The position numbers were made by a program, and so were the translations under genes. Source: a virus. Taken from it: 64,000 nucleotides of DNA. This document shows positions 1 through 64,000 of this stretch, piece by piece (position 1 is the stretch's first letter; every line of letters begins with the position of its first letter). Location of the stretch: the IMG/VR virus record IMGVR_UViG_3300042293_000555, positions 21,046-85,045 of that record, one strand, 5' to 3'. Under the pieces are notes generated by a model, which saw only the letters and a program-made list of their open reading frames with translations, had not been told where the DNA came from and did not search any database.

Positions 1-339
1 TTTGCAGATTCTATATCTGCACAACAACCAATAGCAGCATTTAGCTTATCAGAACTCATTGAGAGTAATGATGAAGTAAAATGCTATTCTCATTATTACA
101 ATACTAATCCTGAAATTGTACAACTTAATTTAGAGTTGTATCAGGCAAAGTATAAAAAGGAATTACAGAAAAAAGGTTACAAGATAACCAAAGATGATTT
201 TAACCTTATTCATATTCTTGTACCATTTACAAAGAATGGACATATTATGAGTTGGAAACAATTTATCAAATTTACTAACAAACACATAATAGGTGATAGT
301 CCTGAAAAGACTACATTTCACTATGATGTTTTAAATTAA
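1..339 (+). CDS. Hypothetical protein, 5' end outside window
   Basis: The frame is open from base 1 to the stop at 337-339, giving at least 112 residues. The beginning lies upstream of the window. A TTG at 136 could be read as a start, but the frame upstream of it is coding-like and unbroken, so the longer partial reading is preferred. The product is soluble, rich in Lys, Asn and Ile, and has no signal peptide or membrane segment. I do not recognise a family. It is followed seven bases later by a second small gene and then a terminator, so it is the distal part of an operon. Confidence 0.7.
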   Translation, partial: FADSISAQQPIAAFSLSELIESNDEVKCYSHYYNTNPEIVQLNLELYQAKYKKELQKKGYKITKDDFNLIHILVPFTKNGHIMSWKQFIKFTNKHIIGDSPEKTTFHYDVLN

Positions 340-345
340 ACTCAA

Positions 346-564
346 ATGAATAAGCAAGAAGCATTAGCAGAAACTATCAGAAGATTTACAAATCTTTATG
401 ATGGTTGTGTAAGACAAGGAAATTCAGTTATGGCTGTAATTTCTTATTATGAAAAACTACAAGCAAATAAACCTGTTCCTAAAGAAACAGGTTTAGGCAA
501 CATTGAAAATCGTTTCTTGGATTGTGCCATCCAAGATATTGAAGATGATATGTTTGATTACTAA
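346..564 (+). CDS. Small hypothetical protein (72 aa)
   Basis: A 72-residue acidic protein starting at ATG 346, six bases after the previous stop, and ending just before a strong terminator. It has a helical N-terminal half and an Asp/Glu-rich C-terminus ending in DDMFDY. No known motif is visible. Tight spacing suggests co-transcription with the upstream partial gene. It is the kind of small early-region protein common in large Bacteroidota phages; function unknown. Confidence 0.65.
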   Translation: MNKQEALAETIRRFTNLYDGCVRQGNSVMAVISYYEKLQANKPVPKETGLGNIENRFLDCAIQDIEDDMFDY

Positions 565-568
565 CTAA

Positions 569-606
569 AATAACTCAATCCTATTATGGATTGAGTTATT
601 TTTTTC
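569..606 (+). terminator. Intrinsic terminator
   Basis: Perfect 13-bp stem (569-581 with 588-600), loop TATTAT, followed by a run of T. It closes the first operon. Confidence 0.93.
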
Positions 607-887
607 TTTAGTCACTGAAACAGAACACATTACATTAATGATAGTATTACTATTATTTTTCTCTAAAAAGGTTAAAAAGTTTTCTCCCCTCACACTCCCC
701 TCTTTCAAAATACCTCATAAACCTCTGAAATTTTCAGGTTTCTTTAGTGAACTAAAGAAAGTTATTTCAACATTTATTCTGAAAATTAAGTTCCTTTCTT
801 TTTTAAATAGTTATATTTTTAAGAGTTCCTTAACTAAACACCCCCCTTTATGTCGGATATTTACTTTAAACTTTAAACACACACATT
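607..887 (+). other. Non-coding leader with tandem hairpins
   Basis: About 280 bases without a convincing gene. The first part is pyrimidine-rich on the + strand. Two hairpins stand side by side: one around 721-739 with core CTGAAA/TTTCAG, and a perfect 9-bp stem 739-747/752-760 with loop TGAA. Neither is followed by a good T-run, so they look like regulatory or replication structures, not terminators. The stretch ends with a 20-base motif repeated at 2861-2880 and the A-rich leader of the next gene. Confidence 0.55.
827..846 (+). repeat. 20-bp intergenic repeat, copy 1
   Basis: TCCTTAACTAAACACCCCCC, identical to 2861-2880. Both copies lie downstream of a terminator and upstream of the next transcribed unit. 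A C-run is striking in such AT-rich DNA. It may be a phage promoter element or a protein-binding site. Confidence 0.7.
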
Positions 888-1655
888 ATGAAAACTCGTA
901 AAAGCTATAAAATCAACTTAGCAGTATTAGATTTTCTAACAGCAATGTCAGTAGTAGAATCAAGGTTAAGATTCTTAGACCTTGCTGAAGTTTTATCTGA
1001 AGAAGGTAACAGTACTGCAGATTTCATTTCAGCATATCTTTATGCTTTTCAATCAGGAGAACAACAACATACAATGTTTTTACAAGAACATTATGCAGCT
1101 ATTAAGAAATTTGCTGAAAGTTTTAACAGGTCATACTTTAATATTGAAGAATATGTACCTATTATAGTACCAAAGCTATTTGTATTTTGGGAAACTGATG
1201 CTATTAACAGAAGAGTTGATAAAAGGTATAATTATGTACCTACAATCTCTCTCACAAAATGGCATAAGGCTGAATACAAACTTTCTTTACTTGATGACAT
1301 CCATTATTTTGGTGTTATTGAGAAAGAATATTGGGAAAGAGTAAATGCAAGAGATATTGAGTTCAATGACAGACACGAAGGTGTACTGTCAATGCTACAA
1401 CTTACTTACTTACGTAATGTAAGGGGAAATAAGTACAAATTGGAAAGAGAATCCAATATTACACCTACATTACATCAAATGTGGAAAGGTGTATTGGAAA
1501 ATGTTTCTATGATTCCTTTGACAATTGATAGTTCTAAATTATCTTTGTATAACAATTTCCTTAGACAAGCTAAGGGATATGAAGATGCAGAGTATGATGT
1601 AATGAATTTTCATAATTGGAATACAGAGAAAGAACAACTTGAACAGGCAGTGTAA
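888..1655 (+). CDS. Hypothetical protein (255 aa)
   Basis: Starts at ATG 888 in the A-rich context typical of Bacteroidota. It is a soluble 255-residue protein, rich in aromatic residues (many Tyr, Phe and Trp between residues 60 and 200), without signal peptide or membrane segments. I recognise no family. It forms its own transcription unit: a structured leader containing the repeated C-rich motif stands before it and a perfect 10-bp terminator hairpin follows six bases after the stop. That isolation suggests it is regulated separately, perhaps as an early host-takeover gene, but this is inference. Confidence 0.75.
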   Translation: MKTRKSYKINLAVLDFLTAMSVVESRLRFLDLAEVLSEEGNSTADFISAYLYAFQSGEQQHTMFLQEHYAAIKKFAESFNRSYFNIEEYVPIIVPKLFVFWETDAINRRVDKRYNYVPTISLTKWHKAEYKLSLLDDIHYFGVIEKEYWERVNARDIEFNDRHEGVLSMLQLTYLRNVRGNKYKLERESNITPTLHQMWKGVLENVSMIPLTIDSSKLSLYNNFLRQAKGYEDAEYDVMNFHNWNTEKEQLEQAV

Positions 1656-1660
1656 AATAT

Positions 1661-1689
1661 AGTGTTAGGAGCAATCCTAACACTTTTTA
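1661..1689 (+). terminator. Intrinsic terminator
   Basis: Stem AGTGTTAGGA/TCCTAACACT (1661-1670/1675-1684) with a GCAA tetraloop and a T-run. Confidence 0.95.
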
Positions 1690-1712
1690 TTTTTTAATTT
1701 AAATTCAAAGAA

Positions 1713-2009
1713 ATGAATGCAAGAAAAGAAATTGAAAGAGCATTTGGCTTAGGTGTAAAATGTGCAGCAATATCTATCTCGAATGAAGATTTGCAAATAG
1801 CAGCCAAACTTAAAATTGGTTATACTGAACAGGAAAAGCAAGAGTTTTTAAATACAATTGATGTTGAGTATGATGCAGGTTATGGTACTCAAGAATTATT
1901 TGGTAGAGTGTGGTTAAATGATGGAACTTGGTTTTCCCGTTGGGAATATGATGGAAGTGAAGGATGGCAACATCATTTTTGTCCTAAAATACCTATTGAA
2001 CTACAATGA
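1713..2009 (+). CDS. Hypothetical protein (98 aa)
   Basis: First of four tightly packed small genes (1713-2822). The 98-residue product has a hydrophilic N-terminal half and a C-terminal half rich in Trp and Gly (residues 60-90), which suggests a compact beta-fold. It has no signal peptide. Its stop overlaps the start of the next gene (ATGA at 2006-2009), implying translational coupling. Function unknown. Confidence 0.7.
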   Translation: MNARKEIERAFGLGVKCAAISISNEDLQIAAKLKIGYTEQEKQEFLNTIDVEYDAGYGTQELFGRVWLNDGTWFSRWEYDGSEGWQHHFCPKIPIELQ

Positions 2010-2302
2010 AAGTACTGTGTATAAATGATGATTTCAGTAAAGTCTTACAAACATTATTGGAAGAATCTAAAGGACTTAATCTGACATTTCCCAAGAAAGG
2101 TGAAGAATACACTATAAGGGAAGTGTTGGATAATAATGGATTAGTAGTTTCTTACCTATTGGTGGAAATTACTAATCCTACTTTTTTTATTCCTGTTTTA
2201 AACATTAGAAGAGAACTTTCATTTGCTGAATGGAGATTTTCTAAATTACATACTCAGGAATCTGTTGAAGAGTTTGTAGAAAATGCTATTTATTCACTTT
2301 AA
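2006..2302 (+). CDS. Hypothetical protein (98 aa)
   Basis: Starts in an ATGA overlap with the preceding gene. The residues VLCINDDFSK near the N-terminus and a Gly/Glu pattern at about 30-40 (KKGEEYTIREV) resemble small SH3-like proteins common in Flavobacteriia phages and prophages. This is a similarity from memory, not a verified family. No membrane segment is present. It is the second gene of the 1713-2822 operon. Confidence 0.7.
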   Translation: MKVLCINDDFSKVLQTLLEESKGLNLTFPKKGEEYTIREVLDNNGLVVSYLLVEITNPTFFIPVLNIRRELSFAEWRFSKLHTQESVEEFVENAIYSL

Positions 2303-2313
2303 ATCCATATATT

Positions 2314-2598
2314 ATGAAAAATGTTAAGAGTAAAGAAAACAACATTGTAAGAGTACCGGATACTCTTGCTAAAGAATTAACTACATTAGCTGGAAAACAA
2401 TGGAGTTATACTTCAAGGGGTAAACTTCGTTCACTCAGAAACAAGGCTATTAAAAAGCATAACAACTTTTTATTTTTACAAGCCTGCATCAACAAAGGTA
2501 TAAAGGTAATTACAAGTTGGGAAAATAATCCTGATATGGTGATGCCAATGCCTTACTTGGGTAAAAGAAATTTATTTGGAATTAAACTTGAAGAATAA
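2314..2598 (+). CDS. Hypothetical basic protein (94 aa)
   Basis: A Lys/Arg-rich 94-residue protein with basic clusters at residues 1-15 and 30-50 (SRGKLRSLRNKAIKKH). It could bind nucleic acid, but no recognisable DNA-binding motif is present. It starts 11 bases after the previous stop, and its own stop overlaps the next start (TAATG at 2596-2600). Confidence 0.68.
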   Translation: MKNVKSKENNIVRVPDTLAKELTTLAGKQWSYTSRGKLRSLRNKAIKKHNNFLFLQACINKGIKVITSWENNPDMVMPMPYLGKRNLFGIKLEE

Positions 2599-2822
2599 TG
2601 AACACATATTATGTATTATCAGAAAATGTAACAAGAATGTTTAGTTTCTTGTTCTTTGAATGTGAAGCATCTATAATCAATGTTTCATTATTTGGAGTAA
2701 ATACAGAACTGAATCAAACTTATTATAAAATTGAATCTGATGATGAACACATTAAAGATTCTTATTGGTATAATAAGGTGATTTGGTCAAAAGAACCAAT
2801 AGTAGACCCAATACCATTTTAA
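2598..2822 (+). CDS. Hypothetical protein (74 aa)
   Basis: Last gene of the small operon, with its start overlapping the previous stop. The N-terminal 30 residues are moderately hydrophobic (FSFLFFECEA) but too interrupted for a secure membrane helix; the C-terminus is acidic and aromatic. Function unknown. A terminator begins three bases after the stop. Confidence 0.65.
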   Translation: MNTYYVLSENVTRMFSFLFFECEASIINVSLFGVNTELNQTYYKIESDDEHIKDSYWYNKVIWSKEPIVDPIPF

Positions 2823-2824
2823 CA

Positions 2825-2854
2825 TAGCAAGGGAGAAATCCCTTGTTATTTTTT
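2825..2854 (+). terminator. Intrinsic terminator
   Basis: Stem TAGCAAGGG/CCCTTGTTA with loop AGAAAT, followed by TTTTTT. It ends the 1713-2822 operon. Confidence 0.9.
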
Positions 2855-2860
2855 CTGTAA

Positions 2861-2880
2861 TCCTTAACTAAACACCCCCC
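2861..2880 (+). repeat. 20-bp intergenic repeat, copy 2
   Basis: Identical to 827-846. Again it follows a terminator, and here it sits three bases before a TAnnTTTG box. It is flanked by a 10-bp inverted repeat (TTTTCTGTAA at 2851-2860, TTACAGAAAA at 2947-2956) that may be coincidental. Confidence 0.7.
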
Positions 2881-2882
2881 CT

Positions 2883-2890
2883 TATTTTTG
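2883..2890 (+). promoter_or_regulatory. Candidate promoter of the tRNA region
   Basis: TATTTTTG fits the Bacteroidota -7 consensus TAnnTTTG. No clear -33 TTG lies at the usual distance; that position is taken by the repeated C-rich motif. The stretch 2891-3021 holds no gene I can support. Confidence 0.4.
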
Positions 2891-3021
2891 CTATTATTAT
2901 TTTGCATTTCTTTGTGAATATTCAATAAAGCACTATATTTACAATATTACAGAAAAAGTTCTTACAAAAACAAATTTTAAACTTGCAGCGTTTAAAGGTT
3001 TGGTAAAATGTCAATTTGGAT

Positions 3022-3047
3022 ACCCTTATGAAAGTAAGGGTGTTTTT
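3022..3047 (+). terminator. Intrinsic terminator abutting a tRNA
   Basis: Stem ACCCTTA/TAAGGGT (3022-3028/3035-3041), then GTTTTT ending exactly at the first base of the tRNA gene. It may act as terminator or as a processing signal. Confidence 0.75.
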
Positions 3048-3127
3048 GATTCTGTAGCTTAATGGTAGAGTATCAAATACAGTGCACTTTAGTAGTTGAG
3101 ATATTGGTTCAAGTCCAATCAGAATCA
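3048..3127 (+). tRNA. tRNA-like gene with enlarged anticodon arm
   Basis: Acceptor stem GATTCTG/CAGAATC (3048-3054/3120-3126), D arm 3057-3071 with a GG-containing loop, T stem ATTGG/CCAAT with loop TTCAAGT, and discriminator A at 3127. The acceptor and T stems are perfect. The anticodon arm (3073-3099) is 27 nt and not the usual 17. If ten bases (3077-3086) are ignored, the remainder folds into a perfect 5-bp stem with the 7-base loop TTTAGTA, which would give anticodon TAG (Leu, CUA). As the arm stands, the anticodon is unresolved. CCA is not encoded. Confidence 0.65.
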
Positions 3128-3160
3128 CAGGGTTTTAGGTTAATGAATGTTGTTATCATT

Positions 3161-3183
3161 GAGAGGAGAAATCCTCTCTTTTT
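3161..3183 (+). terminator. Intrinsic terminator between tRNAs
   Basis: Stem GAGAGGA/TCCTCTC with a GAAA tetraloop, followed by TTTTT. It lies immediately before the second tRNA. Confidence 0.85.
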
Positions 3184-3184
3184 A

Positions 3185-3258
3185 GATTCTGTAGCTCAAC
3201 TGAATAGAGCAACTATTTTCTAAGTAGTAGGTTTTAGGTTTGAATCCTAACAGAATCA
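3185..3258 (+). tRNA. tRNA-Arg (anticodon TCT)
   Basis: Regular 74-nt cloverleaf. Acceptor GATTCTG/CAGAATC is identical to that of the neighbouring tRNA; D stem is GCTC/GAGC; anticodon stem is ACTAT/GTAGT with loop TTTCTAA, so the anticodon is TCT, reading AGA. T stem is TTAGG/CCTAA and the discriminator is A. AGA is a very common Arg codon in this AT-rich phage, so the tRNA would support translation. Confidence 0.88.
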
Positions 3259-3287
3259 CAATTTCCATCTGTGTGTATTTAGTTTTG

Positions 3288-3314
3288 GCCATTGTAGTAA
3301 TACAGTGGCTTTTT
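3288..3314 (+). terminator. Intrinsic terminator after tRNA region
   Basis: Stem GCCATTGTA/TACAGTGGC (one G-T pair) with loop GTAA, then TTTTT. It rules out a TTG start at 3313 for the next gene. Confidence 0.85.
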
Positions 3315-3366
3315 GTATGTCAACAATTTATTAAACATATTTATTAAACAATTCAATCAAAAAATT

Positions 3367-3972
3367 ATGAGCAACGCAAGCAGAGAATCATCAGTAAAGG
3401 GAAAAGTTCTTTTCTCAAGACTTCACAAAGCAGCATATCAAAAAGAAGGCAGCTTGACATTGGAAGTCAAACAAATTATTACCAAAACATCTTATTATGC
3501 AGCAAAAAAATTTAATTCTGATCTTCAGGATGGACTTTTTGATGATTCTGCATTTGGTGCTGAAGAAAAAGAATACAAGAGTAATGAAACTCGTGTAGCT
3601 TGGATTCAAGTACCTGAAGGAAAAAATGAAGCAGAAATGAAGAGAATGCTTATTGCATTACCTAATTCCTGCATTTACAAAATTCTTTCTAATGCTCCAA
3701 TTCTTGATTCAAATCAGAAAACAGCTATTGATAATGGTCTGAAAGATTTGGAAGATTTTGCAAACTCTCAAGTAGCAAGATATCCAAAAGGTTCTGAGTT
3801 AGAAGGAGAAGTTATTCTTGATGATGCAGGTAAAGTGCAATATCGTAGAACTTTCTTCTCTAAGATTGCTAAAGAAGATATTGACCTTCGTGGAAACGGA
3901 GATGAATATGTAACTGATGCAATTTTAGAAGAATTACAAGGAGCAGGTATCTCTTACGAACAAACAATTTAA
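3367..3972 (+). CDS. Conserved-looking early protein (201 aa)
   Basis: Start taken as ATG 3367; the in-frame TTG at 3313 lies inside a terminator hairpin. The 201-residue soluble protein begins with a Ser/Lys-rich tail and has an acidic middle (around residues 60-75). There is no membrane segment. It lies directly upstream of the DNA polymerase, behind its own terminator-delimited leader, so a replication or ssDNA-related role is plausible, but no motif proves this. Confidence 0.75.
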   Translation: MSNASRESSVKGKVLFSRLHKAAYQKEGSLTLEVKQIITKTSYYAAKKFNSDLQDGLFDDSAFGAEEKEYKSNETRVAWIQVPEGKNEAEMKRMLIALPNSCIYKILSNAPILDSNQKTAIDNGLKDLEDFANSQVARYPKGSELEGEVILDDAGKVQYRRTFFSKIAKEDIDLRGNGDEYVTDAILEELQGAGISYEQTI

Positions 3973-3988
3973 CTAAAAAACTTATCTC

Positions 3989-4056
3989 AAGTAAACTATT
4001 AAATGTAATATTCAAATGGAAATATCCAAATGAAGACTTACATTTATAGTTTGCTT
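3989..4056 (+). ncRNA. Long hairpin upstream of DNA polymerase
   Basis: A stem of about 19 bp, 3989-4008 with 4038-4056, has a single bulged T and one G-T pair. The loop contains an inner TGGA/TCCA hairpin flanked by TTC/GAA. A T-rich tract follows (4064-4080). It could terminate transcription of the 3367-3972 gene or control the polymerase mRNA leader. A weaker GCTGA/TCAGC pairing (4057-4061/4083-4087) continues the structure. Confidence 0.65.
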
Positions 4057-4105
4057 GCTGATAGGTTTTCTTTTTTATTTAGTCAGCCATTAATTATTAC
4101 TCTAT

Positions 4106-6031
4106 ATGATAGACTATGTATATGACATTGAGTTATATTCAAATTTCTTTCTTTTATGTGCACAAAACACTAAGACTAAAGAGAGAATATCTTTTGAAAT
4201 ATCTCAGAGAAAAGTAGAAACTGTTAAGTTAGTGGATTGGTTATCTACTAACATCAGGTTATTTGGATTTAACTGCATAGCCTATGATGGTAAAATACTA
4301 CAAAAGTTATTAGAGCATACTTACTTAAAAGGTAAAGATTTAATAAAAGTACTGAAGAAGCATTCAGATAGACTGATATTAGATGAAACCTATGCTAAAT
4401 TTTCTCGTAAGTTTACACAAAAACCTAATGTAGACTTATTTTTACTACATCATTTTGATAATGATGCAAGAAGAACTTCTCTAAAAGATTTAGAGTTTGT
4501 ATTCAATATGCCTAATATTCAAGAGTTACCTTTTGATTATACTAAACCTGTTACTCTTGCACAAATGTCTATTCTTGTAGACTATTGTTGGAATGATATT
4601 GATGCTACTCAAATATTGTATGACAGATCTCAAGAAGCTTTATCATTAAGAGAAAGTTTATCTAATACTTATGGTGTAGATATGCTTTCTTGGAACTCAC
4701 CTAAAATAGGTGAACAAAGTTTTGCATTTAAGTTAGCAGAAAGAATTGGTCCTGCAAAATTACAGAAGAAAAGTCCTCGTAAATCTATAGCTATTGGTGA
4801 CATTATCTTCCCTTATATACAGTTTGAAACAGTAGGATTTCAAAAATTACTATCCTATTTGAAAAAAAAGGTAATCACTGATACTTACAAAGTTTTTAGT
4901 GAGTTACCATTTGAAGAACTAACAGAAATAGAAGGTCATTACAATGTATATAAAACTAAAGGTGTACAAAAGAATCTCAATATTGTACACGATGGATTTG
5001 AGTTTGTATTTGGTACAGGTGGAGTACATGGTTGTATTGATCCAGGAGTATATCTTGTAGATGATGAACACACTATTGATGATATTGATGTATCTTCTTA
5101 TTATCCTAACTTAGGTATCAAGAACAAATTATATCCTGAACATTTGGGTATAGAGTTTTGTGATGTTTATGGTGAGAGATATGAAGAACGTGGTATATAT
5201 CCTAAAGGTAGTGTTACAAATACTTCTATCAAGCTTGAACTCAATGGAGTATATGGTAAGAGTAATTCTAAATTCTCACCATTCTATGACCCCAAGTATA
5301 CTATGGCCATTACCATTAATGGACAGCTTTTACTTACAATGCTTGCTGAACAACTTATGAAAATTAGTCAGATACTTCAGATAAATACTGATGGTGTAAC
5401 TATTAGAGTTCATAAATCACAAAAGGAAAATGTAAATGCTATCATTGAATGGTGGCAAAAACTTACTCAGCTTACTTTGGAAAGTGCAAGTTATTCTAAG
5501 ATGGTTATCAAAGATGTATCTAATTACTTAGCTGTTTATACTAATAACAAGGTAAAGAGAAAGGGTGCTGCATTTAAAACTTTAACAGAACTTGAAATGC
5601 ATGAGAATTTATCTTGTGTAGTAGTTCAGGAAGCTATATCAGCATATTACATTTCCAATACACCACCAATACAATATCTTATGCAAGAGTTAGAGAATGG
5701 TTTATCTAAATTTTACTCAAAAGTAAAAATACAGAGAGATCACAAACTTGTAGCAAGGTATGAAGATGAAGATATACCACAACAAAGAGTTACAAGATAT
5801 CTTATTACAAATACAGGATGCTCTCTTATTAAAATTATGCCACCAATAAAGGTGAAAGAGAGAGAATCTGAAGTTGAAGCAGGTTGGAAGTGTACACCAT
5901 GTAATAATTTGACTACAATGAATTTAGAAGAATTAAAACAGAATCTAAACTTAGAATATTATCTCTTACAAATAAACAAAATCATAGATGGAATCTCTAA
6001 CGGCAGGAAAAAGAAAAAAGCTGCAAAGTGA
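4106..6031 (+). CDS. DNA polymerase, family B, with 3'-5' exonuclease
   Basis: Replicative polymerase of 641 residues. The exonuclease domain is N-terminal: Exo I has D7 and E9 (YDIELYS), Exo II is the FGFN..AYD region near residue 50, and Exo III is YCWNDIDAT near residue 155. Polymerase motif A is DIDVSSYYP (D328), motif B KLELNGVYGKSN (K376, N380, Y383, G384) and motif C NTDG (427-430, catalytic D429). The first residue of motif C is Asn where many family B enzymes have Asp. The compact length and short A-to-B spacing suit the crAss-like phage polymerase group. It overlaps the helicase gene by 44 bases and heads the replication operon. Confidence 0.96.
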   Translation: MIDYVYDIELYSNFFLLCAQNTKTKERISFEISQRKVETVKLVDWLSTNIRLFGFNCIAYDGKILQKLLEHTYLKGKDLIKVLKKHSDRLILDETYAKFSRKFTQKPNVDLFLLHHFDNDARRTSLKDLEFVFNMPNIQELPFDYTKPVTLAQMSILVDYCWNDIDATQILYDRSQEALSLRESLSNTYGVDMLSWNSPKIGEQSFAFKLAERIGPAKLQKKSPRKSIAIGDIIFPYIQFETVGFQKLLSYLKKKVITDTYKVFSELPFEELTEIEGHYNVYKTKGVQKNLNIVHDGFEFVFGTGGVHGCIDPGVYLVDDEHTIDDIDVSSYYPNLGIKNKLYPEHLGIEFCDVYGERYEERGIYPKGSVTNTSIKLELNGVYGKSNSKFSPFYDPKYTMAITINGQLLLTMLAEQLMKISQILQINTDGVTIRVHKSQKENVNAIIEWWQKLTQLTLESASYSKMVIKDVSNYLAVYTNNKVKRKGAAFKTLTELEMHENLSCVVVQEAISAYYISNTPPIQYLMQELENGLSKFYSKVKIQRDHKLVARYEDEDIPQQRVTRYLITNTGCSLIKIMPPIKVKERESEVEAGWKCTPCNNLTTMNLEELKQNLNLEYYLLQINKIIDGISNGRKKKKAAK

Positions 6032-7085
6032 TGCTACACTTGCAATCTTAGACAATTCCTTTACTGGAATTATTTGTATAGCACCAAGAGTAGGTAAAAG
6101 TAAGATTATATGTGATGCAATCAAACCTATGAAAACTAAAAAGTTTCTTATTACAGCACCATATAATACAATTTTAGAATCTTGGAAAAAAGAATTTGAA
6201 AAATGGAGAATGAATCCAAAAAATATTACACTTATTAATCAGAGAAGTTTAAGTAAAGAAGACTTATCTAAGTATGATGTAATAATATGTGATGAAGTAC
6301 ATACTCTTAGTGATGCACAAATGTTATTGTTAAAAGATTTTAAAGGAAGACTATTAGGTGCTTCAGGTTCTATTTCAAAAGAAACTGAAAAAACTTTAAA
6401 GTTAGAATTAGGTCTTCAGAAAATATTTGAATTTACTATAGAACAAGCTATAGAGATGGGCATTGTTGCTGATTATGAAATTATCTTAGTACCTGTTACA
6501 TTAGATGCTACTAACAAGTATATTGAAGCAGGCTCTAAAGATGCAAAGTTTCTTACTACAGAATATGCTAATTATCAGTATCATACAGCACAATTTGAGA
6601 AGTTTAAGAAAATGGCTTGGAACAATAAGAAATTTGAATTTGTAAAAATGGCAGAAGCTTCAAGAAGAGCTGAACTTATTTACAAGTCAAGAACTAAAAT
6701 TGAAAGAGTTAAAAAACTTATCAAAGACCAAGAGAGATGTCTTATATTTACTGCAAGAACAGAAGTTGCTGATGAGTTTGCTACAGGTTATCACTCTAAA
6801 GTAAATCCCAACATTCTTACTCAGTTTATGGATGGAGAACTCAATAAACTTGCTGTATGTGAGATGACTAATATGGGTGTAACTTTTCCTAATCTTAAGA
6901 CAGGTATATTTCATCAGATGAGAAGTGGAGAAGAATCTGCTATTCAAAAGGTAATGAGAATGTGTAATGTTGAAGAAGATGAAAAAGCTACTATTTATAT
7001 AGTGTATTATGCAAATACTGTAGATGAAGAATGGACTAAGAAAGCTCTTATTGGTTTAAATCCTGATAAAATTAAGATAATCTAA
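5988..7085 (+). CDS. SF2 DNA helicase (DEAD/DEAH-like)
   Basis: Helicase of 365 residues starting inside the polymerase gene. Motif I is APRVGKSK (residues 32-39, with Arg-Val before the GKS), motif II is DEVH (102-105), a GASGS motif III follows, and the C-terminal RecA domain has LIFTAR (motif IV region), TNMGVTFPN (motif V) and QKVMRM (motif VI, about 320-325). The arrangement resembles the UvsW/DEXH group found next to PolB in crAss-like phages. It probably works in replication fork remodelling or recombination. The stop codon begins an inverted repeat that opens a structured RNA region. Confidence 0.93.
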   Translation: MESLTAGKRKKLQSDATLAILDNSFTGIICIAPRVGKSKIICDAIKPMKTKKFLITAPYNTILESWKKEFEKWRMNPKNITLINQRSLSKEDLSKYDVIICDEVHTLSDAQMLLLKDFKGRLLGASGSISKETEKTLKLELGLQKIFEFTIEQAIEMGIVADYEIILVPVTLDATNKYIEAGSKDAKFLTTEYANYQYHTAQFEKFKKMAWNNKKFEFVKMAEASRRAELIYKSRTKIERVKKLIKDQERCLIFTARTEVADEFATGYHSKVNPNILTQFMDGELNKLAVCEMTNMGVTFPNLKTGIFHQMRSGEESAIQKVMRMCNVEEDEKATIYIVYYANTVDEEWTKKALIGLNPDKIKII

Positions 7086-7130
7086 CTTAATGACAGATGA
7101 AAATCGTTGTATTAGGGCATAATTAAGTTA
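7083..7130 (+). other. Inverted repeat after helicase gene
   Basis: TAACTTAAT (7083-7091) pairs perfectly with ATTAAGTTA (7122-7130) around a 30-base loop. No T-run follows, so it is not a standard terminator. It immediately precedes the tRNA-like element. Confidence 0.6.
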
Positions 7131-7136
7131 GTAAAT

Positions 7137-7254
7137 TTCGGTGTAATTCAAATGGTTAAGAATAGGTGGTGCGGGAAATGTATTGATACCCAATCTATCA
7201 GACACAACTAATACAAGTAAAGTGTAAATACAGGTTCGAGTCCTGTCACCGAAA
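7137..7254 (+). tRNA. tRNA-like element with ~43-nt extra structure
   Basis: Acceptor TTCGGTG/CACCGAA (7137-7143/7247-7253) and T arm ACAGG TTCGAGT CCTGT are perfect. The D arm ATTC/GAAT has a GG-containing loop and the discriminator is A. The segment between D and T arms (7165-7229) is 65 nt, against the usual 22 or so. It folds as GTATT/AATAC (7180-7184/7210-7214) capped by TGATA/TATCA with loop CCCAATC; alternatively ACAC/GTGT could form a long variable arm. No anticodon with U33 is obvious. It may be a class II tRNA with an insertion or a tRNA mimic. Confidence 0.6.
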
Positions 7255-7258
7255 CTAT

Positions 7259-7420
7259 AAACAACTAATGATTAACACTAATAAATACACGAGTGCTTTT
7301 AGTCAGTTGTATCTCACAGTTCTCAAATGTTAGTGATTAGGTTAATGTATCTGTCGGCAGACATGGAGTGTATGGGTTTGGGCATACATAGATACCCTAT
7401 TGAGAAGGCATTAGTTGTTT
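7259..7420 (+). ncRNA. Candidate structured RNA (162 nt)
   Basis: Closed by a perfect 12-bp helix, AAACAACTAATG (7259-7270) with CATTAGTTGTTT (7409-7420), followed by ATTTTTT. Inside are ATTAA-CACTAA pairing with TTAGTG...TTAAT, and a multi-arm domain closed by GTATCT/AGATAC with arms TCTG/CAGA and TGTATG/CATACA. The stretch is richer in G than the coding DNA, as expected for RNA in an AT-rich genome. No known ribozyme or riboswitch core was recognised. A 21-codon frame inside (7268-7333) is probably incidental. Confidence 0.6.
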
Positions 7421-7449
7421 ATTTTTTAACATTTTAAAACAATAATATT

Positions 7450-7674
7450 ATGGAAAAGATACCAACAGCAGAAGAATTTATAAAAGAAGCTCAGTCTAAT
7501 CCAAGTAAAGGATGGACTGCACGTAAACTAATGATTGAATTTGCTAAACTTCATGTAGAAGCTGCATTAAAAGCTGCTGCTGAGAATGTACAAACAAATT
7601 ATTTCTATACTGAAGATGATCCTATAGATAAAGACTCAATCCTCAATTCTTATCCACCAAATTTAATCAAGTAA
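7450..7674 (+). CDS. Small conserved-type phage protein (74 aa)
   Basis: A 74-residue soluble helical protein. Its layout (IPTAEEF near the start, a central MIEFAKLHVEAALKAA helix and a C-terminal DSILNSYP) recalls small proteins repeatedly found in Flavobacteriia phages and prophages; that is recognition from memory. Function unknown. It starts 29 bases after the structured RNA and is followed two bases later by the lipoprotein gene. Confidence 0.75.
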   Translation: MEKIPTAEEFIKEAQSNPSKGWTARKLMIEFAKLHVEAALKAAAENVQTNYFYTEDDPIDKDSILNSYPPNLIK

Positions 7675-7675
7675 T

Positions 7676-8017
7676 ATGAAATACTTATTTATCCTAATAT
7701 TATTAGTATTTACAAGCTGTGTAGATCAACAAGAGAGATTTAATAATCTCAAGAAAATGTATCCTAATTGTAAAGTAGAACCTTCTACAGGATTACTACA
7801 ACAAGGTGGATATGACTTTTTAGTTATTGATAGTAATGAGCAAATGATTGCTGTCAAATTTCGTGAGCTTAGTACTACAAAGATTTCTTCACTTAGAAAT
7901 GTAAGATAATATGATGAAGGATATAAACGTGGTCAAATAGATTGTCAAAATGATTCATTACTTTGGAAAAAGATTATGAATAATGATGGTGAGATTATAT
8001 TTCAAAAGATTAAATAA
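7676..8017 (+). pseudogene. Small lipoprotein gene with internal in-frame TAA
   Basis: The first 77 codons (7676-7909) encode a protein with a signal peptide ending in a lipobox-like VFTSC (Cys at about residue 15). After the TAA at 7907-7909 the same frame stays open for 35 more codons (YDEGYKRGQID... to IFQKIK) with coding-like composition, to a second TAA at 8015-8017. No good start exists for the second part. Either the gene was truncated by a nonsense mutation or the stop is read through. The short form alone may still function as a periplasmic or membrane-anchored lipoprotein. Confidence 0.6.
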
Positions 8018-8035
8018 CCCTTAAATACTGTAAAG

Positions 8036-8575
8036 ATGACAATTAACCAAGAGTTAGTTAAGTTTCTGCATAACTCAAATGTAGAGTGTGATTTAGCATT
8101 ATTATACTTACTGTCCTTATATCATGGACTTACTACTGATGACCTTATACCTGAAGCTACTGTTAGAGCAGTAAATACTATAGGGATTGTTGAGAGAGAT
8201 TACAAAACTAATACTCTCAATTGGCATATAGCATTATATGATGGACAAAGTACAGATGGTGTATGGGAATGGGTAAATGAGTTTAGAAAACTCTTTGCTT
8301 CTAAGAACAAAGAAAGAGAAGGTAACAAGAAAGCTTGTGTTCAGAGAATGAAAATGTTCTTTACTCAAAATCCTGACATTAGAAAACAGGATGTATTGGA
8401 AGCAACAATGATGTATCTTAGGTCAACAGATCCTAAATATGTCAAGATGGCAGAGAGATTTATCTTTGATGGACAAGGTAATTATAAAACTTCTCTACTT
8501 ACTGATTGGGTAGATAGATTAAGAGAAATCAGAATGAAACAAATTGTTGACCCAACTACTAAAATTATGAAGTAA
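8036..8575 (+). CDS. Hypothetical replication-module protein (179 aa)
   Basis: A 179-residue soluble protein, probably mostly helical, with a basic stretch near residues 90-110. Its stop overlaps the start of the DnaB-like helicase gene, so the two are translationally coupled. That position suggests a helicase loader or accessory subunit, but there is no Walker motif or other signature, so the role is inferred only from the neighbour. Confidence 0.75.
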   Translation: MTINQELVKFLHNSNVECDLALLYLLSLYHGLTTDDLIPEATVRAVNTIGIVERDYKTNTLNWHIALYDGQSTDGVWEWVNEFRKLFASKNKEREGNKKACVQRMKMFFTQNPDIRKQDVLEATMMYLRSTDPKYVKMAERFIFDGQGNYKTSLLTDWVDRLREIRMKQIVDPTTKIMK

Positions 8576-9669
8576 TGAATTTTATTGAAGCTCTTAAATT
8601 AGGACAAGAAGGACAGAATAAAGGATTACCTACAGGATTAGCACCATTAGATAGAGCTTGTGATGGAATACAAAAGAAAGCTATTTATGGTGTAGCAGCA
8701 GGTCCAAAGGTTGGTAAAAGTACTTTAGTAGATTTTGCTTTTGTAATACACCCAATATTACATTGTTTGGAACATAACATACCACTAACTGTAATTTATT
8801 TTTCTTATGAAATTGATAGAGTGAAAAAGGAATTTGACTTTGCTTCTTTTTTCTTTTTTAAAGATTATGGTATCTCTGAAATTACACATAATGGAGAAAC
8901 TTATCTTTTATCAAGCAGATACTTACTTGGTAAGTTACAAGATAGAGAAGGAGAAGTCATTCCATTAACTGAAGAACATAAAACTATACTTGAAGATATT
9001 TATACCAATAGGATTATTCCATTATTTGGAGAATATAATTCTAAAGGTATAAAGTTAAAAGAAGGTGTAATTCAGTTTATGGAAGACAGAGATAATCCTA
9101 CAGGTATGAGAAATACTATTCTTGAATATGCAAGAAAGAATGGTGAGTTTACTTTTCAAGAGTATGAAGCTACTGAAGATGGTAAAAAGGTAAAGAAAAA
9201 TAGACTTTTAGGTTATGTCCATAAGGATAAACAAAAGAGAACTATTATCATTACTGACCACATCAGAAAACTTAAGAGAGAAAGAGGTTATTCAATGAAA
9301 GAGAATATGGATAAATGGATAGAATACAGTGTAGAACTGAGAAATTTCTGTCATTATACATTTGTCCACATTGTTCACTTGAATAGATCTATCTCTAACA
9401 TAGAAAGACTTAAGTTTAATGGAGAATATATCTATCCTACAGGTGAGGATGTTAAGGACTCAGGTAACTTGAGTGAAGAGTGTGATTATCTTTTTACACT
9501 TTTTAATCCTACTGATGAAAAATATGGGTTAACCACACACTTTGGACATCAGTTGCATGAGTATCCAAATTACAGGTCTATTCACTTAGTAGAATCACGA
9601 GATACAGAATGTCCACAACATCTTGCAGTACAGATGTATGGTAATATCAAACATTTTAAAACTTTATAA
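8575..9669 (+). CDS. DnaB-like replicative helicase ATPase
   Basis: RecA-fold ATPase of 364 residues. Walker A is GPKVGKST (residues 43-50). A Walker B-like strand TIIITDHI lies near residue 225, followed by HIVHLNRS (sensor-like, about 265) and a C-terminal SGNLSEECDYLFTL segment like the DnaB/RecA core. Unlike cellular DnaB it lacks the N-terminal scaffold domain. It is expected to be the ring helicase at the phage fork, acting with the Toprim primase encoded at 11677. Coupled to the 179-residue upstream gene. Confidence 0.85.
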   Translation: MNFIEALKLGQEGQNKGLPTGLAPLDRACDGIQKKAIYGVAAGPKVGKSTLVDFAFVIHPILHCLEHNIPLTVIYFSYEIDRVKKEFDFASFFFFKDYGISEITHNGETYLLSSRYLLGKLQDREGEVIPLTEEHKTILEDIYTNRIIPLFGEYNSKGIKLKEGVIQFMEDRDNPTGMRNTILEYARKNGEFTFQEYEATEDGKKVKKNRLLGYVHKDKQKRTIIITDHIRKLKRERGYSMKENMDKWIEYSVELRNFCHYTFVHIVHLNRSISNIERLKFNGEYIYPTGEDVKDSGNLSEECDYLFTLFNPTDEKYGLTTHFGHQLHEYPNYRSIHLVESRDTECPQHLAVQMYGNIKHFKTL

Positions 9670-9683
9670 ACAATTAGAAAGCA

Positions 9684-10391
9684 ATGGCAAAAATTATGAT
9701 TATTTCAGAAAGCGGCTTTGGTAAATCTACCTCTATTTGTCCAAGTGAAGAACTTGGTATTAAGGGTTTAGATCACACCACCACTTTTATTGTAAATGTT
9801 AATAACAAAGACTTACCTGCAAGAGGTTGGAAAAAGTTATATAAACACATTCAAGGTAAAGATCTTAGTACCGGTAATTATGTAGAAACTAATGTAGGTT
9901 TAGACATAGCAGGTCTTATTGGTATTTTGAATGAGAAAAAACCTGAAATCACTACTCTTGTTATTGATGATTTTCAATACATTATGTCAGATTACTACAT
10001 GGAGAAAGCTAAAACAAGTGGCTTTGATAAATTTCAGGATATAGGTTACTTTATAGGTAAAATATTCTCTGCCATTCAAAAGTTTAAAGGTCATGTTATC
10101 ATTCTTACACACCCTGAAGAAGTACAAGGCACTTATGGTACTACCTATAAAGCTAAAACAGCAGGTAAGATGGTAGATCAGTACATTACTATGGAAGGTA
10201 AGTTTGATATAGTACTCTATGGTGCTCAGGAGTTTGACAACAAAACTAAGAAAGCATTAAAACAATTTGTTACTAATTTTGATGGTAGATATCCTGCTAA
10301 AAGTCCTGTAGGAATGTTTCCACTTACAATACCAAATGATTTAGGACTTGTTATTGACCTTGTAAACAAATACTACGATGGAGAAGAATAA
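9684..10391 (+). CDS. Sak4-like RecA/AAA ATPase
   Basis: P-loop ATPase of 235 residues. Walker A SGFGKST lies at residues 9-15, right after the first beta strand, and Walker B is TLVIDDFQY near residue 95, followed by a HVIILTHPEE strand. The size, the extreme N-terminal P-loop and the DD-type Walker B fit the Sak4 group of phage single-strand annealing/recombination ATPases, which usually work with an SSB. A likely SSB candidate is encoded at 10888. Confidence 0.82.
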   Translation: MAKIMIISESGFGKSTSICPSEELGIKGLDHTTTFIVNVNNKDLPARGWKKLYKHIQGKDLSTGNYVETNVGLDIAGLIGILNEKKPEITTLVIDDFQYIMSDYYMEKAKTSGFDKFQDIGYFIGKIFSAIQKFKGHVIILTHPEEVQGTYGTTYKAKTAGKMVDQYITMEGKFDIVLYGAQEFDNKTKKALKQFVTNFDGRYPAKSPVGMFPLTIPNDLGLVIDLVNKYYDGEE

Positions 10392-10476
10392 TATTTTTAA
10401 AACTATAAGAAAAGGTGTTAAAGTTTACACCTGTTCCCCAGTTACTGATGGAACAATTAAAACTTCTAAAAGATAA
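10378..10476 (+). CDS. Possible small protein (32 aa)
   Basis: ATG 10378 overlaps the end of the Sak4-like gene and runs 32 codons to TAA 10474-10476. The product is basic (MEKNNIFKTIRKG...) with codon use like its neighbours, and it fills an otherwise empty 130-base gap. Too short to be sure. Confidence 0.4.
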   Translation: MEKNNIFKTIRKGVKVYTCSPVTDGTIKTSKR

Positions 10477-10522
10477 TTTGTATTTTTATAACCCAATTTT
10501 TAAATTTTAAACATTTCAAACC

Positions 10523-10816
10523 ATGTCACAAATCAAAGTTTCCGAGATTTTAAATGATCTTACCAATGGTCTTACAAGAGAAGACATCAAAAAGAAGTAC
10601 AACATGTCAACTGCTCAATTGAAAGCAGTATTTGCTCATCCTAAGTTGAAAGGTAGAAAGACTAAGAAAGCTGAAGAGCCTATTAATCTTATTGATGACC
10701 TTGATACTGCTGAAATTGCAACACCTACAGTTGCAGTAACTGTAACTACAATTGAAGAACCAGTTGAAGAAGTAGAAAGTATTACACCTGCAACTCTTGA
10801 TGATCAGTTTGTATAA
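10523..10816 (+). CDS. Small HTH-like protein (97 aa)
   Basis: The N-terminal 45 residues contain a helix-turn-helix-like pattern (residues 17-37, LTREDIKKKYNMSTAQLK) followed by a basic patch, KGRKTKK. The C-terminal half is an acidic, Thr/Val/Glu-rich disordered tail. A DNA-binding regulator or SSB-interacting protein is possible. It sits between two recombination/replication genes and is followed by a terminator. Confidence 0.75.
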   Translation: MSQIKVSEILNDLTNGLTREDIKKKYNMSTAQLKAVFAHPKLKGRKTKKAEEPINLIDDLDTAEIATPTVAVTVTTIEEPVEEVESITPATLDDQFV

Positions 10817-10828
10817 GGTAAAGTTAAT

Positions 10829-10853
10829 GGAGAGGAAGTAATTCCTCTCCTTT
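10829..10853 (+). terminator. Intrinsic terminator
   Basis: Stem GGAGAGGA/TCCTCTCC with loop AGTAAT and then TTTG. It separates the Sak4 unit from the next gene. Confidence 0.8.
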
Positions 10854-10887
10854 GTTATTCATTCATTCACTAAATTATATATTAAAA

Positions 10888-11667
10888 ATGAGTTACGGGT
10901 ATAACAATGATGAAAAAGCATCTTCAAGTTTGAATTTTGGTCTAAATCAAAAAGCAGTAATGACCAAATTTGAATTTAACCCCAATGGTGGTAAAGAAGG
11001 TGCAGCACAGGAATGTCTTGATATTATCTTTGAGTTTCCTAATGGAACTACAAAGAATTACAGACAATTTCCAATTACAAAAGCTAAATCTAAAGATGGT
11101 AATGACATCACAGACCCAAGAGCTAAGGAAATGATTGCAGCATTCAATGAGTTTAACTCAAAGATTACTCAGATTATGAAATGTTTTGTAACAGAAGAAG
11201 AAGTTAAACAAGGTTTAAGTACTGTATCTAATTTCAAATCTTTTTGTCAAGCATTGACTAATCTTCTTCCTTCTAATTGGAAAGAAATGTCTATTGATAT
11301 TTTCTGTCAATATCAGTGGCAACCAAAAGGAGATTATGATGCTAAATTTGTAGAAATAGCATCTAATGTCAAACAGGGTAAAGTATTTACAGCAGGTGTT
11401 GAAGGTTATTTTGATGCTGTTACTATAGATACTGAAACTAAAATTGCTACTTACAAAGGACAAGAATATCCTATTGTAGTAGAATTTAAGAAAGCTTCAT
11501 TTACTATCAATGAAAGAGCTTATTCAGTTGCTGAACAAACAGGTTTAATTTATATCGAAGATGAAAGTGGAGATCTCCATCCAATTTCAAGAACTGCATG
11601 GTTCATGAAAAGTAATTGGGCAAAGGCAGTAAATGGTGATACACCTATTCAATCATCTTGGGAATAA
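10888..11667 (+). CDS. Putative ssDNA-binding protein (259 aa)
   Basis: Start set at ATG 10888 in an A-rich leader; upstream in-frame codons overlap the terminator. The protein is 259 residues, soluble, predicted beta-rich, with several aromatic residues and a C-terminal tail ending in PIQSSWE. Position between the Sak4-like ATPase and the primase suggests the phage ssDNA-binding protein or another replication factor. No OB-fold signature can be proven by eye, so this is a context-based guess. Confidence 0.6.
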   Translation: MSYGYNNDEKASSSLNFGLNQKAVMTKFEFNPNGGKEGAAQECLDIIFEFPNGTTKNYRQFPITKAKSKDGNDITDPRAKEMIAAFNEFNSKITQIMKCFVTEEEVKQGLSTVSNFKSFCQALTNLLPSNWKEMSIDIFCQYQWQPKGDYDAKFVEIASNVKQGKVFTAGVEGYFDAVTIDTETKIATYKGQEYPIVVEFKKASFTINERAYSVAEQTGLIYIEDESGDLHPISRTAWFMKSNWAKAVNGDTPIQSSWE

Positions 11668-11676
11668 ATTAAAACT

Positions 11677-12648
11677 ATGTACGGCTATCATACAGATATA
11701 ACTAATACTAACATTGATGAGTTCTTTAATAGAATAAATCAAGAAGAAGTCTTCAAACACTTGTTTGGAGATTTTGAAATTGGTACTTATATTACATCTC
11801 CTTTTAGAGATGATGGTAGTCCTGGATGTTGGATACAATGGAGTGGTAAAAAACTATATTTTACTGATTTTGCTTCAAATTGTGGCAGAGTTAATTTAGA
11901 TGCTTTAGGTATAATTCAAAAGAAATATAATCTATCTGTTCGGAAAGCGATGGACTTTATATTATCTTTTGACTTTACTAAAGAACCTGAATATCCTAAG
12001 TTTTCTCCCACTTCTATTGTATCTTCATCTAATAATTCTATTTTAGAATTTTGTCCAAAACCATTTGATGAGTATCATAAACTGTATTGGTCACAGTATG
12101 AGATAACTTCTACTCAACTTATCTTAGATAACATATTTGCTACTAAATGGTATAAGGTAAACAATCACACATTTAACCCTTATCCTGTAGAAACTACTTA
12201 CACTATTAGTTATTCTACCAGCATAAAAATATGTAGACCAAAGGCTACATCTCACAAATGGACAACAAATGCTACCAAAGATGTAATAGGTGGCACAAGA
12301 TCTCTTCCATTCTTAGGTAAAAATCTTATAATTACCAAGTCGTACAAAGATTGGAGAGTACTTACAAATTTAGGATTTCATACAATGTATTTTCAAAATG
12401 AAGGTATGTTTCCTACAATGGAAAATCTTTACATTTACTTAGAAGCATTTGACAATGTATACATCTTATTTGATAATGATGCAGCAGGTGTTAATGCTTC
12501 TTCTAAATTAAAAACTTACATAAATGATTCATTTACAGGTAAAGTAGAATCACTACTATTACCTACAAAATCTAAAGACCCTGCTGATGCAATAAAAGCA
12601 GGTGAAAAACAAAAATTAATTTCATTTCTAAATCCGTTATTACAATGA
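11677..12648 (+). CDS. DNA primase, DnaG/Toprim type
   Basis: A 323-residue primase. The N-terminal part (about residues 40-90) has the SPFRDDGSPG...TDFAS pattern of DnaG-type zinc/RNAP-like domains, although the full CHC2 zinc ligands are not evident. The Toprim core includes IITKSYKDW and LFDNDAAG (D266, D268), followed by KDPADAIKAG near the C-terminus. It should synthesise primers for the PolB/DnaB fork. Its stop overlaps the start of the Ubl gene (ATGA at 12645-12648), so replication and the Ubl cassette are linked in one transcript. Confidence 0.88.
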   Translation: MYGYHTDITNTNIDEFFNRINQEEVFKHLFGDFEIGTYITSPFRDDGSPGCWIQWSGKKLYFTDFASNCGRVNLDALGIIQKKYNLSVRKAMDFILSFDFTKEPEYPKFSPTSIVSSSNNSILEFCPKPFDEYHKLYWSQYEITSTQLILDNIFATKWYKVNNHTFNPYPVETTYTISYSTSIKICRPKATSHKWTTNATKDVIGGTRSLPFLGKNLIITKSYKDWRVLTNLGFHTMYFQNEGMFPTMENLYIYLEAFDNVYILFDNDAAGVNASSKLKTYINDSFTGKVESLLLPTKSKDPADAIKAGEKQKLISFLNPLLQ

Positions 12649-13352
12649 GAAAAGTTAAAGTTTATTCAACAGTATCAGGTTTAAGACAATTTGATTCATC
12701 AGCAACTATTTGGGGAGAACTCAAATACGAGTTACAAAATGAAGGTTATTCATTTTCTAATATGACAGTTACTGAAAACAAAAGAAACAGTACCTTAATG
12801 TTAGATGAAGCAGAATTACCTGAAGAAGATTTTGTACTAATGCTTACACCACAGAAAACTAAAAGTGGTGCAATGAGTTATGGTGAAATCAGAGCACAGA
12901 TTAAAGAAGCTTTTATGTCTTATGGAACAGCTGCTGCTACACACTTTAATGAAGGAAAGAACTATACCAATAAATCTAAAGATGAGTTAGAATTTCTTTT
13001 AAATTCTTGGTTAAAGAAAATACCTACAAGTAAACAAGTTGTACTACCTAAAGCAGAAGTATCTCCTGCACCTATTAAGGTAGATACCAGTTATACAGAA
13101 GACTTAGAAGATGATGAAGATGACTACGAAGATAATGAAGAAGATGAAGATTCTGATGAAGTAGCAGAAGTTATTGAAGCTATTTCTAACCTTAACTGGA
13201 ATGGAAGATATGATGACTTTAACCTTGCTATTGCTCTAATTAGAGGTGAGAAATCTGCTAAGAATCTAACTTCATATAATGTAGCATCTGTAAAAATTAC
13301 TACATCTGAAGAAGATGCTTGGATTGCTAAGATGAGAAATAAAGGGTTATAA
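12645..13352 (+). CDS. Putative ubiquitin-like protein (Ubl)
   Basis: A 235-residue protein whose first 75 residues have a beta-grasp/Ubl pattern: strand KVKVYS, a helix near IWGELKYELQ, then strands around MTVTE, STLMLDEAELPEEDFVLMLTP. This resembles the Ubl partner (protein C) of the PRTRC-type prokaryotic ubiquitin-like systems. A helical segment, a strongly acidic linker (residues 145-178) and a C-terminal helical module follow. The protein ends in NKGL, a near-terminal Gly that peptidase trimming could expose, but no classical GG is present. It is immediately followed by E2-like, JAMM and E1-like genes, which supports the call. A terminator separates it from them, allowing higher Ubl expression. 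Confidence 0.62.
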   Translation: MRKVKVYSTVSGLRQFDSSATIWGELKYELQNEGYSFSNMTVTENKRNSTLMLDEAELPEEDFVLMLTPQKTKSGAMSYGEIRAQIKEAFMSYGTAAATHFNEGKNYTNKSKDELEFLLNSWLKKIPTSKQVVLPKAEVSPAPIKVDTSYTEDLEDDEDDYEDNEEDEDSDEVAEVIEAISNLNWNGRYDDFNLAIALIRGEKSAKNLTSYNVASVKITTSEEDAWIAKMRNKGL

Positions 13353-13372
13353 ATTGTTGCTTGCTCATTTTT

Positions 13373-13409
13373 AGAAGACTGTTATGTAATGTAGCAGTCT
13401 TCTTTTTTT
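13373..13409 (+). terminator. Intrinsic terminator between Ubl and E2 genes
   Basis: Stem AGAAGACTG/CAGTCTTCT (13373-13381/13395-13403), then seven T. It ends the replication/Ubl transcript; partial read-through would make Ubl more abundant than its enzymes. Confidence 0.88.
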
Positions 13410-13429
13410 ATTTAACTAATTCTAAAATT

Positions 13430-14689
13430 ATGATAAACGTAGGACATCTAATTCTTAGAGCATTTAAACAAAGAACTTTAGATAACATTTCAAAATTTTA
13501 TAAACCTGTAGAAAATATTATAACTGAAAGATTTAGAAAAGTAAATTTAACACCTATTTTTCCTTTCTATAATCAAGTAAAACAAGGTTTAGATGCTTGG
13601 GGTGGTGAATATGAGTTGACTTTAAATTATGAAATAAAGTCAATAGCTATAAATGATGTAAATACTTTTCTTCATTATTGTCACAATAAGAAAAAGCATC
13701 ATTTCAGTTATCCTTTGTATGACATTGTAAATTCAATTAACCTTAATGGTACTTTTACTAATAGTTTTATATTCTATAATCCAATACTACAAATTACATT
13801 ACATTATCCTGAAGTAAAAATTGAAAATGAGAATAAGGAATTTCTAAATTTAAGAAATTTCTTTGTCAGATTTAATATTAGTCTTGATGGTAATGTTAGT
13901 GAGTTAACAGGTAATAAAACTACCTATACAACTGCTGAATATGATAAAAGATATATTCATTCTCATTTACATACTCTTAGTACAAATTATAAATTAAAAT
14001 TTGATAATTTTTGTTTGGGTACAGGACAACCTATATCTTTTGCTAAGATAATGCTTGAAGAAGTAATTAAATCTAAACAAGGTATTAATGATGCTATAAA
14101 CTATTATTGTCAAAATATAAATGTAGTAGTTAATACTGAAAGTCTTGCTGGAACACCTTATATCAGATTAAGTGGAGTATCAAATAATTATGTAGATTTT
14201 AATTCAAGTGATGTAAGTGTTTTATGTAGTTCTGTGTTTGATTATCTTAGTAAAATGGATTTAAGTAAAATTAAATCTGATCTTTTTAAAATTGGTGCAG
14301 TAAGAGTAGTTAATAAAGATGTCAAACTTACTGATAAAGCAGATGTAGTATTGTTTATAGATCCTGTTTTATATGATTTTGATAAAGTAAAGTCTATACT
14401 TAATATTTCAAAATTTATATCTGTTAAATACAATGGTGTAGATGTTAAACTGTACGAAGTTTCATCTGCAACATCTATTGTTGAACCTATTTTTATAAGG
14501 TTTAATGGTAAAAAGTTTTATTTTACAATAGATAATCCAGCTATTTATTCACCTGAAAAGTTACAAATAACTTTTTCACAACCATTTAAAAAATATGTTA
14601 GACAATTTATCAAAACTCTCTACTTATCAGCAGCAATTGTTGAACGAGAAACCATTAAAGAAAGTACAATTGCCTTTCCTGAACCTTAA
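13430..14689 (+). CDS. Putative E2-like conjugating protein
   Basis: Start at ATG 13430; an upstream non-ATG start at 13361 would fall before the terminator. The 419-residue protein has a central region like bacterial E2 (PRTRC protein B-type) folds: a YPEV turn, strands NFFVRFNISL, then RYIHSHLHTLS (H177, H179), and DNFCLGTGQP with C195 in the CLG context typical of the E2 active site. The N-terminal 70 and C-terminal 180 residues are unassigned; the C-terminal part has a repeated beta pattern. It would take Ubl from the E1-like enzyme encoded at 15736. The gene overlaps the JAMM gene by 95 bases. E2 assignment rests on the Cys motif plus context. Confidence 0.6.
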   Translation: MINVGHLILRAFKQRTLDNISKFYKPVENIITERFRKVNLTPIFPFYNQVKQGLDAWGGEYELTLNYEIKSIAINDVNTFLHYCHNKKKHHFSYPLYDIVNSINLNGTFTNSFIFYNPILQITLHYPEVKIENENKEFLNLRNFFVRFNISLDGNVSELTGNKTTYTTAEYDKRYIHSHLHTLSTNYKLKFDNFCLGTGQPISFAKIMLEEVIKSKQGINDAINYYCQNINVVVNTESLAGTPYIRLSGVSNNYVDFNSSDVSVLCSSVFDYLSKMDLSKIKSDLFKIGAVRVVNKDVKLTDKADVVLFIDPVLYDFDKVKSILNISKFISVKYNGVDVKLYEVSSATSIVEPIFIRFNGKKFYFTIDNPAIYSPEKLQITFSQPFKKYVRQFIKTLYLSAAIVERETIKESTIAFPEP

Positions 14690-15743
14690 TGGACAACCAA
14701 AAGTTATTTTATCTAATCTTTTATGGGAAAAAATGCAGTTTTTGTGTAACCATATTAGTACTGTAGAGTGGAGTGGATGTATATTTTATGAAATTCATGG
14801 TGCATTAGATAAACCTGAAGAGTTACAAATCTTTGTACATGATATGATTCCTTTAGATAAAGGTACAACAGGATTTACAGAGTATAATTTTGATGGAAGA
14901 GTTATTGCATATATGACTGAAATGGAATATTTTGAATACAGGATAGGACATTTACATTCTCATCACAGTATGAAAACATTTTTCTCAGGCACTGATTTGG
15001 AAGAAGTAAATGAAAACTCTGAACACATTAAACCTTATCTCAGTATTATCATCAATAATGCTTATGATTTTTCTTGTAAGTTAGCATTCAGGTTAAAAGT
15101 ACTTAATCCTACTATCTATGAATATCAGGAGATTGATAATGTACCTAAACAACTTGTGATACAACAATCTGATGAGTATGTTGCTAATTATGATTGTTTA
15201 GTAATCACACCAAAGAAAGAATTTAGTGTAAATCCTTCTTTCTTAGCTCAGTTTAATGAGATAATGAAACCAAAACCATCTAAATTTCCTACTTATATAG
15301 CTAATACTAAACCTATTGGGTTTAAAAGTGATCAACTTGAATTTGAATTTGATGATTTCTTTGGTTCACTTGATTCTCCAACATCAGATAGGAAAGGTAT
15401 TGATGAAGTGTCTGATAGTGGAATTACATTAGCAGAGTTTGAGAAATTCTATTGTTATTTACTTAGGTTAGGGTTAGATGTACCAGGAGATACTATGGAA
15501 AAAGTATTGGAAGATTTAGATGAATCAGCAAGAGCTGAAGATTTTAATTTAGAACAGTTTGCATATAATCTAAAGAAAGATTTTCCTAAGAATTTTAAGA
15601 AGTTTTGGAATGTAAAAATATTAACTAAAAGAGAAGAAGCAAGTGAGTGGGAAGAATTTACTGATGAACTTATGTTTGCATCAGATGAATTTCCAATCTT
15701 AGATTCTCTTTTGGAACTCTTAATGTCACCAAATCATGAGTAG
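14595..15743 (+). CDS. JAMM/JAB metallopeptidase (deubiquitinase-like)
   Basis: A 382-residue protein with a complete JAMM zinc site: E58 (VEWSG), then H121-S-H123-x7-S131-x2-D134 (HLHSHHSMKTFFSGTD). In this family the Glu, two His and Asp form the active site that cleaves ubiquitin-like tails or isopeptides. The MPN fold fills about residues 20-180. The remaining 200 residues are acidic and helical, with no known domain. It starts 95 bases inside the E2-like gene and overlaps the E1-like gene by eight bases, so all are co-translated. Probable role: maturation of the Ubl precursor and/or removal of conjugated Ubl. Confidence 0.92.
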   Translation: MLDNLSKLSTYQQQLLNEKPLKKVQLPFLNLNGQPKVILSNLLWEKMQFLCNHISTVEWSGCIFYEIHGALDKPEELQIFVHDMIPLDKGTTGFTEYNFDGRVIAYMTEMEYFEYRIGHLHSHHSMKTFFSGTDLEEVNENSEHIKPYLSIIINNAYDFSCKLAFRLKVLNPTIYEYQEIDNVPKQLVIQQSDEYVANYDCLVITPKKEFSVNPSFLAQFNEIMKPKPSKFPTYIANTKPIGFKSDQLEFEFDDFFGSLDSPTSDRKGIDEVSDSGITLAEFEKFYCYLLRLGLDVPGDTMEKVLEDLDESARAEDFNLEQFAYNLKKDFPKNFKKFWNVKILTKREEASEWEEFTDELMFASDEFPILDSLLELLMSPNHE

Positions 15744-16470
15744 AGAAAGATATCAAGATGCATTATGGTATAATAAACCTGTAAGAATATTAATTTTTGG
15801 AGCAGGTGGAATTGGCTCTTGGAGTTCATTCTTTCTAACAAGAGCAGGTTTTGATGTTAGAATTTTTGACTTTGATAGAGTTGAAGAACATAATCTTGGT
15901 GGACAAATGTTTCTACATCAAGATATTGGAAAGTTAAAAATTGATGCTGTAAATAATGTTGCCAGGTTATTTAACAATGATGATTATATGTTTAGGGGAA
16001 TGAACTTTAAAGTAGGTTCTAATTTCTCTTTTAATGATAGAGGTGGATTCTATGAATACAATCCAAGAATAGCCACTATTGTCATCAGTGCTTTTGATAA
16101 TATGGAAGCAAGAAAAAATCTATTTACAGCATTTACAGCAGCAAATAATACTACACCAATGTGGTTTATTGATGGTAGATTATTGATGGAGCAAATGAGA
16201 ATTTACTGTATCAACAAATCTCATCAAAAATCTATCATAGATTACATTGATGCTCACTTGTTTGATGATTCTGAAGTTGAAGAATTACCTTGTACAATGA
16301 AACAGGTTGGACATGGTGCAGCTATGATTGCTACTCACATTACAGGATTTGTTACTAACATTGTTTCCAATGAATTTGTATGGAGAGAAGAAGTGTTTCA
16401 AGTACCTTATATGTGGGATTACATTATTCCAACTAATTCTGTCACTCAAAAATTAGCAAGTGAATTATGA
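15736..16470 (+). CDS. ThiF/E1-like Ubl-activating enzyme
   Basis: A 244-residue single-domain adenylating enzyme. The nucleotide-binding GAGGIGSW motif is at about residues 22-30, the acidic strand end is DFDRVEEHNLGGQ (about 48-60), and a conserved Lys pair follows in GKLKIDAV. ISAFDNMEARKN is the typical Asp-containing segment. C186 in ELPCTMKQ matches the catalytic Cys loop of ThiF/E1 proteins. It would adenylate the Ubl C-terminus and pass it to the E2-like protein. It lacks the zinc CxxC pairs of MoeB. It overlaps both neighbours (8 and 4 bases). Confidence 0.92.
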   Translation: MSRERYQDALWYNKPVRILIFGAGGIGSWSSFFLTRAGFDVRIFDFDRVEEHNLGGQMFLHQDIGKLKIDAVNNVARLFNNDDYMFRGMNFKVGSNFSFNDRGGFYEYNPRIATIVISAFDNMEARKNLFTAFTAANNTTPMWFIDGRLLMEQMRIYCINKSHQKSIIDYIDAHLFDDSEVEELPCTMKQVGHGAAMIATHITGFVTNIVSNEFVWREEVFQVPYMWDYIIPTNSVTQKLASEL

Positions 16471-16949
16471 TAGCAGATTTGCATCCTATCTTTAAAACAG
16501 ATACTAATTATCCAAGATTAAAAGGTAGAAATTCACATTCTACAACAATGTATTCTCTTCATTTTGCAAAGTTTAATTTTCATAGTAAGACATCACTGGT
16601 ATTTGTAAATAAACCTATAGCAAATTTGACTAACTTAAATGAACACTTTACAAACAATAATTACTTTTATTATTTTAGTAAAAGTAACATAATAGTTTCT
16701 AAAGGATTAATCTTGGATAGTAATACATTAGAAGTACTTGTATTTGTACACATTAAACAAAGATATAGATGTTTTGGAGAAAACTGGTCAGCAATAACAT
16801 ATTACAGAAATTCAAGTCTTGTAATATATGTTGCAACAGAGTTAAATGTTAAAGTTGTTGAAAAATTACTACCTTTAAGTCAATTTATAAAAATAATTTT
16901 CTTACCAAAAGAAGACTTACAAAGGTTAGTATATGAAGAACACGAATAG
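16467..16949 (+). CDS. Unknown fifth member of the Ubl cassette (160 aa)
   Basis: Starts in an ATGA overlap with the E1-like gene. The 160-residue protein is basic and aromatic with alternating strands (MYSLHFAKFNF, NIIVSKGLIL, LEVLVFVHI, LVIYVATEL), suggesting a small alpha/beta domain. There are no Cys clusters, so it is not a RING finger. Coupled translation suggests a function with the conjugation enzymes, for example target recognition, but this is inference only. Confidence 0.72.
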   Translation: MIADLHPIFKTDTNYPRLKGRNSHSTTMYSLHFAKFNFHSKTSLVFVNKPIANLTNLNEHFTNNNYFYYFSKSNIIVSKGLILDSNTLEVLVFVHIKQRYRCFGENWSAITYYRNSSLVIYVATELNVKVVEKLLPLSQFIKIIFLPKEDLQRLVYEEHE

Positions 16950-16994
16950 AACTAAGGGGCATAATGTAAATTAGGATATTTAATATAAAATAAT

Positions 16995-17002
16995 TATATT
17001 TG
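16995..17002 (+). promoter_or_regulatory. Promoter -7 box of the homing endonuclease
   Basis: TATATTTG matches TAnnTTTG exactly, 17 bases before the GIY-YIG start codon; no clear -33 box. Confidence 0.55.
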
Positions 17003-17018
17003 TAAAAATATATTAATT

Positions 17019-17606
17019 ATGGCAAAAACTCCTAAAAACATTAAAGTTAAAACATTTATTTATGTTTTGGCTGACCCTGACACTCTTGAAATAAAATATG
17101 TTGGTAAAACTGTTAAACCATTAAAAATTAGATTAACAGGTCATATTTATTCTTGTAAAAAAGAAAAAAATCATAGGACAAATTGGATAAAATCTATTCT
17201 TAAAAAAGGTAAAAAACCTATAATAAAAATGATAGATTATTGTACATGGGATGAAAGTCAAAAATTAGAATATGATTGGATTATTAAATTCAAGGACAAA
17301 GGATATGACCTTGTTAATTTAACAAATGGTGGTGAAGGCAATTTAGGATTAAAACTTAGTAAAGAACGAAGAGATAATCTTATAATAGCTGTTTCTAAAA
17401 AAATTTATCAATATACTTTAAATGGAGTATTTATAAAAGAATTTAAAAATGCAGTAGATGCTGCTAAAGAATTAAATTTAAAACACTCTTCTAAAATTAA
17501 TGCTGCTGCAAGAGGGGTTAGAGGTAAAGCTGCAAACTTTTTATGGTCTTATGAAAAACTTAATTTTTTAAAAAAATATAAAAATAGATATGATAAAAAC
17601 AGGTAA
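17019..17606 (+). CDS. GIY-YIG homing endonuclease
   Basis: A 195-residue free-standing homing endonuclease. The GIY-YIG domain (residues 8-100) has FIYVLAD (Y in the GIY position), KYVGKT (YIG position), R in KIRLTGH, and LEYDWIIKF with the catalytic Glu. NLTNGGEGN is the typical end of the domain. The C-terminal part (about 125-180) has a NUMOD1-like repeat (IYQYTLNGVFIKEFKNAVDA) that would bind DNA. It has its own promoter box and is unusually Lys-rich with A-runs, unlike its neighbours. This suggests a mobile gene inserted between the Ubl cassette and the nuclease genes. No intron is seen around it. Confidence 0.9.
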   Translation: MAKTPKNIKVKTFIYVLADPDTLEIKYVGKTVKPLKIRLTGHIYSCKKEKNHRTNWIKSILKKGKKPIIKMIDYCTWDESQKLEYDWIIKFKDKGYDLVNLTNGGEGNLGLKLSKERRDNLIIAVSKKIYQYTLNGVFIKEFKNAVDAAKELNLKHSSKINAAARGVRGKAANFLWSYEKLNFLKKYKNRYDKNR

Positions 17607-17973
17607 TACAAACAGAACTAAAGGAAACAATGCTGAACGTCATTATGCCTCTAAATTAAAAGAAGTATTTCCTGATTGTCTTACAAGTAGATATGCATCT
17701 AAAGCATTAGATGATGCAGGGGTTGATTTAGCAAATATTCCAATACTTGTACAGATTAAAGCAGGAATACAAAAAGGAATGAAACCTGATGAAATCTTAA
17801 AGAATATTGAAAACAAGATTCCTAAGATGATGAGTGATTTTCCTAAAGTACTTATACATCATAAGCAGGGTAAACCAGGCAAGAAAAGAGATGAGTATTC
17901 TTCATTGGTAACTATGACTTTTGATGATTTTTTCACAATTATTAAATTAGCTTATGATAATCAGAACAAGTAA
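17590..17973 (+). CDS. PD-(D/E)XK nuclease, resolvase-like (127 aa)
   Basis: A 127-residue protein with the small restriction-like fold pattern: KGNNAERHYASKL (conserved Glu, helix), ALDDAGVDLANIPILVQIKAG with Asp and the QxK end of the PD-(D/E)XK core (about residues 38-58), then a KVLIHHKQG strand. Archaeal Hjc-type Holliday-junction resolvases and phage nucleases share this layout. It may resolve replication/recombination junctions or degrade host DNA. Its start lies inside the end of the homing endonuclease gene and its end overlaps the next nuclease gene. Confidence 0.8.
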   Translation: MIKTGNTNRTKGNNAERHYASKLKEVFPDCLTSRYASKALDDAGVDLANIPILVQIKAGIQKGMKPDEILKNIENKIPKMMSDFPKVLIHHKQGKPGKKRDEYSSLVTMTFDDFFTIIKLAYDNQNK

Positions 17974-19018
17974 AGAAGAAATAGAACACTACATTGCTTC
18001 ATCAGCAGTAAATCAAAGTAAGTTAAAATTATTGACAGTAAGTGCTCAAGCATTTCAAGAAGTTAAAGAACCTGAAATGTTCTTTGAAGAAAAAGAACAC
18101 TTTGTTATAGGTAGAGCAGTAGATGATTGGATTACTCAAGGTGATGAGTATTTTATTACACATTATCATTTAGGTGCTACAAGTAAACCATCAGATGTAA
18201 TAATGTCTATTATTCAACAAACTTTTGCTACAAGAACTGTAGATGATTGGTTTGAACAAAACTTATTACCTGCTATTGAAGCACATAATTATCAACCTAA
18301 TTGGAAACCTGATACTAAGATTGCTAAAGTCAGTACTGAAGGTGAAAGATATTGGAAAGAATTATTGTATAGTCAAGGTAAAACTGTATTGAGTGTTGAG
18401 CAGTATACTAAGGTACAAAATATAGTATCTGAACTTTTTAATAACAGGTTTACTGAATCTTATTTTAGAAGTTCTGCTCAAAAACACATTTACTATCAAC
18501 TACCTATTTATTTTGAACTCAATAATGTTCAATGTAAAGCTCTATTAGATATGGTTATTGTAAATCATGTTGAAAAAGAAATTACATTAATTGACATTAA
18601 AACTATTGGTGACTATACTAAAAACTTTGATTATCAATGTCTTAGAAGAAGATATGATATTCAAATAGCTTGGTATATGAAAGCAATTCTACATTGGGCA
18701 AAAATAAATCACTTTGGTGATTACAATCTTAATTTTCCAAAATTCATTGTTGCATCTTCTACTAAAGTTTGTGATTCTATAGTATTTAATTGTACACCAT
18801 CTTTCTTAAATGTTGGAGCATTTGGTACTCTTAAATATCAGGATTATAAGGTTAATGCTGAAGAAGAAGAAATGCAGTTTGTAGAATCTACAATGTATGG
18901 TTATACCCAATTACTTGAAATGTACAAGTGGCATGAAGAAAATGGTTGGAACTATGATTATGAAATTGAAATGAAGAAAGGTGAATTTACAATTGACTCA
19001 AGTTTTAAAAGACAGTAA
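17954..19018 (+). CDS. PD-(D/E)XK exonuclease, RecB/Cas4-like (354 aa)
   Basis: A 354-residue nuclease. An N-terminal helical part with IGRAVDDW (RecB-family helix, residues about 50-60) precedes the catalytic core KALLDMVIVNH...EITLIDIKT (about residues 195-218), with the Asp and the DxK catalytic residues, and YDIQIAWYMKA, the QxxxY motif of RecB-type exonucleases. Phage enzymes of this type process DNA ends for annealing by Sak-type proteins, which suits the Sak4-like ATPase encoded at 9684. Overlaps the upstream nuclease gene by 20 bases. Confidence 0.85.
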   Translation: MIIRTSKEEIEHYIASSAVNQSKLKLLTVSAQAFQEVKEPEMFFEEKEHFVIGRAVDDWITQGDEYFITHYHLGATSKPSDVIMSIIQQTFATRTVDDWFEQNLLPAIEAHNYQPNWKPDTKIAKVSTEGERYWKELLYSQGKTVLSVEQYTKVQNIVSELFNNRFTESYFRSSAQKHIYYQLPIYFELNNVQCKALLDMVIVNHVEKEITLIDIKTIGDYTKNFDYQCLRRRYDIQIAWYMKAILHWAKINHFGDYNLNFPKFIVASSTKVCDSIVFNCTPSFLNVGAFGTLKYQDYKVNAEEEEMQFVESTMYGYTQLLEMYKWHEENGWNYDYEIEMKKGEFTIDSSFKRQ

Positions 19019-19019
19019 T

Positions 19020-19589
19020 ATGGATGGTGTGAAAATACAGCTTGGACAACTCACCATGAATAAAACTGCAAGATTTATTAAACCTTGTTTAAAATTGTAT
19101 GGTGAAGAGTTTAGGAAAAGAATAAGTTCTGTATTTAAGTTAGCTTATGGTATAGGAGATATGTATATAGATAAAAAGTATGAAAAACATATCTTTATTC
19201 TTATAGATACTTTTAAATGTTCTAAGCATTTCTTAAGTACTTTGGAATGGTTACAGGAACAAGATTGTTATGAAGATGATTATGCTTATGATAACTTAGT
19301 ACATGGCAGATTGCATATGATAGTTATTAAGTTACCTGAAGGTATTGATTTACAGTTATTTCTAAAAGGTAAATACAGTAAAATGTATACTGATACAGAA
19401 ATAATTTCAATGCTTGATGATGAAACTAAAAGCATTGTTATTAAAGATAAGAATTATAAAGTTACTTTTGTAGAGAAAGTTAATGCTTTATTTAAATCTA
19501 ATCTTAAAGTGTCTGATTTAACTGCTGAAACTGAACTTGATACTCCACCTAACATTCCTTTTTCAGAAGAACAAGAAATTTTTATTTAA
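19020..19589 (+). CDS. Hypothetical protein (189 aa)
   Basis: Start placed at ATG 19020, one base after the exonuclease stop, in preference to an upstream in-frame start at 18981. A 189-residue soluble protein with an aromatic/acidic middle (QDCYEDDYAYDN) and an acidic C-terminus. No motif recognised. Coupled to the exonuclease and followed within six bases by a terminator, so it is the last gene of the nuclease operon. Confidence 0.75.
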   Translation: MDGVKIQLGQLTMNKTARFIKPCLKLYGEEFRKRISSVFKLAYGIGDMYIDKKYEKHIFILIDTFKCSKHFLSTLEWLQEQDCYEDDYAYDNLVHGRLHMIVIKLPEGIDLQLFLKGKYSKMYTDTEIISMLDDETKSIVIKDKNYKVTFVEKVNALFKSNLKVSDLTAETELDTPPNIPFSEEQEIFI

Positions 19590-19594
19590 CTATG

Positions 19595-19617
19595 GGGGAA
19601 GGCAACTTCCCCTTTTT
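19595..19617 (+). terminator. Intrinsic terminator
   Basis: Stem GGGGAAG/CTTCCCC with a GCAA loop, then TTTTT. It overlaps a false ATG at 19592 and so fixes the next gene start downstream. Confidence 0.92.
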
Positions 19618-19630
19618 CAACTACTTACTT

Positions 19631-19885
19631 ATGTTTAAATTAGTAAAAACAAATTATCAAAATCAAAATCATTATCTTTTACTTAATGGTACACCTATTG
19701 AAACTGGTCAAAATGGTTTTACATTAGAAGTATTAGGTGCAACATTTACTCCACCTAATGCACAAATACCTATTATTAATATAGATCAGATTGATTCAAT
19801 GATTTTAGAAGATACTGATTTACAAGATTGGGAAGTAGAAGTAGACAGTGATTTAAACATTTATTTAAAATCTCAACAATTATGA
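19631..19885 (+). CDS. Hypothetical protein (84 aa)
   Basis: Start set at ATG 19631 because the in-frame ATG at 19592 is inside a terminator stem. The 84-residue product has a beta-rich pattern (FKLVKTNYQNQNHYLLLNG) and an acidic end; function unknown. Its stop overlaps the start of the glucosaminidase lipoprotein gene (19882). Confidence 0.7.
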   Translation: MFKLVKTNYQNQNHYLLLNGTPIETGQNGFTLEVLGATFTPPNAQIPIINIDQIDSMILEDTDLQDWEVEVDSDLNIYLKSQQL

Positions 19886-20514
19886 AACAGATACTAAAAG
19901 TTATCTTTGCACTTATGTTATTAGTAACATTTGAAAGTTGCACACAACAAAAACAACCTATCATTCCTGTTATTCCTCAAACAGATGACACTATTAAGGA
20001 TGATATTGAAGAAGTAAGAGCTATGGTTATAGGACATAAGACTGAATCTAAAGTCAATAAAAAACCTAAACAAAAACTTTCTTCAAGGGAAAAATATATT
20101 AAAAGATTTTTACCTACAGCTATTGCAGAATCTAAAAAGTATGGTATTCCTGTATCTATTAAACTTGCTCAAGGTATAGTAGAATCTGATGCAGGAAATT
20201 CTTCATTAGCTACAAAACACAACATACATTTTTGTATTAAAGACCCTAAAAATGGTAAAGGAAGTATTAAACATCATGATGATGACCCTAATGATCATTT
20301 TTATACTTACAAAAGTGCATGGTATTCATTTAGACATCATTCTAAGTTTCTAAAAACTCATAGTAGATATGCATTTTTATTTAAGATTCCTAAAACCAAT
20401 TATAAAGCTTGGGCCAAAGGTTTAAAGAAAGCTGGATATGCTACTCATCCACACTATGCTGAATCATTAATTTCAGTTATTGAAACTCACAAGCTTTATA
20501 AGTATGACCAATAA
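19882..20514 (+). CDS. Glucosaminidase-family lipoprotein (peptidoglycan hydrolase)
   Basis: A 210-residue protein with an N-terminal signal sequence and lipobox-like FESC (Cys at residue 20), a Lys-rich linker, and a FlgJ/LytG-type glucosaminidase domain from about residue 70. The motif GIPVSIKLAQGIVESDAGNS carries the presumed catalytic Glu; YKSAWYSFRHHSKFL and a C-terminal GYATHPHYAESL complete the fold. It should cut glycan strands of peptidoglycan from the periplasmic side. The lipid anchor means it is either a lysis enzyme of the host envelope or an exclusion/cell-wall remodelling factor. Confidence 0.9.
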   Translation: MKQILKVIFALMLLVTFESCTQQKQPIIPVIPQTDDTIKDDIEEVRAMVIGHKTESKVNKKPKQKLSSREKYIKRFLPTAIAESKKYGIPVSIKLAQGIVESDAGNSSLATKHNIHFCIKDPKNGKGSIKHHDDDPNDHFYTYKSAWYSFRHHSKFLKTHSRYAFLFKIPKTNYKAWAKGLKKAGYATHPHYAESLISVIETHKLYKYDQ

Positions 20515-20542
20515 TTAATTAATCAAATAATCAATATTTACA

Positions 20543-20731
20543 ATGACATTAGCACAATTAAAAATTGAAGCACAAAAGTTGATTGCAGATTTTCCTCACC
20601 TTGAAAGAGAAGTATCAGAATTTTATCATTTAGCTAAAGATGAAATAGAACAAGGAGAATCTGAACAACATGAATGTAATCTTGCATATAATGATATGAT
20701 GAGTTTACTAACTGAAGAACATGATATTTGA
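20543..20731 (+). CDS. Small acidic helical protein (62 aa)
   Basis: A 62-residue protein (AQLKIEAQKLIADFP..., EIEQGESEQHE) of a type that recurs in Flavobacteriia phages and prophages. Its function is not known to me. It opens a run of five overlapping small genes leading to thyX. Confidence 0.75.
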   Translation: MTLAQLKIEAQKLIADFPHLEREVSEFYHLAKDEIEQGESEQHECNLAYNDMMSLLTEEHDI

Positions 20732-20912
20732 GCCACAAAATAGAATAGAGGTAATCACTCCTAAAGGTAAAGGGTTTATATGGTTAGTAACAGAATATGG
20801 TACTGAAACATCTAAACTCTTTACTGTTATACAAGATAATGGTGAAATATGGGAATGGCAAAACAAGGATGTAAAAGTATTAAATAACATTACATTTAAT
20901 AGAATAACATGA
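20721..20912 (+). CDS. Small hypothetical protein (63 aa)
   Basis: Starts 11 bases inside the previous gene. The 63-residue product looks like a small SH3-like beta-barrel (NRIEVITPKGKGFIWLVTEY...WEWQNKDVKV). The stop overlaps the next start (ATGA). Function unknown. Confidence 0.72.
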   Translation: MIFEPQNRIEVITPKGKGFIWLVTEYGTETSKLFTVIQDNGEIWEWQNKDVKVLNNITFNRIT

Positions 20913-21601
20913 AAAACTTACACTTAATACCAACAGAGAAAGCAAGTAAGTTGTTTATACACAATGCTTTTAATGATTTAAGATTTGATATTAGAGAATT
21001 AAAACATGATAATAACCAAAACATCTACATCACTTCTGATGAAGAAATTAAAGAAGGAGATTACTTCTATTCTTTATTTCAAGGGGAAGAAAGAATATTA
21101 AAATACAATAAACTTGTAATACCTTTTCCTAAAGATAAAAAAATCATCCTAACAACAGACCAAGACTTAGATGGTGTACAATCTATTGATGATGAGTTTT
21201 TAGAATGGTTTGTTAAGAATCCAAGTTGTGAGTTTGTTGAGGTTGGAAAATTATATAAAAATGGTTATGGAAATTGGTATAGAAACGATAGTCATTTTAT
21301 ATCATCTGAAACTAAGTACAAAATCATCATTCCAAAAGAAGAACCTAAACAAGAAACACTTGAAGAAGCTGCTGAAAAATATCATAATAAAATATCTAAA
21401 AAAAGAAATACTCAATTAGGTGTACCTTCAGAAGATTTTATTGAAGGTGCTAAATGGCAATCTGAAAGAATGTATAGTGTGGAAGATTTAAAAAAAGCAA
21501 TAGATTTAGCAAGAGTATTCAGTAAAATTACTGAAAATAATGGGTATGACGAGTTCGAGTATACCCCTATTGAAATTATTCAACAATTTAAAAACAAATA
21601 A
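20909..21601 (+). CDS. Flavobacteriia-type phage protein (230 aa)
   Basis: A 230-residue soluble protein. The N-terminal 140 residues alternate short strands and acidic loops and include the IILTTDQDLDG and NPSCEFVEVG patterns. A middle KIIIPKEEPKQETLEEAAEKY linker and a C-terminal helical GAKWQSERMYS module follow; this combination is familiar from Flavobacterium phage and prophage proteins. Function unknown. It is one of the better hints at a flavobacterial host. Confidence 0.78.
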   Translation: MKNLHLIPTEKASKLFIHNAFNDLRFDIRELKHDNNQNIYITSDEEIKEGDYFYSLFQGEERILKYNKLVIPFPKDKKIILTTDQDLDGVQSIDDEFLEWFVKNPSCEFVEVGKLYKNGYGNWYRNDSHFISSETKYKIIIPKEEPKQETLEEAAEKYHNKISKKRNTQLGVPSEDFIEGAKWQSERMYSVEDLKKAIDLARVFSKITENNGYDEFEYTPIEIIQQFKNK

Positions 21602-21602
21602 T

Positions 21603-21794
21603 ATGACAGCAGTAGAATGGTTAGCAGAACAAATGATGCATCCACAAATACATCCACAAATATTTAATCCATACATTGAACAAGCCCTCGAACTCGAAAA
21701 GCAGCAGATAATTGATTTTGGAGTTTGGTATTCAGGAATGGAACAAGAAAAAGTAAAAAAAGCATTTGAAAGATTTAAAAACGAAACAGAATGA
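21603..21794 (+). CDS. Small hypothetical protein (63 aa)
   Basis: Start set at ATG 21603, directly after the previous stop, not the upstream in-frame ATG at 21540 inside that gene. Sequence MTAVEWLAEQ... and ALELEKQQIIDF is typical of short Flavobacteriia phage proteins. Overlaps thyX by four bases. Confidence 0.75.
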   Translation: MTAVEWLAEQMMHPQIHPQIFNPYIEQALELEKQQIIDFGVWYSGMEQEKVKKAFERFKNETE

Positions 21795-22852
21795 TTAATG
21801 CAAAAATAGTAGCAGATTCTTTAAGTCCACAAGGACATAGAATTACAACTATGGAAGTTGTATTTCCAAGATTTATTTTAGCAGAATTGAATACTCACAG
21901 AATGTTGTCAAAAAATTCAGCATCAAGTAGAGCTATTCCATTTGAAAAAATGGTTAAATCAGTTCAAGAAAATCCTTTTATTCCTATTGCTTGGCAAAAG
22001 CATCATAAGGGAATGCAGGGTAGTGAGTATAAAACAGGAAGTTCTGAAATACAATTATGTATAAATAAATGGTTAGATGCCAGAGATAATGCAGTTCAAT
22101 CTGCTAAACTATTAAATCAGTCAGAATTAGTAACTAAACAACTTTGTAACAGATTACTTGAACCCTTTATGTGGCACAAAGTACTGATTACAGCAACTGA
22201 ATGGAGTAATTTCTTTGAGTTGAGATGTCCTTTGTACTCATTATATAGTCCTCATGGTGAACATTTATTTAAAAGTAAAAAAGATGCTATAGAGTATTTT
22301 AAAGGTACAGGATACAATGATGATGAAATTGAAAATTGGACAGATTTAGATTGGTTACAAATCAACAAAGGTCAATCTGAAATACACATGATGCAATTAG
22401 CTGAATGTATGTGGGATGCTATGAATGAATCTACTCCTAAGCAATTGAAAGCAGGTGAATGGCATATTCCTTATGGTGATACTATTAATGTTTTAGGAGA
22501 TACTGATTTTAAAGAAGATGTATTAACTAAAATTAAAATAGCAACAGCAAGATGTGCAAGAGTGAGTTATACAACAGTAGGAGAAGATAGTAAAGAAATA
22601 CCTTATGAAAAAGATATTGCTTTACATGATTCTTTAATTGCAAGTGGTCACATGAGTCCAACAGAACACATTGCCAGAGCTATGTCTGATGAAGAGTATT
22701 ATACTTTCATAAGAGGTAAAGTTGATACTTATGAACCAACAAGATATTCTACTGTAGCAGACTTAACAATAAATGAAGTTCCAGGTACAGAAAAACTTTT
22801 TGGTTGGTGTAATAATTTTAGAGGATTTATTCAATATAGATATATGATTTAA
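21791..22852 (+). CDS. thyX: FAD-dependent thymidylate synthase
   Basis: ThyX makes dTMP from dUMP using FAD and methylene-tetrahydrofolate. The signature appears as THRMLSKNSASSRA (residues about 35-48), where the usual first Arg of RHRxxSxNxxSxR is Thr. The 353-residue length exceeds the common 220-260, mainly through extra segments around residues 70-110 and 150-200; longer forms are known in phages. C-terminal HMSPTEHIARA and RGFIQYRY complete the fold. Together with dUTPase (24687) it supplies thymidine nucleotides for this AT-rich genome. Confidence 0.92.
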   Translation: MINAKIVADSLSPQGHRITTMEVVFPRFILAELNTHRMLSKNSASSRAIPFEKMVKSVQENPFIPIAWQKHHKGMQGSEYKTGSSEIQLCINKWLDARDNAVQSAKLLNQSELVTKQLCNRLLEPFMWHKVLITATEWSNFFELRCPLYSLYSPHGEHLFKSKKDAIEYFKGTGYNDDEIENWTDLDWLQINKGQSEIHMMQLAECMWDAMNESTPKQLKAGEWHIPYGDTINVLGDTDFKEDVLTKIKIATARCARVSYTTVGEDSKEIPYEKDIALHDSLIASGHMSPTEHIARAMSDEEYYTFIRGKVDTYEPTRYSTVADLTINEVPGTEKLFGWCNNFRGFIQYRYMI

Positions 22853-22860
22853 TTATTTCT

Positions 22861-22868
22861 TATATTTG
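22861..22868 (+). promoter_or_regulatory. Promoter -7 box
   Basis: TATATTTG (TAnnTTTG) 32 bases before ATG 22900. No clear -33 element. Candidate promoter for the synthetase-like gene. Confidence 0.5.
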
Positions 22869-22899
22869 TAAATTCAATAACAATTTAAATTAATAAATA

Positions 22900-23745
22900 A
22901 TGAAAAAGCATTCTCTTCATTCTTCATTTTATCCACACATTGATTCAGAAAAATTCACTAAAGTTGTTAAGAAATTACGAGCATTCTTTAGTGATAAAGG
23001 ATTCTTAGAAACTCACACTCAAAACAGACTCAGTATTTTAGCAGCTTGTGAAGATCCTTTTAATATTAGAACTTTTGAGTATGAGAACCAAGTATGGCCT
23101 CTTCCTCAAACAGGTCAAATGTGGTTGGAACATGATTTGTTAAATAATCCTGAATCAATAGGATATTTTTGTGTAAGTACATCTTACAGAAATGAAAAAG
23201 AACCTATTGAAGGAAGACATTGTATGATTTTTCCAATGTTTGAATTTGAATTTCATGGTAACTTAAGTGATTTATGGATTGTTGAAGTTGAACTTCTTAA
23301 TTATTTAGGATTTAAACAACATGAAGTAGCAAACTATGAAGAAGTTTGTAAGAAATATAATGTAAGTATTATTGATTCTTTTATTGAAGGAAGAATGAAT
23401 CAAGAAGGAAAGGATGCTATACTTTTAATGAATTTTCCAGAAAGAACTAACCCATTCTGGAATATGAAAAGGTTAAATGATGTTGCAAGAAAAATTGATG
23501 TTATCTTACATGGTCAAGAAACTATTGGTTCTGCTGAAAGAAGTACTGATAAAGAACAAATGCGTGAAACATTTTTTACTATTGAAGGAGGAAAATATGC
23601 TGAAAAGTTATTTGAACTCTTTGGTTACAACAGAGTAATAGCTGAGTTAGATGAGTTTTTAGAGAACAAATTCTTCCCAAGAGTAGGTGGTGGAATAGGT
23701 ATCACAAGACTTATCAGAGCTATGGAAATTAGTAAATTACTGTAA
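22900..23745 (+). CDS. Class II aminoacyl-tRNA-synthetase-like protein (Asp/Asn type core)
   Basis: A 281-residue protein reduced to a class II catalytic core. Motif 2 is visible as STSYRNEKEPIEGRH...MFEFEF (about residues 90-118) and motif 3 as FFPRVGGGIGITRLIRAME near the C-terminus (about 258-276). The GGGIGITR form and the LPQTGQMWLE segment resemble Asp/Asn/Lys-type synthetases or the archaeal asparagine synthetase-related family. There is no separate anticodon-binding domain. It may aminoacylate a phage tRNA-like RNA or make an amide/adenylate from a free amino acid. Likely driven by its own promoter. Confidence 0.8.
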   Translation: MKKHSLHSSFYPHIDSEKFTKVVKKLRAFFSDKGFLETHTQNRLSILAACEDPFNIRTFEYENQVWPLPQTGQMWLEHDLLNNPESIGYFCVSTSYRNEKEPIEGRHCMIFPMFEFEFHGNLSDLWIVEVELLNYLGFKQHEVANYEEVCKKYNVSIIDSFIEGRMNQEGKDAILLMNFPERTNPFWNMKRLNDVARKIDVILHGQETIGSAERSTDKEQMRETFFTIEGGKYAEKLFELFGYNRVIAELDEFLENKFFPRVGGGIGITRLIRAMEISKLL

Positions 23746-23746
23746 T

Positions 23747-24130
23747 ATGATAAAATTCACTAAGAAGTTCAGTAAATATGAATTAATTGTAGGCACTAAT
23801 AGTGTTGACATATTTAATCATTTTAATGTAAGTAAATTACATGGACTTACTAAAGAAGCAGCATTAGCTTATAAAGAAACTCCCAATGATGCTTACATTA
23901 TGGGTATGTGTAATTATAGTCCTGCAAATAAGTTTCCCTATGTATTTATTAATACTAATAGATTAAAAGGTGGATACAAAGATGCTACAGCAATTATGCA
24001 TGAAACTGTACATTTAAGTTTACTTTTACACAATTGGAATGTTGAAAATAAAGAAGAAGAGATAGTAACTGATGCTGAAAAATATGCAAATCAAATACTA
24101 TCTCTCATTAAGCTGAGTAACCTAATTTGA
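23747..24130 (+). CDS. Small zincin metallopeptidase-like protein (127 aa)
   Basis: A 127-residue protein with AIMHETVHLSL, a HExxH zinc motif (about residues 85-89), followed by a downstream Glu-rich segment (KEEEIVTDAEKYA) that can provide the third ligand. No signal peptide, so it acts in the cytoplasm or after lysis. The target is unknown. It starts one base after the synthetase-like gene and probably shares its transcript. Confidence 0.8.
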   Translation: MIKFTKKFSKYELIVGTNSVDIFNHFNVSKLHGLTKEAALAYKETPNDAYIMGMCNYSPANKFPYVFINTNRLKGGYKDATAIMHETVHLSLLLHNWNVENKEEEIVTDAEKYANQILSLIKLSNLI

Positions 24131-24147
24131 TCACTAAATTAATTTTT

Positions 24148-24675
24148 ATGAAATATGTATTGGCAGTTTGGTTTACGTTCTCCACTGTTTATTGTAACAC
24201 CTACACAAAAGAAGTGGAAATGGTGTTGGAAAAAAAAGAATTTGTAAATTGGTTAATTAATTCTAAACCTAAACATACTTGGAATGATGTTGATTGGTTA
24301 GCTAAAATGATGATGTCAGAAGTTGCTGATTCTACTGATAAAGAATCTATTTATCTTGTTGGTGCAGTAGCAGTTAATCACACAACATTATTTGGTTATA
24401 CTTTATTTGAAGCATTACACAGAAAACAAGCATTTTCAGGTTTAAATAATGAAGCATACCATTGGTGGAGAGCTGAACCTACAACAGTACATAAACAAAT
24501 AGCTATTGACTTAATAACCAATGGTGTACAAGAAAGAGCTTGTAATGTTTTTGCATTTTGTAATATGTCACTTATATCTAAGCATGCACATAATTGGTTT
24601 AGTTCTTTTAAACTTTATAAAAAAATAGGTCAAGTTTCTTTTTTCTCTTATGAAAAAGCTGTAAGTTTGCCTTAA
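24148..24675 (+). CDS. SleB/CwlJ-like cell wall hydrolase
   Basis: Start at ATG 24148 (the TTG at 24127 overlaps the previous stop). The 175-residue product has an N-terminal signal-like segment (MKYVLAVWFTFSTVYC) and a hydrolase_2/SleB domain: WLAKMMMSEV with the catalytic-type Glu (about residue 57), LVGAVAVNH, and a KQAFSG motif. Such enzymes cut peptidoglycan glycan strands. Likely an export-dependent endolysin. It is the second wall hydrolase in the window. Confidence 0.82.
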   Translation: MKYVLAVWFTFSTVYCNTYTKEVEMVLEKKEFVNWLINSKPKHTWNDVDWLAKMMMSEVADSTDKESIYLVGAVAVNHTTLFGYTLFEALHRKQAFSGLNNEAYHWWRAEPTTVHKQIAIDLITNGVQERACNVFAFCNMSLISKHAHNWFSSFKLYKKIGQVSFFSYEKAVSLP

Positions 24676-24686
24676 ATCAACTTATT

Positions 24687-25193
24687 ATGTACGTAGAAAT
24701 TAAGAAGAAACACGAAGATGTAAAAATACCTACCTATGCTACAGCAGGTAGTGCAGGATTTGACCTATATGCAGATTCCTTTTTAAAGTTATATTCAGGT
24801 AATACAGAAGTTCTTTTAAAAGATGTAATGAGATTTAGCATCAGCAAAGGATATATTGTTCTAAGACCATTTGAAAGAATCTTAATTGGAACAGGGTTGT
24901 ATATGGCTATTCCTGAAGGATATGAATTACAAATTAGAGATAAAAGTGGAATTGCTTTAAAACAAGGTTTAAAAGTAATGAACTCACCGGGTACTGTAGA
25001 TTCAGATTATAGAGATGAAATTGGTGTAATTATAGGTAATCTTAGCAATGCTTTAATGAGAATTAACCTTAATGAAAAAATTGCACAAGCTGTACTTGCT
25101 AAACATGAAACTGCTGATTGGATTGAAACAGTAGATTTAACTCCTACTAATACTGAAAGAGTAGGTGGTTTTGGAAGTACAGGGTTAAAATAA
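24687..25193 (+). CDS. dut: dUTP diphosphatase
   Basis: Trimeric-type dUTPase of 168 residues with all five motifs: 1 GSAGFDLYA (about 21-29), 2 RDKSGIAL, 3 SPGTVDSDYRDEIGV (catalytic Asp), 4 NEKIAQAVL and 5 RVGGFGSTG at the C-terminus. It hydrolyses dUTP to dUMP, feeding ThyX and keeping uracil out of DNA. An insertion of about 15 residues lies between motifs 1 and 2. Followed by a terminator. Confidence 0.95.
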   Translation: MYVEIKKKHEDVKIPTYATAGSAGFDLYADSFLKLYSGNTEVLLKDVMRFSISKGYIVLRPFERILIGTGLYMAIPEGYELQIRDKSGIALKQGLKVMNSPGTVDSDYRDEIGVIIGNLSNALMRINLNEKIAQAVLAKHETADWIETVDLTPTNTERVGGFGSTGLK

Positions 25194-25224
25194 ATAATAA
25201 ATTGTCCTGCGTCTTATAATTGTG

Positions 25225-25253
25225 AAAGGTTGGTAGAAATATCAACCTTTTTT
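25225..25253 (+). terminator. Intrinsic terminator
   Basis: Stem AAAGGTTG/CAACCTTT (25225-25232/25243-25250) followed by TTT. A TATAATTG box (25216-25223) just before it may be a weak promoter for the next gene. Confidence 0.8.
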
Positions 25254-25266
25254 AAACCTTACTTCA

Positions 25267-25959
25267 ATGACATACAAAAATGTACTTATAGTTGTATTGA
25301 TTTTTATTATTGCATTTATCAACAGATGTAAACAAGATACTTCATTAAAAACTATACAAGAATTAAAATTACAAAATCAATTATTGACTGATACTGTAGT
25401 TCATTTTAAAGATGCCAATGGAAAACAGTCTTCTAAAATTAGAGTATTAGAAGTAACTAATATGAATCAGATTAAAAATCTTGATTCTCAGAAAAACTTA
25501 GTTACATTATTACAAAGTGAAGTTGCATTATATAAGAAAAAGTTACAAAGCAGTGTTGGTATTACAACTATTACAGAATTTGATACTATATTTAAGACTG
25601 ATAGTTTTCACTTGGTTACTAACAGTAAGGATACAATTTCTATTCAATCTTTCCATTTTAAACACTCTGACAGTTGGATAAAAATAAATATTAAGGGGGA
25701 TTCCTTGAATACTCAATTCTCAGTAAAGGTTGATAATCAATACTCTGTATCAATTGTTAAAGCTAAAAAAGGATTTGATGCAATTGTTAAAAATTCTAAT
25801 CCTTATTCTACCACTACTGAAATCTTAGCTACAAAACTTAGTTTACCTAAACCTAAGAAATTTGGTATAGGACTTGTAGTAGGATATGGTATAACCTTTC
25901 CTTTAAAACCTTCACCATTTATAGGTGTAGGTTTGTCCTATAACATCATAAGATTTTAG
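25267..25959 (+). CDS. Membrane-anchored coiled-coil protein, spanin-like
   Basis: A 230-residue protein with one N-terminal membrane helix (residues 5-20) directly followed by a charged region and a coiled coil (about 25-95). A beta-rich middle follows, then a C-terminal glycine/aromatic strand region (GIGLVVGYGITF...GVGLSYNIIRF) ending in Phe, like an outer-membrane beta segment. This layout resembles proteins near lysis genes in Bacteroidota phages and could bridge inner and outer membranes during lysis. Two wall hydrolases upstream support this. The family is not certain. Confidence 0.65.
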   Translation: MTYKNVLIVVLIFIIAFINRCKQDTSLKTIQELKLQNQLLTDTVVHFKDANGKQSSKIRVLEVTNMNQIKNLDSQKNLVTLLQSEVALYKKKLQSSVGITTITEFDTIFKTDSFHLVTNSKDTISIQSFHFKHSDSWIKINIKGDSLNTQFSVKVDNQYSVSIVKAKKGFDAIVKNSNPYSTTTEILATKLSLPKPKKFGIGLVVGYGITFPLKPSPFIGVGLSYNIIRF

Positions 25960-25981
25960 TAACTTTCCTCTCTATATATTT

Positions 25982-26013
25982 AAAGGTCTTCCCTACAAAG
26001 GAAGACCTTTTTT
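25982..26013. terminator. Terminator between convergent gene blocks
   Basis: Perfect 11-bp stem (25982-25992 with 26000-26010), loop CTACAAA, followed by T on the + strand. It ends the + strand block and may also stop - strand transcription coming from 26016. Confidence 0.93.
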
Positions 26014-26015
26014 AT

Positions 26016-29000
26016 TTACTTAGTCAAGTCATCATCTTGTGATTGTTCTTTTTCCAATGCTTCCATCTTTTTCTTCTTTTCTAAAAGAATTTTTTGAGAT
26101 TGTTCTTTAAAACTTGATCTTCTTTCCATCCTTTCTTTAGGTGTTACTTTTTCAGGTTTTACAGATTTCTTAGCATTTTTACTGGTAGTATCTTTAATAT
26201 CTTTAGGTAGTGGATGTCTACGATTAACTAAAGCATCAATTTGTTTCTTTGAAAGTTCTTTACCTTCAGGAAGATTTTCAAGTTCTTTTCTATAATCTTC
26301 TCTTTGTGCACTAACTACTTTTCTTTCAATTCTTTCTTCATCCCAAGCTACCTGATCAAAAATTGGTTCAGTAAATACTCTTTCTGATTCTTTACCAAAT
26401 CCCATATATGAATCTCTAAACAAACTTGGAAGTATAATTTTACGAAATTTTTCTCCTTGATCTGAATTTGATACCTGACCATCAAACCATTTTCCTGCAG
26501 ATTTTAAAAATTTATTTACATCAGTAATATAAGTCATTACTCCATTATTAGAAACCATGTTTTTATATAAATCTATAGGATTAGTATACATTGTTGCTGA
26601 TTGAGATAATTGTAATCCCCTATTTACTAATAAATTATGCCATTTTCTTTTATTAGAATCTTCTTCATCGTCATCATCCCACAGTGTTGCATGAGCAAGA
26701 ATTGTAAATGATATCCAAGCTAAGGTCATAGACAAATCTGCCATAAGAGATTTCATATTTCTTAAATCTCTTTCAGTAAACTTACCATCACTAAGTAATT
26801 TTTCATATCCTGAATTTTCATTTATAAGTTCTCTACCTGAAAGTAGGTTAATAGGTGTAGCTATAAATTTTCTCATTAGTAACTTAAGAGTAAGTATTGA
26901 TGATTGTGCTATATTAAGATTTGATCTTACACCAAATATTGATGCTAAACCTAACCCTGCTACTGCTCCTATACCTATACCCCATCCACCACCAATCATC
27001 ATTACCCCTGTAAGTGCTCCATGTATTGCACCTGATGCTTTAGTGTGTGACCACAATCTACCTTTTTTACCTTTCTGTCCTGTTACAAGGTCATCATGTT
27101 CAAAAGCAATTCTACCATAAATTTGCATAGAAAGCCAAGTTTTAAACATAATTAATGCTTTACCTACAACATTGGATTTTAACATCATACCACGTAATTG
27201 ATCATAGTTACCATGTGCAGTTACAATAGCATCAGTTACCTTAGTTCTAAATAAAGTATAAGTTTCACCTTTATTCTGTTCCCAAGCAAGTATATTTTCT
27301 TCAGTTCTAAAATCAGGTTTTAATTTACCATCAACATTTAATGCATCCCATACATTACTTTCTTTACCACTAATACCTTTAATAGGTGTATCTAACATAA
27401 TTGCAACCATCAAGGGAGTCTGATTCATATACTCAGTCCTTTTAGTTAATTGCATTGGTGTAATTGCATTGACTTTTGAAAAAGGTGTTTTTGTACTTGC
27501 TTTCTGTAACTCATTAGTAGCATCCTGAAGAATATCAAATTTGTTAATTAACAAACTTGCTTTCTTTGCACCATTAGGTGTTACCCTTGATTTATTACCA
27601 AGTATACCTTTTATAAAACTACCTGATACAATATGTGCTGCTCTATAAAAATGTTTAGATTGAAAATGATCACCTGTTGATGCAATTATTAAGTTAGCAA
27701 TTTGTCCTTCTATAAAGTTAGTAATTGCTGATTTAATACTAAAACCTAAGTTGATAAATGTAATATGACTTAATAAGTTAGTAAAAACTGCTTCGAAAGA
27801 TGCTCTTTTACCTAATGATTCTCTTATATCTTCTAACTCTTTTTTCAATACCGGATTTGATTCTTCATTAATCATTTTATCAAGCTCTTTCTTGAGTTTC
27901 TGATCTTTAAAAGTAAGTAATCTTCCTGAAACTATACCCATAAGTTTACCAGTAAGTCCTTTTCTCTCATTTAAAGGTAGAGTACTTGCAGTAAGATGTA
28001 TATCACCTTGATTACCTAACACTACTCTATTATACCAATCTTCAAATTGAGAAATTGCCTTATTTCTAAGACCTTTTATTTCTGTTTTACCATTTATTTT
28101 AAGAGTTTCTGACATAGAAGTTTTTACACTTTTACCTGTTTTACCATAATGATTTTTTAAAATATTAATGTAAGGCAACATTTCTTGTCTTGCATTATAT
28201 TCATGAGCCATCTTAGAATAGTATTTGATAATTTTAGGTAAATTAACTGAATGTTCTTCTACAATGTTTGCCATTATAGCTTTTTCAATAATTTGTCCTA
28301 CAGGAATACTTTCACCATATTTCTTTTTTAATTCTACACCATCACTAAGCTCTAATAAATCAGTAAGGTATTTAACAGCTTTAGATGACAGTTCTGAATA
28401 AGCAATAGATGATTTATGATTAACTGGTTTACCATGCAATTTAGCAAACTTAATCATTTCAACTCTTGATCTTTTATCAACTTCTTGTTTGTTGTCACTG
28501 ATAAATGCAGAATTTACTTTTGGTTCACGTTGATTGGTAATTATATCAACATTGTCATAAGTGTTTGATTCTTGTGCATTTATACCAAATCCCATTTTTA
28601 ATTCCTGATAATATGCTGCTGCCATTTTTATCAACTTCTTAAAGAAACTGATATTAGGGTCAGCATAAATTTCAGTAATTGCTTTTTTTACCATAGGTAA
28701 TGAGTTGGAGAACAACCTTGATCTAATTTCTTCAGGAAATTGTTTCATGATGTTGTCCATCTCTTCAGAAATCAAATCATAGTATTCCTTTAACTCAGAA
28801 TGAGCTTCAATTACTTTAAATGATTCATCATAATACCCAGTAGGGGTAGTAGTTTCTTCCATTACATAAGTATCAGAATCTGCACTAAGTTTTCTATTGG
28901 TTACAGCTTTAAATTTTCTTGGTATAGAGTAGTTATATTTATAAGTAGGGTTAACTACTAAACCTTTATAGGTTATAAAACTTGTACTGTTAATATTAGC

Positions 29001-30578
29001 AGAAGAAATAAATGGATTGTGAGCCATTATATCCATTTGTAATTGATCAAAATCTTTCATTTCCAATTCACTCTCAAGACCTACACCCCTTTGTTCTAAA
29101 AATGTTTCAGTATAAAGTTGTTTCCATTTTAAGAAATTTCTAATACTCTTCTTTTGCCCTTCCAATTCTTCTTTATAACCTATAGCACTGATGTTAGATT
29201 TTACATTATCAGTATAACCATCATCATCTTTAAAAAACTCAGCAAATTCAGGAAACTCATCCTGTATTTCCTGCATTCTTCCTAAGTCAAAAGTTATTGT
29301 ATTTTCTCTAAACCAAGTTTTCTTTTTATCAAAAGCTCTTAGTAACCTTTTACTTCTTGCACCTATCTCTTCAGTGTTAAATGCTATATTGACTTCCTGA
29401 TTATATTGAGCCATAAATGAATCTTTAAAGTCAGAAAAATCACTTGTATATCTTTGAGTCAACTTACCACTTCTCTTACCTGTTTTAGATCTTTGAAAAA
29501 ATAAATCAAAAGATACCTGTTTACCTAAAAATAAACCTGAGAGAGTTTGCTTTAATTGTTTCAATACTTTCTCTGCTTTAACTAATGCTGCATTGTGTCT
29601 TTCTTCAAATGACTTATATTCACCAATGTGTTCTGCCCAGTTAGCTTGAAAAGCATCCATAATTACCTGTGGCAGAGTACCATTATTACTAAATATACCT
29701 TTAGATATATCCATTAACAACATATCTATCATATTTGCATCAGGTAATGCTTTTACAATTTCATCATAAGTCATAGTATCATACATCTTCTTAACTCTTG
29801 GATTAGAGTTTACAACAGTTGTTACTATTTCCTTATATGTTCCATTTAACTGAACCTCATGTTTTTTAAAATCAGCTGCAATTTGATTAAGTATTTGTTG
29901 TACTTCATCAGGTAATACTGTAGCTCTTTTAGTAACAGGGTCATATATCTCATGATCAAAAAATAAAGGATGAGAATCAATGTTAATACCATCAATAGTT
30001 TGATTTGTTTGGGTAATCTCCATTGCCTTATAGAAGTTAATAATTCTTTTAGCTTCTTCAGCATTCTCAAATATCTCTTTATTTGCTACAGGGTCATCAC
30101 CCAACTTACCTGAGTTTAACAGCTCATACACTCTTTGAAAATCTTCAAGTGCCTGATACCTTAATTCAGCTAAAGTAAGTGGATTCTCTTTACTTAACTT
30201 ACTTATTTCAGCTTCTAATTCAACAATCCTATTTTGCAGTTTTACCTGTAACTTACCATATCTCTTAGCAGTATTAGGATCACTATCTTTAATTTGTTCA
30301 ATAGTTGTATTAAGATTTGAAATTCTATTTTTATACAGAGTTACTAAAGACTTTTTAAAATCTTTAGTTTTTTCAAAGTTTGTTTTGAAATCCATATCTT
30401 CATCTGCATCTTCTTCAAAACTAAAATCATCATCTTCTACACTAAAAGGACTAAAAGATTCTCTTGCCATAAGAATCTTAATTTTATTCTGAACACCTTT
30501 ATCTTTCAGTAATAGTTTAAACTGTTTTTCAGTATAAACTTTTCCCATAAATTCATAAGTACAGCCCATGTTAATCAC
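26016..30578 (-). CDS. Giant virion protein (1520 aa)
   Basis: Last gene of the late - strand block. Near the N-terminus is RESFSPFSVEDDD (about residue 38), a motif shared with the 5146-residue protein. A long alpha-helical, Lys/Glu-rich body follows, with two hydrophobic stretches: a Gly-rich one at about 1186-1215 and another at about 1278-1297 before an acidic DDDDEED patch. The C-terminal 60 residues are highly charged. The position after the RNA polymerase gene suits the large cargo proteins of crAss-like virions that are ejected with DNA; the hydrophobic segments could help cross the envelope. No enzymatic motif found. It overlaps the 1034-residue gene by eight bases. Confidence 0.8.
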   Translation of the reverse strand: MINMGCTYEFMGKVYTEKQFKLLLKDKGVQNKIKILMARESFSPFSVEDDDFSFEEDADEDMDFKTNFEKTKDFKKSLVTLYKNRISNLNTTIEQIKDSDPNTAKRYGKLQVKLQNRIVELEAEISKLSKENPLTLAELRYQALEDFQRVYELLNSGKLGDDPVANKEIFENAEEAKRIINFYKAMEITQTNQTIDGINIDSHPLFFDHEIYDPVTKRATVLPDEVQQILNQIAADFKKHEVQLNGTYKEIVTTVVNSNPRVKKMYDTMTYDEIVKALPDANMIDMLLMDISKGIFSNNGTLPQVIMDAFQANWAEHIGEYKSFEERHNAALVKAEKVLKQLKQTLSGLFLGKQVSFDLFFQRSKTGKRSGKLTQRYTSDFSDFKDSFMAQYNQEVNIAFNTEEIGARSKRLLRAFDKKKTWFRENTITFDLGRMQEIQDEFPEFAEFFKDDDGYTDNVKSNISAIGYKEELEGQKKSIRNFLKWKQLYTETFLEQRGVGLESELEMKDFDQLQMDIMAHNPFISSANINSTSFITYKGLVVNPTYKYNYSIPRKFKAVTNRKLSADSDTYVMEETTTPTGYYDESFKVIEAHSELKEYYDLISEEMDNIMKQFPEEIRSRLFSNSLPMVKKAITEIYADPNISFFKKLIKMAAAYYQELKMGFGINAQESNTYDNVDIITNQREPKVNSAFISDNKQEVDKRSRVEMIKFAKLHGKPVNHKSSIAYSELSSKAVKYLTDLLELSDGVELKKKYGESIPVGQIIEKAIMANIVEEHSVNLPKIIKYYSKMAHEYNARQEMLPYINILKNHYGKTGKSVKTSMSETLKINGKTEIKGLRNKAISQFEDWYNRVVLGNQGDIHLTASTLPLNERKGLTGKLMGIVSGRLLTFKDQKLKKELDKMINEESNPVLKKELEDIRESLGKRASFEAVFTNLLSHITFINLGFSIKSAITNFIEGQIANLIIASTGDHFQSKHFYRAAHIVSGSFIKGILGNKSRVTPNGAKKASLLINKFDILQDATNELQKASTKTPFSKVNAITPMQLTKRTEYMNQTPLMVAIMLDTPIKGISGKESNVWDALNVDGKLKPDFRTEENILAWEQNKGETYTLFRTKVTDAIVTAHGNYDQLRGMMLKSNVVGKALIMFKTWLSMQIYGRIAFEHDDLVTGQKGKKGRLWSHTKASGAIHGALTGVMMIGGGWGIGIGAVAGLGLASIFGVRSNLNIAQSSILTLKLLMRKFIATPINLLSGRELINENSGYEKLLSDGKFTERDLRNMKSLMADLSMTLAWISFTILAHATLWDDDDEEDSNKRKWHNLLVNRGLQLSQSATMYTNPIDLYKNMVSNNGVMTYITDVNKFLKSAGKWFDGQVSNSDQGEKFRKIILPSLFRDSYMGFGKESERVFTEPIFDQVAWDEERIERKVVSAQREDYRKELENLPEGKELSKKQIDALVNRRHPLPKDIKDTTSKNAKKSVKPEKVTPKERMERRSSFKEQSQKILLEKKKKMEALEKEQSQDDDLTK

Positions 30579-33500
30579 ATTTAGTTTTTATAATTCCTTT
30601 TTGAATAAGTTCCTGTATTTGTTCTTCTATTTCCTGTTCTTCAGTAAGTTGAGTTTCTTCACTAACCATTGCTTTAACTATCTCTACATTATCAGGAGTA
30701 TTAGACATCAGCAATTTAAATAAATTTTCATTCACATCCTTATTATCACTGTAATTATTAATTAAATCCAATAACTTTTTAATCTCTGTAAGTCCTTTTT
30801 CATCTGCTTCATATTCAGTATCATTCTGTATTGTTTCTATAGCATCTATTAAGGCTTCCTGTTCCTGATCACTTAAATCTTCTTTACTACTAAGTTTATC
30901 TATTGTTAATCTTGCATTTGAAATATTCTTTAAAATCCCATCAACTTTATTCATCAACTTATCTAAAGAATTTGCTGCATCACCTGTAAAAAAGTAATAT
31001 GTAAGTGACTTATATAAATTATCAAATTCTTCAGGACTTACTTTAGTTGGTAATGGAGTAACAAACTTTTTAAATCCTTCTACATCTTGATTAGAACCTA
31101 ATATATGTATTTGTTCAGGTTCAAATACTATTATAAATTTTTCATCAGTATATATGTCACCTAATGGATTTTGTATTAACAATCCATCTACATCAATGTC
31201 ATCATTAGCTAAATTATTAAAAATATTTATACTTTGATAGTTTACTGGTTTAGGTTCAAAATCATTTATTAGTTCAATGGCTTCATTTATTTCACTTTTA
31301 GGTGCATTGTTATTTCTTAATTCATTTATATTATTTTGTAATTTTGATAACTGATTTTTATTATAATAAAAATTTTCTTTATCAGTTGATGTTTTAAAAA
31401 GTTTAGAACTTTCTCCATACTTTACATCTTTAATATTTACAATAGCAGTAGTTCTACTTTCTTCAGATTTATTTGTTACATTATTAGGGTAAAATACATA
31501 TTTGCCATTTATATCTGTTGTAAAATAAATACCTTTTCCACGATTAGTTTTTCTAAATTCAGATAAAGGTTTTCCTCCAAAATGATAAACAATATCTTTT
31601 ACTTTACTATTAGGAAATATAGTATCTAAATATTGAGAATATTGTTCAGCAGTACCAATAGAAGATAATTCAGAATTAGTATCAAATAATTCTTGTACTC
31701 CTGGTTTAACTTCATTTCCAAACTTACTATACTTAACTGATGCACCTTTATATGGTTTAACAGTAGTAGGTTGATAAACTACTTTGCTACCTTCTACAAT
31801 GGGTGCTCCTGTTAAATCAGATAATTCTTTTAGTTTTTCAAAATCTTCGTTAGAAAGAGTCAGATTATTATTACCTTCATTATAATAATCATAATTATCA
31901 AGTAACTCAATTTTATCAATGTTGTGTTGAGTAGCATTAATAAATAATTCATCATAAGAATATCTTAACTCATCATCTAAGGTTAATCTAATAGCATACT
32001 GACCTTGATTTGTATATCTTTTCTTTTTACCTTTATAATCAATTAATGCACTACCTATATCTTGTAAGTAACTTTCCATTATAGGTGAATCTCCTTTAAA
32101 AGAAAGCTTGATAGCACCATGTGGAACACTTTTTGATTTACTTGAATAAGTAGCTAATTCCATTGGAATATTCTTACTCATTAAATCAATAAATAATTGT
32201 ATTGCATCTGAAAGAGTTTTTGCTCCTGCATTATTCATATATGCACCAATATGATGATGCACCCCACCAAAATCAGATACTTTCCATTGATTTTTTAATT
32301 GTTGAAATACTTTGGTTTCATTAGTTTTAAATTTAGTTATTACTGATAAATAGTTTTGAGCTGAATTATTAATGAATAAATCTGCATCAATATTTTTTAT
32401 TAATTCATCAAAAACTAAAACTTTTTCTTGAATAAGTTTATCATCACTTGAATCATCTCTTCTTGTACGAGTTTTAACTAATGTATTTTTTTCTTCTTCA
32501 TTAAAAAAAATATTAATAATGGTATTTATTGATGCAATATCTTTTTCTTGAAACAATTGAGGATATAATTGCCTAAACTCACTATGTTTTTTATCTGTAA
32601 ATACATTATGTAATAATAGTAATTTTTCTAAAAAATTAGCTCTTCCCTTATTTGTTAATTTGTGTAATGAAGGCATTGTTTTAAAAACATGAAGTACATT
32701 TTCTACTCTACCTAAAAATGTAATATGTTCATAATGCATATTGATGTATTCTTCAGATTGAGGTCTATTTTCATATTTTAAAGGAGAATATTCCAATAAA
32801 TTTATCCTATGACCATATTGCATCATTTGTGCAAAATGTTTTAATCTAAAATCCTTATCTAAAGCAGCAATGTTTATATCAGTATAATTAATAGATTTTT
32901 CTTCAAGTTTAAAATCATGAATTTTATTATACTCTTTACTGATTAAAGAAGCTAAAAACTTTCTGATGTTATTTATAAACTCTAAAGCCTTTTGAAATAA
33001 TGTCTTGTTTTCAGTTATTGTTTTTAAATCAATTTTACCTGTAACAAGTCTTGCAATAGTTTCTACTATTGCTTCTTCTATTTGTCCTTTTTCATCTAAC
33101 TCAGGATATAACTCTTTAACTTCTGCAAGTACTTGTTTACCATAAGTAGAAGTCTGAATTTCATTTGATAAACTTTTATACAGCTTAGAGTTATCTTCTT
33201 TAACCTGTTCAATAAATGGGTGTGCAAATTCATGCCAAGCAGTTTCAGGAGTAACCTTAGCTAAGTTAATATAAACTCTACCATCTTCAAACTTACCTGA
33301 ATATGGTAAAGAATTATCATTTACAGTTTCATAAGGAATACTAAACTTATCACTTAATGTTTTTAAAATATCTTCTACATTATTAGGGTCAATACTACCT
33401 TTATCAAACTTAGAATATTTAACACCATTGATGTTATCTATCTGTTTGAATACTAATTTATTAGGTACTATTTTATTACCATCTTCAAAGAATAATTTCT

Positions 33501-33675
33501 CATTCCATTGAGGGTCATTGGCAAAGTACTTTGACTTTGCCTGACCTTTCAATTCTGTATGTAGTTTTCTAAATTGTTTTAAATCTTTTACATTTAGAAA
33601 CTCATCAATAACTCCTTTAGTTCTAAGGAATGATTTAGCATTTGCTTCTGATGTTTTAAATGGTTTACAACTCAT
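30571..33675 (-). CDS. Giant virion protein with zincin and ADP-ribosyltransferase-like domains
   Basis: A 1034-residue polyvalent protein. At about residues 145-151 is WHEFAHPF, a HExxH zinc peptidase motif with a downstream EAIVETIARL helix that could give the third ligand. At about 690-880 is an ART-like domain: DIVYHFGG, FRKTNRGKGIYFTTD, and near its end FEPEQIHILGS, the pattern of ART domains in phage polyvalent proteins. The rest is helical, with a Glu-rich C-terminus. Such proteins are thought to be injected and to modify or cut host proteins. Downstream of the RNA polymerase gene with 14 bases between, and overlapping the next gene by eight. Confidence 0.8.
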   Translation of the reverse strand: MSCKPFKTSEANAKSFLRTKGVIDEFLNVKDLKQFRKLHTELKGQAKSKYFANDPQWNEKLFFEDGNKIVPNKLVFKQIDNINGVKYSKFDKGSIDPNNVEDILKTLSDKFSIPYETVNDNSLPYSGKFEDGRVYINLAKVTPETAWHEFAHPFIEQVKEDNSKLYKSLSNEIQTSTYGKQVLAEVKELYPELDEKGQIEEAIVETIARLVTGKIDLKTITENKTLFQKALEFINNIRKFLASLISKEYNKIHDFKLEEKSINYTDINIAALDKDFRLKHFAQMMQYGHRINLLEYSPLKYENRPQSEEYINMHYEHITFLGRVENVLHVFKTMPSLHKLTNKGRANFLEKLLLLHNVFTDKKHSEFRQLYPQLFQEKDIASINTIINIFFNEEEKNTLVKTRTRRDDSSDDKLIQEKVLVFDELIKNIDADLFINNSAQNYLSVITKFKTNETKVFQQLKNQWKVSDFGGVHHHIGAYMNNAGAKTLSDAIQLFIDLMSKNIPMELATYSSKSKSVPHGAIKLSFKGDSPIMESYLQDIGSALIDYKGKKKRYTNQGQYAIRLTLDDELRYSYDELFINATQHNIDKIELLDNYDYYNEGNNNLTLSNEDFEKLKELSDLTGAPIVEGSKVVYQPTTVKPYKGASVKYSKFGNEVKPGVQELFDTNSELSSIGTAEQYSQYLDTIFPNSKVKDIVYHFGGKPLSEFRKTNRGKGIYFTTDINGKYVFYPNNVTNKSEESRTTAIVNIKDVKYGESSKLFKTSTDKENFYYNKNQLSKLQNNINELRNNNAPKSEINEAIELINDFEPKPVNYQSINIFNNLANDDIDVDGLLIQNPLGDIYTDEKFIIVFEPEQIHILGSNQDVEGFKKFVTPLPTKVSPEEFDNLYKSLTYYFFTGDAANSLDKLMNKVDGILKNISNARLTIDKLSSKEDLSDQEQEALIDAIETIQNDTEYEADEKGLTEIKKLLDLINNYSDNKDVNENLFKLLMSNTPDNVEIVKAMVSEETQLTEEQEIEEQIQELIQKGIIKTKCD

Positions 33676-33689
33676 AGTTTATTATTATT

Positions 33690-36600
33690 TTAAATACCAC
33701 ATTCATTTGTTTCTAATGTCCAAGGTTCCTCAGACAAAGATAATTCTTTTTCAGTAGCAGGAGAAAAAGTTTCTAAATCTAAATAGTCATCAGGATTAAA
33801 TACATCTTTAATGACAGTAAGTTTCTTCTTAGCTCTTGACAATGCTACATATAATGCCTGATTCTTAGACTTAGTAGAAGTACCATTTGATAAAATATCA
33901 TTCTTAAATACATAAACATTATTAAATTCAGAACCTTGAGCTTTGTGTGAAGTCAATGCATAACCATATTCAACAGATCTAAATGCTGTTTTATTTTTCT
34001 CATACATTGTTTTCTTAACTCTATCAGCTTCTCCTCTTGGTAATTTTGAATAATAGTTATACAATGATTTTTGAGCTGCTTGAAAAGCTTTAAAATCTAA
34101 TGATTCATCATTAACTCTAATGTTAAACTCCATTCCATCAGCAGACTTAATAGTAAGGTCATAAGCCATATATGTACTGTAAGACTCTTTGTTTGTTTTA
34201 GTATCATAGTAAGCTATAGCAATACCATTAGGTACTTCATTTACCTTAGTTACTTCAAAGTGTTGTCCATTATATACACCTATTTCTTCTCCAAACTGAT
34301 TCTTTAATTTCTCATCAGTAAATTGAGGAGATATCATTTCACCAACATTGAATTTACGTTTAGCACCCTGTTCACCAAACAACATTACTCTTGCCTTACC
34401 ATTCCAATATTTTCTGATTACATTAGAGAATGCTATAACCTTAGTTCCCCACTTATCTTTTTTCAAATCAGCCTCTATTGCTGCATCAATTTGATCACTA
34501 TCTTTAAATTGAACTTCATCACTATGCAACTTAGCTTCTTTACCTTCAAGTACATCCTTAACAATTGCATTACTTCTAACATTAGCTGCAACCATATTAG
34601 CTACTGTAAGTATCATTGAGTCTTTTTCTTGCCTCATTGATTTACTTAAGTGTGCAGTATAATTACCTGAATATGCAGTAAATGTAGGAGAATCTTGTCC
34701 TTCAAGTTTACTATATTTTTCTCTTATTGGTGGTAACTGTGCATTATCACCCATGAAGATAATCTTAGCATTAGGTGCAACAAGTTTTTGAACTTTAGAT
34801 AAATGTGCTAAAAACTCTTCATCAATCATAGAACATTCATCTATGATAATTAATTGTGCTCCACTCAATGGTGACTTACTTACATCAAAATATTTATCAA
34901 TCATAAATGTACCTGATGCATCATCTAATTTTAATCCAATCATTGAAGCTATTGTAGAAATAGTTGCTCTACTACCTATTGATTTCTTAAGAACTTCTTT
35001 TGCATTATGTCCAATAGCACCACCTACTACTTTTAATCCTGGATTATTACTCAATAACTTTTTCATGATAGTGGTTTTACCTGTACCACCACCACCTGTT
35101 AATACATAAGTTTTTGCTGATTTATCTTTAAGAAAATTATTCATTGAATCCAAAGCATTACTTTGTTCTTCATTGGCAAATACCTTTGGAAATAATTCAT
35201 AAGCTGTAAATGCACCTGATTCTTCAACTTCATTATTCAAATCAGTATCCTTATCATCAGACAAATCAACTTTCTTTTGAGTAAGGATTACAGGTGGAGT
35301 ATAATCTTTAAGTTTTTCAGCAAGTTCTGTTGGAGATTTTGTATCAAACTTAGCAAGCATAGCTTCAAACTTATCAATATTTTTATTGATAAAGTCAATT
35401 TCTTCAGGCACTGCAACAGCACCTGCTTCTTTAAAGTAGCTCTGAACAAATGGATAATTGTTGTAGTCTTCCAAATTAACATCTTTAATTAACTTTGACC
35501 ATTCTTCATAGTCATTGATAATCATATCATCAATGTTTAATACTAAGTCTTTAGCTTCAACCATAAAGTTGATTTCTTCTATATCAGCATTCTTCTTAGC
35601 TTCATTTGTTTTTTCAAATGACTTAACAATTTCTGCAAATCTAATCTTTGCTTCTTCCATTGTTGGGGCAACATCAATGAGTGAACCATCATCTGCTAAA
35701 ATCTCATATTCATTATCTTCATTTAAGAAAATACTAAACTTAGAAGTATCCCATACTGTAGTATCAATATCTATTTCTGCTGCTTCAACATCAGCTTTAG
35801 CATCCTTCATTACATTGAAAATCTCTTTAATAGCATTAGCAGTAATACTACCTTCACCAACTGCAATACCTAAATCACTAAACATTTGTTTAATGAAATC
35901 AAAGAACTTATCTACCAAATTCTTATTACCTGCACCATAATCTATTGCTGCCATTTCTGTCTGAAACTCAGGTTCAGTCATCATCATTTCTACAAACTCC
36001 AAGATGTCAGTAACTCCATAAAGTACTTTTGCTTCAAATTGTTTTAATAATATATTTTCATCCTTTTTAGCAGCTTCAATTTCAGTAGCTGTTTTTATAC
36101 TCTTCTGTTTTTTAATTTTCTCCATTACAGTATTGATACCATCAACACCATACTTTTTTTCTAACCCTAACCTTGCAGCTTTATAGATTTTTAATAAATC
36201 TGTAATGTGCTGTGGTATTTCACCAAGAGAATTGTTGAGAGTACCATCAGGATTAAGATACTTAAGTAGTTGATTATCAGTAATAGAGTGAACAGTTTCT
36301 TTAAGGAATACTCTAATCAGTTCATTTTTATCAGCTTGAGCAGTTCTTGGTGGTATAGTAATAGTGTTAGTGCCAGGATTATATTTACCCTTAGCAATAG
36401 TTTCACTTACTACAATCTTAGTTTCATTATTTACAAATGGTAAAATTGCTTGAGCAAGTTTCTTTAAGTCAGGACTAATAGATTTATCAGCAATCATATT
36501 CTTAATAACAGTACTGATATTGTCTATACCTAACCCAAATCTTTCTTTACTCACCATATTAGTAGCTTCTCCTGCTACAGGTAATGGTGTTTTAGGAGCT

Positions 36601-39600
36601 TTAACCTTTGTTTTCTTACGTGTAGTAATTAAAGATTTAACTGCCCTTGCTGATGCATCATATTCACTCATACCATTTATACCTGCAACTATAATCTTAT
36701 GATACTCTGTACCATGCAATCCCCATAAATGATTTTCACCATTAACCCTTAACACTATAAATGGTGGTGTTACTTCAGCAGTAGCTTTAAGGTCAGCAAA
36801 AGTAAACTTATCTTTCTTAATCAATTTTAACTTTTGTTCTTCATCAAGATTAACTAAGTTATCAAGTTTAGGAAGAATATTAGTATTATTTTGTGCAAAT
36901 TGTACAGCAAATCTACTTGGTACATAGTTTTCACTTCCAACTTCTTCAGATGTAATACCAAACTTAGCTGCTGCATCACCATTAAGATCAAGAGAAGCTA
37001 ATGCATCAGAGAATCCCATTCTTTTTAAATAATCTATAGGAATGAACTTAGCAAATTGAATTACTTCCTGTACACCACCTTCAAGAATAGCATAGTTAAT
37101 CATGTCTTGAGCTAACATCCTTGTATTATAAGTTTCACCATTAAATGATGGCAAGGATATTTTAGATTCCATTAACTGAAGTAATGCATTAGTCATATAA
37201 CTTTCATCAAAGTTAGCTGCTGCTGCATTATTAAATTTAATCAATGAAGGTTTACCGGGTACAGTAGATGTTTCATATTCCATTACTTGGAACAATTTGT
37301 TATTTGCAAAGTAAGGTATTTTCATCAACTTCTGAACATAAGAAGCTAATGATACTTTGTTATCTTCTCTTGAATCAAAGAACAACCTATGTCTTTCTCC
37401 CTGTGCAGTATTGTTCTCAAACAGTGTTGATTCTGCTGCAACAGTATTCATAAATTTCTTTATCTCTTTGAGAATCAATTGTTTTCTTTCAATTTTCTTA
37501 GACTCACTTACTTCTCCTAAACTTAGAATTGAGAATATTTCTTTGTTTAATGCTGCTACTACTTTTGAATTATAAGGAAAATGTTTCTCCCACAATCCAT
37601 TAGCAAAACTTAAACCTGCAATAGCAATATGTCCACTGATAGTAGTAGGTTTAACCCAAACATTGTCACCTAAATTTACAAATTCTTCTTTAGTCAACAT
37701 CTCAGGTGTACGTGATGTAGTTGGAGATGCAATTTCACCAATCAATGCTCCTGCATTTTTAATTGACTTATTCTTGAACAAAGATTTTATAGACTCAAGT
37801 TTTTCCTGTACTTCAGGTAAAGATTTACCTAAACCTTTAGAATCTATATTGATAGATGTCTGTACTGATCTAAGTTTTAAACCATACTCTTGAAGTAGTT
37901 GAAATCTCTGTAATACTTCCTGTTGGAATAATGCTGAATGATTTGTAAGCTGACCAAGCATTGTTGCATTAGTTAATGCTTCACCATTACCTTCAACAGG
38001 TTTAGCAAGAGAGAAACCATACTTTTTAGCAAGAGCATTAAGTACTTTTATTTCTTTATCAGGATCATATTCTGCAAGATTAGATGAAGCATTATTCATC
38101 ATCTTTACATAATCTCTAACAATAGGTTGGGATAAGAATAAGAATTGAATAGAGTTACCATCTGCACCTTTATCAAATCCTAACAATGCCATAACCTTAG
38201 ATATATCTAATGTTATACCATTAATATTTACCTTACCCATTACCTGTTCTTTCTCATTATCTACTGCAATATTTTGAAGTTCCATCAGTACTTCAGCAAT
38301 AGGTCTTTGTAAACTACTATAATCTTCAAGAATTTTTGCAAAAGCAGGATTAATAGATGCCTGACCTTCTATAAAATCATCAGCAAAGTTTTCATTATCT
38401 TTTATCAAATCAGCAGCATCATCACCTTCTTTAGTATTCAATGCTTTCAACCTTGCAATAATAAATTCTACTTTACTGACTTTCAATGTTTTAGGTTCAC
38501 CTAATTTACCATGAGATGTAAGTTCACCAAAAGTAAGTTCTAAAGGTGTTTCTTCATCTGCCATCAATATAAGTTGATTACCATTAGCTTTAGCCTGCTC
38601 AAATAAAGAATGAGAAGTTACATCTAAAGAATAAGCACCTGTACCTACTTTACCTGATGCACCTAAAAACATTTTACCTTTCTGATACTCAGAGTTCAGT
38701 GGACTAAAATTAGTATCATCTTTTTCTCCTTCCAAAATATCATCAATCATTTGGGCCTGTTGTTTAGCAAAAGCAATTGACAACACACCATTGATTTTCT
38801 TTTGAACTTCTGCATTAGAAGAAGTAAAGATTGATTTATGAATTTTAATCAGTTCATTCTGAATAAGTTTTTCTTCTAACCTACTTACATTCTTAGAGTT
38901 TTTATTTAATGGAATAATAGTACCACTATCTAATGATGTAGTCCATAAGTTATAAGCAGTTTCTTTATCTACGTCAAAGTCAAGACCTTTTTGTTCAGTC
39001 ATGTTTGCAGGTAAAATCATCAAATCACCACTCTCTTCAGGAAGGAATCCAACAATTTCAAACTGTGATGCAGATACGTGACCTGAAGTAGGAATCCTAA
39101 AAGAAGTTATTGACATTAATTCTTCAGCAATCTTACCTTTCTTAAGTCTGAATCCTAAATTTGTTTCATCAACATACTTATATCCTTTACCAGATGGATC
39201 TTTTTCCATCAGATTAATGAGATTACCTTCACTATCTCTAAACTTAGCAGGCACAAGTACTTGAGCTGAAATAAAGTTACCTTTGTCATCAAAGGTTGCA
39301 GGTTTTAAACTACCACTCCATTTATCAGTCCATACAATTCTATTTTCTTTAACATCATCAAGATTGTATTTAAACTTATAACCTTCTTCACTACCTGCTA
39401 CAAATGAGTTTCCAGGAAACTTCATCTTAACAATTCTACTTTGAACAATAGATACTAACAGTGATTCAAATCTATTAGAGTTAGCAGACATCCAAATAGG
39501 CATCTCAAATTTAAAGTCAGTAACCTTACCATCTTCATCATAGATATAAGATATTTGTAAAGCATCAATGTCTTGTTTACCATAACCTTTATCAATAGCT

Positions 39601-42600
39601 TCCTGTACTAAAAGTTTCTGTACTTTAACAGCAGTTGCTACAACATCAGTAGGTTTAAAAGTAACAGGGTCAACTCCCAACTCTTCACAAAGTTGTGTTT
39701 GTTTAAGTTTTACCAAATCTGCAAACAGATTAGTAAATTGTTCCTGTAACTGTTTACCTGAATAAGTTTGACCATTTAACTTAAATCCTTCAATATCCAT
39801 AATACCATTACCAAATAATACTTTGGTAAGCTGAGTACCCATACTTACAGTATCTTCTTTTCTTTTGAAAGATTTAAAAGGTACATCTAACTGAATCTTA
39901 AAGTCTTTTCTATTAAGTGTAAGAGATGATTCAAGAATTTTATCTACATCAAATTCAAGTTCATCTTTCTTACCTTCTTTTGGTTTCTTATGTTCAATAG
40001 CAGTGCCATCAGGATTAAATACTTTTAATGCATTGTTGTTTGCACCAACTTTATTACCTGATTCATAAGATGCTCTTACATGTTTACCAGTCTTCTTTTC
40101 TACTGCTTCCAAAGTTTCTCTGATAACATCCAACTCCATACCTTTAGTAAGTTGTGGAATAAGTGGATAAGATGATGTCTTAATATACATCATTCTCATT
40201 ACATCTTGTTCAGCATCATATATTTGACCTGTATATACAGGTTTAATAGGTTGTAATACTTTCTTTACTACTGCTCTTTGAGCTTCAGTCATATCTTCTA
40301 ATGGTGTACCATCAGCAAATAATTTCTTAGCTACCGCTATTTCCTGTGGAGTAATATTGATTGCAGCATCAGCTACCCTACCCATATTTTCTAATATGTG
40401 TAAGTGTTCCTGCCAGGTAGTATACTCCTGTGCATTAGTAGCTTCCATATAAAAGTAATTGTTTGACTTAGGATACTTAGCATTAAAGAACTTAATAGCT
40501 GATGCTTTAGCTGCTTTTAACTTTTGAGTTTCTAATTCATCTTTACCTTTTACAGGCATAGCCATAATCTTGTTATACTCTTCTCTGTCAAATGCTTTAT
40601 TATCCAACAACTTAGTTAAGAACTCAATGTTGTCAGCTATCTTATATCTGTCATCTAAGAATATTTGAATATACTGCTCATTCTCAGACTTATTAATTTT
40701 AGAACCTGGAGCTATCATTGCAGCTAATCTCTTACCTACATTTACAAAGGTTTCTTTAACCTGAGTCATTGCAGGATCATTTGGATTAGCTTTATAGTAT
40801 ACAGCAGGGTCACCAATAACTGTCATAAACATATTGGCATTAGCTATAATCTGATTAATCTCAAAGTCAAAAGCTGCAATTAGAGTATTGGAAATCTTTG
40901 AATCTTTGTCCTTAGCTTTTTTAATCTTCTCTAAATATTCTTTTTCAACAAAATCCAATTCTCCAAACTCATTCAATATTCCACCTTCTTTCCAATTATC
41001 CAATTTCTCATTAACTGATGACTGTACAAATGATTGAATAGCAGGAAGTATTTGAGATTTATAAGCATCAAGGTCTTTGAGAGTAGTGCTACTGTTATTG
41101 ATAAATTCTCTAAGGTTTACTTTTTTACCATTAGTAAGAGTAATCTCTAAATCATTTAACTTAGGTAAAAAGAATAACATACCAGCACCATTATCATAAC
41201 TCTTGATATTGGTTTTCTTATTCTTCTCTTTATAAGCAAACATTCTTGTAATTTCAGGTAGAGCAATTTGCTCATACAACAGTTCCAAGATATCTTCATG
41301 TACTCCTACATTTCCTTCACCATCAACATTATAGAAATTAGAATTAGTTAAATCAAAAGCAGGTGCTTTAACAACAACCATTGTTGACTTATCTGACATT
41401 GTTGGGAAAAAGAATCTTGATACTCTTAAAGGAATAGCTAATAACTTTTTACCTGTACTGTAAGTCTTAGTTGTTGAACCCTGTTTCATATCTTGAAACA
41501 TAGTAATCTTAGTAGCTTCATGGTCAGTATCACTTAATGTTGTGATATCATTATCCTTATAACTCTTCTTACCTTTTTCAGTAATAGCTGTCAGACCCAA
41601 GTGAGATATACCAAACTTAGAACCTAAACCAAAATCACCATTTGGATCCATCAAACTTAACCAAAGAGATTGTTTTGAAAAAGACAATGATTGAAGTTGT
41701 GTAAGGATGTCATCAGTTATCTTCTTTCTTTCTTGAGGTGATTTACTGGAAGCATCCTTCAACTCATTGAATCTGTCAGTAACATATTTCAATGCAGTAA
41801 ATCCATAAATAGATTTTTTACCATCTCTAAATGAATTAGTTACAATGTTTTTAGAATACTTTGACTGAAGATATGCAAGTGTTGATCTGATTGCACCATC
41901 ATCTAAAGGATTACCTGTAAGGTTAGTTTCTGATGTAAGGTCAGTTTCAACATTTCCATTTTTTACTCCCTGACACCAAGCTGCAAGTTTACCAATTGCA
42001 CCTTTAGTATTATCACTCTTCATAAAGAATCCTGTAGCTGTCAATAACTCACCATCACTAAATATTTTATTAGTAAAGATTTGTTCTATTGCTGCATCAG
42101 CTAATTCAATACCAAAATAAGATAACCATATTTGTACTTCACTAACAGCTTCTGCTCTCTCTTCTTTAGTCAACTTCATGTAACCCTTAACTGCTCTTCC
42201 TACAACGTGTTCTTGAAATGGTACAATAGTAAGAACACTTTCACCCTTTTCATTCTTATTAAGGGTTACACTATAAGGTGAACCATTCATTGTCATCTTC
42301 TTAGTGGTATCAAGTTTGTTACCTATCTGAGCTAAGAACTTACTGTGAGCAGGATTATTAGGATTAAGTGTAACTGTACCTGATTTACCTACACCAAGTT
42401 TACTTTTTACAATTTCAACTAATGGTTTATTATCTACATTTGCTAAATCTTTTGGACCTGCAAACCAAGAGTCATACTCTTCTAACAAATTATTTGCAAC
42501 ACCTGTATCAACAATGTATTCTCCATCTTCTTCAGTGATAAGTGGATTACTTACTGCAAATAAATTATTATTCCAAGTAGATGCAATCTTCTTAACAATA

Positions 42601-45600
42601 GCTGATTGATTGGTATCTGTTACCCTAAGTGTATACTTACCTGTATTAAGGTCAAAAGAATACATGGCAAACTCCATCTTCAAAGAGTGAGTGCCCATCT
42701 TATTTGCAAATGAATTTTGAATCTGTTTATCAGCAGCTCTTAATTTTACAATAGCTTCTTTTAACCAAGGATGTGTATCAATGTACAAATCTTCAAGTAT
42801 CTTCATCTGTATATCAAAGTCTACAGGTTGATCAGCAAGAAATGCTTGTATAGTATTGAATACAGTATCAAAGTCTACAAAGGTTGTTACACCAAATGCA
42901 CCTAATACAGGTAATCCTGTTTTACTATTAATGTTGGTAATCTTTGCTAAGAATAATCTAAGTTCAGATGTAATACTATTTTTACCATTCTTTTCTAATG
43001 ATGTCTGAGAATAATTATCTTCTCTTTCAGACATTGCTTCATCTTCACCATACTCATCTAATTCTTCAGACTCTTCTTTGTCAGGATTCTCATTCATTAA
43101 ATCCTTAGCTTCTATTGTAATTTCTTCTTCACCCTGTTCATTCTTAGTTGTCTTAGCTTTAATACCTGCAAACTTGTACAACTTATTAAATGCTTCATCA
43201 ACAATTGTATCTAAGTTCTTTTCAACAATTTTAAATTTATCTAATGCCACTTCATATTTGAGTACAAGTTCTTTTATCTTAGCATCATTTTCATAATTAG
43301 GTACTAACTTTAATGAAGCTAATGTATCAGTTAAATTTTTCTTATTATCTGACATTAAACTCATCAACTCTTTTTTAGCATTTACAGCAAGTTCTCCCTT
43401 GTTTAGTTTAGTAGAATTATCTAATTTAAAGTTGTCTGATAACTGATTAAATAAGAAGTCTATAAGTTGAGCTTGGTGTACCTGACTCAACCCTTCAATT
43501 TTAAATATTTGTTTCAAAAGTTCTTTAGCATCTTCATCTGCCATTTCAGCAGGTGAAAATGATTCTCTATCAACATCAGGTATCTCATCACTAAAATATT
43601 CATTGACCCACTTAATCTGATTTTCAGCTACTTTAATCAGGTGATTAATTTCATTGGCATCACCTTCACTTACTTTATCATCATTAGGTTCTAAGTGACT
43701 TACAATTTCTTTAGACTGATTAGTGTTTTCTGCAATAGCCTGTTTAGCATCTTCAAGTTTTTCTTCAGCAGTTTCACCAATGAAGTTGTAGTCTTCAATA
43801 GTACCTAATGCAGCATCTAATTCTTCATCAGTTAATACATCAGTTATATAAGTAGCTTTCTGTTTAACTATAGGTGCTGCTTTTTTAACAACTTCATTTG
43901 TTGTCTTTCTACTTACAGGTGCTTCATCTGTTGGAGCATAAGTATATACAGGTTGCATTCTTGTTACATACATAGGTTCTTCTTGAGTACCTACATTGTA
44001 ACTACCTATATTAGTTTCAAGATGATCTTTTACATACTCTTCATAAGTATCTGAAGATTGTTCAAAAACTATTTCACCATTTTGATTTTCATAAGCTTTA
44101 ATTACAGGAAGTGCTGATTTAAATGTTGGATTAAATAAAAGGTCAGGATGATTAAAGAACTCTTTAAGTAACTTTACCTTTTCATCAGTTTCAGCATTAT
44201 CCATAAATGTTTCAGCATCTAATATAACAGGTGCATCCATACCCGGAAACCAAAAAACAACATTTCTGCTTTCAGTATAAATATAAGGAAGTAGTTTTGT
44301 ACCACTTGTTTCCCAAGATTTTAATTTAATGTTATGTACCTTTTGTGCATCTTCCTGAATATTACCTGTTGTATTTATTTTTTCAGATTTAACTATTACA
44401 TTTTGACTCAATATTCCATCAAGAATTTTTATTTGATCTATTTCACCAAATGCTGTAGCAAAATGTTTTTTAGCAATTAGATAAGGTGTATATTTATTAT
44501 TTTTATGTTTATAATATTGTTTACCAACCAAATATGTAATAACACTTTGAAATAATGTTTCTGATTGGGTTGATGTAAGTTTTCTTGAAAAAGTAGGAAA
44601 TACCATATAAGTTGGTTCACCATTTTCATCAGTTCCCCATCTTCTTATATCTAAAGGTTGATAAAATAATTTCTTTTTTTCAATAGTTTCTTTATTTACA
44701 ATCTTACCTTCAAAAGGTTTACCATTAAACATTATCTTACCATGCTTATCCATTACTCCAATTTGAGATTGTGGACTTGCTTCACTAATTGATTTTTCTT
44801 TATCCAATTTCATTGGACTAAATGTACCACTCTCTTTCTTAGTAATTACAATGTTAAATGGTTTACCATTAGCTTTAGCATTAAGGGCAGCTCTTCTTAT
44901 CTTTCTTACTTTAGCAATTGCTTCAGCTCTCTGTCCTTCAAACTTATCCTGATACCACATTACATCATGTACAAATGCAACATAGTCACCATCCTCATCT
45001 TTAATAAGCATAGGAAGGTTATCTTCATATTCCTGAGTGGACATGAAGTTAGGATTCTCATCAAGTTTTCTTTTTAAATAACTCTTATATGTTTCTGTTT
45101 TTCTTTTACCTTTTTCATCTTTTAATACTGTACCATAAGCAGGATTTAAAGGATCTTCTTCTCTAACAGGAACTTGTAATTTATCTAACTCAGCACCTTC
45201 TAAAATTACAACCTCTAATACTGTACCTGGATTATATTGATCAGGATGCAGTAACTTTAAAGGTTTGGTAAGATTACCTTCATTAAGTCCTTCTTCACCA
45301 TACTCATATCCAATATCTACTAATGTTTCTCCATCTTCTTCAAATACAGTTGTTGTTGGAATAGCTTCTCTTGAAGCATATCCAAAAGTAGAATCTACAT
45401 TTTCCAACTCTACAGTTACTGTAGATGTAGTACTCTTAGGTAGATTAATAACTCTACCATCATCATTTAATTCTAATTTTTTTTCAGGTTCTAATTGTTC
45501 AGCAGTTTCTTCTAATACTTTTTCAGCAGCTTTTTCATCAGTGTGTTTTACTTCTTCTTCCAATAAACCTAACAGTTCATCAGCAAGAGATGCTTTAGAT

Positions 45601-48600
45601 TTAGCAAACAATTTATTGTAAATTGCTTCATAGTGTGAAAGTGGTATTTGTGGTAAATCTTTATTAGCTCTCCATCCTTCTTTCAAAAGATTAAATGCTT
45701 TTTGAGCACCTGCTACACTACCACTATTGTGAAAAATAAAATCTCTCAAGAACTGTTCAAATGAAGGTACTTCTCCACCTTCACCCATCATACTATTTAC
45801 ATAGTCCATTACTATCCCAGCAGCTTTTTCCTTTGCTTCTTTAGATAATTCTTTCTCTTCATAAGGAGAAAAAGATTCTCTGTCAAAGTCTTCTTCAGCA
45901 GGTGAGAAACTTTCAGCTACAATTTTCTCTATAACAACTCTATTAGGATCTCTTGAATCAACTGATACTTTAAAGTTAGGTGCAAGACCATTTTTAATAG
46001 CTTCACGTAATTCTTCTACTGCTGCTTTTAATTTATCTAAAAGATCAGGATCTAATTTAGAACTGTCTAATGGAAGTATCAATATCTTTTTTCCACCTGC
46101 ATCAATGAACTTTGTTGAGTTCATAATCTTTAACAGGGTTTCAGAAAATACTGGTGTATTAGAAACTCTGGTATACTTATCATTTTCAAAACTCAATTTT
46201 CCATCAGCCACTAATGATTGCAATAACAATTCTGCATTAGCTTTACCTAATACTCTAATTATTGGTGCAACAGCTATTTCACCCTTAGCACTTTTTATAC
46301 TGTTAACAATTGATAATACCTTAGCTCTAATTGCAGGGGGAAAGTTAGAGAATAATTTATTCAACTCATTATCAGTGGGTACATCACCCAATGCTTCATG
46401 TAAAGCAGCTAATTCTGCTGCAAGTTTTTTTCTTTCCTCATCTTCATCTATTTCTGCTTCATCATCAAGTTTACCATTCTTCTTAAGAATATCAACTGCT
46501 TTCTTAACTTCATCAGGATATTTCTGTACAAATTCTTTTTCAGCATCAGACAATGGTTCATTCTTAGCAAACTTAACTGCTACATTTGCCAACATCTTTT
46601 TATCTATAGGTGGAAGTTTCTTTTTTTCTTCTTCTTCCTTCTTTAAAGCTTCTTTTATCTTATCATCATTCTTCTTTGCAAGTACAGCTTTTTCAATATT
46701 ATTAAGTACTTCAAATTGTTCTCTAATACTACTTGCTTGTTCATCAAGAATCTTACCTTTATATTTAGCTAACTTTTTATCAATAGCTTCCATATAGGCA
46801 TCAGTACCTTTTAAATCTTCTAACCCACTATCTTTTTCTACATCTGTAAGTAATTTGTTTTGAGCTTTCAATGATCTTTGATAAGCTGGATCAGTTATTT
46901 TATTAAACTGTTTGTTATTTTCATCAATGATTTTAGTAATCTCTTTCTTTTTTTCCTGTAACTCAACAAGTTCTCTTGCATCTTTTATCTTCATTGCATC
47001 TTTAGAGAACTTCTCTTGGATACCAGCCTTCTGTGATTCATGTGGGTCAATAGCATTTGCATAAGTATTTTCCAACAAATTATCAATGTTGTATCCAACT
47101 TCTACCCCAACTTTACCTGTAGGAACATTGCTGAATCCAACTACCCCATCAGTACTACCATCACTTGATTCATAAATATCAATTTCACCACGTAAACTAA
47201 GATCATTATTTCTTAGAGCAGAAGTAATAGCAGTTTCTGCTTTACCCTTTTGTTCTCTAATTTCAGTATCAATAGTTTCATTAAGTTTATTTAAAGTATA
47301 ATTGTTAGCTCTATTGTTATATACTTCTGAAGAGTTTCCATACTTTGTCATAGACTCCTGAAATACTTTTTCAAGGTCTTTAATCATTGTTACTCCTTCT
47401 TTAGCTCTTTCTCTTATTTCTTTATCTACTTTTGTATCATTAGCTATTTTTTCATAATTTGTGATAAGAGATTCAGTAGTACCTGATTTAAAAGCTATCA
47501 TTGCCTGAACACTTAATATTTTATCACCAACAGCTTTAGCTTCTTCTTTCTTACCTGCTTTTACTAATTTTTCCTGATGTTTTTGTAATTCTAAAACTTC
47601 TTTGTTAGATTTATTTAATGTTGTTAAACTTTCAATTAATCCCATGTTGTTTCCAACATTACCAATTGAATCCCACTTTTTAATCATCTCCTGTTGTTCA
47701 ACATATCTTTCAGCTTTTGTTTTACCTCCCCATCTTTCTTGTGGGCCACCATCACGAGATTGCATATAACCTGTAGTTCCTGCTGACCCTGCTGCTGCCC
47801 AAAAAGCAGTTTCAAAGGTTTGCCAACCTTTCCACTTTTGTTCACCATTGATTTCTTCATAACCAAAAAAGTTATTAAAAGCATCTGTAAAACCATACCC
47901 TTTATCAGTAAATGGAATAATTGAAGATTTATTACCTACACCATATTGATAACCAATATCCCCACCTAATCCTTCTATTAAAGTTTCTTCAACAACTTCT
48001 TGACCCATTTCAGATAAAATTTCTTTACCTGACCATTTTGAACCACTCTTAAGTAATTCTTGAGATAAATAATGTCCTCTTGTAAACAAACCTGCTGTAG
48101 CTAAGTTTAATGCCATAATAGGTACATAGTTTACACCTGCTGTAATTGCAGCACCTTTTTTAGCATTAGCTTTAGCAATCTTATCTACATCAGGATTATC
48201 TAATCCAAATTGTTTAATTGCTGCCTTTTCTGCTTTCCTTGCTGCCCATGCTGCATCTTGTGAATTTGCTCCTGATTCTATAGCATTATCATAAGCTTCT
48301 TGAAAAGCTGTTTGTTTATAACTTTTAAATTCAGGAGAAAGGTCATTCATTACTTCATCATAAACCTTATCATAAGTTTCATTAGCAGCTAAGTATCCTG
48401 CTGTAGATGTAAGAAAATGAGCAGTAGCAACTTTAGCTGCCAGTTGTGGTACTTTTAATGCACTTAATACACCACCTGAAGCTATACCTTGTACAATAAA
48501 TGGAACTATTCCACCTACTACAGAACTACCTTGATTAACTATATATTCTGTCCAACCACCATCTATAGCATTCCATTCATCACTATTTCTTGTTTGGAAA

Positions 48601-49130
48601 TAAGTTTGTCTGTAAGCATCAATTTCTTCAGCAGTTCTTGAAAAAACATTTTTTCTATCACCATCTTCTACATCAAGTAATAAATCTACACCTTCATATA
48701 ATGCTCTTATAGGATTTATGTTAGTTGTTTCTGAAGATGCCCCACCTGTTAATATGTGAGTTGCTGCATTACCTGTAGCAAGTGCTATCCCAAAATCTAA
48801 CATTTCAGGTGCAGAACCAATAATGTTTGAAAAGCCTGCTACTGTTGCACTTAATAAATTAGCCGTTCCACTTGATAAAGTTTCCCACCAATTATCTACA
48901 TCAGTATTTCTTTGTTCTTGTTCAGCAGCTTTAACCATTTGTTGTATTTCTACATTTTGTTCATAAGAACTTAATACAGAACCTGATGAAGAAACAGGTG
49001 AATCTCCATAGCTACCACTTGCTACAGAGCCTGAATCAGTTATCTTATTTGCAATTTTTGTCCAATCTGTTTTTATAGTTGGATCTATTGGTGTACCACT
49101 TTGGTTTACTGGTTCTATTGGATCAGGCAT
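33690..49130 (-). CDS. Giant virion RNA polymerase fused to SF1 helicase (5146 aa)
   Basis: A single uninterrupted frame of 15.4 kb. The N-terminal 450 residues have hydrophobic stretches (about 72-103 and 203-226). Residues about 480-1080 are coiled coil and acidic. The RNA polymerase core lies around 3170-3400: KFPGNSFVAGSE, RIPTSGH, EIVGFLPEESGD, then GLDFDVDKE with catalytic D3384, D3386 and D3388, the metal-binding DxDxD shared with multisubunit RNAP and YonO/crAss polymerases. A degenerate zincin (FLKETVHSITD) lies at about 4273. The C-terminal SF1 helicase runs from about 4650: GGGGTGKTT, IIIDECSMID, MGDNAQLPP, TSHKAQGSEF, ALSRAKK. E(S/T)FSP motifs recur at about 1072, 1083, 1852 and 5118. 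Probably packaged and injected to transcribe early genes; likely cut into parts. Confidence 0.9.
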   Translation of the reverse strand: MPDPIEPVNQSGTPIDPTIKTDWTKIANKITDSGSVASGSYGDSPVSSSGSVLSSYEQNVEIQQMVKAAEQEQRNTDVDNWWETLSSGTANLLSATVAGFSNIIGSAPEMLDFGIALATGNAATHILTGGASSETTNINPIRALYEGVDLLLDVEDGDRKNVFSRTAEEIDAYRQTYFQTRNSDEWNAIDGGWTEYIVNQGSSVVGGIVPFIVQGIASGGVLSALKVPQLAAKVATAHFLTSTAGYLAANETYDKVYDEVMNDLSPEFKSYKQTAFQEAYDNAIESGANSQDAAWAARKAEKAAIKQFGLDNPDVDKIAKANAKKGAAITAGVNYVPIMALNLATAGLFTRGHYLSQELLKSGSKWSGKEILSEMGQEVVEETLIEGLGGDIGYQYGVGNKSSIIPFTDKGYGFTDAFNNFFGYEEINGEQKWKGWQTFETAFWAAAGSAGTTGYMQSRDGGPQERWGGKTKAERYVEQQEMIKKWDSIGNVGNNMGLIESLTTLNKSNKEVLELQKHQEKLVKAGKKEEAKAVGDKILSVQAMIAFKSGTTESLITNYEKIANDTKVDKEIRERAKEGVTMIKDLEKVFQESMTKYGNSSEVYNNRANNYTLNKLNETIDTEIREQKGKAETAITSALRNNDLSLRGEIDIYESSDGSTDGVVGFSNVPTGKVGVEVGYNIDNLLENTYANAIDPHESQKAGIQEKFSKDAMKIKDARELVELQEKKKEITKIIDENNKQFNKITDPAYQRSLKAQNKLLTDVEKDSGLEDLKGTDAYMEAIDKKLAKYKGKILDEQASSIREQFEVLNNIEKAVLAKKNDDKIKEALKKEEEEKKKLPPIDKKMLANVAVKFAKNEPLSDAEKEFVQKYPDEVKKAVDILKKNGKLDDEAEIDEDEERKKLAAELAALHEALGDVPTDNELNKLFSNFPPAIRAKVLSIVNSIKSAKGEIAVAPIIRVLGKANAELLLQSLVADGKLSFENDKYTRVSNTPVFSETLLKIMNSTKFIDAGGKKILILPLDSSKLDPDLLDKLKAAVEELREAIKNGLAPNFKVSVDSRDPNRVVIEKIVAESFSPAEEDFDRESFSPYEEKELSKEAKEKAAGIVMDYVNSMMGEGGEVPSFEQFLRDFIFHNSGSVAGAQKAFNLLKEGWRANKDLPQIPLSHYEAIYNKLFAKSKASLADELLGLLEEEVKHTDEKAAEKVLEETAEQLEPEKKLELNDDGRVINLPKSTTSTVTVELENVDSTFGYASREAIPTTTVFEEDGETLVDIGYEYGEEGLNEGNLTKPLKLLHPDQYNPGTVLEVVILEGAELDKLQVPVREEDPLNPAYGTVLKDEKGKRKTETYKSYLKRKLDENPNFMSTQEYEDNLPMLIKDEDGDYVAFVHDVMWYQDKFEGQRAEAIAKVRKIRRAALNAKANGKPFNIVITKKESGTFSPMKLDKEKSISEASPQSQIGVMDKHGKIMFNGKPFEGKIVNKETIEKKKLFYQPLDIRRWGTDENGEPTYMVFPTFSRKLTSTQSETLFQSVITYLVGKQYYKHKNNKYTPYLIAKKHFATAFGEIDQIKILDGILSQNVIVKSEKINTTGNIQEDAQKVHNIKLKSWETSGTKLLPYIYTESRNVVFWFPGMDAPVILDAETFMDNAETDEKVKLLKEFFNHPDLLFNPTFKSALPVIKAYENQNGEIVFEQSSDTYEEYVKDHLETNIGSYNVGTQEEPMYVTRMQPVYTYAPTDEAPVSRKTTNEVVKKAAPIVKQKATYITDVLTDEELDAALGTIEDYNFIGETAEEKLEDAKQAIAENTNQSKEIVSHLEPNDDKVSEGDANEINHLIKVAENQIKWVNEYFSDEIPDVDRESFSPAEMADEDAKELLKQIFKIEGLSQVHQAQLIDFLFNQLSDNFKLDNSTKLNKGELAVNAKKELMSLMSDNKKNLTDTLASLKLVPNYENDAKIKELVLKYEVALDKFKIVEKNLDTIVDEAFNKLYKFAGIKAKTTKNEQGEEEITIEAKDLMNENPDKEESEELDEYGEDEAMSEREDNYSQTSLEKNGKNSITSELRLFLAKITNINSKTGLPVLGAFGVTTFVDFDTVFNTIQAFLADQPVDFDIQMKILEDLYIDTHPWLKEAIVKLRAADKQIQNSFANKMGTHSLKMEFAMYSFDLNTGKYTLRVTDTNQSAIVKKIASTWNNNLFAVSNPLITEEDGEYIVDTGVANNLLEEYDSWFAGPKDLANVDNKPLVEIVKSKLGVGKSGTVTLNPNNPAHSKFLAQIGNKLDTTKKMTMNGSPYSVTLNKNEKGESVLTIVPFQEHVVGRAVKGYMKLTKEERAEAVSEVQIWLSYFGIELADAAIEQIFTNKIFSDGELLTATGFFMKSDNTKGAIGKLAAWCQGVKNGNVETDLTSETNLTGNPLDDGAIRSTLAYLQSKYSKNIVTNSFRDGKKSIYGFTALKYVTDRFNELKDASSKSPQERKKITDDILTQLQSLSFSKQSLWLSLMDPNGDFGLGSKFGISHLGLTAITEKGKKSYKDNDITTLSDTDHEATKITMFQDMKQGSTTKTYSTGKKLLAIPLRVSRFFFPTMSDKSTMVVVKAPAFDLTNSNFYNVDGEGNVGVHEDILELLYEQIALPEITRMFAYKEKNKKTNIKSYDNGAGMLFFLPKLNDLEITLTNGKKVNLREFINNSSTTLKDLDAYKSQILPAIQSFVQSSVNEKLDNWKEGGILNEFGELDFVEKEYLEKIKKAKDKDSKISNTLIAAFDFEINQIIANANMFMTVIGDPAVYYKANPNDPAMTQVKETFVNVGKRLAAMIAPGSKINKSENEQYIQIFLDDRYKIADNIEFLTKLLDNKAFDREEYNKIMAMPVKGKDELETQKLKAAKASAIKFFNAKYPKSNNYFYMEATNAQEYTTWQEHLHILENMGRVADAAINITPQEIAVAKKLFADGTPLEDMTEAQRAVVKKVLQPIKPVYTGQIYDAEQDVMRMMYIKTSSYPLIPQLTKGMELDVIRETLEAVEKKTGKHVRASYESGNKVGANNNALKVFNPDGTAIEHKKPKEGKKDELEFDVDKILESSLTLNRKDFKIQLDVPFKSFKRKEDTVSMGTQLTKVLFGNGIMDIEGFKLNGQTYSGKQLQEQFTNLFADLVKLKQTQLCEELGVDPVTFKPTDVVATAVKVQKLLVQEAIDKGYGKQDIDALQISYIYDEDGKVTDFKFEMPIWMSANSNRFESLLVSIVQSRIVKMKFPGNSFVAGSEEGYKFKYNLDDVKENRIVWTDKWSGSLKPATFDDKGNFISAQVLVPAKFRDSEGNLINLMEKDPSGKGYKYVDETNLGFRLKKGKIAEELMSITSFRIPTSGHVSASQFEIVGFLPEESGDLMILPANMTEQKGLDFDVDKETAYNLWTTSLDSGTIIPLNKNSKNVSRLEEKLIQNELIKIHKSIFTSSNAEVQKKINGVLSIAFAKQQAQMIDDILEGEKDDTNFSPLNSEYQKGKMFLGASGKVGTGAYSLDVTSHSLFEQAKANGNQLILMADEETPLELTFGELTSHGKLGEPKTLKVSKVEFIIARLKALNTKEGDDAADLIKDNENFADDFIEGQASINPAFAKILEDYSSLQRPIAEVLMELQNIAVDNEKEQVMGKVNINGITLDISKVMALLGFDKGADGNSIQFLFLSQPIVRDYVKMMNNASSNLAEYDPDKEIKVLNALAKKYGFSLAKPVEGNGEALTNATMLGQLTNHSALFQQEVLQRFQLLQEYGLKLRSVQTSINIDSKGLGKSLPEVQEKLESIKSLFKNKSIKNAGALIGEIASPTTSRTPEMLTKEEFVNLGDNVWVKPTTISGHIAIAGLSFANGLWEKHFPYNSKVVAALNKEIFSILSLGEVSESKKIERKQLILKEIKKFMNTVAAESTLFENNTAQGERHRLFFDSREDNKVSLASYVQKLMKIPYFANNKLFQVMEYETSTVPGKPSLIKFNNAAAANFDESYMTNALLQLMESKISLPSFNGETYNTRMLAQDMINYAILEGGVQEVIQFAKFIPIDYLKRMGFSDALASLDLNGDAAAKFGITSEEVGSENYVPSRFAVQFAQNNTNILPKLDNLVNLDEEQKLKLIKKDKFTFADLKATAEVTPPFIVLRVNGENHLWGLHGTEYHKIIVAGINGMSEYDASARAVKSLITTRKKTKVKAPKTPLPVAGEATNMVSKERFGLGIDNISTVIKNMIADKSISPDLKKLAQAILPFVNNETKIVVSETIAKGKYNPGTNTITIPPRTAQADKNELIRVFLKETVHSITDNQLLKYLNPDGTLNNSLGEIPQHITDLLKIYKAARLGLEKKYGVDGINTVMEKIKKQKSIKTATEIEAAKKDENILLKQFEAKVLYGVTDILEFVEMMMTEPEFQTEMAAIDYGAGNKNLVDKFFDFIKQMFSDLGIAVGEGSITANAIKEIFNVMKDAKADVEAAEIDIDTTVWDTSKFSIFLNEDNEYEILADDGSLIDVAPTMEEAKIRFAEIVKSFEKTNEAKKNADIEEINFMVEAKDLVLNIDDMIINDYEEWSKLIKDVNLEDYNNYPFVQSYFKEAGAVAVPEEIDFINKNIDKFEAMLAKFDTKSPTELAEKLKDYTPPVILTQKKVDLSDDKDTDLNNEVEESGAFTAYELFPKVFANEEQSNALDSMNNFLKDKSAKTYVLTGGGGTGKTTIMKKLLSNNPGLKVVGGAIGHNAKEVLKKSIGSRATISTIASMIGLKLDDASGTFMIDKYFDVSKSPLSGAQLIIIDECSMIDEEFLAHLSKVQKLVAPNAKIIFMGDNAQLPPIREKYSKLEGQDSPTFTAYSGNYTAHLSKSMRQEKDSMILTVANMVAANVRSNAIVKDVLEGKEAKLHSDEVQFKDSDQIDAAIEADLKKDKWGTKVIAFSNVIRKYWNGKARVMLFGEQGAKRKFNVGEMISPQFTDEKLKNQFGEEIGVYNGQHFEVTKVNEVPNGIAIAYYDTKTNKESYSTYMAYDLTIKSADGMEFNIRVNDESLDFKAFQAAQKSLYNYYSKLPRGEADRVKKTMYEKNKTAFRSVEYGYALTSHKAQGSEFNNVYVFKNDILSNGTSTKSKNQALYVALSRAKKKLTVIKDVFNPDDYLDLETFSPATEKELSLSEEPWTLETNECGI

Positions 49131-49136
49131 AATTTG

Positions 49137-51704
49137 TTAATTTCTTTTATAACTTGATGATGATGATGATGTTCCTGTTTGTATTAAGTTGTTATATTCT
49201 CCAGGTGTATAATCAGAACTTATTATTCCTTGTTGTTGCAAGTATTCACCATAAGCTTTTCTACCTGCATCTCCATATATTACTCTACCATTTATCACCC
49301 ATTTACCTTGTCCACCTGGACCTGTTTCATTTGGATAAACTCTACATTCAGGTGCTAATTCTGATTCAATAAATTGTTTTTCTTTATCTACATTATTCAT
49401 TTGATTACCTGAATGTCTGTACATTGTATTACCCTGAGCTTCTAAATTTTTAGCTTCAGCCTGTGCTGAAAGAACAGATGTTATTTTCTCTAATCTTGGT
49501 TCAAGCTTAATAGATTTCTTTGGCATCACTACAGTATAATCTTCAAGACTATATGTACCATCATCATTCTTTTTTTGTAATGTAACTTTTACATGTCTTG
49601 CTTGAGAACCAACTCCTTGTACATCTTCAGGAATAATTCCAAAATCAGTCTTAACTTGAATAGATTGTTTTTTACCATCTTTACCTTCAATTTCAATTGT
49701 ACCATCTGATGTCATATTAGTTAAATTTGCAGCAGTGATATTATTTTCCTTTAAGAAATCAGTAAAGCTTGTTGGCTTACCTGTAGTGTTTGCACCAATA
49801 AAAACTCTGCCTGAACCATCTTCTCCCATCAAATCATGTAAGTTAAAGTTCTTTGCTAATGCTGCCATTTGAACATTATAGTAATCTCTATCTGCTTGAG
49901 TTACTTGATCACCCATACTGTTAGCACTGGTAATGACAGTATACTTTTTATTATCTTGATAAGAATTTGATAATGTAGTATTTACACCTTTTTCCATTGG
50001 GTGAAATTGAATTAGCATAGATTTAACAGGATCTTTCTGTGCAGCTTCATAATCAAGTTTGTAATTATTTGCTCTCTTAAATACTTCAGCATCATAATCT
50101 GCTGTGCCAGGTTTATATGTTGATTCTTTATTTTTTGCAATATCTTCTTTTGCTAATCTTATTGCAGTTTCATCAATTGTGTTTTCTAATAATCTTGCTT
50201 CATTATTTAACTTTGTATTCATTGATACAAACTCTTTTGAAAATTCTTCAACAGCATTCCCAACACTTCTACCTGAACCATCTTTTAATCCTATGTCATT
50301 TTCTGTTGCAAATTTACTTACTGCTTTAAAATTACCTGATTTAACTGCTGCTGTCCATAACTCATTAAACTTAAGTTGCTTATCAGCAGGTAAAGATTTC
50401 ATAATTGATAATTGAGTATTTGCTGCTTTACCATTTAATCCATCTTTTTTACGAGCAATGTTTTTATTTAAAGCATCTCTTGATGCTGCTACAGGATTAC
50501 CATTATCATCAGTAAGGTTATATGTACTTAAAACAGTTTCTTGATTTTCTTTATCAATCTGTGGCTTCTCTAAGGCTAATTTAAAAGTTGCCATTTGTTT
50601 TTCTTTATCTAACTGAAGACTTTGTTTATATTCTTCAGTTTCCTGCAAACCTGTAATACCACTTTCTGTACGATTAAATCCAAATTCTTTAGCAGCACCC
50701 ATAGCAGTTTCATAAAGTATTCCACCTTTTACAGGAATTACTCTACCAAATTCATCTCTGTGTACTTCAGGTTCACCTGTTTCTTTATTGATAATTGGTT
50801 TTTTTGTTTCTTTATCAATAATTGGATAACCTACATGTTCTCCTGTTTTAGGATTTATTTTTCCATATAAATCTTCTTCTGACATTAAACCATATTTAAC
50901 TCTTTGATTATACCTACCCATAAGTTCATCATTATTCTTAAGAGCATCGTATGCTGTATTGTAAATATCATTTGCATTTGCAACTACCTTTCCATCAACA
51001 GTACTTACTAAGTAATTTCCTTTAACTTGAGTGTTGTGAATTTTATCACTATCTTCTTTCCAATGAATTACAGCTTTTGTTGCTACATCTTCAGCATCTA
51101 TATAGCTTGCAATATTCTCTGTTGCAAAGCTATTTTTACTTTTTCTTGTTTTTGGATCCCAACCTAATCCACCACCATAACCTGTAAACTTTTTAGTTTC
51201 TTTACCTGTTTCGGGGTCAACTATTGTTTCATAGATAGGTTTATTATAATTTTCATTAAAGACTCTTCTAAAATCTTCAATGTCAGCTGTTAACACTCTA
51301 CCTTTATCTTTAGTCATCCTTTCAGTTTCCTGTTTTACCCAAGCTTCTTCAGCATCATAAGCAGCACCTATTCCTGCTAATTCTCCCCTTGTATAATCTT
51401 CATGTAACTTCTGACCAAAACCTCTAATCTCTCCCATACTATTTAAAGCAGCAGAAGGACTTGATTGAAGTTTATAAGTAAAGTCTTTAATCTTAGCATC
51501 AGCTTCTTTTAATAATTCATCTCTTCTTGATACATCAGCTTCCTGTGCATTAACCTTAAGATATTTTTCTAAATCAGTAAGATATTTAACCTGATCTTCA
51601 TATTTTTTATCAGCAGTTTCTACAGCAGCAAACAATGCTTTCTCAGGGAGCTTATACATAAAATCTGTAAGCTCAGGCTTTGATGTTTTATAAAATCTTC
51701 CCAT
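49137..51704 (-). CDS. Virion-associated protein (855 aa)
   Basis: An 855-residue, largely alpha-helical charged protein with no membrane segment. Residues 260-330 contain short repeated units around KTGE/KETG turns (NPKTGEHVGYP, NKETGEPEVH). The C-terminus is a Ser-rich tail (about residues 845-853) encoded by a run of TCA/TCT-like codons. It lies six bases upstream of the RNA polymerase gene. By position it is one of the crAss-like cargo or tail-barrel proteins; no enzymatic motif is visible. Confidence 0.78.
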   Translation of the reverse strand: MGRFYKTSKPELTDFMYKLPEKALFAAVETADKKYEDQVKYLTDLEKYLKVNAQEADVSRRDELLKEADAKIKDFTYKLQSSPSAALNSMGEIRGFGQKLHEDYTRGELAGIGAAYDAEEAWVKQETERMTKDKGRVLTADIEDFRRVFNENYNKPIYETIVDPETGKETKKFTGYGGGLGWDPKTRKSKNSFATENIASYIDAEDVATKAVIHWKEDSDKIHNTQVKGNYLVSTVDGKVVANANDIYNTAYDALKNNDELMGRYNQRVKYGLMSEEDLYGKINPKTGEHVGYPIIDKETKKPIINKETGEPEVHRDEFGRVIPVKGGILYETAMGAAKEFGFNRTESGITGLQETEEYKQSLQLDKEKQMATFKLALEKPQIDKENQETVLSTYNLTDDNGNPVAASRDALNKNIARKKDGLNGKAANTQLSIMKSLPADKQLKFNELWTAAVKSGNFKAVSKFATENDIGLKDGSGRSVGNAVEEFSKEFVSMNTKLNNEARLLENTIDETAIRLAKEDIAKNKESTYKPGTADYDAEVFKRANNYKLDYEAAQKDPVKSMLIQFHPMEKGVNTTLSNSYQDNKKYTVITSANSMGDQVTQADRDYYNVQMAALAKNFNLHDLMGEDGSGRVFIGANTTGKPTSFTDFLKENNITAANLTNMTSDGTIEIEGKDGKKQSIQVKTDFGIIPEDVQGVGSQARHVKVTLQKKNDDGTYSLEDYTVVMPKKSIKLEPRLEKITSVLSAQAEAKNLEAQGNTMYRHSGNQMNNVDKEKQFIESELAPECRVYPNETGPGGQGKWVINGRVIYGDAGRKAYGEYLQQQGIISSDYTPGEYNNLIQTGTSSSSSSYKRN

Positions 51705-51706
51705 GA

Positions 51707-54700
51707 TTATTTACGATTCATTATATGGTTAAACTTATTTGTAAACCTATTATTAGACTTTTTAACTACTCCTCCAAAAGCTTTTTTTTCAGGTATTACT
51801 TTAATCTCTTCAGGTTTTTGAGTAACAATTTCTTCAACTTCCTTTTCATCTTTAGGAGTATTAGTCTTAACATCATAATAATCATAGCCACCTTTTCCAT
51901 TATCTCTAATACCAATACCATATCTTGACAACATTGGAAGTAATGCCATAATCTGTTGATTACCATGAGCTACATTTAAAGCTTTAGCATTATTAAGATC
52001 AGATTCAATACCTGTAGTAATATCAGTACCAAGTTGAGTGTGAAAATTATCCAAGTTTTGCAATGTTCTTTCTGCTCTTTTATCTTCACCACCCATTACT
52101 ACAGAATCTTGTTGATTTTCCATTCCTGCTTTTTGACCTAACAACTGCATCATCTGTTGAGCATAAGCATTATAAGCTTGATTCTGTGCTTGATTAGATG
52201 CCATATCAGAAAGAACATTTTCTGCTCTTAAAGTATTTACACCCCTTGCAGAATTTCTACCCCTTTGTCTTCCAGCTTCTTCTCCTAATTTAATATCAGC
52301 TAATTGCTTATCTCTATTAATACCTGCAAGTGATTGTGCTTCTTGCATAGCTCTTAATCCTTCAGCACCATATTCTCTATAAGCATTTACTTCAGGAGGA
52401 GTCATCATTCTATTAACCATAGTGTTTGCCATTGGAAATAACTTAGCTTTCATATTAGCAGCTAATCCCATTTTATCACCACGAGTTAAATCATATTCAC
52501 TACTTGCATCTTTTCCTTTAGCAGATTTATCTTTTTTAGGTTTACCATTTTTATCAAACATTCCTGTAAAAAAATCACCTGTTTGGCTTACTGCATTATT
52601 TAAAAAGTTCATAAACTTATTAGGTTTCTTAGAGTCTTCTTCAGGTAACATTTTATTACCAATTACTTCATTGTAGAATGGATTAGGAATCATTCCACCT
52701 TTAGTATTAATATATGGGTCTTTTGAACGAGAAATATTTCCTAATGTATTTCCTAATACATTATTCATTACATCATAAGGATTAGTTCCTGTAGATGTTT
52801 GAGCATTGTCATCACCATAAAGTTCAAAGTACGAATATGGATTGTTTATATCTCCTCCAACCTGTTCAAATGGAATGCCCTCTTCTTTTTTATCAGGTAC
52901 ACCAAGTTGATTATTAGGTGCAGTATTTCTTTCTTCTTGTGCTTTTTGAAAAGCATCTCTTTTAGCATTATGTTCTTCTTGTTGAAAATCTCTAAATTTT
53001 ACTTGAGGAAATTTATATCCATTATAGTTACCATCAGGTGCTTCTGAACCCATTGTAATTGGTTCTCCATCAAGTCCTACATTTTGGTGTGGGCCACCCA
53101 TCATACTGTAAGCTGACCTTTTAGAATCAGCTAAAAAATATTTATTTGCATCTTTACTTTCTTCCATATTTTTTAATTCAGTATAAGCAGAATGTTTAGG
53201 ATCAATATTTACCCAATCACTTTCTTTTCCTGCTGGATTAAAATAACTCCAATTTGGCCCTGTATACTTTCCATTAACATCTCTTTCTTGTTTTTTATAA
53301 AAATAAGATGGATAACTACCATACCCAGTATACATCTTACCTAATCCTTCAGGAGGTGTACCATTTGCCATACGTTGTACATATCCACCTAATGCCATCA
53401 TCATTTCAGGATTCTGCATTAAGCTACCCATCATTTGTTCCTGCATCATTGCTTGTTCCTGCATTTGTTGTTGTTGATTAGCTTGCTCTTGCATAGCCAT
53501 ATCACCTTGTTCTTCAGAAGCAGCAGTAGTCTGTTGTCTTTTTAAAGTATCCTTTAACAGTTTATCAGATGGATTTTTACCCAACAACTTTTCCAACTTC
53601 TTTATATTTCTTTCTCTAATCTCTTTTCTCTCTGCCATAGATTTACCATTTTCACCTTTAAGTCTATCAGAATATACTTTAGTACCTTCAGGAAGTCCTT
53701 TTTTTCCATTAACTACAGGTATAATACCACCTTGTTCATGACTTGGTCCTTGAAATTCTCCTACTTGTCCATTAGGCATTTCATACATTTCTTCTCCTTC
53801 TACTTCAACCGGTACTTGGTTAGGTACTTGTCCACCCATACCATAAGAACCATACATCATTTGTTGCATATACATTGATGGGTCTATCATACCACCCATT
53901 CTTTTTTGTTTTAGTGCCATAGGAGTTTGAGGTGCAATTTGTTTAGTTTTAGGTTGAGAAAACATTGGAGAAAGATTATCTTGATAAACATCTTTCATTA
54001 CACTGGTAGTTCCTAATGCATCACCAACTGTTTCTAAATATTTATTAGTATTAAAAAAATTACCAGCTTTACCAGCTGGAAATACACCTGACATGCCTAA
54101 TATGTTATTAAAAGTACCATTTGAATTTCCTTCATAAAACATATTTCTACCTGCTTCATAAGCATCATCAAGACTTAATGCATTTCCAATAATAGGTGTA
54201 TATTCTAAAATATTTTCAACAAAAGAATCTTTTTTATCAATTGTAGCAGGGATATTATTTATAATTGGAGCTGCAAGATCACTTCCTAAACTTCTATATC
54301 TTTTAGAATCCTTACCTGCTGCCTTTACCCTTTTTTCATACATTGTAGGTTTTTTAGCAGTAACAACTACTTCATCAGTTACATATTCTCCTGACTTCAT
54401 TCTTTTTTTCTTAATTGGGTCACCACCAACTACTCCTCCTGTAGCCATAGTAAAACCTGTATTAGGTTTTGTAGCTCTCATTTCTACTTCAGGATCTCTA
54501 ATAGATTTAATCATACCTGTTACAGCTTGCATTGTACCATTAAGTAATACATCAGAAGCAATATCAAAGAGTGGAGCTATTCCACCAAAAGCCATTTTCT
54601 TTCTCATATTATTTTGTATTGTGCTTTCTTTTTGATTATTTGTTTTAGAACTATTATCTTGTCCACATTTATGACAAGTATATGGGTCATTTCCACCATC

Positions 54701-55702
54701 AGATATTTTCCATGACCAACCACAACTACAATTTATTTTATTACCTATTACTCCACCCATTGCAGCAGTTTGAATACCTAATGGATTAACTTGTTTCTGT
54801 TGTGCAAGTTTCATCAACTCTTGAAATCTAAGTTGTGCAGCTTTAGTTTCAGCTTCTGTTTGGTTATTAATTTTATCTTTACCAAAGATAGCACCTTTCA
54901 TCATACTACTTTCATTAGCACCTTTCATCATGTAATTAAAATGTTCTTCAGTTACAGGATCACCATATTGCCAAGGTTTAACAAATGTTCCTACAGGTGC
55001 ATTTTGAAGTCTTAACTCTACTTGTCTTTTACCTGCTAATACTTCATCAGGGTTATCATAATATTTATCAGAATCAACTATTGTATTTGCTTTAATCTGA
55101 GATTTAGCATAAGGATTAATACTATTTATTTGTTTATACAAATCAACAGGTTCTCCTTTTTGACCTACAATTTTCCCAAATAAATCATAAGGATTATTAT
55201 ACCCTACTCTTGGGTTATTCATATTGTGTACTAATTCATGTTGGTCTGTGTAGTCTTTTTCAATATCTTCTAAAGAATCATTATATACAGTCTTATTATA
55301 CCTTGATCCTGCAAATTCTTGTTGAAGTTTTCCATTAACCATTTCAGGAGGATAAAATCCATGTTGAGTTACAAAGTAAGCATTAGAGTTTTTACTTTTA
55401 TTTTGATTATGCATTTGATTAAGAAAATCATCATTAGCTATCTCTTCAGGAGTAGCTAATGATGCTTCACTTAAATTCTCTAAATTCTGTTTTACAATAT
55501 TCTCAGCAGTTTCTCCACCTGGTATTTGAGAAGTTTCAAACTGTAATCTTTTTAACCTTATAGGATTTTGTGCATGTGCTTTAGCTTGTTGAACACTTTT
55601 CTTAAAAGATGCTTGTGGGTCTACAGGATCACCTACAGTACCACCTATTCCCATCTTATATAAATAACTTAAAAATTTTTCAGCTCTATTATTATTTTTC
55701 AT
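51707..55702 (-). CDS. Large structural/cargo protein with zinc ribbon and HELVH motif (1331 aa)
   Basis: A 1331-residue protein. At about residues 150-155 is DQHELVHNMN, a HExxH zinc motif. At about 322-347 is a zinc ribbon (CSCGW...CHKCGQD). Around 610-680 it has Met/Gly-rich sequence and GPSHEQGGI...LPEGTKVYSDRLKG, a pattern seen in large phage structural proteins of Bacteroidota. A Gln/Met-rich low-complexity stretch follows (about 730-765). The C-terminal 300 residues are helical (GAEGLRAMQEAQ). It is probably a virion protein delivered with the genome or part of the tail; the peptidase motif may be for maturation. Flanked at three and 13 bases by neighbours. Confidence 0.78.
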   Translation of the reverse strand: MKNNNRAEKFLSYLYKMGIGGTVGDPVDPQASFKKSVQQAKAHAQNPIRLKRLQFETSQIPGGETAENIVKQNLENLSEASLATPEEIANDDFLNQMHNQNKSKNSNAYFVTQHGFYPPEMVNGKLQQEFAGSRYNKTVYNDSLEDIEKDYTDQHELVHNMNNPRVGYNNPYDLFGKIVGQKGEPVDLYKQINSINPYAKSQIKANTIVDSDKYYDNPDEVLAGKRQVELRLQNAPVGTFVKPWQYGDPVTEEHFNYMMKGANESSMMKGAIFGKDKINNQTEAETKAAQLRFQELMKLAQQKQVNPLGIQTAAMGGVIGNKINCSCGWSWKISDGGNDPYTCHKCGQDNSSKTNNQKESTIQNNMRKKMAFGGIAPLFDIASDVLLNGTMQAVTGMIKSIRDPEVEMRATKPNTGFTMATGGVVGGDPIKKKRMKSGEYVTDEVVVTAKKPTMYEKRVKAAGKDSKRYRSLGSDLAAPIINNIPATIDKKDSFVENILEYTPIIGNALSLDDAYEAGRNMFYEGNSNGTFNNILGMSGVFPAGKAGNFFNTNKYLETVGDALGTTSVMKDVYQDNLSPMFSQPKTKQIAPQTPMALKQKRMGGMIDPSMYMQQMMYGSYGMGGQVPNQVPVEVEGEEMYEMPNGQVGEFQGPSHEQGGIIPVVNGKKGLPEGTKVYSDRLKGENGKSMAERKEIRERNIKKLEKLLGKNPSDKLLKDTLKRQQTTAASEEQGDMAMQEQANQQQQMQEQAMMQEQMMGSLMQNPEMMMALGGYVQRMANGTPPEGLGKMYTGYGSYPSYFYKKQERDVNGKYTGPNWSYFNPAGKESDWVNIDPKHSAYTELKNMEESKDANKYFLADSKRSAYSMMGGPHQNVGLDGEPITMGSEAPDGNYNGYKFPQVKFRDFQQEEHNAKRDAFQKAQEERNTAPNNQLGVPDKKEEGIPFEQVGGDINNPYSYFELYGDDNAQTSTGTNPYDVMNNVLGNTLGNISRSKDPYINTKGGMIPNPFYNEVIGNKMLPEEDSKKPNKFMNFLNNAVSQTGDFFTGMFDKNGKPKKDKSAKGKDASSEYDLTRGDKMGLAANMKAKLFPMANTMVNRMMTPPEVNAYREYGAEGLRAMQEAQSLAGINRDKQLADIKLGEEAGRQRGRNSARGVNTLRAENVLSDMASNQAQNQAYNAYAQQMMQLLGQKAGMENQQDSVVMGGEDKRAERTLQNLDNFHTQLGTDITTGIESDLNNAKALNVAHGNQQIMALLPMLSRYGIGIRDNGKGGYDYYDVKTNTPKDEKEVEEIVTQKPEEIKVIPEKKAFGGVVKKSNNRFTNKFNHIMNRK

Positions 55703-55715
55703 TTTAATCTGAAAT

Positions 55716-58700
55716 TTATCTGATAGATGGTTGCTCTGTTTCTAATGTGAAGTTAGTACTTAACTCTACATCATCAAAGTTAGAAAATCTTAATCTCATA
55801 ATCAAATATTTATCTCTAAAAGATTCTTGATCATACCAATTCTTATTTACATTAATAGCTGCTACATTAACTACTTTATCAATAGGATAAACAGAACTTA
55901 TTGAACTCCAATCTTTTGTAAACATAGGAACTGCATAATTAGATCTCATATCTCTAAAATCATTGATGTGCCAATCTCTTTCTTTTCTATCAATTACAAC
56001 TTGTGATACATCATTAGTAGTTTGTTGTTCAAAGTAATCTTCAGGATTAGCTTGAATATCTTTAACATTCATCTGAAGTTCACCACTAATCTGTCTTGAA
56101 TTATATAATGTTATGTAATTAAATGTTACATCTTTTTCATCAAAGTACTCATCTAAAGCAGCATCATACTTTTTAGCTACAGTTTGTAATGTAATATCCT
56201 CCCATAATCTTGTAGTCATTGAGTTAGATACTGATACAGTTTCTATAATATGTGGGTATGATACATTATAAAATTTCTGATAGTTACCTTGTATATTATG
56301 TTTAAAGATTACATTATTTTTTGAAGAGTAAAAAGTCTTTTGATCAAAGTAATAAAACAATGGTAAGTAAGAATGAAAGCTTATCCAAGTTTGAGTTAGT
56401 AATGAGTAACTAATGGTAAATGATTTATTTTCAAAATAAGTTTCATTATTAAAAAATACACTACTAAACTTTATTATGTTGTAATAAACAAAAGTATTTA
56501 TGATGTTGTCATAATATAATCCTATACTCAATCCTTCAGGAGCTTCAACTGAACTATCTACTATTTGAAAATTTGCTAAATAAGCCTGTTTAATTGCATA
56601 ATCTCTTTTAGTAATTATAACTCTTTGATGTCGAGGATCATATACACTATGAAATCCTATACCATTAGGATTATTTGGATTATCTCTATTTGGAAAATGT
56701 TGTCCTATAGTATTAATAAACTGTTCATCTAAGTATAACTTACAATACTCAGTAAACCAATTATACATTCCTTCATTAGATATTTTCTTTAATCCACCCT
56801 CTACACCACTTACTAAGTAAACTGATTTTTCTATTTCAGATATAAAAAATATACCTAATGGTGATTTAATTGTACTCCATTTATTAGTTGTGCCTGCTAC
56901 ACCTAAATCAGAATCTACTACTTTTCTTGGTGGAATACTAAAGTATTCTCCTGTACCTATAAATGTAACTATTTCATTTACAATACCTTGTTGTACATTT
57001 TGTGGTAAATGCCATAGACATTCTTCTGTAAGTACAAATAATGCATTGTTTTTCCTTATCAATGCTGTAATACCACCATGCTCTGCTTCTATATCTCTAT
57101 AGTTGTTAGCTAAAAATATTCTATAGTTATCACTTAACTCTTCTTGAAAACTTGTTTCAGAATAATACACTCTATCAGGAAAAGATTCTAAACAATCTGA
57201 ACAACATTCATAATTAGATGGTAATGAAAAATAAACTTTTTGCTTATCCATTCTACTAAAGTCAACATTGTAATGATATATTTCAGGACAACACAATCCT
57301 TTATACAACCATTTCTTTTCAGTTTCATCATAGTATAACCATCTTTCAACAAAGTAATCTATGATTTTAGGATATTGATAATTGTAATAAACTCCACAAG
57401 TATGACTTTCTTCTTGCCTTAAAGCAGTGTTAACTTCTGATTCTACATATACACCTATAAGATGTTCATTTGCAAGTGCTATAAAATTACCAAGCAACCC
57501 TGTAAACAAATCATCTAATTCAGTATCTATAACAGTTTTATCTAATTCAGTTTGTTTAAATGCATCTACAAATCCTTTAACTACTAATGCTGTTATTCCA
57601 ATAGCACCTACTGTAATTGCAGTAATAGCTATAATTGTAGGTAAAGCAACAGGAATAAGGATACCTGCTGCACTAAGTACTGCTGATACTGCTAATCCTG
57701 ATGCTCCTCCTGCTGTAAGTACAATAGTAACTGCTGCTGCAATAATAGCTAAAGCTAAAACTAATTCTCCTAATATACCATTAAACATTTCTCTTAAAAG
57801 AGAATTAGAAAGATTGTAATGTGTAATAGATACATCTCCTGAATACATTCCAAAATCATCTTCAGTAGAATTTGAAACTAACATACAGTTATGCATCTTG
57901 TAATACTTAATAGAATTTAAGTTACAATGTACATCTCTTTCTACTCTAAGTGTAACATAAGGTATATGTCTATTATTATCTCCACTTCTATTAGGAAGAG
58001 TTTGACCTAACTTAATCATCTGTACTTTGTTAGACCAAGATACATTATATATTCTTTTATTTATTTCATAGTTATCATCATAAGATAATCCATCTGAACT
58101 TAGTATTTTTAACTTGTTGTAATTTTTATCACTGTTAGTTGTAAGTGTTCCTTTATATGTTTGAGTTCTTCTTTCTATAAGTGGGTCAACATCTACAAAC
58201 ATAGACCCTGCTCCATCAAATTTTTTAATACCTAAATTTACTTTATCAAATTGAAACTCTCTTTCAAGTTTTAAATACTCAGGTACAATTAAACTTTTTT
58301 GATATAAAAATTTAGGATTGAGTAAATAAGAATGTCCATCGTCATCATCATTTCCTTTTGTAAAATAAGAAAATGTAATATAGTTAAATACATTAGTGTT
58401 AGTACTTCTTGCTCTACCTGCTATACCTGAATCAAGAATAGTTCTATTAAAATCATCTCTTTCAGCTCTAACAAAATAATGACCTACAATATCAGAGTGA
58501 GGATACTCTACATTAGTAAATTTAATTCCTAATAGTCTAAGTGTAGTACTATTTACATAAGTTTCATAAGCTTCAGGTACACTATATGTAATTGTAAATT
58601 CTGTTGTATAAGTAGACAATGTGCCTGAGAACAATACATTACTATACAATGAAGTATCACTTCCAGGTCTTGTATCTACTGTAAAAGTGTATACTCCATC

Positions 58701-60506
58701 TACTAAATCATCCTCAGCAATATTTTCTGTAACAGGAGTTTGAACAGTTGGTGGAGGTACATCATATTCATAGTTAACAGTTAAATCAATAGTATCTCCA
58801 GGTTCAGGCCATACTTGACCATCATTTAAAGTAACAGTTACAATAAGATTAAAAAATGTATTTAATGAATTATCATTATCTACATGAGGTTCTAAAACTC
58901 TTGATGGAAACCTATGATGTCTTATAGGACTATTTACAAGTGGGTTACCACACACATCTTCTCCCCAATAATTTCCTGTTGAACAAGAATCAATATCTTC
59001 ATAAATATTTTGTCTGCATTCCCAATATGCCATTTGTCCTTCTAATCCACCATAGTTATATGCAGTTTCCTTTACTCTCCATTTTTCTACAAAAGGAGTA
59101 ATATTATATGCACTAATAGCTGAAGGAGTATTAGGTACAATATGTTCTATGTCATGAGTCCAAGGATCTATTATACTATCATCATCTGTAACTTCACAAT
59201 CTTCTGTATTCCAATTCCATCTTTGATTTTTAGGTGCTCCAGGAATATGATAAACAGGAGATTCAAATCCATCAGCAAATACATATACTATACCCATAGC
59301 ATATACTTCACCACCCATAAATCCAATAACTTCAAATGGACTTAATGGATTTTTAGGATTACCTGTTTCACTAATGTCAGTATCACCTACTTCTTTTACA
59401 ATATAACGAGAATGTATTTTAGAAGCATATTGTTGAAAGCTGCAAAAATTTACTTGTTTACCTTTTGTATTAGCAAGTAATAATTTATTTTCTAACTGCT
59501 CAATATGCTTTGCAACTTCAATATCAATTTTACCTGGTTTAATTTCTTCAACAGAGATTTCTGTATAACCATTTAATCCACCATCAAAAATAAATGTTTC
59601 TTGAGTTATAGGTATATCAGGAGATACAATTGTTTTATTTACTATTCCTGTAAATTGAGTTGCTTGTATAACTGCAATTCTATAATATGAAAAATTAACA
59701 TCTAAGTTAGATATAATAAGTTGTATAGATTTAGAAGTATTATTTGGTACACCTGCTAACCCATCATACTCTAATTGAGATGAACCATTAATATTATTAT
59801 ATGGTGCAAAAGTATTATCATGATAAATATTAATAGGTCTTGATGTTACTATCCAATTAGTAGCATTACCATCTTCATTAAGTAATTGAATAGCAAAGTT
59901 ATATGAACCTGCTGCAATAGAACCACCATTAATTATTTGACCTTCAGAAAAACAAGGAACTTTAAAATCCTGAATCAAATTAAATTTAGTACAGTTCCAC
60001 TTTTCACCTGTAAATGGTGGAAGTGGGATAGGAGATTCTAAATATGTAATGTATGCATCACTATAATAATCTTCTAACTTAGCAAAGTTAATTTGTCTTA
60101 CAGAGTTTAATCCATCAGTAAAATAGATTACTGTTTCACAACCCCTTCTTAATCTATATGTTGCATCTATCTGATATTCAATACTAAATCCTAAACAAAC
60201 AGAATTTACAATAGTAGTATAAGTACAATTTCTTACTAATCCAATTTCACTGATACCATTGACACCACCATTAATACTAAATATAACTACTTCAGCATCT
60301 TTAGTGTAAACTTTACCTATAGGATAATGTCCTTCAGGAAGAGAGTAACATTCTTCATTACTCTTCTCATTACTAAGAATATTTCTTTCTCCTACATTAG
60401 TTTCATTTACAGCATTTAATGCATATCTATAACTTTCTTTAGGTTGATCTATAGGATTTACATCCTGCATCATACCTTTATTTGGTCTATTTACATTTTT
60501 TTCCAT
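55716..60506 (-). CDS. Tail hub/stabilization protein, P22 gp10-like (1596 aa)
   Basis: A 1596-residue tail protein. The N-terminus (NRPNKGMMQDVNP...ESYRYALNAVNE...ERNILSNEKSNEECYSLP) matches the start pattern of crAss-like stabilization proteins related to P22 gp10. Many beta repeats with Tyr/Asn/Gly follow, as in a propeller/tail hub. A long hydrophobic Ala/Val/Ile-rich segment lies at about residues 905-980, unusual for such a protein, and a cluster of Cys occurs at about 1090-1120 (CCPEIYHY, ECCSDCLES). It would close the tail and connect to fibres. Its start overlaps the stop of the gp4-like gene. Confidence 0.82.
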   Translation of the reverse strand: MEKNVNRPNKGMMQDVNPIDQPKESYRYALNAVNETNVGERNILSNEKSNEECYSLPEGHYPIGKVYTKDAEVVIFSINGGVNGISEIGLVRNCTYTTIVNSVCLGFSIEYQIDATYRLRRGCETVIYFTDGLNSVRQINFAKLEDYYSDAYITYLESPIPLPPFTGEKWNCTKFNLIQDFKVPCFSEGQIINGGSIAAGSYNFAIQLLNEDGNATNWIVTSRPINIYHDNTFAPYNNINGSSQLEYDGLAGVPNNTSKSIQLIISNLDVNFSYYRIAVIQATQFTGIVNKTIVSPDIPITQETFIFDGGLNGYTEISVEEIKPGKIDIEVAKHIEQLENKLLLANTKGKQVNFCSFQQYASKIHSRYIVKEVGDTDISETGNPKNPLSPFEVIGFMGGEVYAMGIVYVFADGFESPVYHIPGAPKNQRWNWNTEDCEVTDDDSIIDPWTHDIEHIVPNTPSAISAYNITPFVEKWRVKETAYNYGGLEGQMAYWECRQNIYEDIDSCSTGNYWGEDVCGNPLVNSPIRHHRFPSRVLEPHVDNDNSLNTFFNLIVTVTLNDGQVWPEPGDTIDLTVNYEYDVPPPTVQTPVTENIAEDDLVDGVYTFTVDTRPGSDTSLYSNVLFSGTLSTYTTEFTITYSVPEAYETYVNSTTLRLLGIKFTNVEYPHSDIVGHYFVRAERDDFNRTILDSGIAGRARSTNTNVFNYITFSYFTKGNDDDDGHSYLLNPKFLYQKSLIVPEYLKLEREFQFDKVNLGIKKFDGAGSMFVDVDPLIERRTQTYKGTLTTNSDKNYNKLKILSSDGLSYDDNYEINKRIYNVSWSNKVQMIKLGQTLPNRSGDNNRHIPYVTLRVERDVHCNLNSIKYYKMHNCMLVSNSTEDDFGMYSGDVSITHYNLSNSLLREMFNGILGELVLALAIIAAAVTIVLTAGGASGLAVSAVLSAAGILIPVALPTIIAITAITVGAIGITALVVKGFVDAFKQTELDKTVIDTELDDLFTGLLGNFIALANEHLIGVYVESEVNTALRQEESHTCGVYYNYQYPKIIDYFVERWLYYDETEKKWLYKGLCCPEIYHYNVDFSRMDKQKVYFSLPSNYECCSDCLESFPDRVYYSETSFQEELSDNYRIFLANNYRDIEAEHGGITALIRKNNALFVLTEECLWHLPQNVQQGIVNEIVTFIGTGEYFSIPPRKVVDSDLGVAGTTNKWSTIKSPLGIFFISEIEKSVYLVSGVEGGLKKISNEGMYNWFTEYCKLYLDEQFINTIGQHFPNRDNPNNPNGIGFHSVYDPRHQRVIITKRDYAIKQAYLANFQIVDSSVEAPEGLSIGLYYDNIINTFVYYNIIKFSSVFFNNETYFENKSFTISYSLLTQTWISFHSYLPLFYYFDQKTFYSSKNNVIFKHNIQGNYQKFYNVSYPHIIETVSVSNSMTTRLWEDITLQTVAKKYDAALDEYFDEKDVTFNYITLYNSRQISGELQMNVKDIQANPEDYFEQQTTNDVSQVVIDRKERDWHINDFRDMRSNYAVPMFTKDWSSISSVYPIDKVVNVAAINVNKNWYDQESFRDKYLIMRLRFSNFDDVELSTNFTLETEQPSIR

Positions 60507-61495
60507 TAGATAAATGTATTATAATTACCTCTAAAATAGTTTCTTGAATCAGGATCATTAAACTTACGTGATTCAGGTCTTGACATTTTACCAAAGAACC
60601 CATAGTACCTGTTCATTCTTGGAAGCAAGTATTGTCTTTGCTCTAAGATATTCTGCCAAGCATCTACACCTTTAGGCATCATTGCTCTATTTCTTGCTTG
60701 CTTACAATACCAATGCCAATCCTGTTCTGCTTTTTGTAACTTACCTACTGCACCATCTCTATTAGCATAAAACTCTCTTTCCATTAACTTCATTACTATA
60801 TATTTAGTAATAGCAGTAGTGTATGCATAATGATCAGGTATCATTGGATAACCATCTTCATCTACCTGTTGTCTTACATAACTAAGTACTATTTGACCTA
60901 CAGGAAAAGATAATCTTAAAGTATCACCATTAACAATTGTGTATTCAGAAAACATACCTGAACCTTCATTGTATAATTTATCTTGATCAGGTACATCACA
61001 AACTAAACTATTAAAGAAAGTGTGATTAGCTAATCTTACTACTGAAAAACAATTATTATATAAGTAAGTAGAAGAGTAGTAACCTACTTCATCTCTCATA
61101 TCAAAGTAAGGTCTATAATAAGCTAACTCATAATCTTGAATAGGTTGTCCATCACAATTTAATGGTACAGGAAGTATTTCATTTTCTCCTTGTACTGTAG
61201 CAACACTTACTACTTCAGATGGACATACTCCACATTTGTTATCATCATTCCAACAAACATTTCTTGCTATTTGTACAATAGCATGTAACCCATTAGGTAA
61301 AGATGCTTGATGATCTTTAATTTCAATAAATGCTACTGCTTCTTCATATAAAGTAATTGCACCAATAGCTTGAAGTGCTTCTGCTGTCCACTCTATAACA
61401 TCTGATTCTGATATACTTTGTAGTGAACCAAAATCTCTTCTAAGTTTAGCTAAGATTCTGTTTATAGATACAAAAGATGAAACTTCCCCACTCAT
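60506..61495 (-). CDS. Head-tail connector/tail tubular protein, P22 gp4-like (329 aa)
   Basis: A 329-residue protein: N-terminal helices (ASINRILAKLRRDFG-like, DVIEWTAEALQAIGA), a beta region with Cys residues, GDTLRLSFPVGQIVLSYVRQ, EDGYPMIPDHYAYTTAITKYIVMKLM, and a C-terminal region rich in Arg/Tyr. The EDGxPMIPD motif and the helical start are typical of podovirus connector proteins such as P22 gp4, which bind under the portal. The call is based on these motifs and on gene order (between IHF-like and gp10-like genes). Confidence 0.8.
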   Translation of the reverse strand: MSGEVSSFVSINRILAKLRRDFGSLQSISESDVIEWTAEALQAIGAITLYEEAVAFIEIKDHQASLPNGLHAIVQIARNVCWNDDNKCGVCPSEVVSVATVQGENEILPVPLNCDGQPIQDYELAYYRPYFDMRDEVGYYSSTYLYNNCFSVVRLANHTFFNSLVCDVPDQDKLYNEGSGMFSEYTIVNGDTLRLSFPVGQIVLSYVRQQVDEDGYPMIPDHYAYTTAITKYIVMKLMEREFYANRDGAVGKLQKAEQDWHWYCKQARNRAMMPKGVDAWQNILEQRQYLLPRMNRYYGFFGKMSRPESRKFNDPDSRNYFRGNYNTFI

Positions 61496-62007
61496 AAATT
61501 TTTAGATTTAAAACCATTTAATGAAAATCTACCTTCAACTAATTGATACTCTGTACCATCATTAATTGCTTTAAACAATTTCTTTTTACTCATTCTGTTA
61601 GGAACATAGGTGTATAACTTTTTAGTCCAAATTAACATCTTATGTCTTGACCACATAAACCTATACCTTATTCCATTACTATGTTCATTAAAGAAAAATA
61701 TTTTTTGTTTCCTTTGTTTACACTCTTCACAAGTTCTCCACAATTTCTTAGTTGAAATCCAGTCAGGAGTAAGTCCTTCTATTCCATTCTCAGTGACTTT
61801 AACTTTTGTTTTTTTACCTATAACCTGTACAATTCCAAGTTTTTCAGGAATAACTACTGCTTTACCTTTTAATACTTCTTCCATCATGTGTTCAGCAAAA
61901 CCATTCATTAACTTAAGATATTCAATTCTATTTAATGGTGCAAACCATCCATTGATTTTCTTATAATTTTTATATGATGTTGCAAAACTTTCTAATTGTT
62001 TTTTCAT
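61492..62007 (-). CDS. IHF/HU-like protein of tail region (171 aa)
   Basis: A 171-residue basic protein. The segment FAEHMMEEVLKGKAVVIPEKLGIVQVIGKK (residues about 36-65; helix, KGKxVxIP turn, GxxxV strand) is like the body of IHF/HU proteins, which in crAss-like phages are encoded beside tail genes. The C-terminal half is rich in Lys, Arg and Trp with two Cys in RTCEECKQRKQK. It may bind DNA in the virion or act structurally. Stop and start overlap the gp4-like gene (ATGA). Confidence 0.75.
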   Translation of the reverse strand: MKKQLESFATSYKNYKKINGWFAPLNRIEYLKLMNGFAEHMMEEVLKGKAVVIPEKLGIVQVIGKKTKVKVTENGIEGLTPDWISTKKLWRTCEECKQRKQKIFFFNEHSNGIRYRFMWSRHKMLIWTKKLYTYVPNRMSKKKLFKAINDGTEYQLVEGRFSLNGFKSKNL

Positions 62008-62008
62008 A

Positions 62009-62701
62009 TTACTTAGTAGTTTGTTCAGGACTATCTTTAGTATTGTTAGTAGAGTCTTCTTGATTTTGATTAAATATTGATATAAGTTCTTGTACTGTTA
62101 ACTCAATAAGTGGATCAAACATAGAGTTATCTAAATGAAATTCTTTATCATAATTAGCTAAACAATTGTTGATTGTAGGACAATAGCCTATAAAGTTTTC
62201 TCCCTCTAATGGATCTTCTAATAATATCTCAGCTCTTACTACAATAGTTTCATTCTTAGCTGTAATGTATAAATGTTCATTAGAAATAAAAAAGTCAGGT
62301 TTCATAGCAGTATATTTATCATACTGTTTATACTTCTTATCTTGCCAGGTTATTTCTGAAAATACAATATTACCATCTAATGATGTAACACTTCTAATAA
62401 TGTGTCCATTAATACCACTAATAGGTGCAGGTAAAGGATACTTACTTTTCCAAATACAACAACCTAATGGTGGAATACAAGGGCATTCATGTATCTCAGC
62501 TTTTATCATTTCAATGCAAGGCATTACATTGTAGTTTATACTTGAGATAAACTGCTTTTTATTTATTTTTTCATACAACAATCTACTTCTTACTGTTTTA
62601 AGTTTGTTGTAAATATGTCTTGAACTTAATCTTTTATCATCAGAATGTACACCTTTAGAATACAATGATACTATCCTTTGTATAGCTTCACCTACTGTCA
62701 T
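62009..62701 (-). CDS. Conserved crAss-like structural protein (230 aa)
   Basis: Start placed at ATG 62701-62699, forming an ATGA overlap with the upstream nuclease stop, in preference to a longer start at 62740. The 230-residue product begins MTVGEAIQRIVSLYSKG, then SSRHIYNKLKTVRSRLL, a pattern I associate with a conserved connector/ring component of crAss-like phages. A Cys-rich stretch (CIEMIKAEIHECPCIPPLGC) and a C-terminal acidic Gln/Asn tail follow. The precise virion position is not certain. Confidence 0.75.
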   Translation of the reverse strand: MTVGEAIQRIVSLYSKGVHSDDKRLSSRHIYNKLKTVRSRLLYEKINKKQFISSINYNVMPCIEMIKAEIHECPCIPPLGCCIWKSKYPLPAPISGINGHIIRSVTSLDGNIVFSEITWQDKKYKQYDKYTAMKPDFFISNEHLYITAKNETIVVRAEILLEDPLEGENFIGYCPTINNCLANYDKEFHLDNSMFDPLIELTVQELISIFNQNQEDSTNNTKDSPEQTTK

Positions 62702-63405
62702 GTTAAATAAGTTTTTAAAATTTGAGTAAAATCTGTACAACTTCTTATTTCATACTCCCCATCTTTCTTTAACCAAATAATGTACCTTTCTTGAACTTCT
62801 ATCCCTGCTTCCTCTAACATCAATTGATAATAAGATAATTGTATCTGATATTTATTAAAGTTTGTATTAGGTAAGTATGGAAATGGATGTAATAAGTTTC
62901 CATACTGATCATCTAATTGTATATTTGTTTTATAATCAAACAGTACTACACATTCTTTTTCTATATCCCACATCAGTAAATCACAAGTACCTGCATAACC
63001 ATAAGTAGGAGAATACATTTTAATTTCTGCTGCAAGTAACTCATACTTAGAGTTTAAGTTATGTAATAAAAATTCCCTTACAGCTCTCTGTTGATTATTC
63101 TTAGGTTTAATAGTTAAATCATCTAATAATTTTTCAGCATAAGTATGTACAGCAGTACCATGAATTGCAGCACTATCTCTTTTATCTTTCCACTCTTGCA
63201 ATACTTGTTCTTGACTTACTCCTGTTCTTTTTGCTGTAGATTCAGATTTTGCATGCTCATCAAACATAGGTGCATGATATTTAACTAACCCTGTTACTGA
63301 TGGGAGTATTTTATCTGCTACTGTATAAAGATGTTTCTTTTCATTAAAGTATAAATCTTTAAAAGAGTTTTGTAACTTACTTATTACTGTTTCAAGTTGT
63401 TGCAT
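62698..63405 (-). CDS. PD-(D/E)XK nuclease, RecB/Cas4-like (235 aa)
   Basis: A 235-residue nuclease. AIHGTAVHTYAEKLL (helix with His, residues about 78-92) precedes the core GYAGTCDLLMWD...VVLFDYKTN (Asp at about 137 and DxK at about 152), then NKYQIQLSYYQLML with the QxxxY motif. This is the third PD-(D/E)XK protein in the window but the only one in the late block, so it may process packaged or host DNA late in infection. First gene of the connector/tail operon downstream of a terminator. Confidence 0.85.
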   Translation of the reverse strand: MQQLETVISKLQNSFKDLYFNEKKHLYTVADKILPSVTGLVKYHAPMFDEHAKSESTAKRTGVSQEQVLQEWKDKRDSAAIHGTAVHTYAEKLLDDLTIKPKNNQQRAVREFLLHNLNSKYELLAAEIKMYSPTYGYAGTCDLLMWDIEKECVVLFDYKTNIQLDDQYGNLLHPFPYLPNTNFNKYQIQLSYYQLMLEEAGIEVQERYIIWLKKDGEYEIRSCTDFTQILKTYLT

Positions 63406-63406
63406 A

Positions 63407-63442
63407 TAAAAAAAGATATTCGTTAGTGAATAACAAATATCT
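63407..63442 (-). terminator. Terminator between holin-like and nuclease genes (- strand)
   Basis: Read on the - strand: stem AGATATT-T-GTTA/TAAC-G-AATATCT, loop TTCAC, followed by seven T. It ends the rightmost unit; the late operon promoter should lie within or just after it. Confidence 0.85.
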
Positions 63443-63479
63443 TAATTTTTTAAATAGTAACCTAATTTATTTTTAAACA

Positions 63480-64000
63480 CTATCCTTTGATTTTGCTTTG
63501 CAGGTCTCTAATGATCTGATCCTTTACTTCAATTTGTTGTTTCATTAGGTCTTTGTGCTCCTTGTGTATCTCGTGAAAGTCTGTCAGCGTTTCTTTGTGT
63601 TCCTTCCTTAACATTTCCGTTTCTACACTAAAGTGCGTCATCTGCTCTTTAATCTGCGTCTTCATATTTTGCAGCCAGTACCAAAGTACAGCAACCACTC
63701 CGAATTTGCTAATAATTTCGAGTATTGTATTTTCTATTCCGACCTCGGCGCCTGTGAAAAGAAATAGGCCTGAAAGTGCAAGTACATCAGGTATCAAAGT
63801 TTTGTCCATTACATTAGTTTTATATTCAACAAGTGGCAGATGTTTTACCCACCAGAAATCTATGTTTTTGTTGTTTTCGATTTGATCTAAAGGAAGTATC
63901 CAATTATTCTCATCATCCTGCAAAGGTGTGAAGAATCTGTTATGGGCATATTGCTGCCCCTCCAGTGCTTCTTTTTCATCATTGTCTAAGATTCCTACCT
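63480..64000 (-). CDS. Partial membrane/coiled-coil protein, holin-like
   Basis: The frame is open from the window edge (64000) down to the stop at 63480, at least 172 residues; the beginning is missing. A TTG at 63923 is not needed as a start. There is a central hydrophobic region with one strong helix (FGVVAVLWYWLQNM) followed by a long coiled coil (HKETLTDFHEIHKEHKDL). Holin-like and related membrane proteins of Bacteroidota phages have this design. Base composition differs sharply from the rest: richer in G+C and CpG, e.g. at 63741-63760. This suggests recent transfer. Confidence 0.7.
   Translation of the reverse strand, partial: VGILDNDEKEALEGQQYAHNRFFTPLQDDENNWILPLDQIENNKNIDFWWVKHLPLVEYKTNVMDKTLIPDVLALSGLFLFTGAEVGIENTILEIISKFGVVAVLWYWLQNMKTQIKEQMTHFSVETEMLRKEHKETLTDFHEIHKEHKDLMKQQIEVKDQIIRDLQSKIKG

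Follow-up and report, generated by a model that had tools for sequence, protein, structure and literature searches.

A predicted virus-encoded ubiquitin-like conjugation cassette in the replication module of crAss-like and related phages

What is the function of the five genes that directly follow the primase gene of this virus? The window analysed here is a 64,000-nucleotide stretch of a virus record 85 kb in length, and a first-pass annotation made from its letters had proposed that these genes encode an apparently complete pathway for conjugating a ubiquitin-like protein (Ubl). An ORF check of the window bears out the positions given for all five reading frames (Table 1). The longest ORF for the E2-like protein begins with a TTG at 13361 and has an alternative ATG at 13430; the numbering of Cys195 counts from the ATG rather than the TTG. 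The genes had also been described as contiguous and mostly overlapping. This holds for four junctions, which overlap by 4 nt (primase–Ubl), 95 nt (E2–JAMM), 8 nt (JAMM–E1) and 4 nt (E1–fifth gene), but not for the Ubl–E2 junction, where there is a gap of 8 nt from the TTG start or 77 nt from the ATG start.

Upstream of the cassette, Pfam and PHROG matches identify a helicase and a Sak4-like annealing protein, followed by the Toprim primase; the named neighbours are helicase, Sak4, primase and exonuclease. The one long late gene of the virus that was tested resembles, in GenBank, only Flavobacterium FpV4-type phages, so the virus is likely to be a relative of Fipvunavirus. Farther along the window, a 5146-residue ORF on the minus strand (33690–49130) has other giant ORFs around it, as is usual for crAss-like phages. 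There is also a GIY-YIG-like ORF (17019–17606), placed after gene X and before the next conserved gene; it is probably a recent homing insertion, since it is missing at the equivalent place in four of the loci that we compared (L004, L007, L009 and L012).

Table 1. Cassette genes and adjoining primase in the window, and the alternative cassette in the same slot of other phages
Feature	Position	Strand	Evidence or context
Toprim/DnaG-type primase	11677..12648	+	PHROG 12622 1.2e-44; Toprim_2 8e-5
pro-Ubl	12645..13352	+	beta-grasp model vs SUMO1/ISG15/ubiquitin; Gly75; PHROG 15560 2e-21
E2-like protein, Cys195 and His179	13430..14689	+	Cys/His/Gly 90/90; model pLDDT >90
JAMM/JAB metallopeptidase with C-terminal extension	14595..15743	+	CSN5 9e-5; PRTRC_A E 2e-5; conserved metal/catalytic residues
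E1/ThiF-type adenylating enzyme, catalytic-type Cys186	15736..16470	+	Pfam ThiF 3.9e-15; UBA5 4e-13
Fifth conserved protein X, right after E1	16467..16949	+	found 3' of E1 in 66/116 loci; motif GLxxD
Amidoligase/ATP-grasp cassette in primase-UDG slot	L154 972-8001, L155 2231-7611, L157-L173, L195-L197	n/a	phages without the Ubl cassette

The E1-like enzyme is the most readily recognised member of the set. The initial reading of this protein as a ThiF/E1 enzyme with a catalytic-type cysteine is confirmed by its match to Pfam ThiF and by the presence of Cys186 (codon 16291–16293) in all 86 distinct sequences, as are R5, N53, K68, D121 and R148. Its best solved relative is UBA5, with MccB and PaaA also among the solved relatives, and it is homologous by profile to the ThiF protein of the plasmid PRTRC system (profile match 99.2%, E 1.6e-19). 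In MoeB, the arginine of the NLxRQ motif (R73) binds ATP phosphates. We take G56 of the phage E1 to occupy this position, which is Gly in 85 of the 86 sequences and is still Arg in the two PRTRC E1s that were aligned. With the ATP-binding Arg replaced by Gly, adenylation by the phage E1 could be altered. This Gly is accompanied by the invariant Arg148, in a DGR motif.

Several ThiF/MoeB models top the NCBIfam matches, and phage records carry thiamine biosynthesis labels. These observations would suit a sulfur-carrier or cofactor system of the ThiS/MoaD type, in which the E1 adenylates the Ubl for sulfur transfer and the JAMM protein trims it as in CysO-type pathways, with no conjugation taking place. 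We regard such a system as decidedly improbable. In contrast to sulfur-carrier E1 enzymes (ThiF/MoeB), the phage E1 lacks the zinc CxxC pairs, having only two single cysteines in the window protein, and the Ubl ends in KSG rather than GG. In addition, no sulfur gene was recognised among the neighbours examined, an invariant Cys is present in a co-conserved protein of the set, and it is UBA5 that heads the solved relatives of the E1.

The gene upstream of the E1 had been credited with a perfect JAMM motif, and this assignment stands: E58, H121 and H123 are each kept in 94 of 95 distinct homologues, and S131 and D134 in all 95. CSN5 is the nearest hit of the family profile. The match to PRTRC_A (profile match 77%, E 2e-5) was equalled by none of 60 decoys, and a signature HSH..FFSxTD is common to the phage JAMM and PRTRC_A. 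We predict that this protein is both the processing and the deconjugating enzyme for the Ubl. The genes for both enzymes have been invaded by homing elements. The E1 gene of L077 is interrupted by a group I intron (4950–6100; Rfam RF00028, 89 bits) that carries an endonuclease-like ORF, and L106 and L107 likewise have a split E1; in L122 (7937–9037) an insertion with an endonuclease-like ORF on the opposite strand splits the JAMM gene at its HxH catalytic motif (HTH). Because homing elements settle in strongly constrained sites, these interruptions fit a maintained enzymatic role for the cassette.

The first gene of the cassette was thought to encode a beta-grasp-like N-terminus, and the predicted structure agrees. 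Residues 1–75 (12645–12869) form a domain that ends in KTK-Ser-Gly75, modelled with a pLDDT of about 90 or higher across residues 1–70 and with the element order strand-strand-helix-strand-strand. In Foldseek, this model matches SUMO1, ISG15 and ubiquitin (probability 1.00; best E 7e-4); sequence searches of Pfam, NCBIfam, PADLOC and the PDB returned nothing usable for the Ubl. The boundary at Gly75 is sharp. Among 94 distinct sequences, Gly75 is present in all, Ser74 in 90 and Lys73 in 86, and 14 different residues are seen directly after the glycine. Thirteen of the 94 ORFs stop 1–3 residues past Gly75 (for example, KMKSGK-stop, KVKSGR-stop and EIKSGK-stop) and the others have poorly conserved tails of about 21–252 residues, that of the window protein being helical and acidic and 160 residues long. 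None ends exactly at Gly75. Identity is 20% in the tail versus 38% in the Ubl domain. The sharp boundary, the variable tails and the lack of any ORF ending at Gly75 suggest that a pro-Ubl is trimmed to expose this residue, and the JAMM protein is the evident candidate for the protease.

The presence of MccB and PaaA among the solved E1 relatives raises the idea of a peptide-modifying cassette, in which the E1-like enzyme would adenylate a phage peptide. This is highly improbable, given that the putative precursor is not a peptide but a folded Ubl domain with a conserved Gly75 and a JAMM partner. In the crAss group, the Ubl tails carry a C-terminal motif, EIDxMF, in nine clear cases (L018, L023, L024, L025, L119, L128–L130 and L132), and the motif occurs once at the N-terminus of an E2-like protein (L136) whose Ubl is tailless. 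It is perhaps a docking motif; a count of its occurrences led to no partner.

Does the remaining protein act as an E2? The first-pass annotation pointed to Cys195 and an upstream HSH. Cys195 (codon 14012–14014), His179 and Gly197 are each found in 90 of 90 distinct sequences, but the first histidine of the HSH, H177, is kept in fewer than 90%. Zinc binding by the HSH and cysteine was set aside because this first His is not invariant. The model has a core consisting of a helix (47–57), strands (60–74, 109–132, 138–151 and 160–167), the HSH, Cys195 and two further helices (201–215 and 219–235), with the strands, HSH, Cys and helices at pLDDT >90. This order of elements is compatible with E2 enzymes. 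Foldseek gave no significant PDB fold match and, among viral models, matches to phage proteins of its own group and to unnamed ones; no Pfam E2 family was among the matches listed for 72 E2-like members, and searches of Pfam, NCBIfam, PADLOC and PDB sequences provided nothing usable. Of the two folds expected at the outset, the beta-grasp was found, and the E2/RWD-like fold around Cys195 is a putative one.

This lack of an E2 match by fold or by Pfam is what would be expected if the protein were not an E2, and the E1 conjugated the Ubl directly or with the E2-like protein as a substrate or scaffold. We consider this unlikely because strands precede and helices follow an invariant Cys and His, as in E2s, and because the protein occupies the same operon position as PRTRC_B (PMC1779556). 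Furthermore, a weak local profile match to PRTRC_B at the Cys-x-Gly scores better than all 60 of 60 column-shuffled decoys. PRTRC corresponds to operon type 6d of Iyer and colleagues (2006), in which PRTRC_B is predicted to be E2-like (PMC1779556). We infer the E2 assignment from the place of the gene, the invariance of Cys195 and His179, and this small profile match.

The set extends well beyond the window. Profile searches of 139 loci identified the order Ubl–E2–JAMM–E1 in 116 viral loci, representing 89 distinct E1 sequences; the remaining 20 phage loci are mostly contigs that end inside the cassette block. The sole gap in the order that is not due to a contig end occurs in L090, where an 81-residue, divergent Ubl-like ORF with a TKAGN end lies just upstream of E2. 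The fixed order in 116 loci, together with residue conservation, excludes chance as an explanation for the cassette. Protein X was detected after E1 in 66 of the 116 loci and had no match in a Pfam search. Other Crassvirales had been suggested as a place to look for the same order, and the gut phage crAss001 (gp79–gp76, with gp79 as Ubl, gp78 as E2-like protein, gp77 as JAMM and gp76 as E1) is indeed among the annotated carriers, along with DAC15, cr85, cr111, cr126, cr128 and Flavobacterium FpV4. The concern that homologous ThiF–JAMM pairs might always occur without the Ubl and E2-like genes is answered by the same 116 loci, in which all four are found together.

Matches to the E1 were found in 77 annotated phage records. 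Annotations currently call the phage E1 hypothetical or a 'thiamine biosynthesis protein', and the JAMM protein of crAss001 and of several other phages a 'metalloprotease domain'; if our interpretation is correct, these labels need correcting. When 85,462 bacterial and archaeal genomes were scanned with the phage E1 alignment (a mixed phage and PRTRC E1 alignment being too diverse for scanning), a single 3.7-kb contig was recovered. The phage E1 lineage is therefore essentially viral. E1 and JAMM were not found in the sampled Intestiviridae (Carjivirus communis, crAss002 and cr110), in the sampled Suoliviridae (cr4 and cr273) or in the Steigviridae phi14:2 and cr108, indicating that the cassette is no general requirement for crAss-like phages. 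The original claim was of a complete set joined to the primase gene, with none described in crAss-like phages. The phage set of Ubl, JAMM and E1, with its E2-like partner and its fixed place at the primase, is strongly supported and far more widespread than proposed, crAss001 included; completeness is less secure, given an E2-like fold that has no significant PDB match. In the searchable open literature, we found no description of phage-encoded Ubl conjugation, a crAss ubiquitin or a phage PRTRC.

Taken together, we think it probable that the block is a virus-encoded Ubl conjugation system, built into the replication genes of crAss-like phages and of their Flavobacterium-type relatives. In such a system, the JAMM peptidase would trim pro-Ubl after Ser74-Gly75, the E1 would adenylate Gly75 and then load the Ubl on Cys186, and the E2-like protein would take it onto Cys195 and attach it to target proteins, from which the JAMM peptidase could also strip it. 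No E3, proteasome or known target was seen with the cassette. Our best guess is that the targets are proteins at the phage replication fork, of phage or host origin, since the cassette has an overlap with the primase gene and its slot is used in other phages by a second cassette that is predicted to form amide bonds.

That slot lies between the primase and uracil-DNA glycosylase (UDG) genes, where gene X is found together with the cassette in crAss001 and its relatives. Two phages without the cassette, Cellulophaga phi14:2 and cr108_1, encode after the primase an ATP-grasp ligase (RimK-like or other), a COOH-NH2 ligase and a glutamine amidotransferase; in phi14:2 these are followed by UDG. Using the COOH-NH2 ligase as bait, we recovered 63 viral loci; approximately 16 of these have the order primase–ligase–UDG, and none holds any of the four Ubl-cassette genes. 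In whole-record searches, 12 records with the ligase gave no E1 match and 17 with the cassette gave no ligase match; the E1 model used does match crAss001 and FpV4. The two cassettes therefore appear to be mutually exclusive at one site. Both types would form amide bonds on peptides or proteins, as Iyer and colleagues reportedly predicted for amidoligases in 2009, and the two cassettes may serve one shared purpose. A broader proposal, to which we give somewhat less than an even chance, is that a large phage group, which includes crAss001, the most thoroughly studied crAss-like phage in culture, uses Ubl conjugation as a core function of its replication module, replaceable at this locus by an unrelated amidoligase/ATP-grasp cassette that carries out the same amide-linked tagging of a shared target. 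If so, phage replication would include an exchangeable protein-tagging step, and the amidoligase cassette would provide a natural comparison, at the same site, for a Ubl system with a trimmed precursor.

Bacterial Ubl conjugation is used in defence, and the confinement of the cassette to phages could accordingly reflect an anti-defence device that acts on a host defence protein by tagging or stripping it, or whose JAMM peptidase removes CBASS- or Bil-type Ubl marks. This too we find unlikely. Counter-defence genes are usually variable and clustered elsewhere, whereas the cassette has a fixed primase-side position and very high conservation, and its JAMM peptidase is accompanied by a Ubl, E2 and E1 of its own. 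Conjugation of the Ubl to proteins during replication is the most likely function that we would predict for the cassette. Carriers include cultured phages with laboratory hosts (crAss001 with B. intestinalis, DAC15 with B. thetaiotaomicron, and FpV4), making the idea directly testable.

How does the phage set compare with known systems? It has two general features of Ubl pathways, a beta-grasp modifier with Gly75 and an E1 with an ATP-binding fold and catalytic Cys. In bacteria, Ubl conjugation has been described chiefly from defence and plasmid operons; the present viruses seem to possess the entire pathway, as a conserved element of their replication. Like Bil and related bacterial operons, which have a separate Ubl, E1, E2 and JAMM-type peptidase, the phage set has a separate Ubl, E1, E2-like protein and JAMM, but in a lytic-type replication module rather than a bacterial defence locus. 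In type II CBASS, the Cap2/Cap3 E1 domain and JAMM peptidase likewise act on a protein conjugate, whereas the phage E1 and E2 are separate ORFs accompanied by their own Ubl, with no CD-NTase found; in PADLOC, the cassette proteins gave only weak matches to fused E1–E2 models and to a JAB model. The UFM1 system shares a compact E1 (UBA5) with the active Cys in the adenylation domain and a Ubl made with a removable tail, a likeness computed for the E1 profile match only, but uses a UFSP cysteine protease where the phage has a JAMM. Lambda-type TAPI/TAPK proteins also pair a phage Ubl with a JAB peptidase, but lie within tail genes and have no E1 or E2 (PMC1779556).

Of the known systems, the PRTRC system of plasmids is the nearest relative, with operons of the form ParB-E-C(Ubl)-F-B(E2)-A(JAMM)-ThiF, some of which lack A or are rearranged. 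On present sequence comparisons the phage set is PRTRC-like but not a member, because it falls widely short of the NCBIfam cut-offs (ThiF, 44.2 bits, E 1.4e-11, versus 144.75 bits for TIGR03736; JAMM, 12.8 versus 101.8 bits for TIGR03735, both for the window proteins) and no ParB, E or F was found adjoining it. It also differs in the Gly that replaces the NLxRQ Arg of the E1 and in its Ubls, which would all have to be trimmed; most of the PRTRC C proteins that were sampled stop at the Gly. Profile comparisons bear out homology to PRTRC for the E1 and JAMM; the hhalign score of the Ubl against PRTRC_C was not significant, and the match of the E2-like protein to PRTRC_B was weak. Nevertheless, the core order C, B, A, ThiF is collinear with that of the phages, PRTRC Ubls end in KG or KG plus an extension, and both sets are carried on mobile DNA next to replication or partition genes. 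The phage cassette is a real, widespread and virus-specific variant of the bacterial Ubl-conjugation cassettes and is very likely active, with a putative E2 step.
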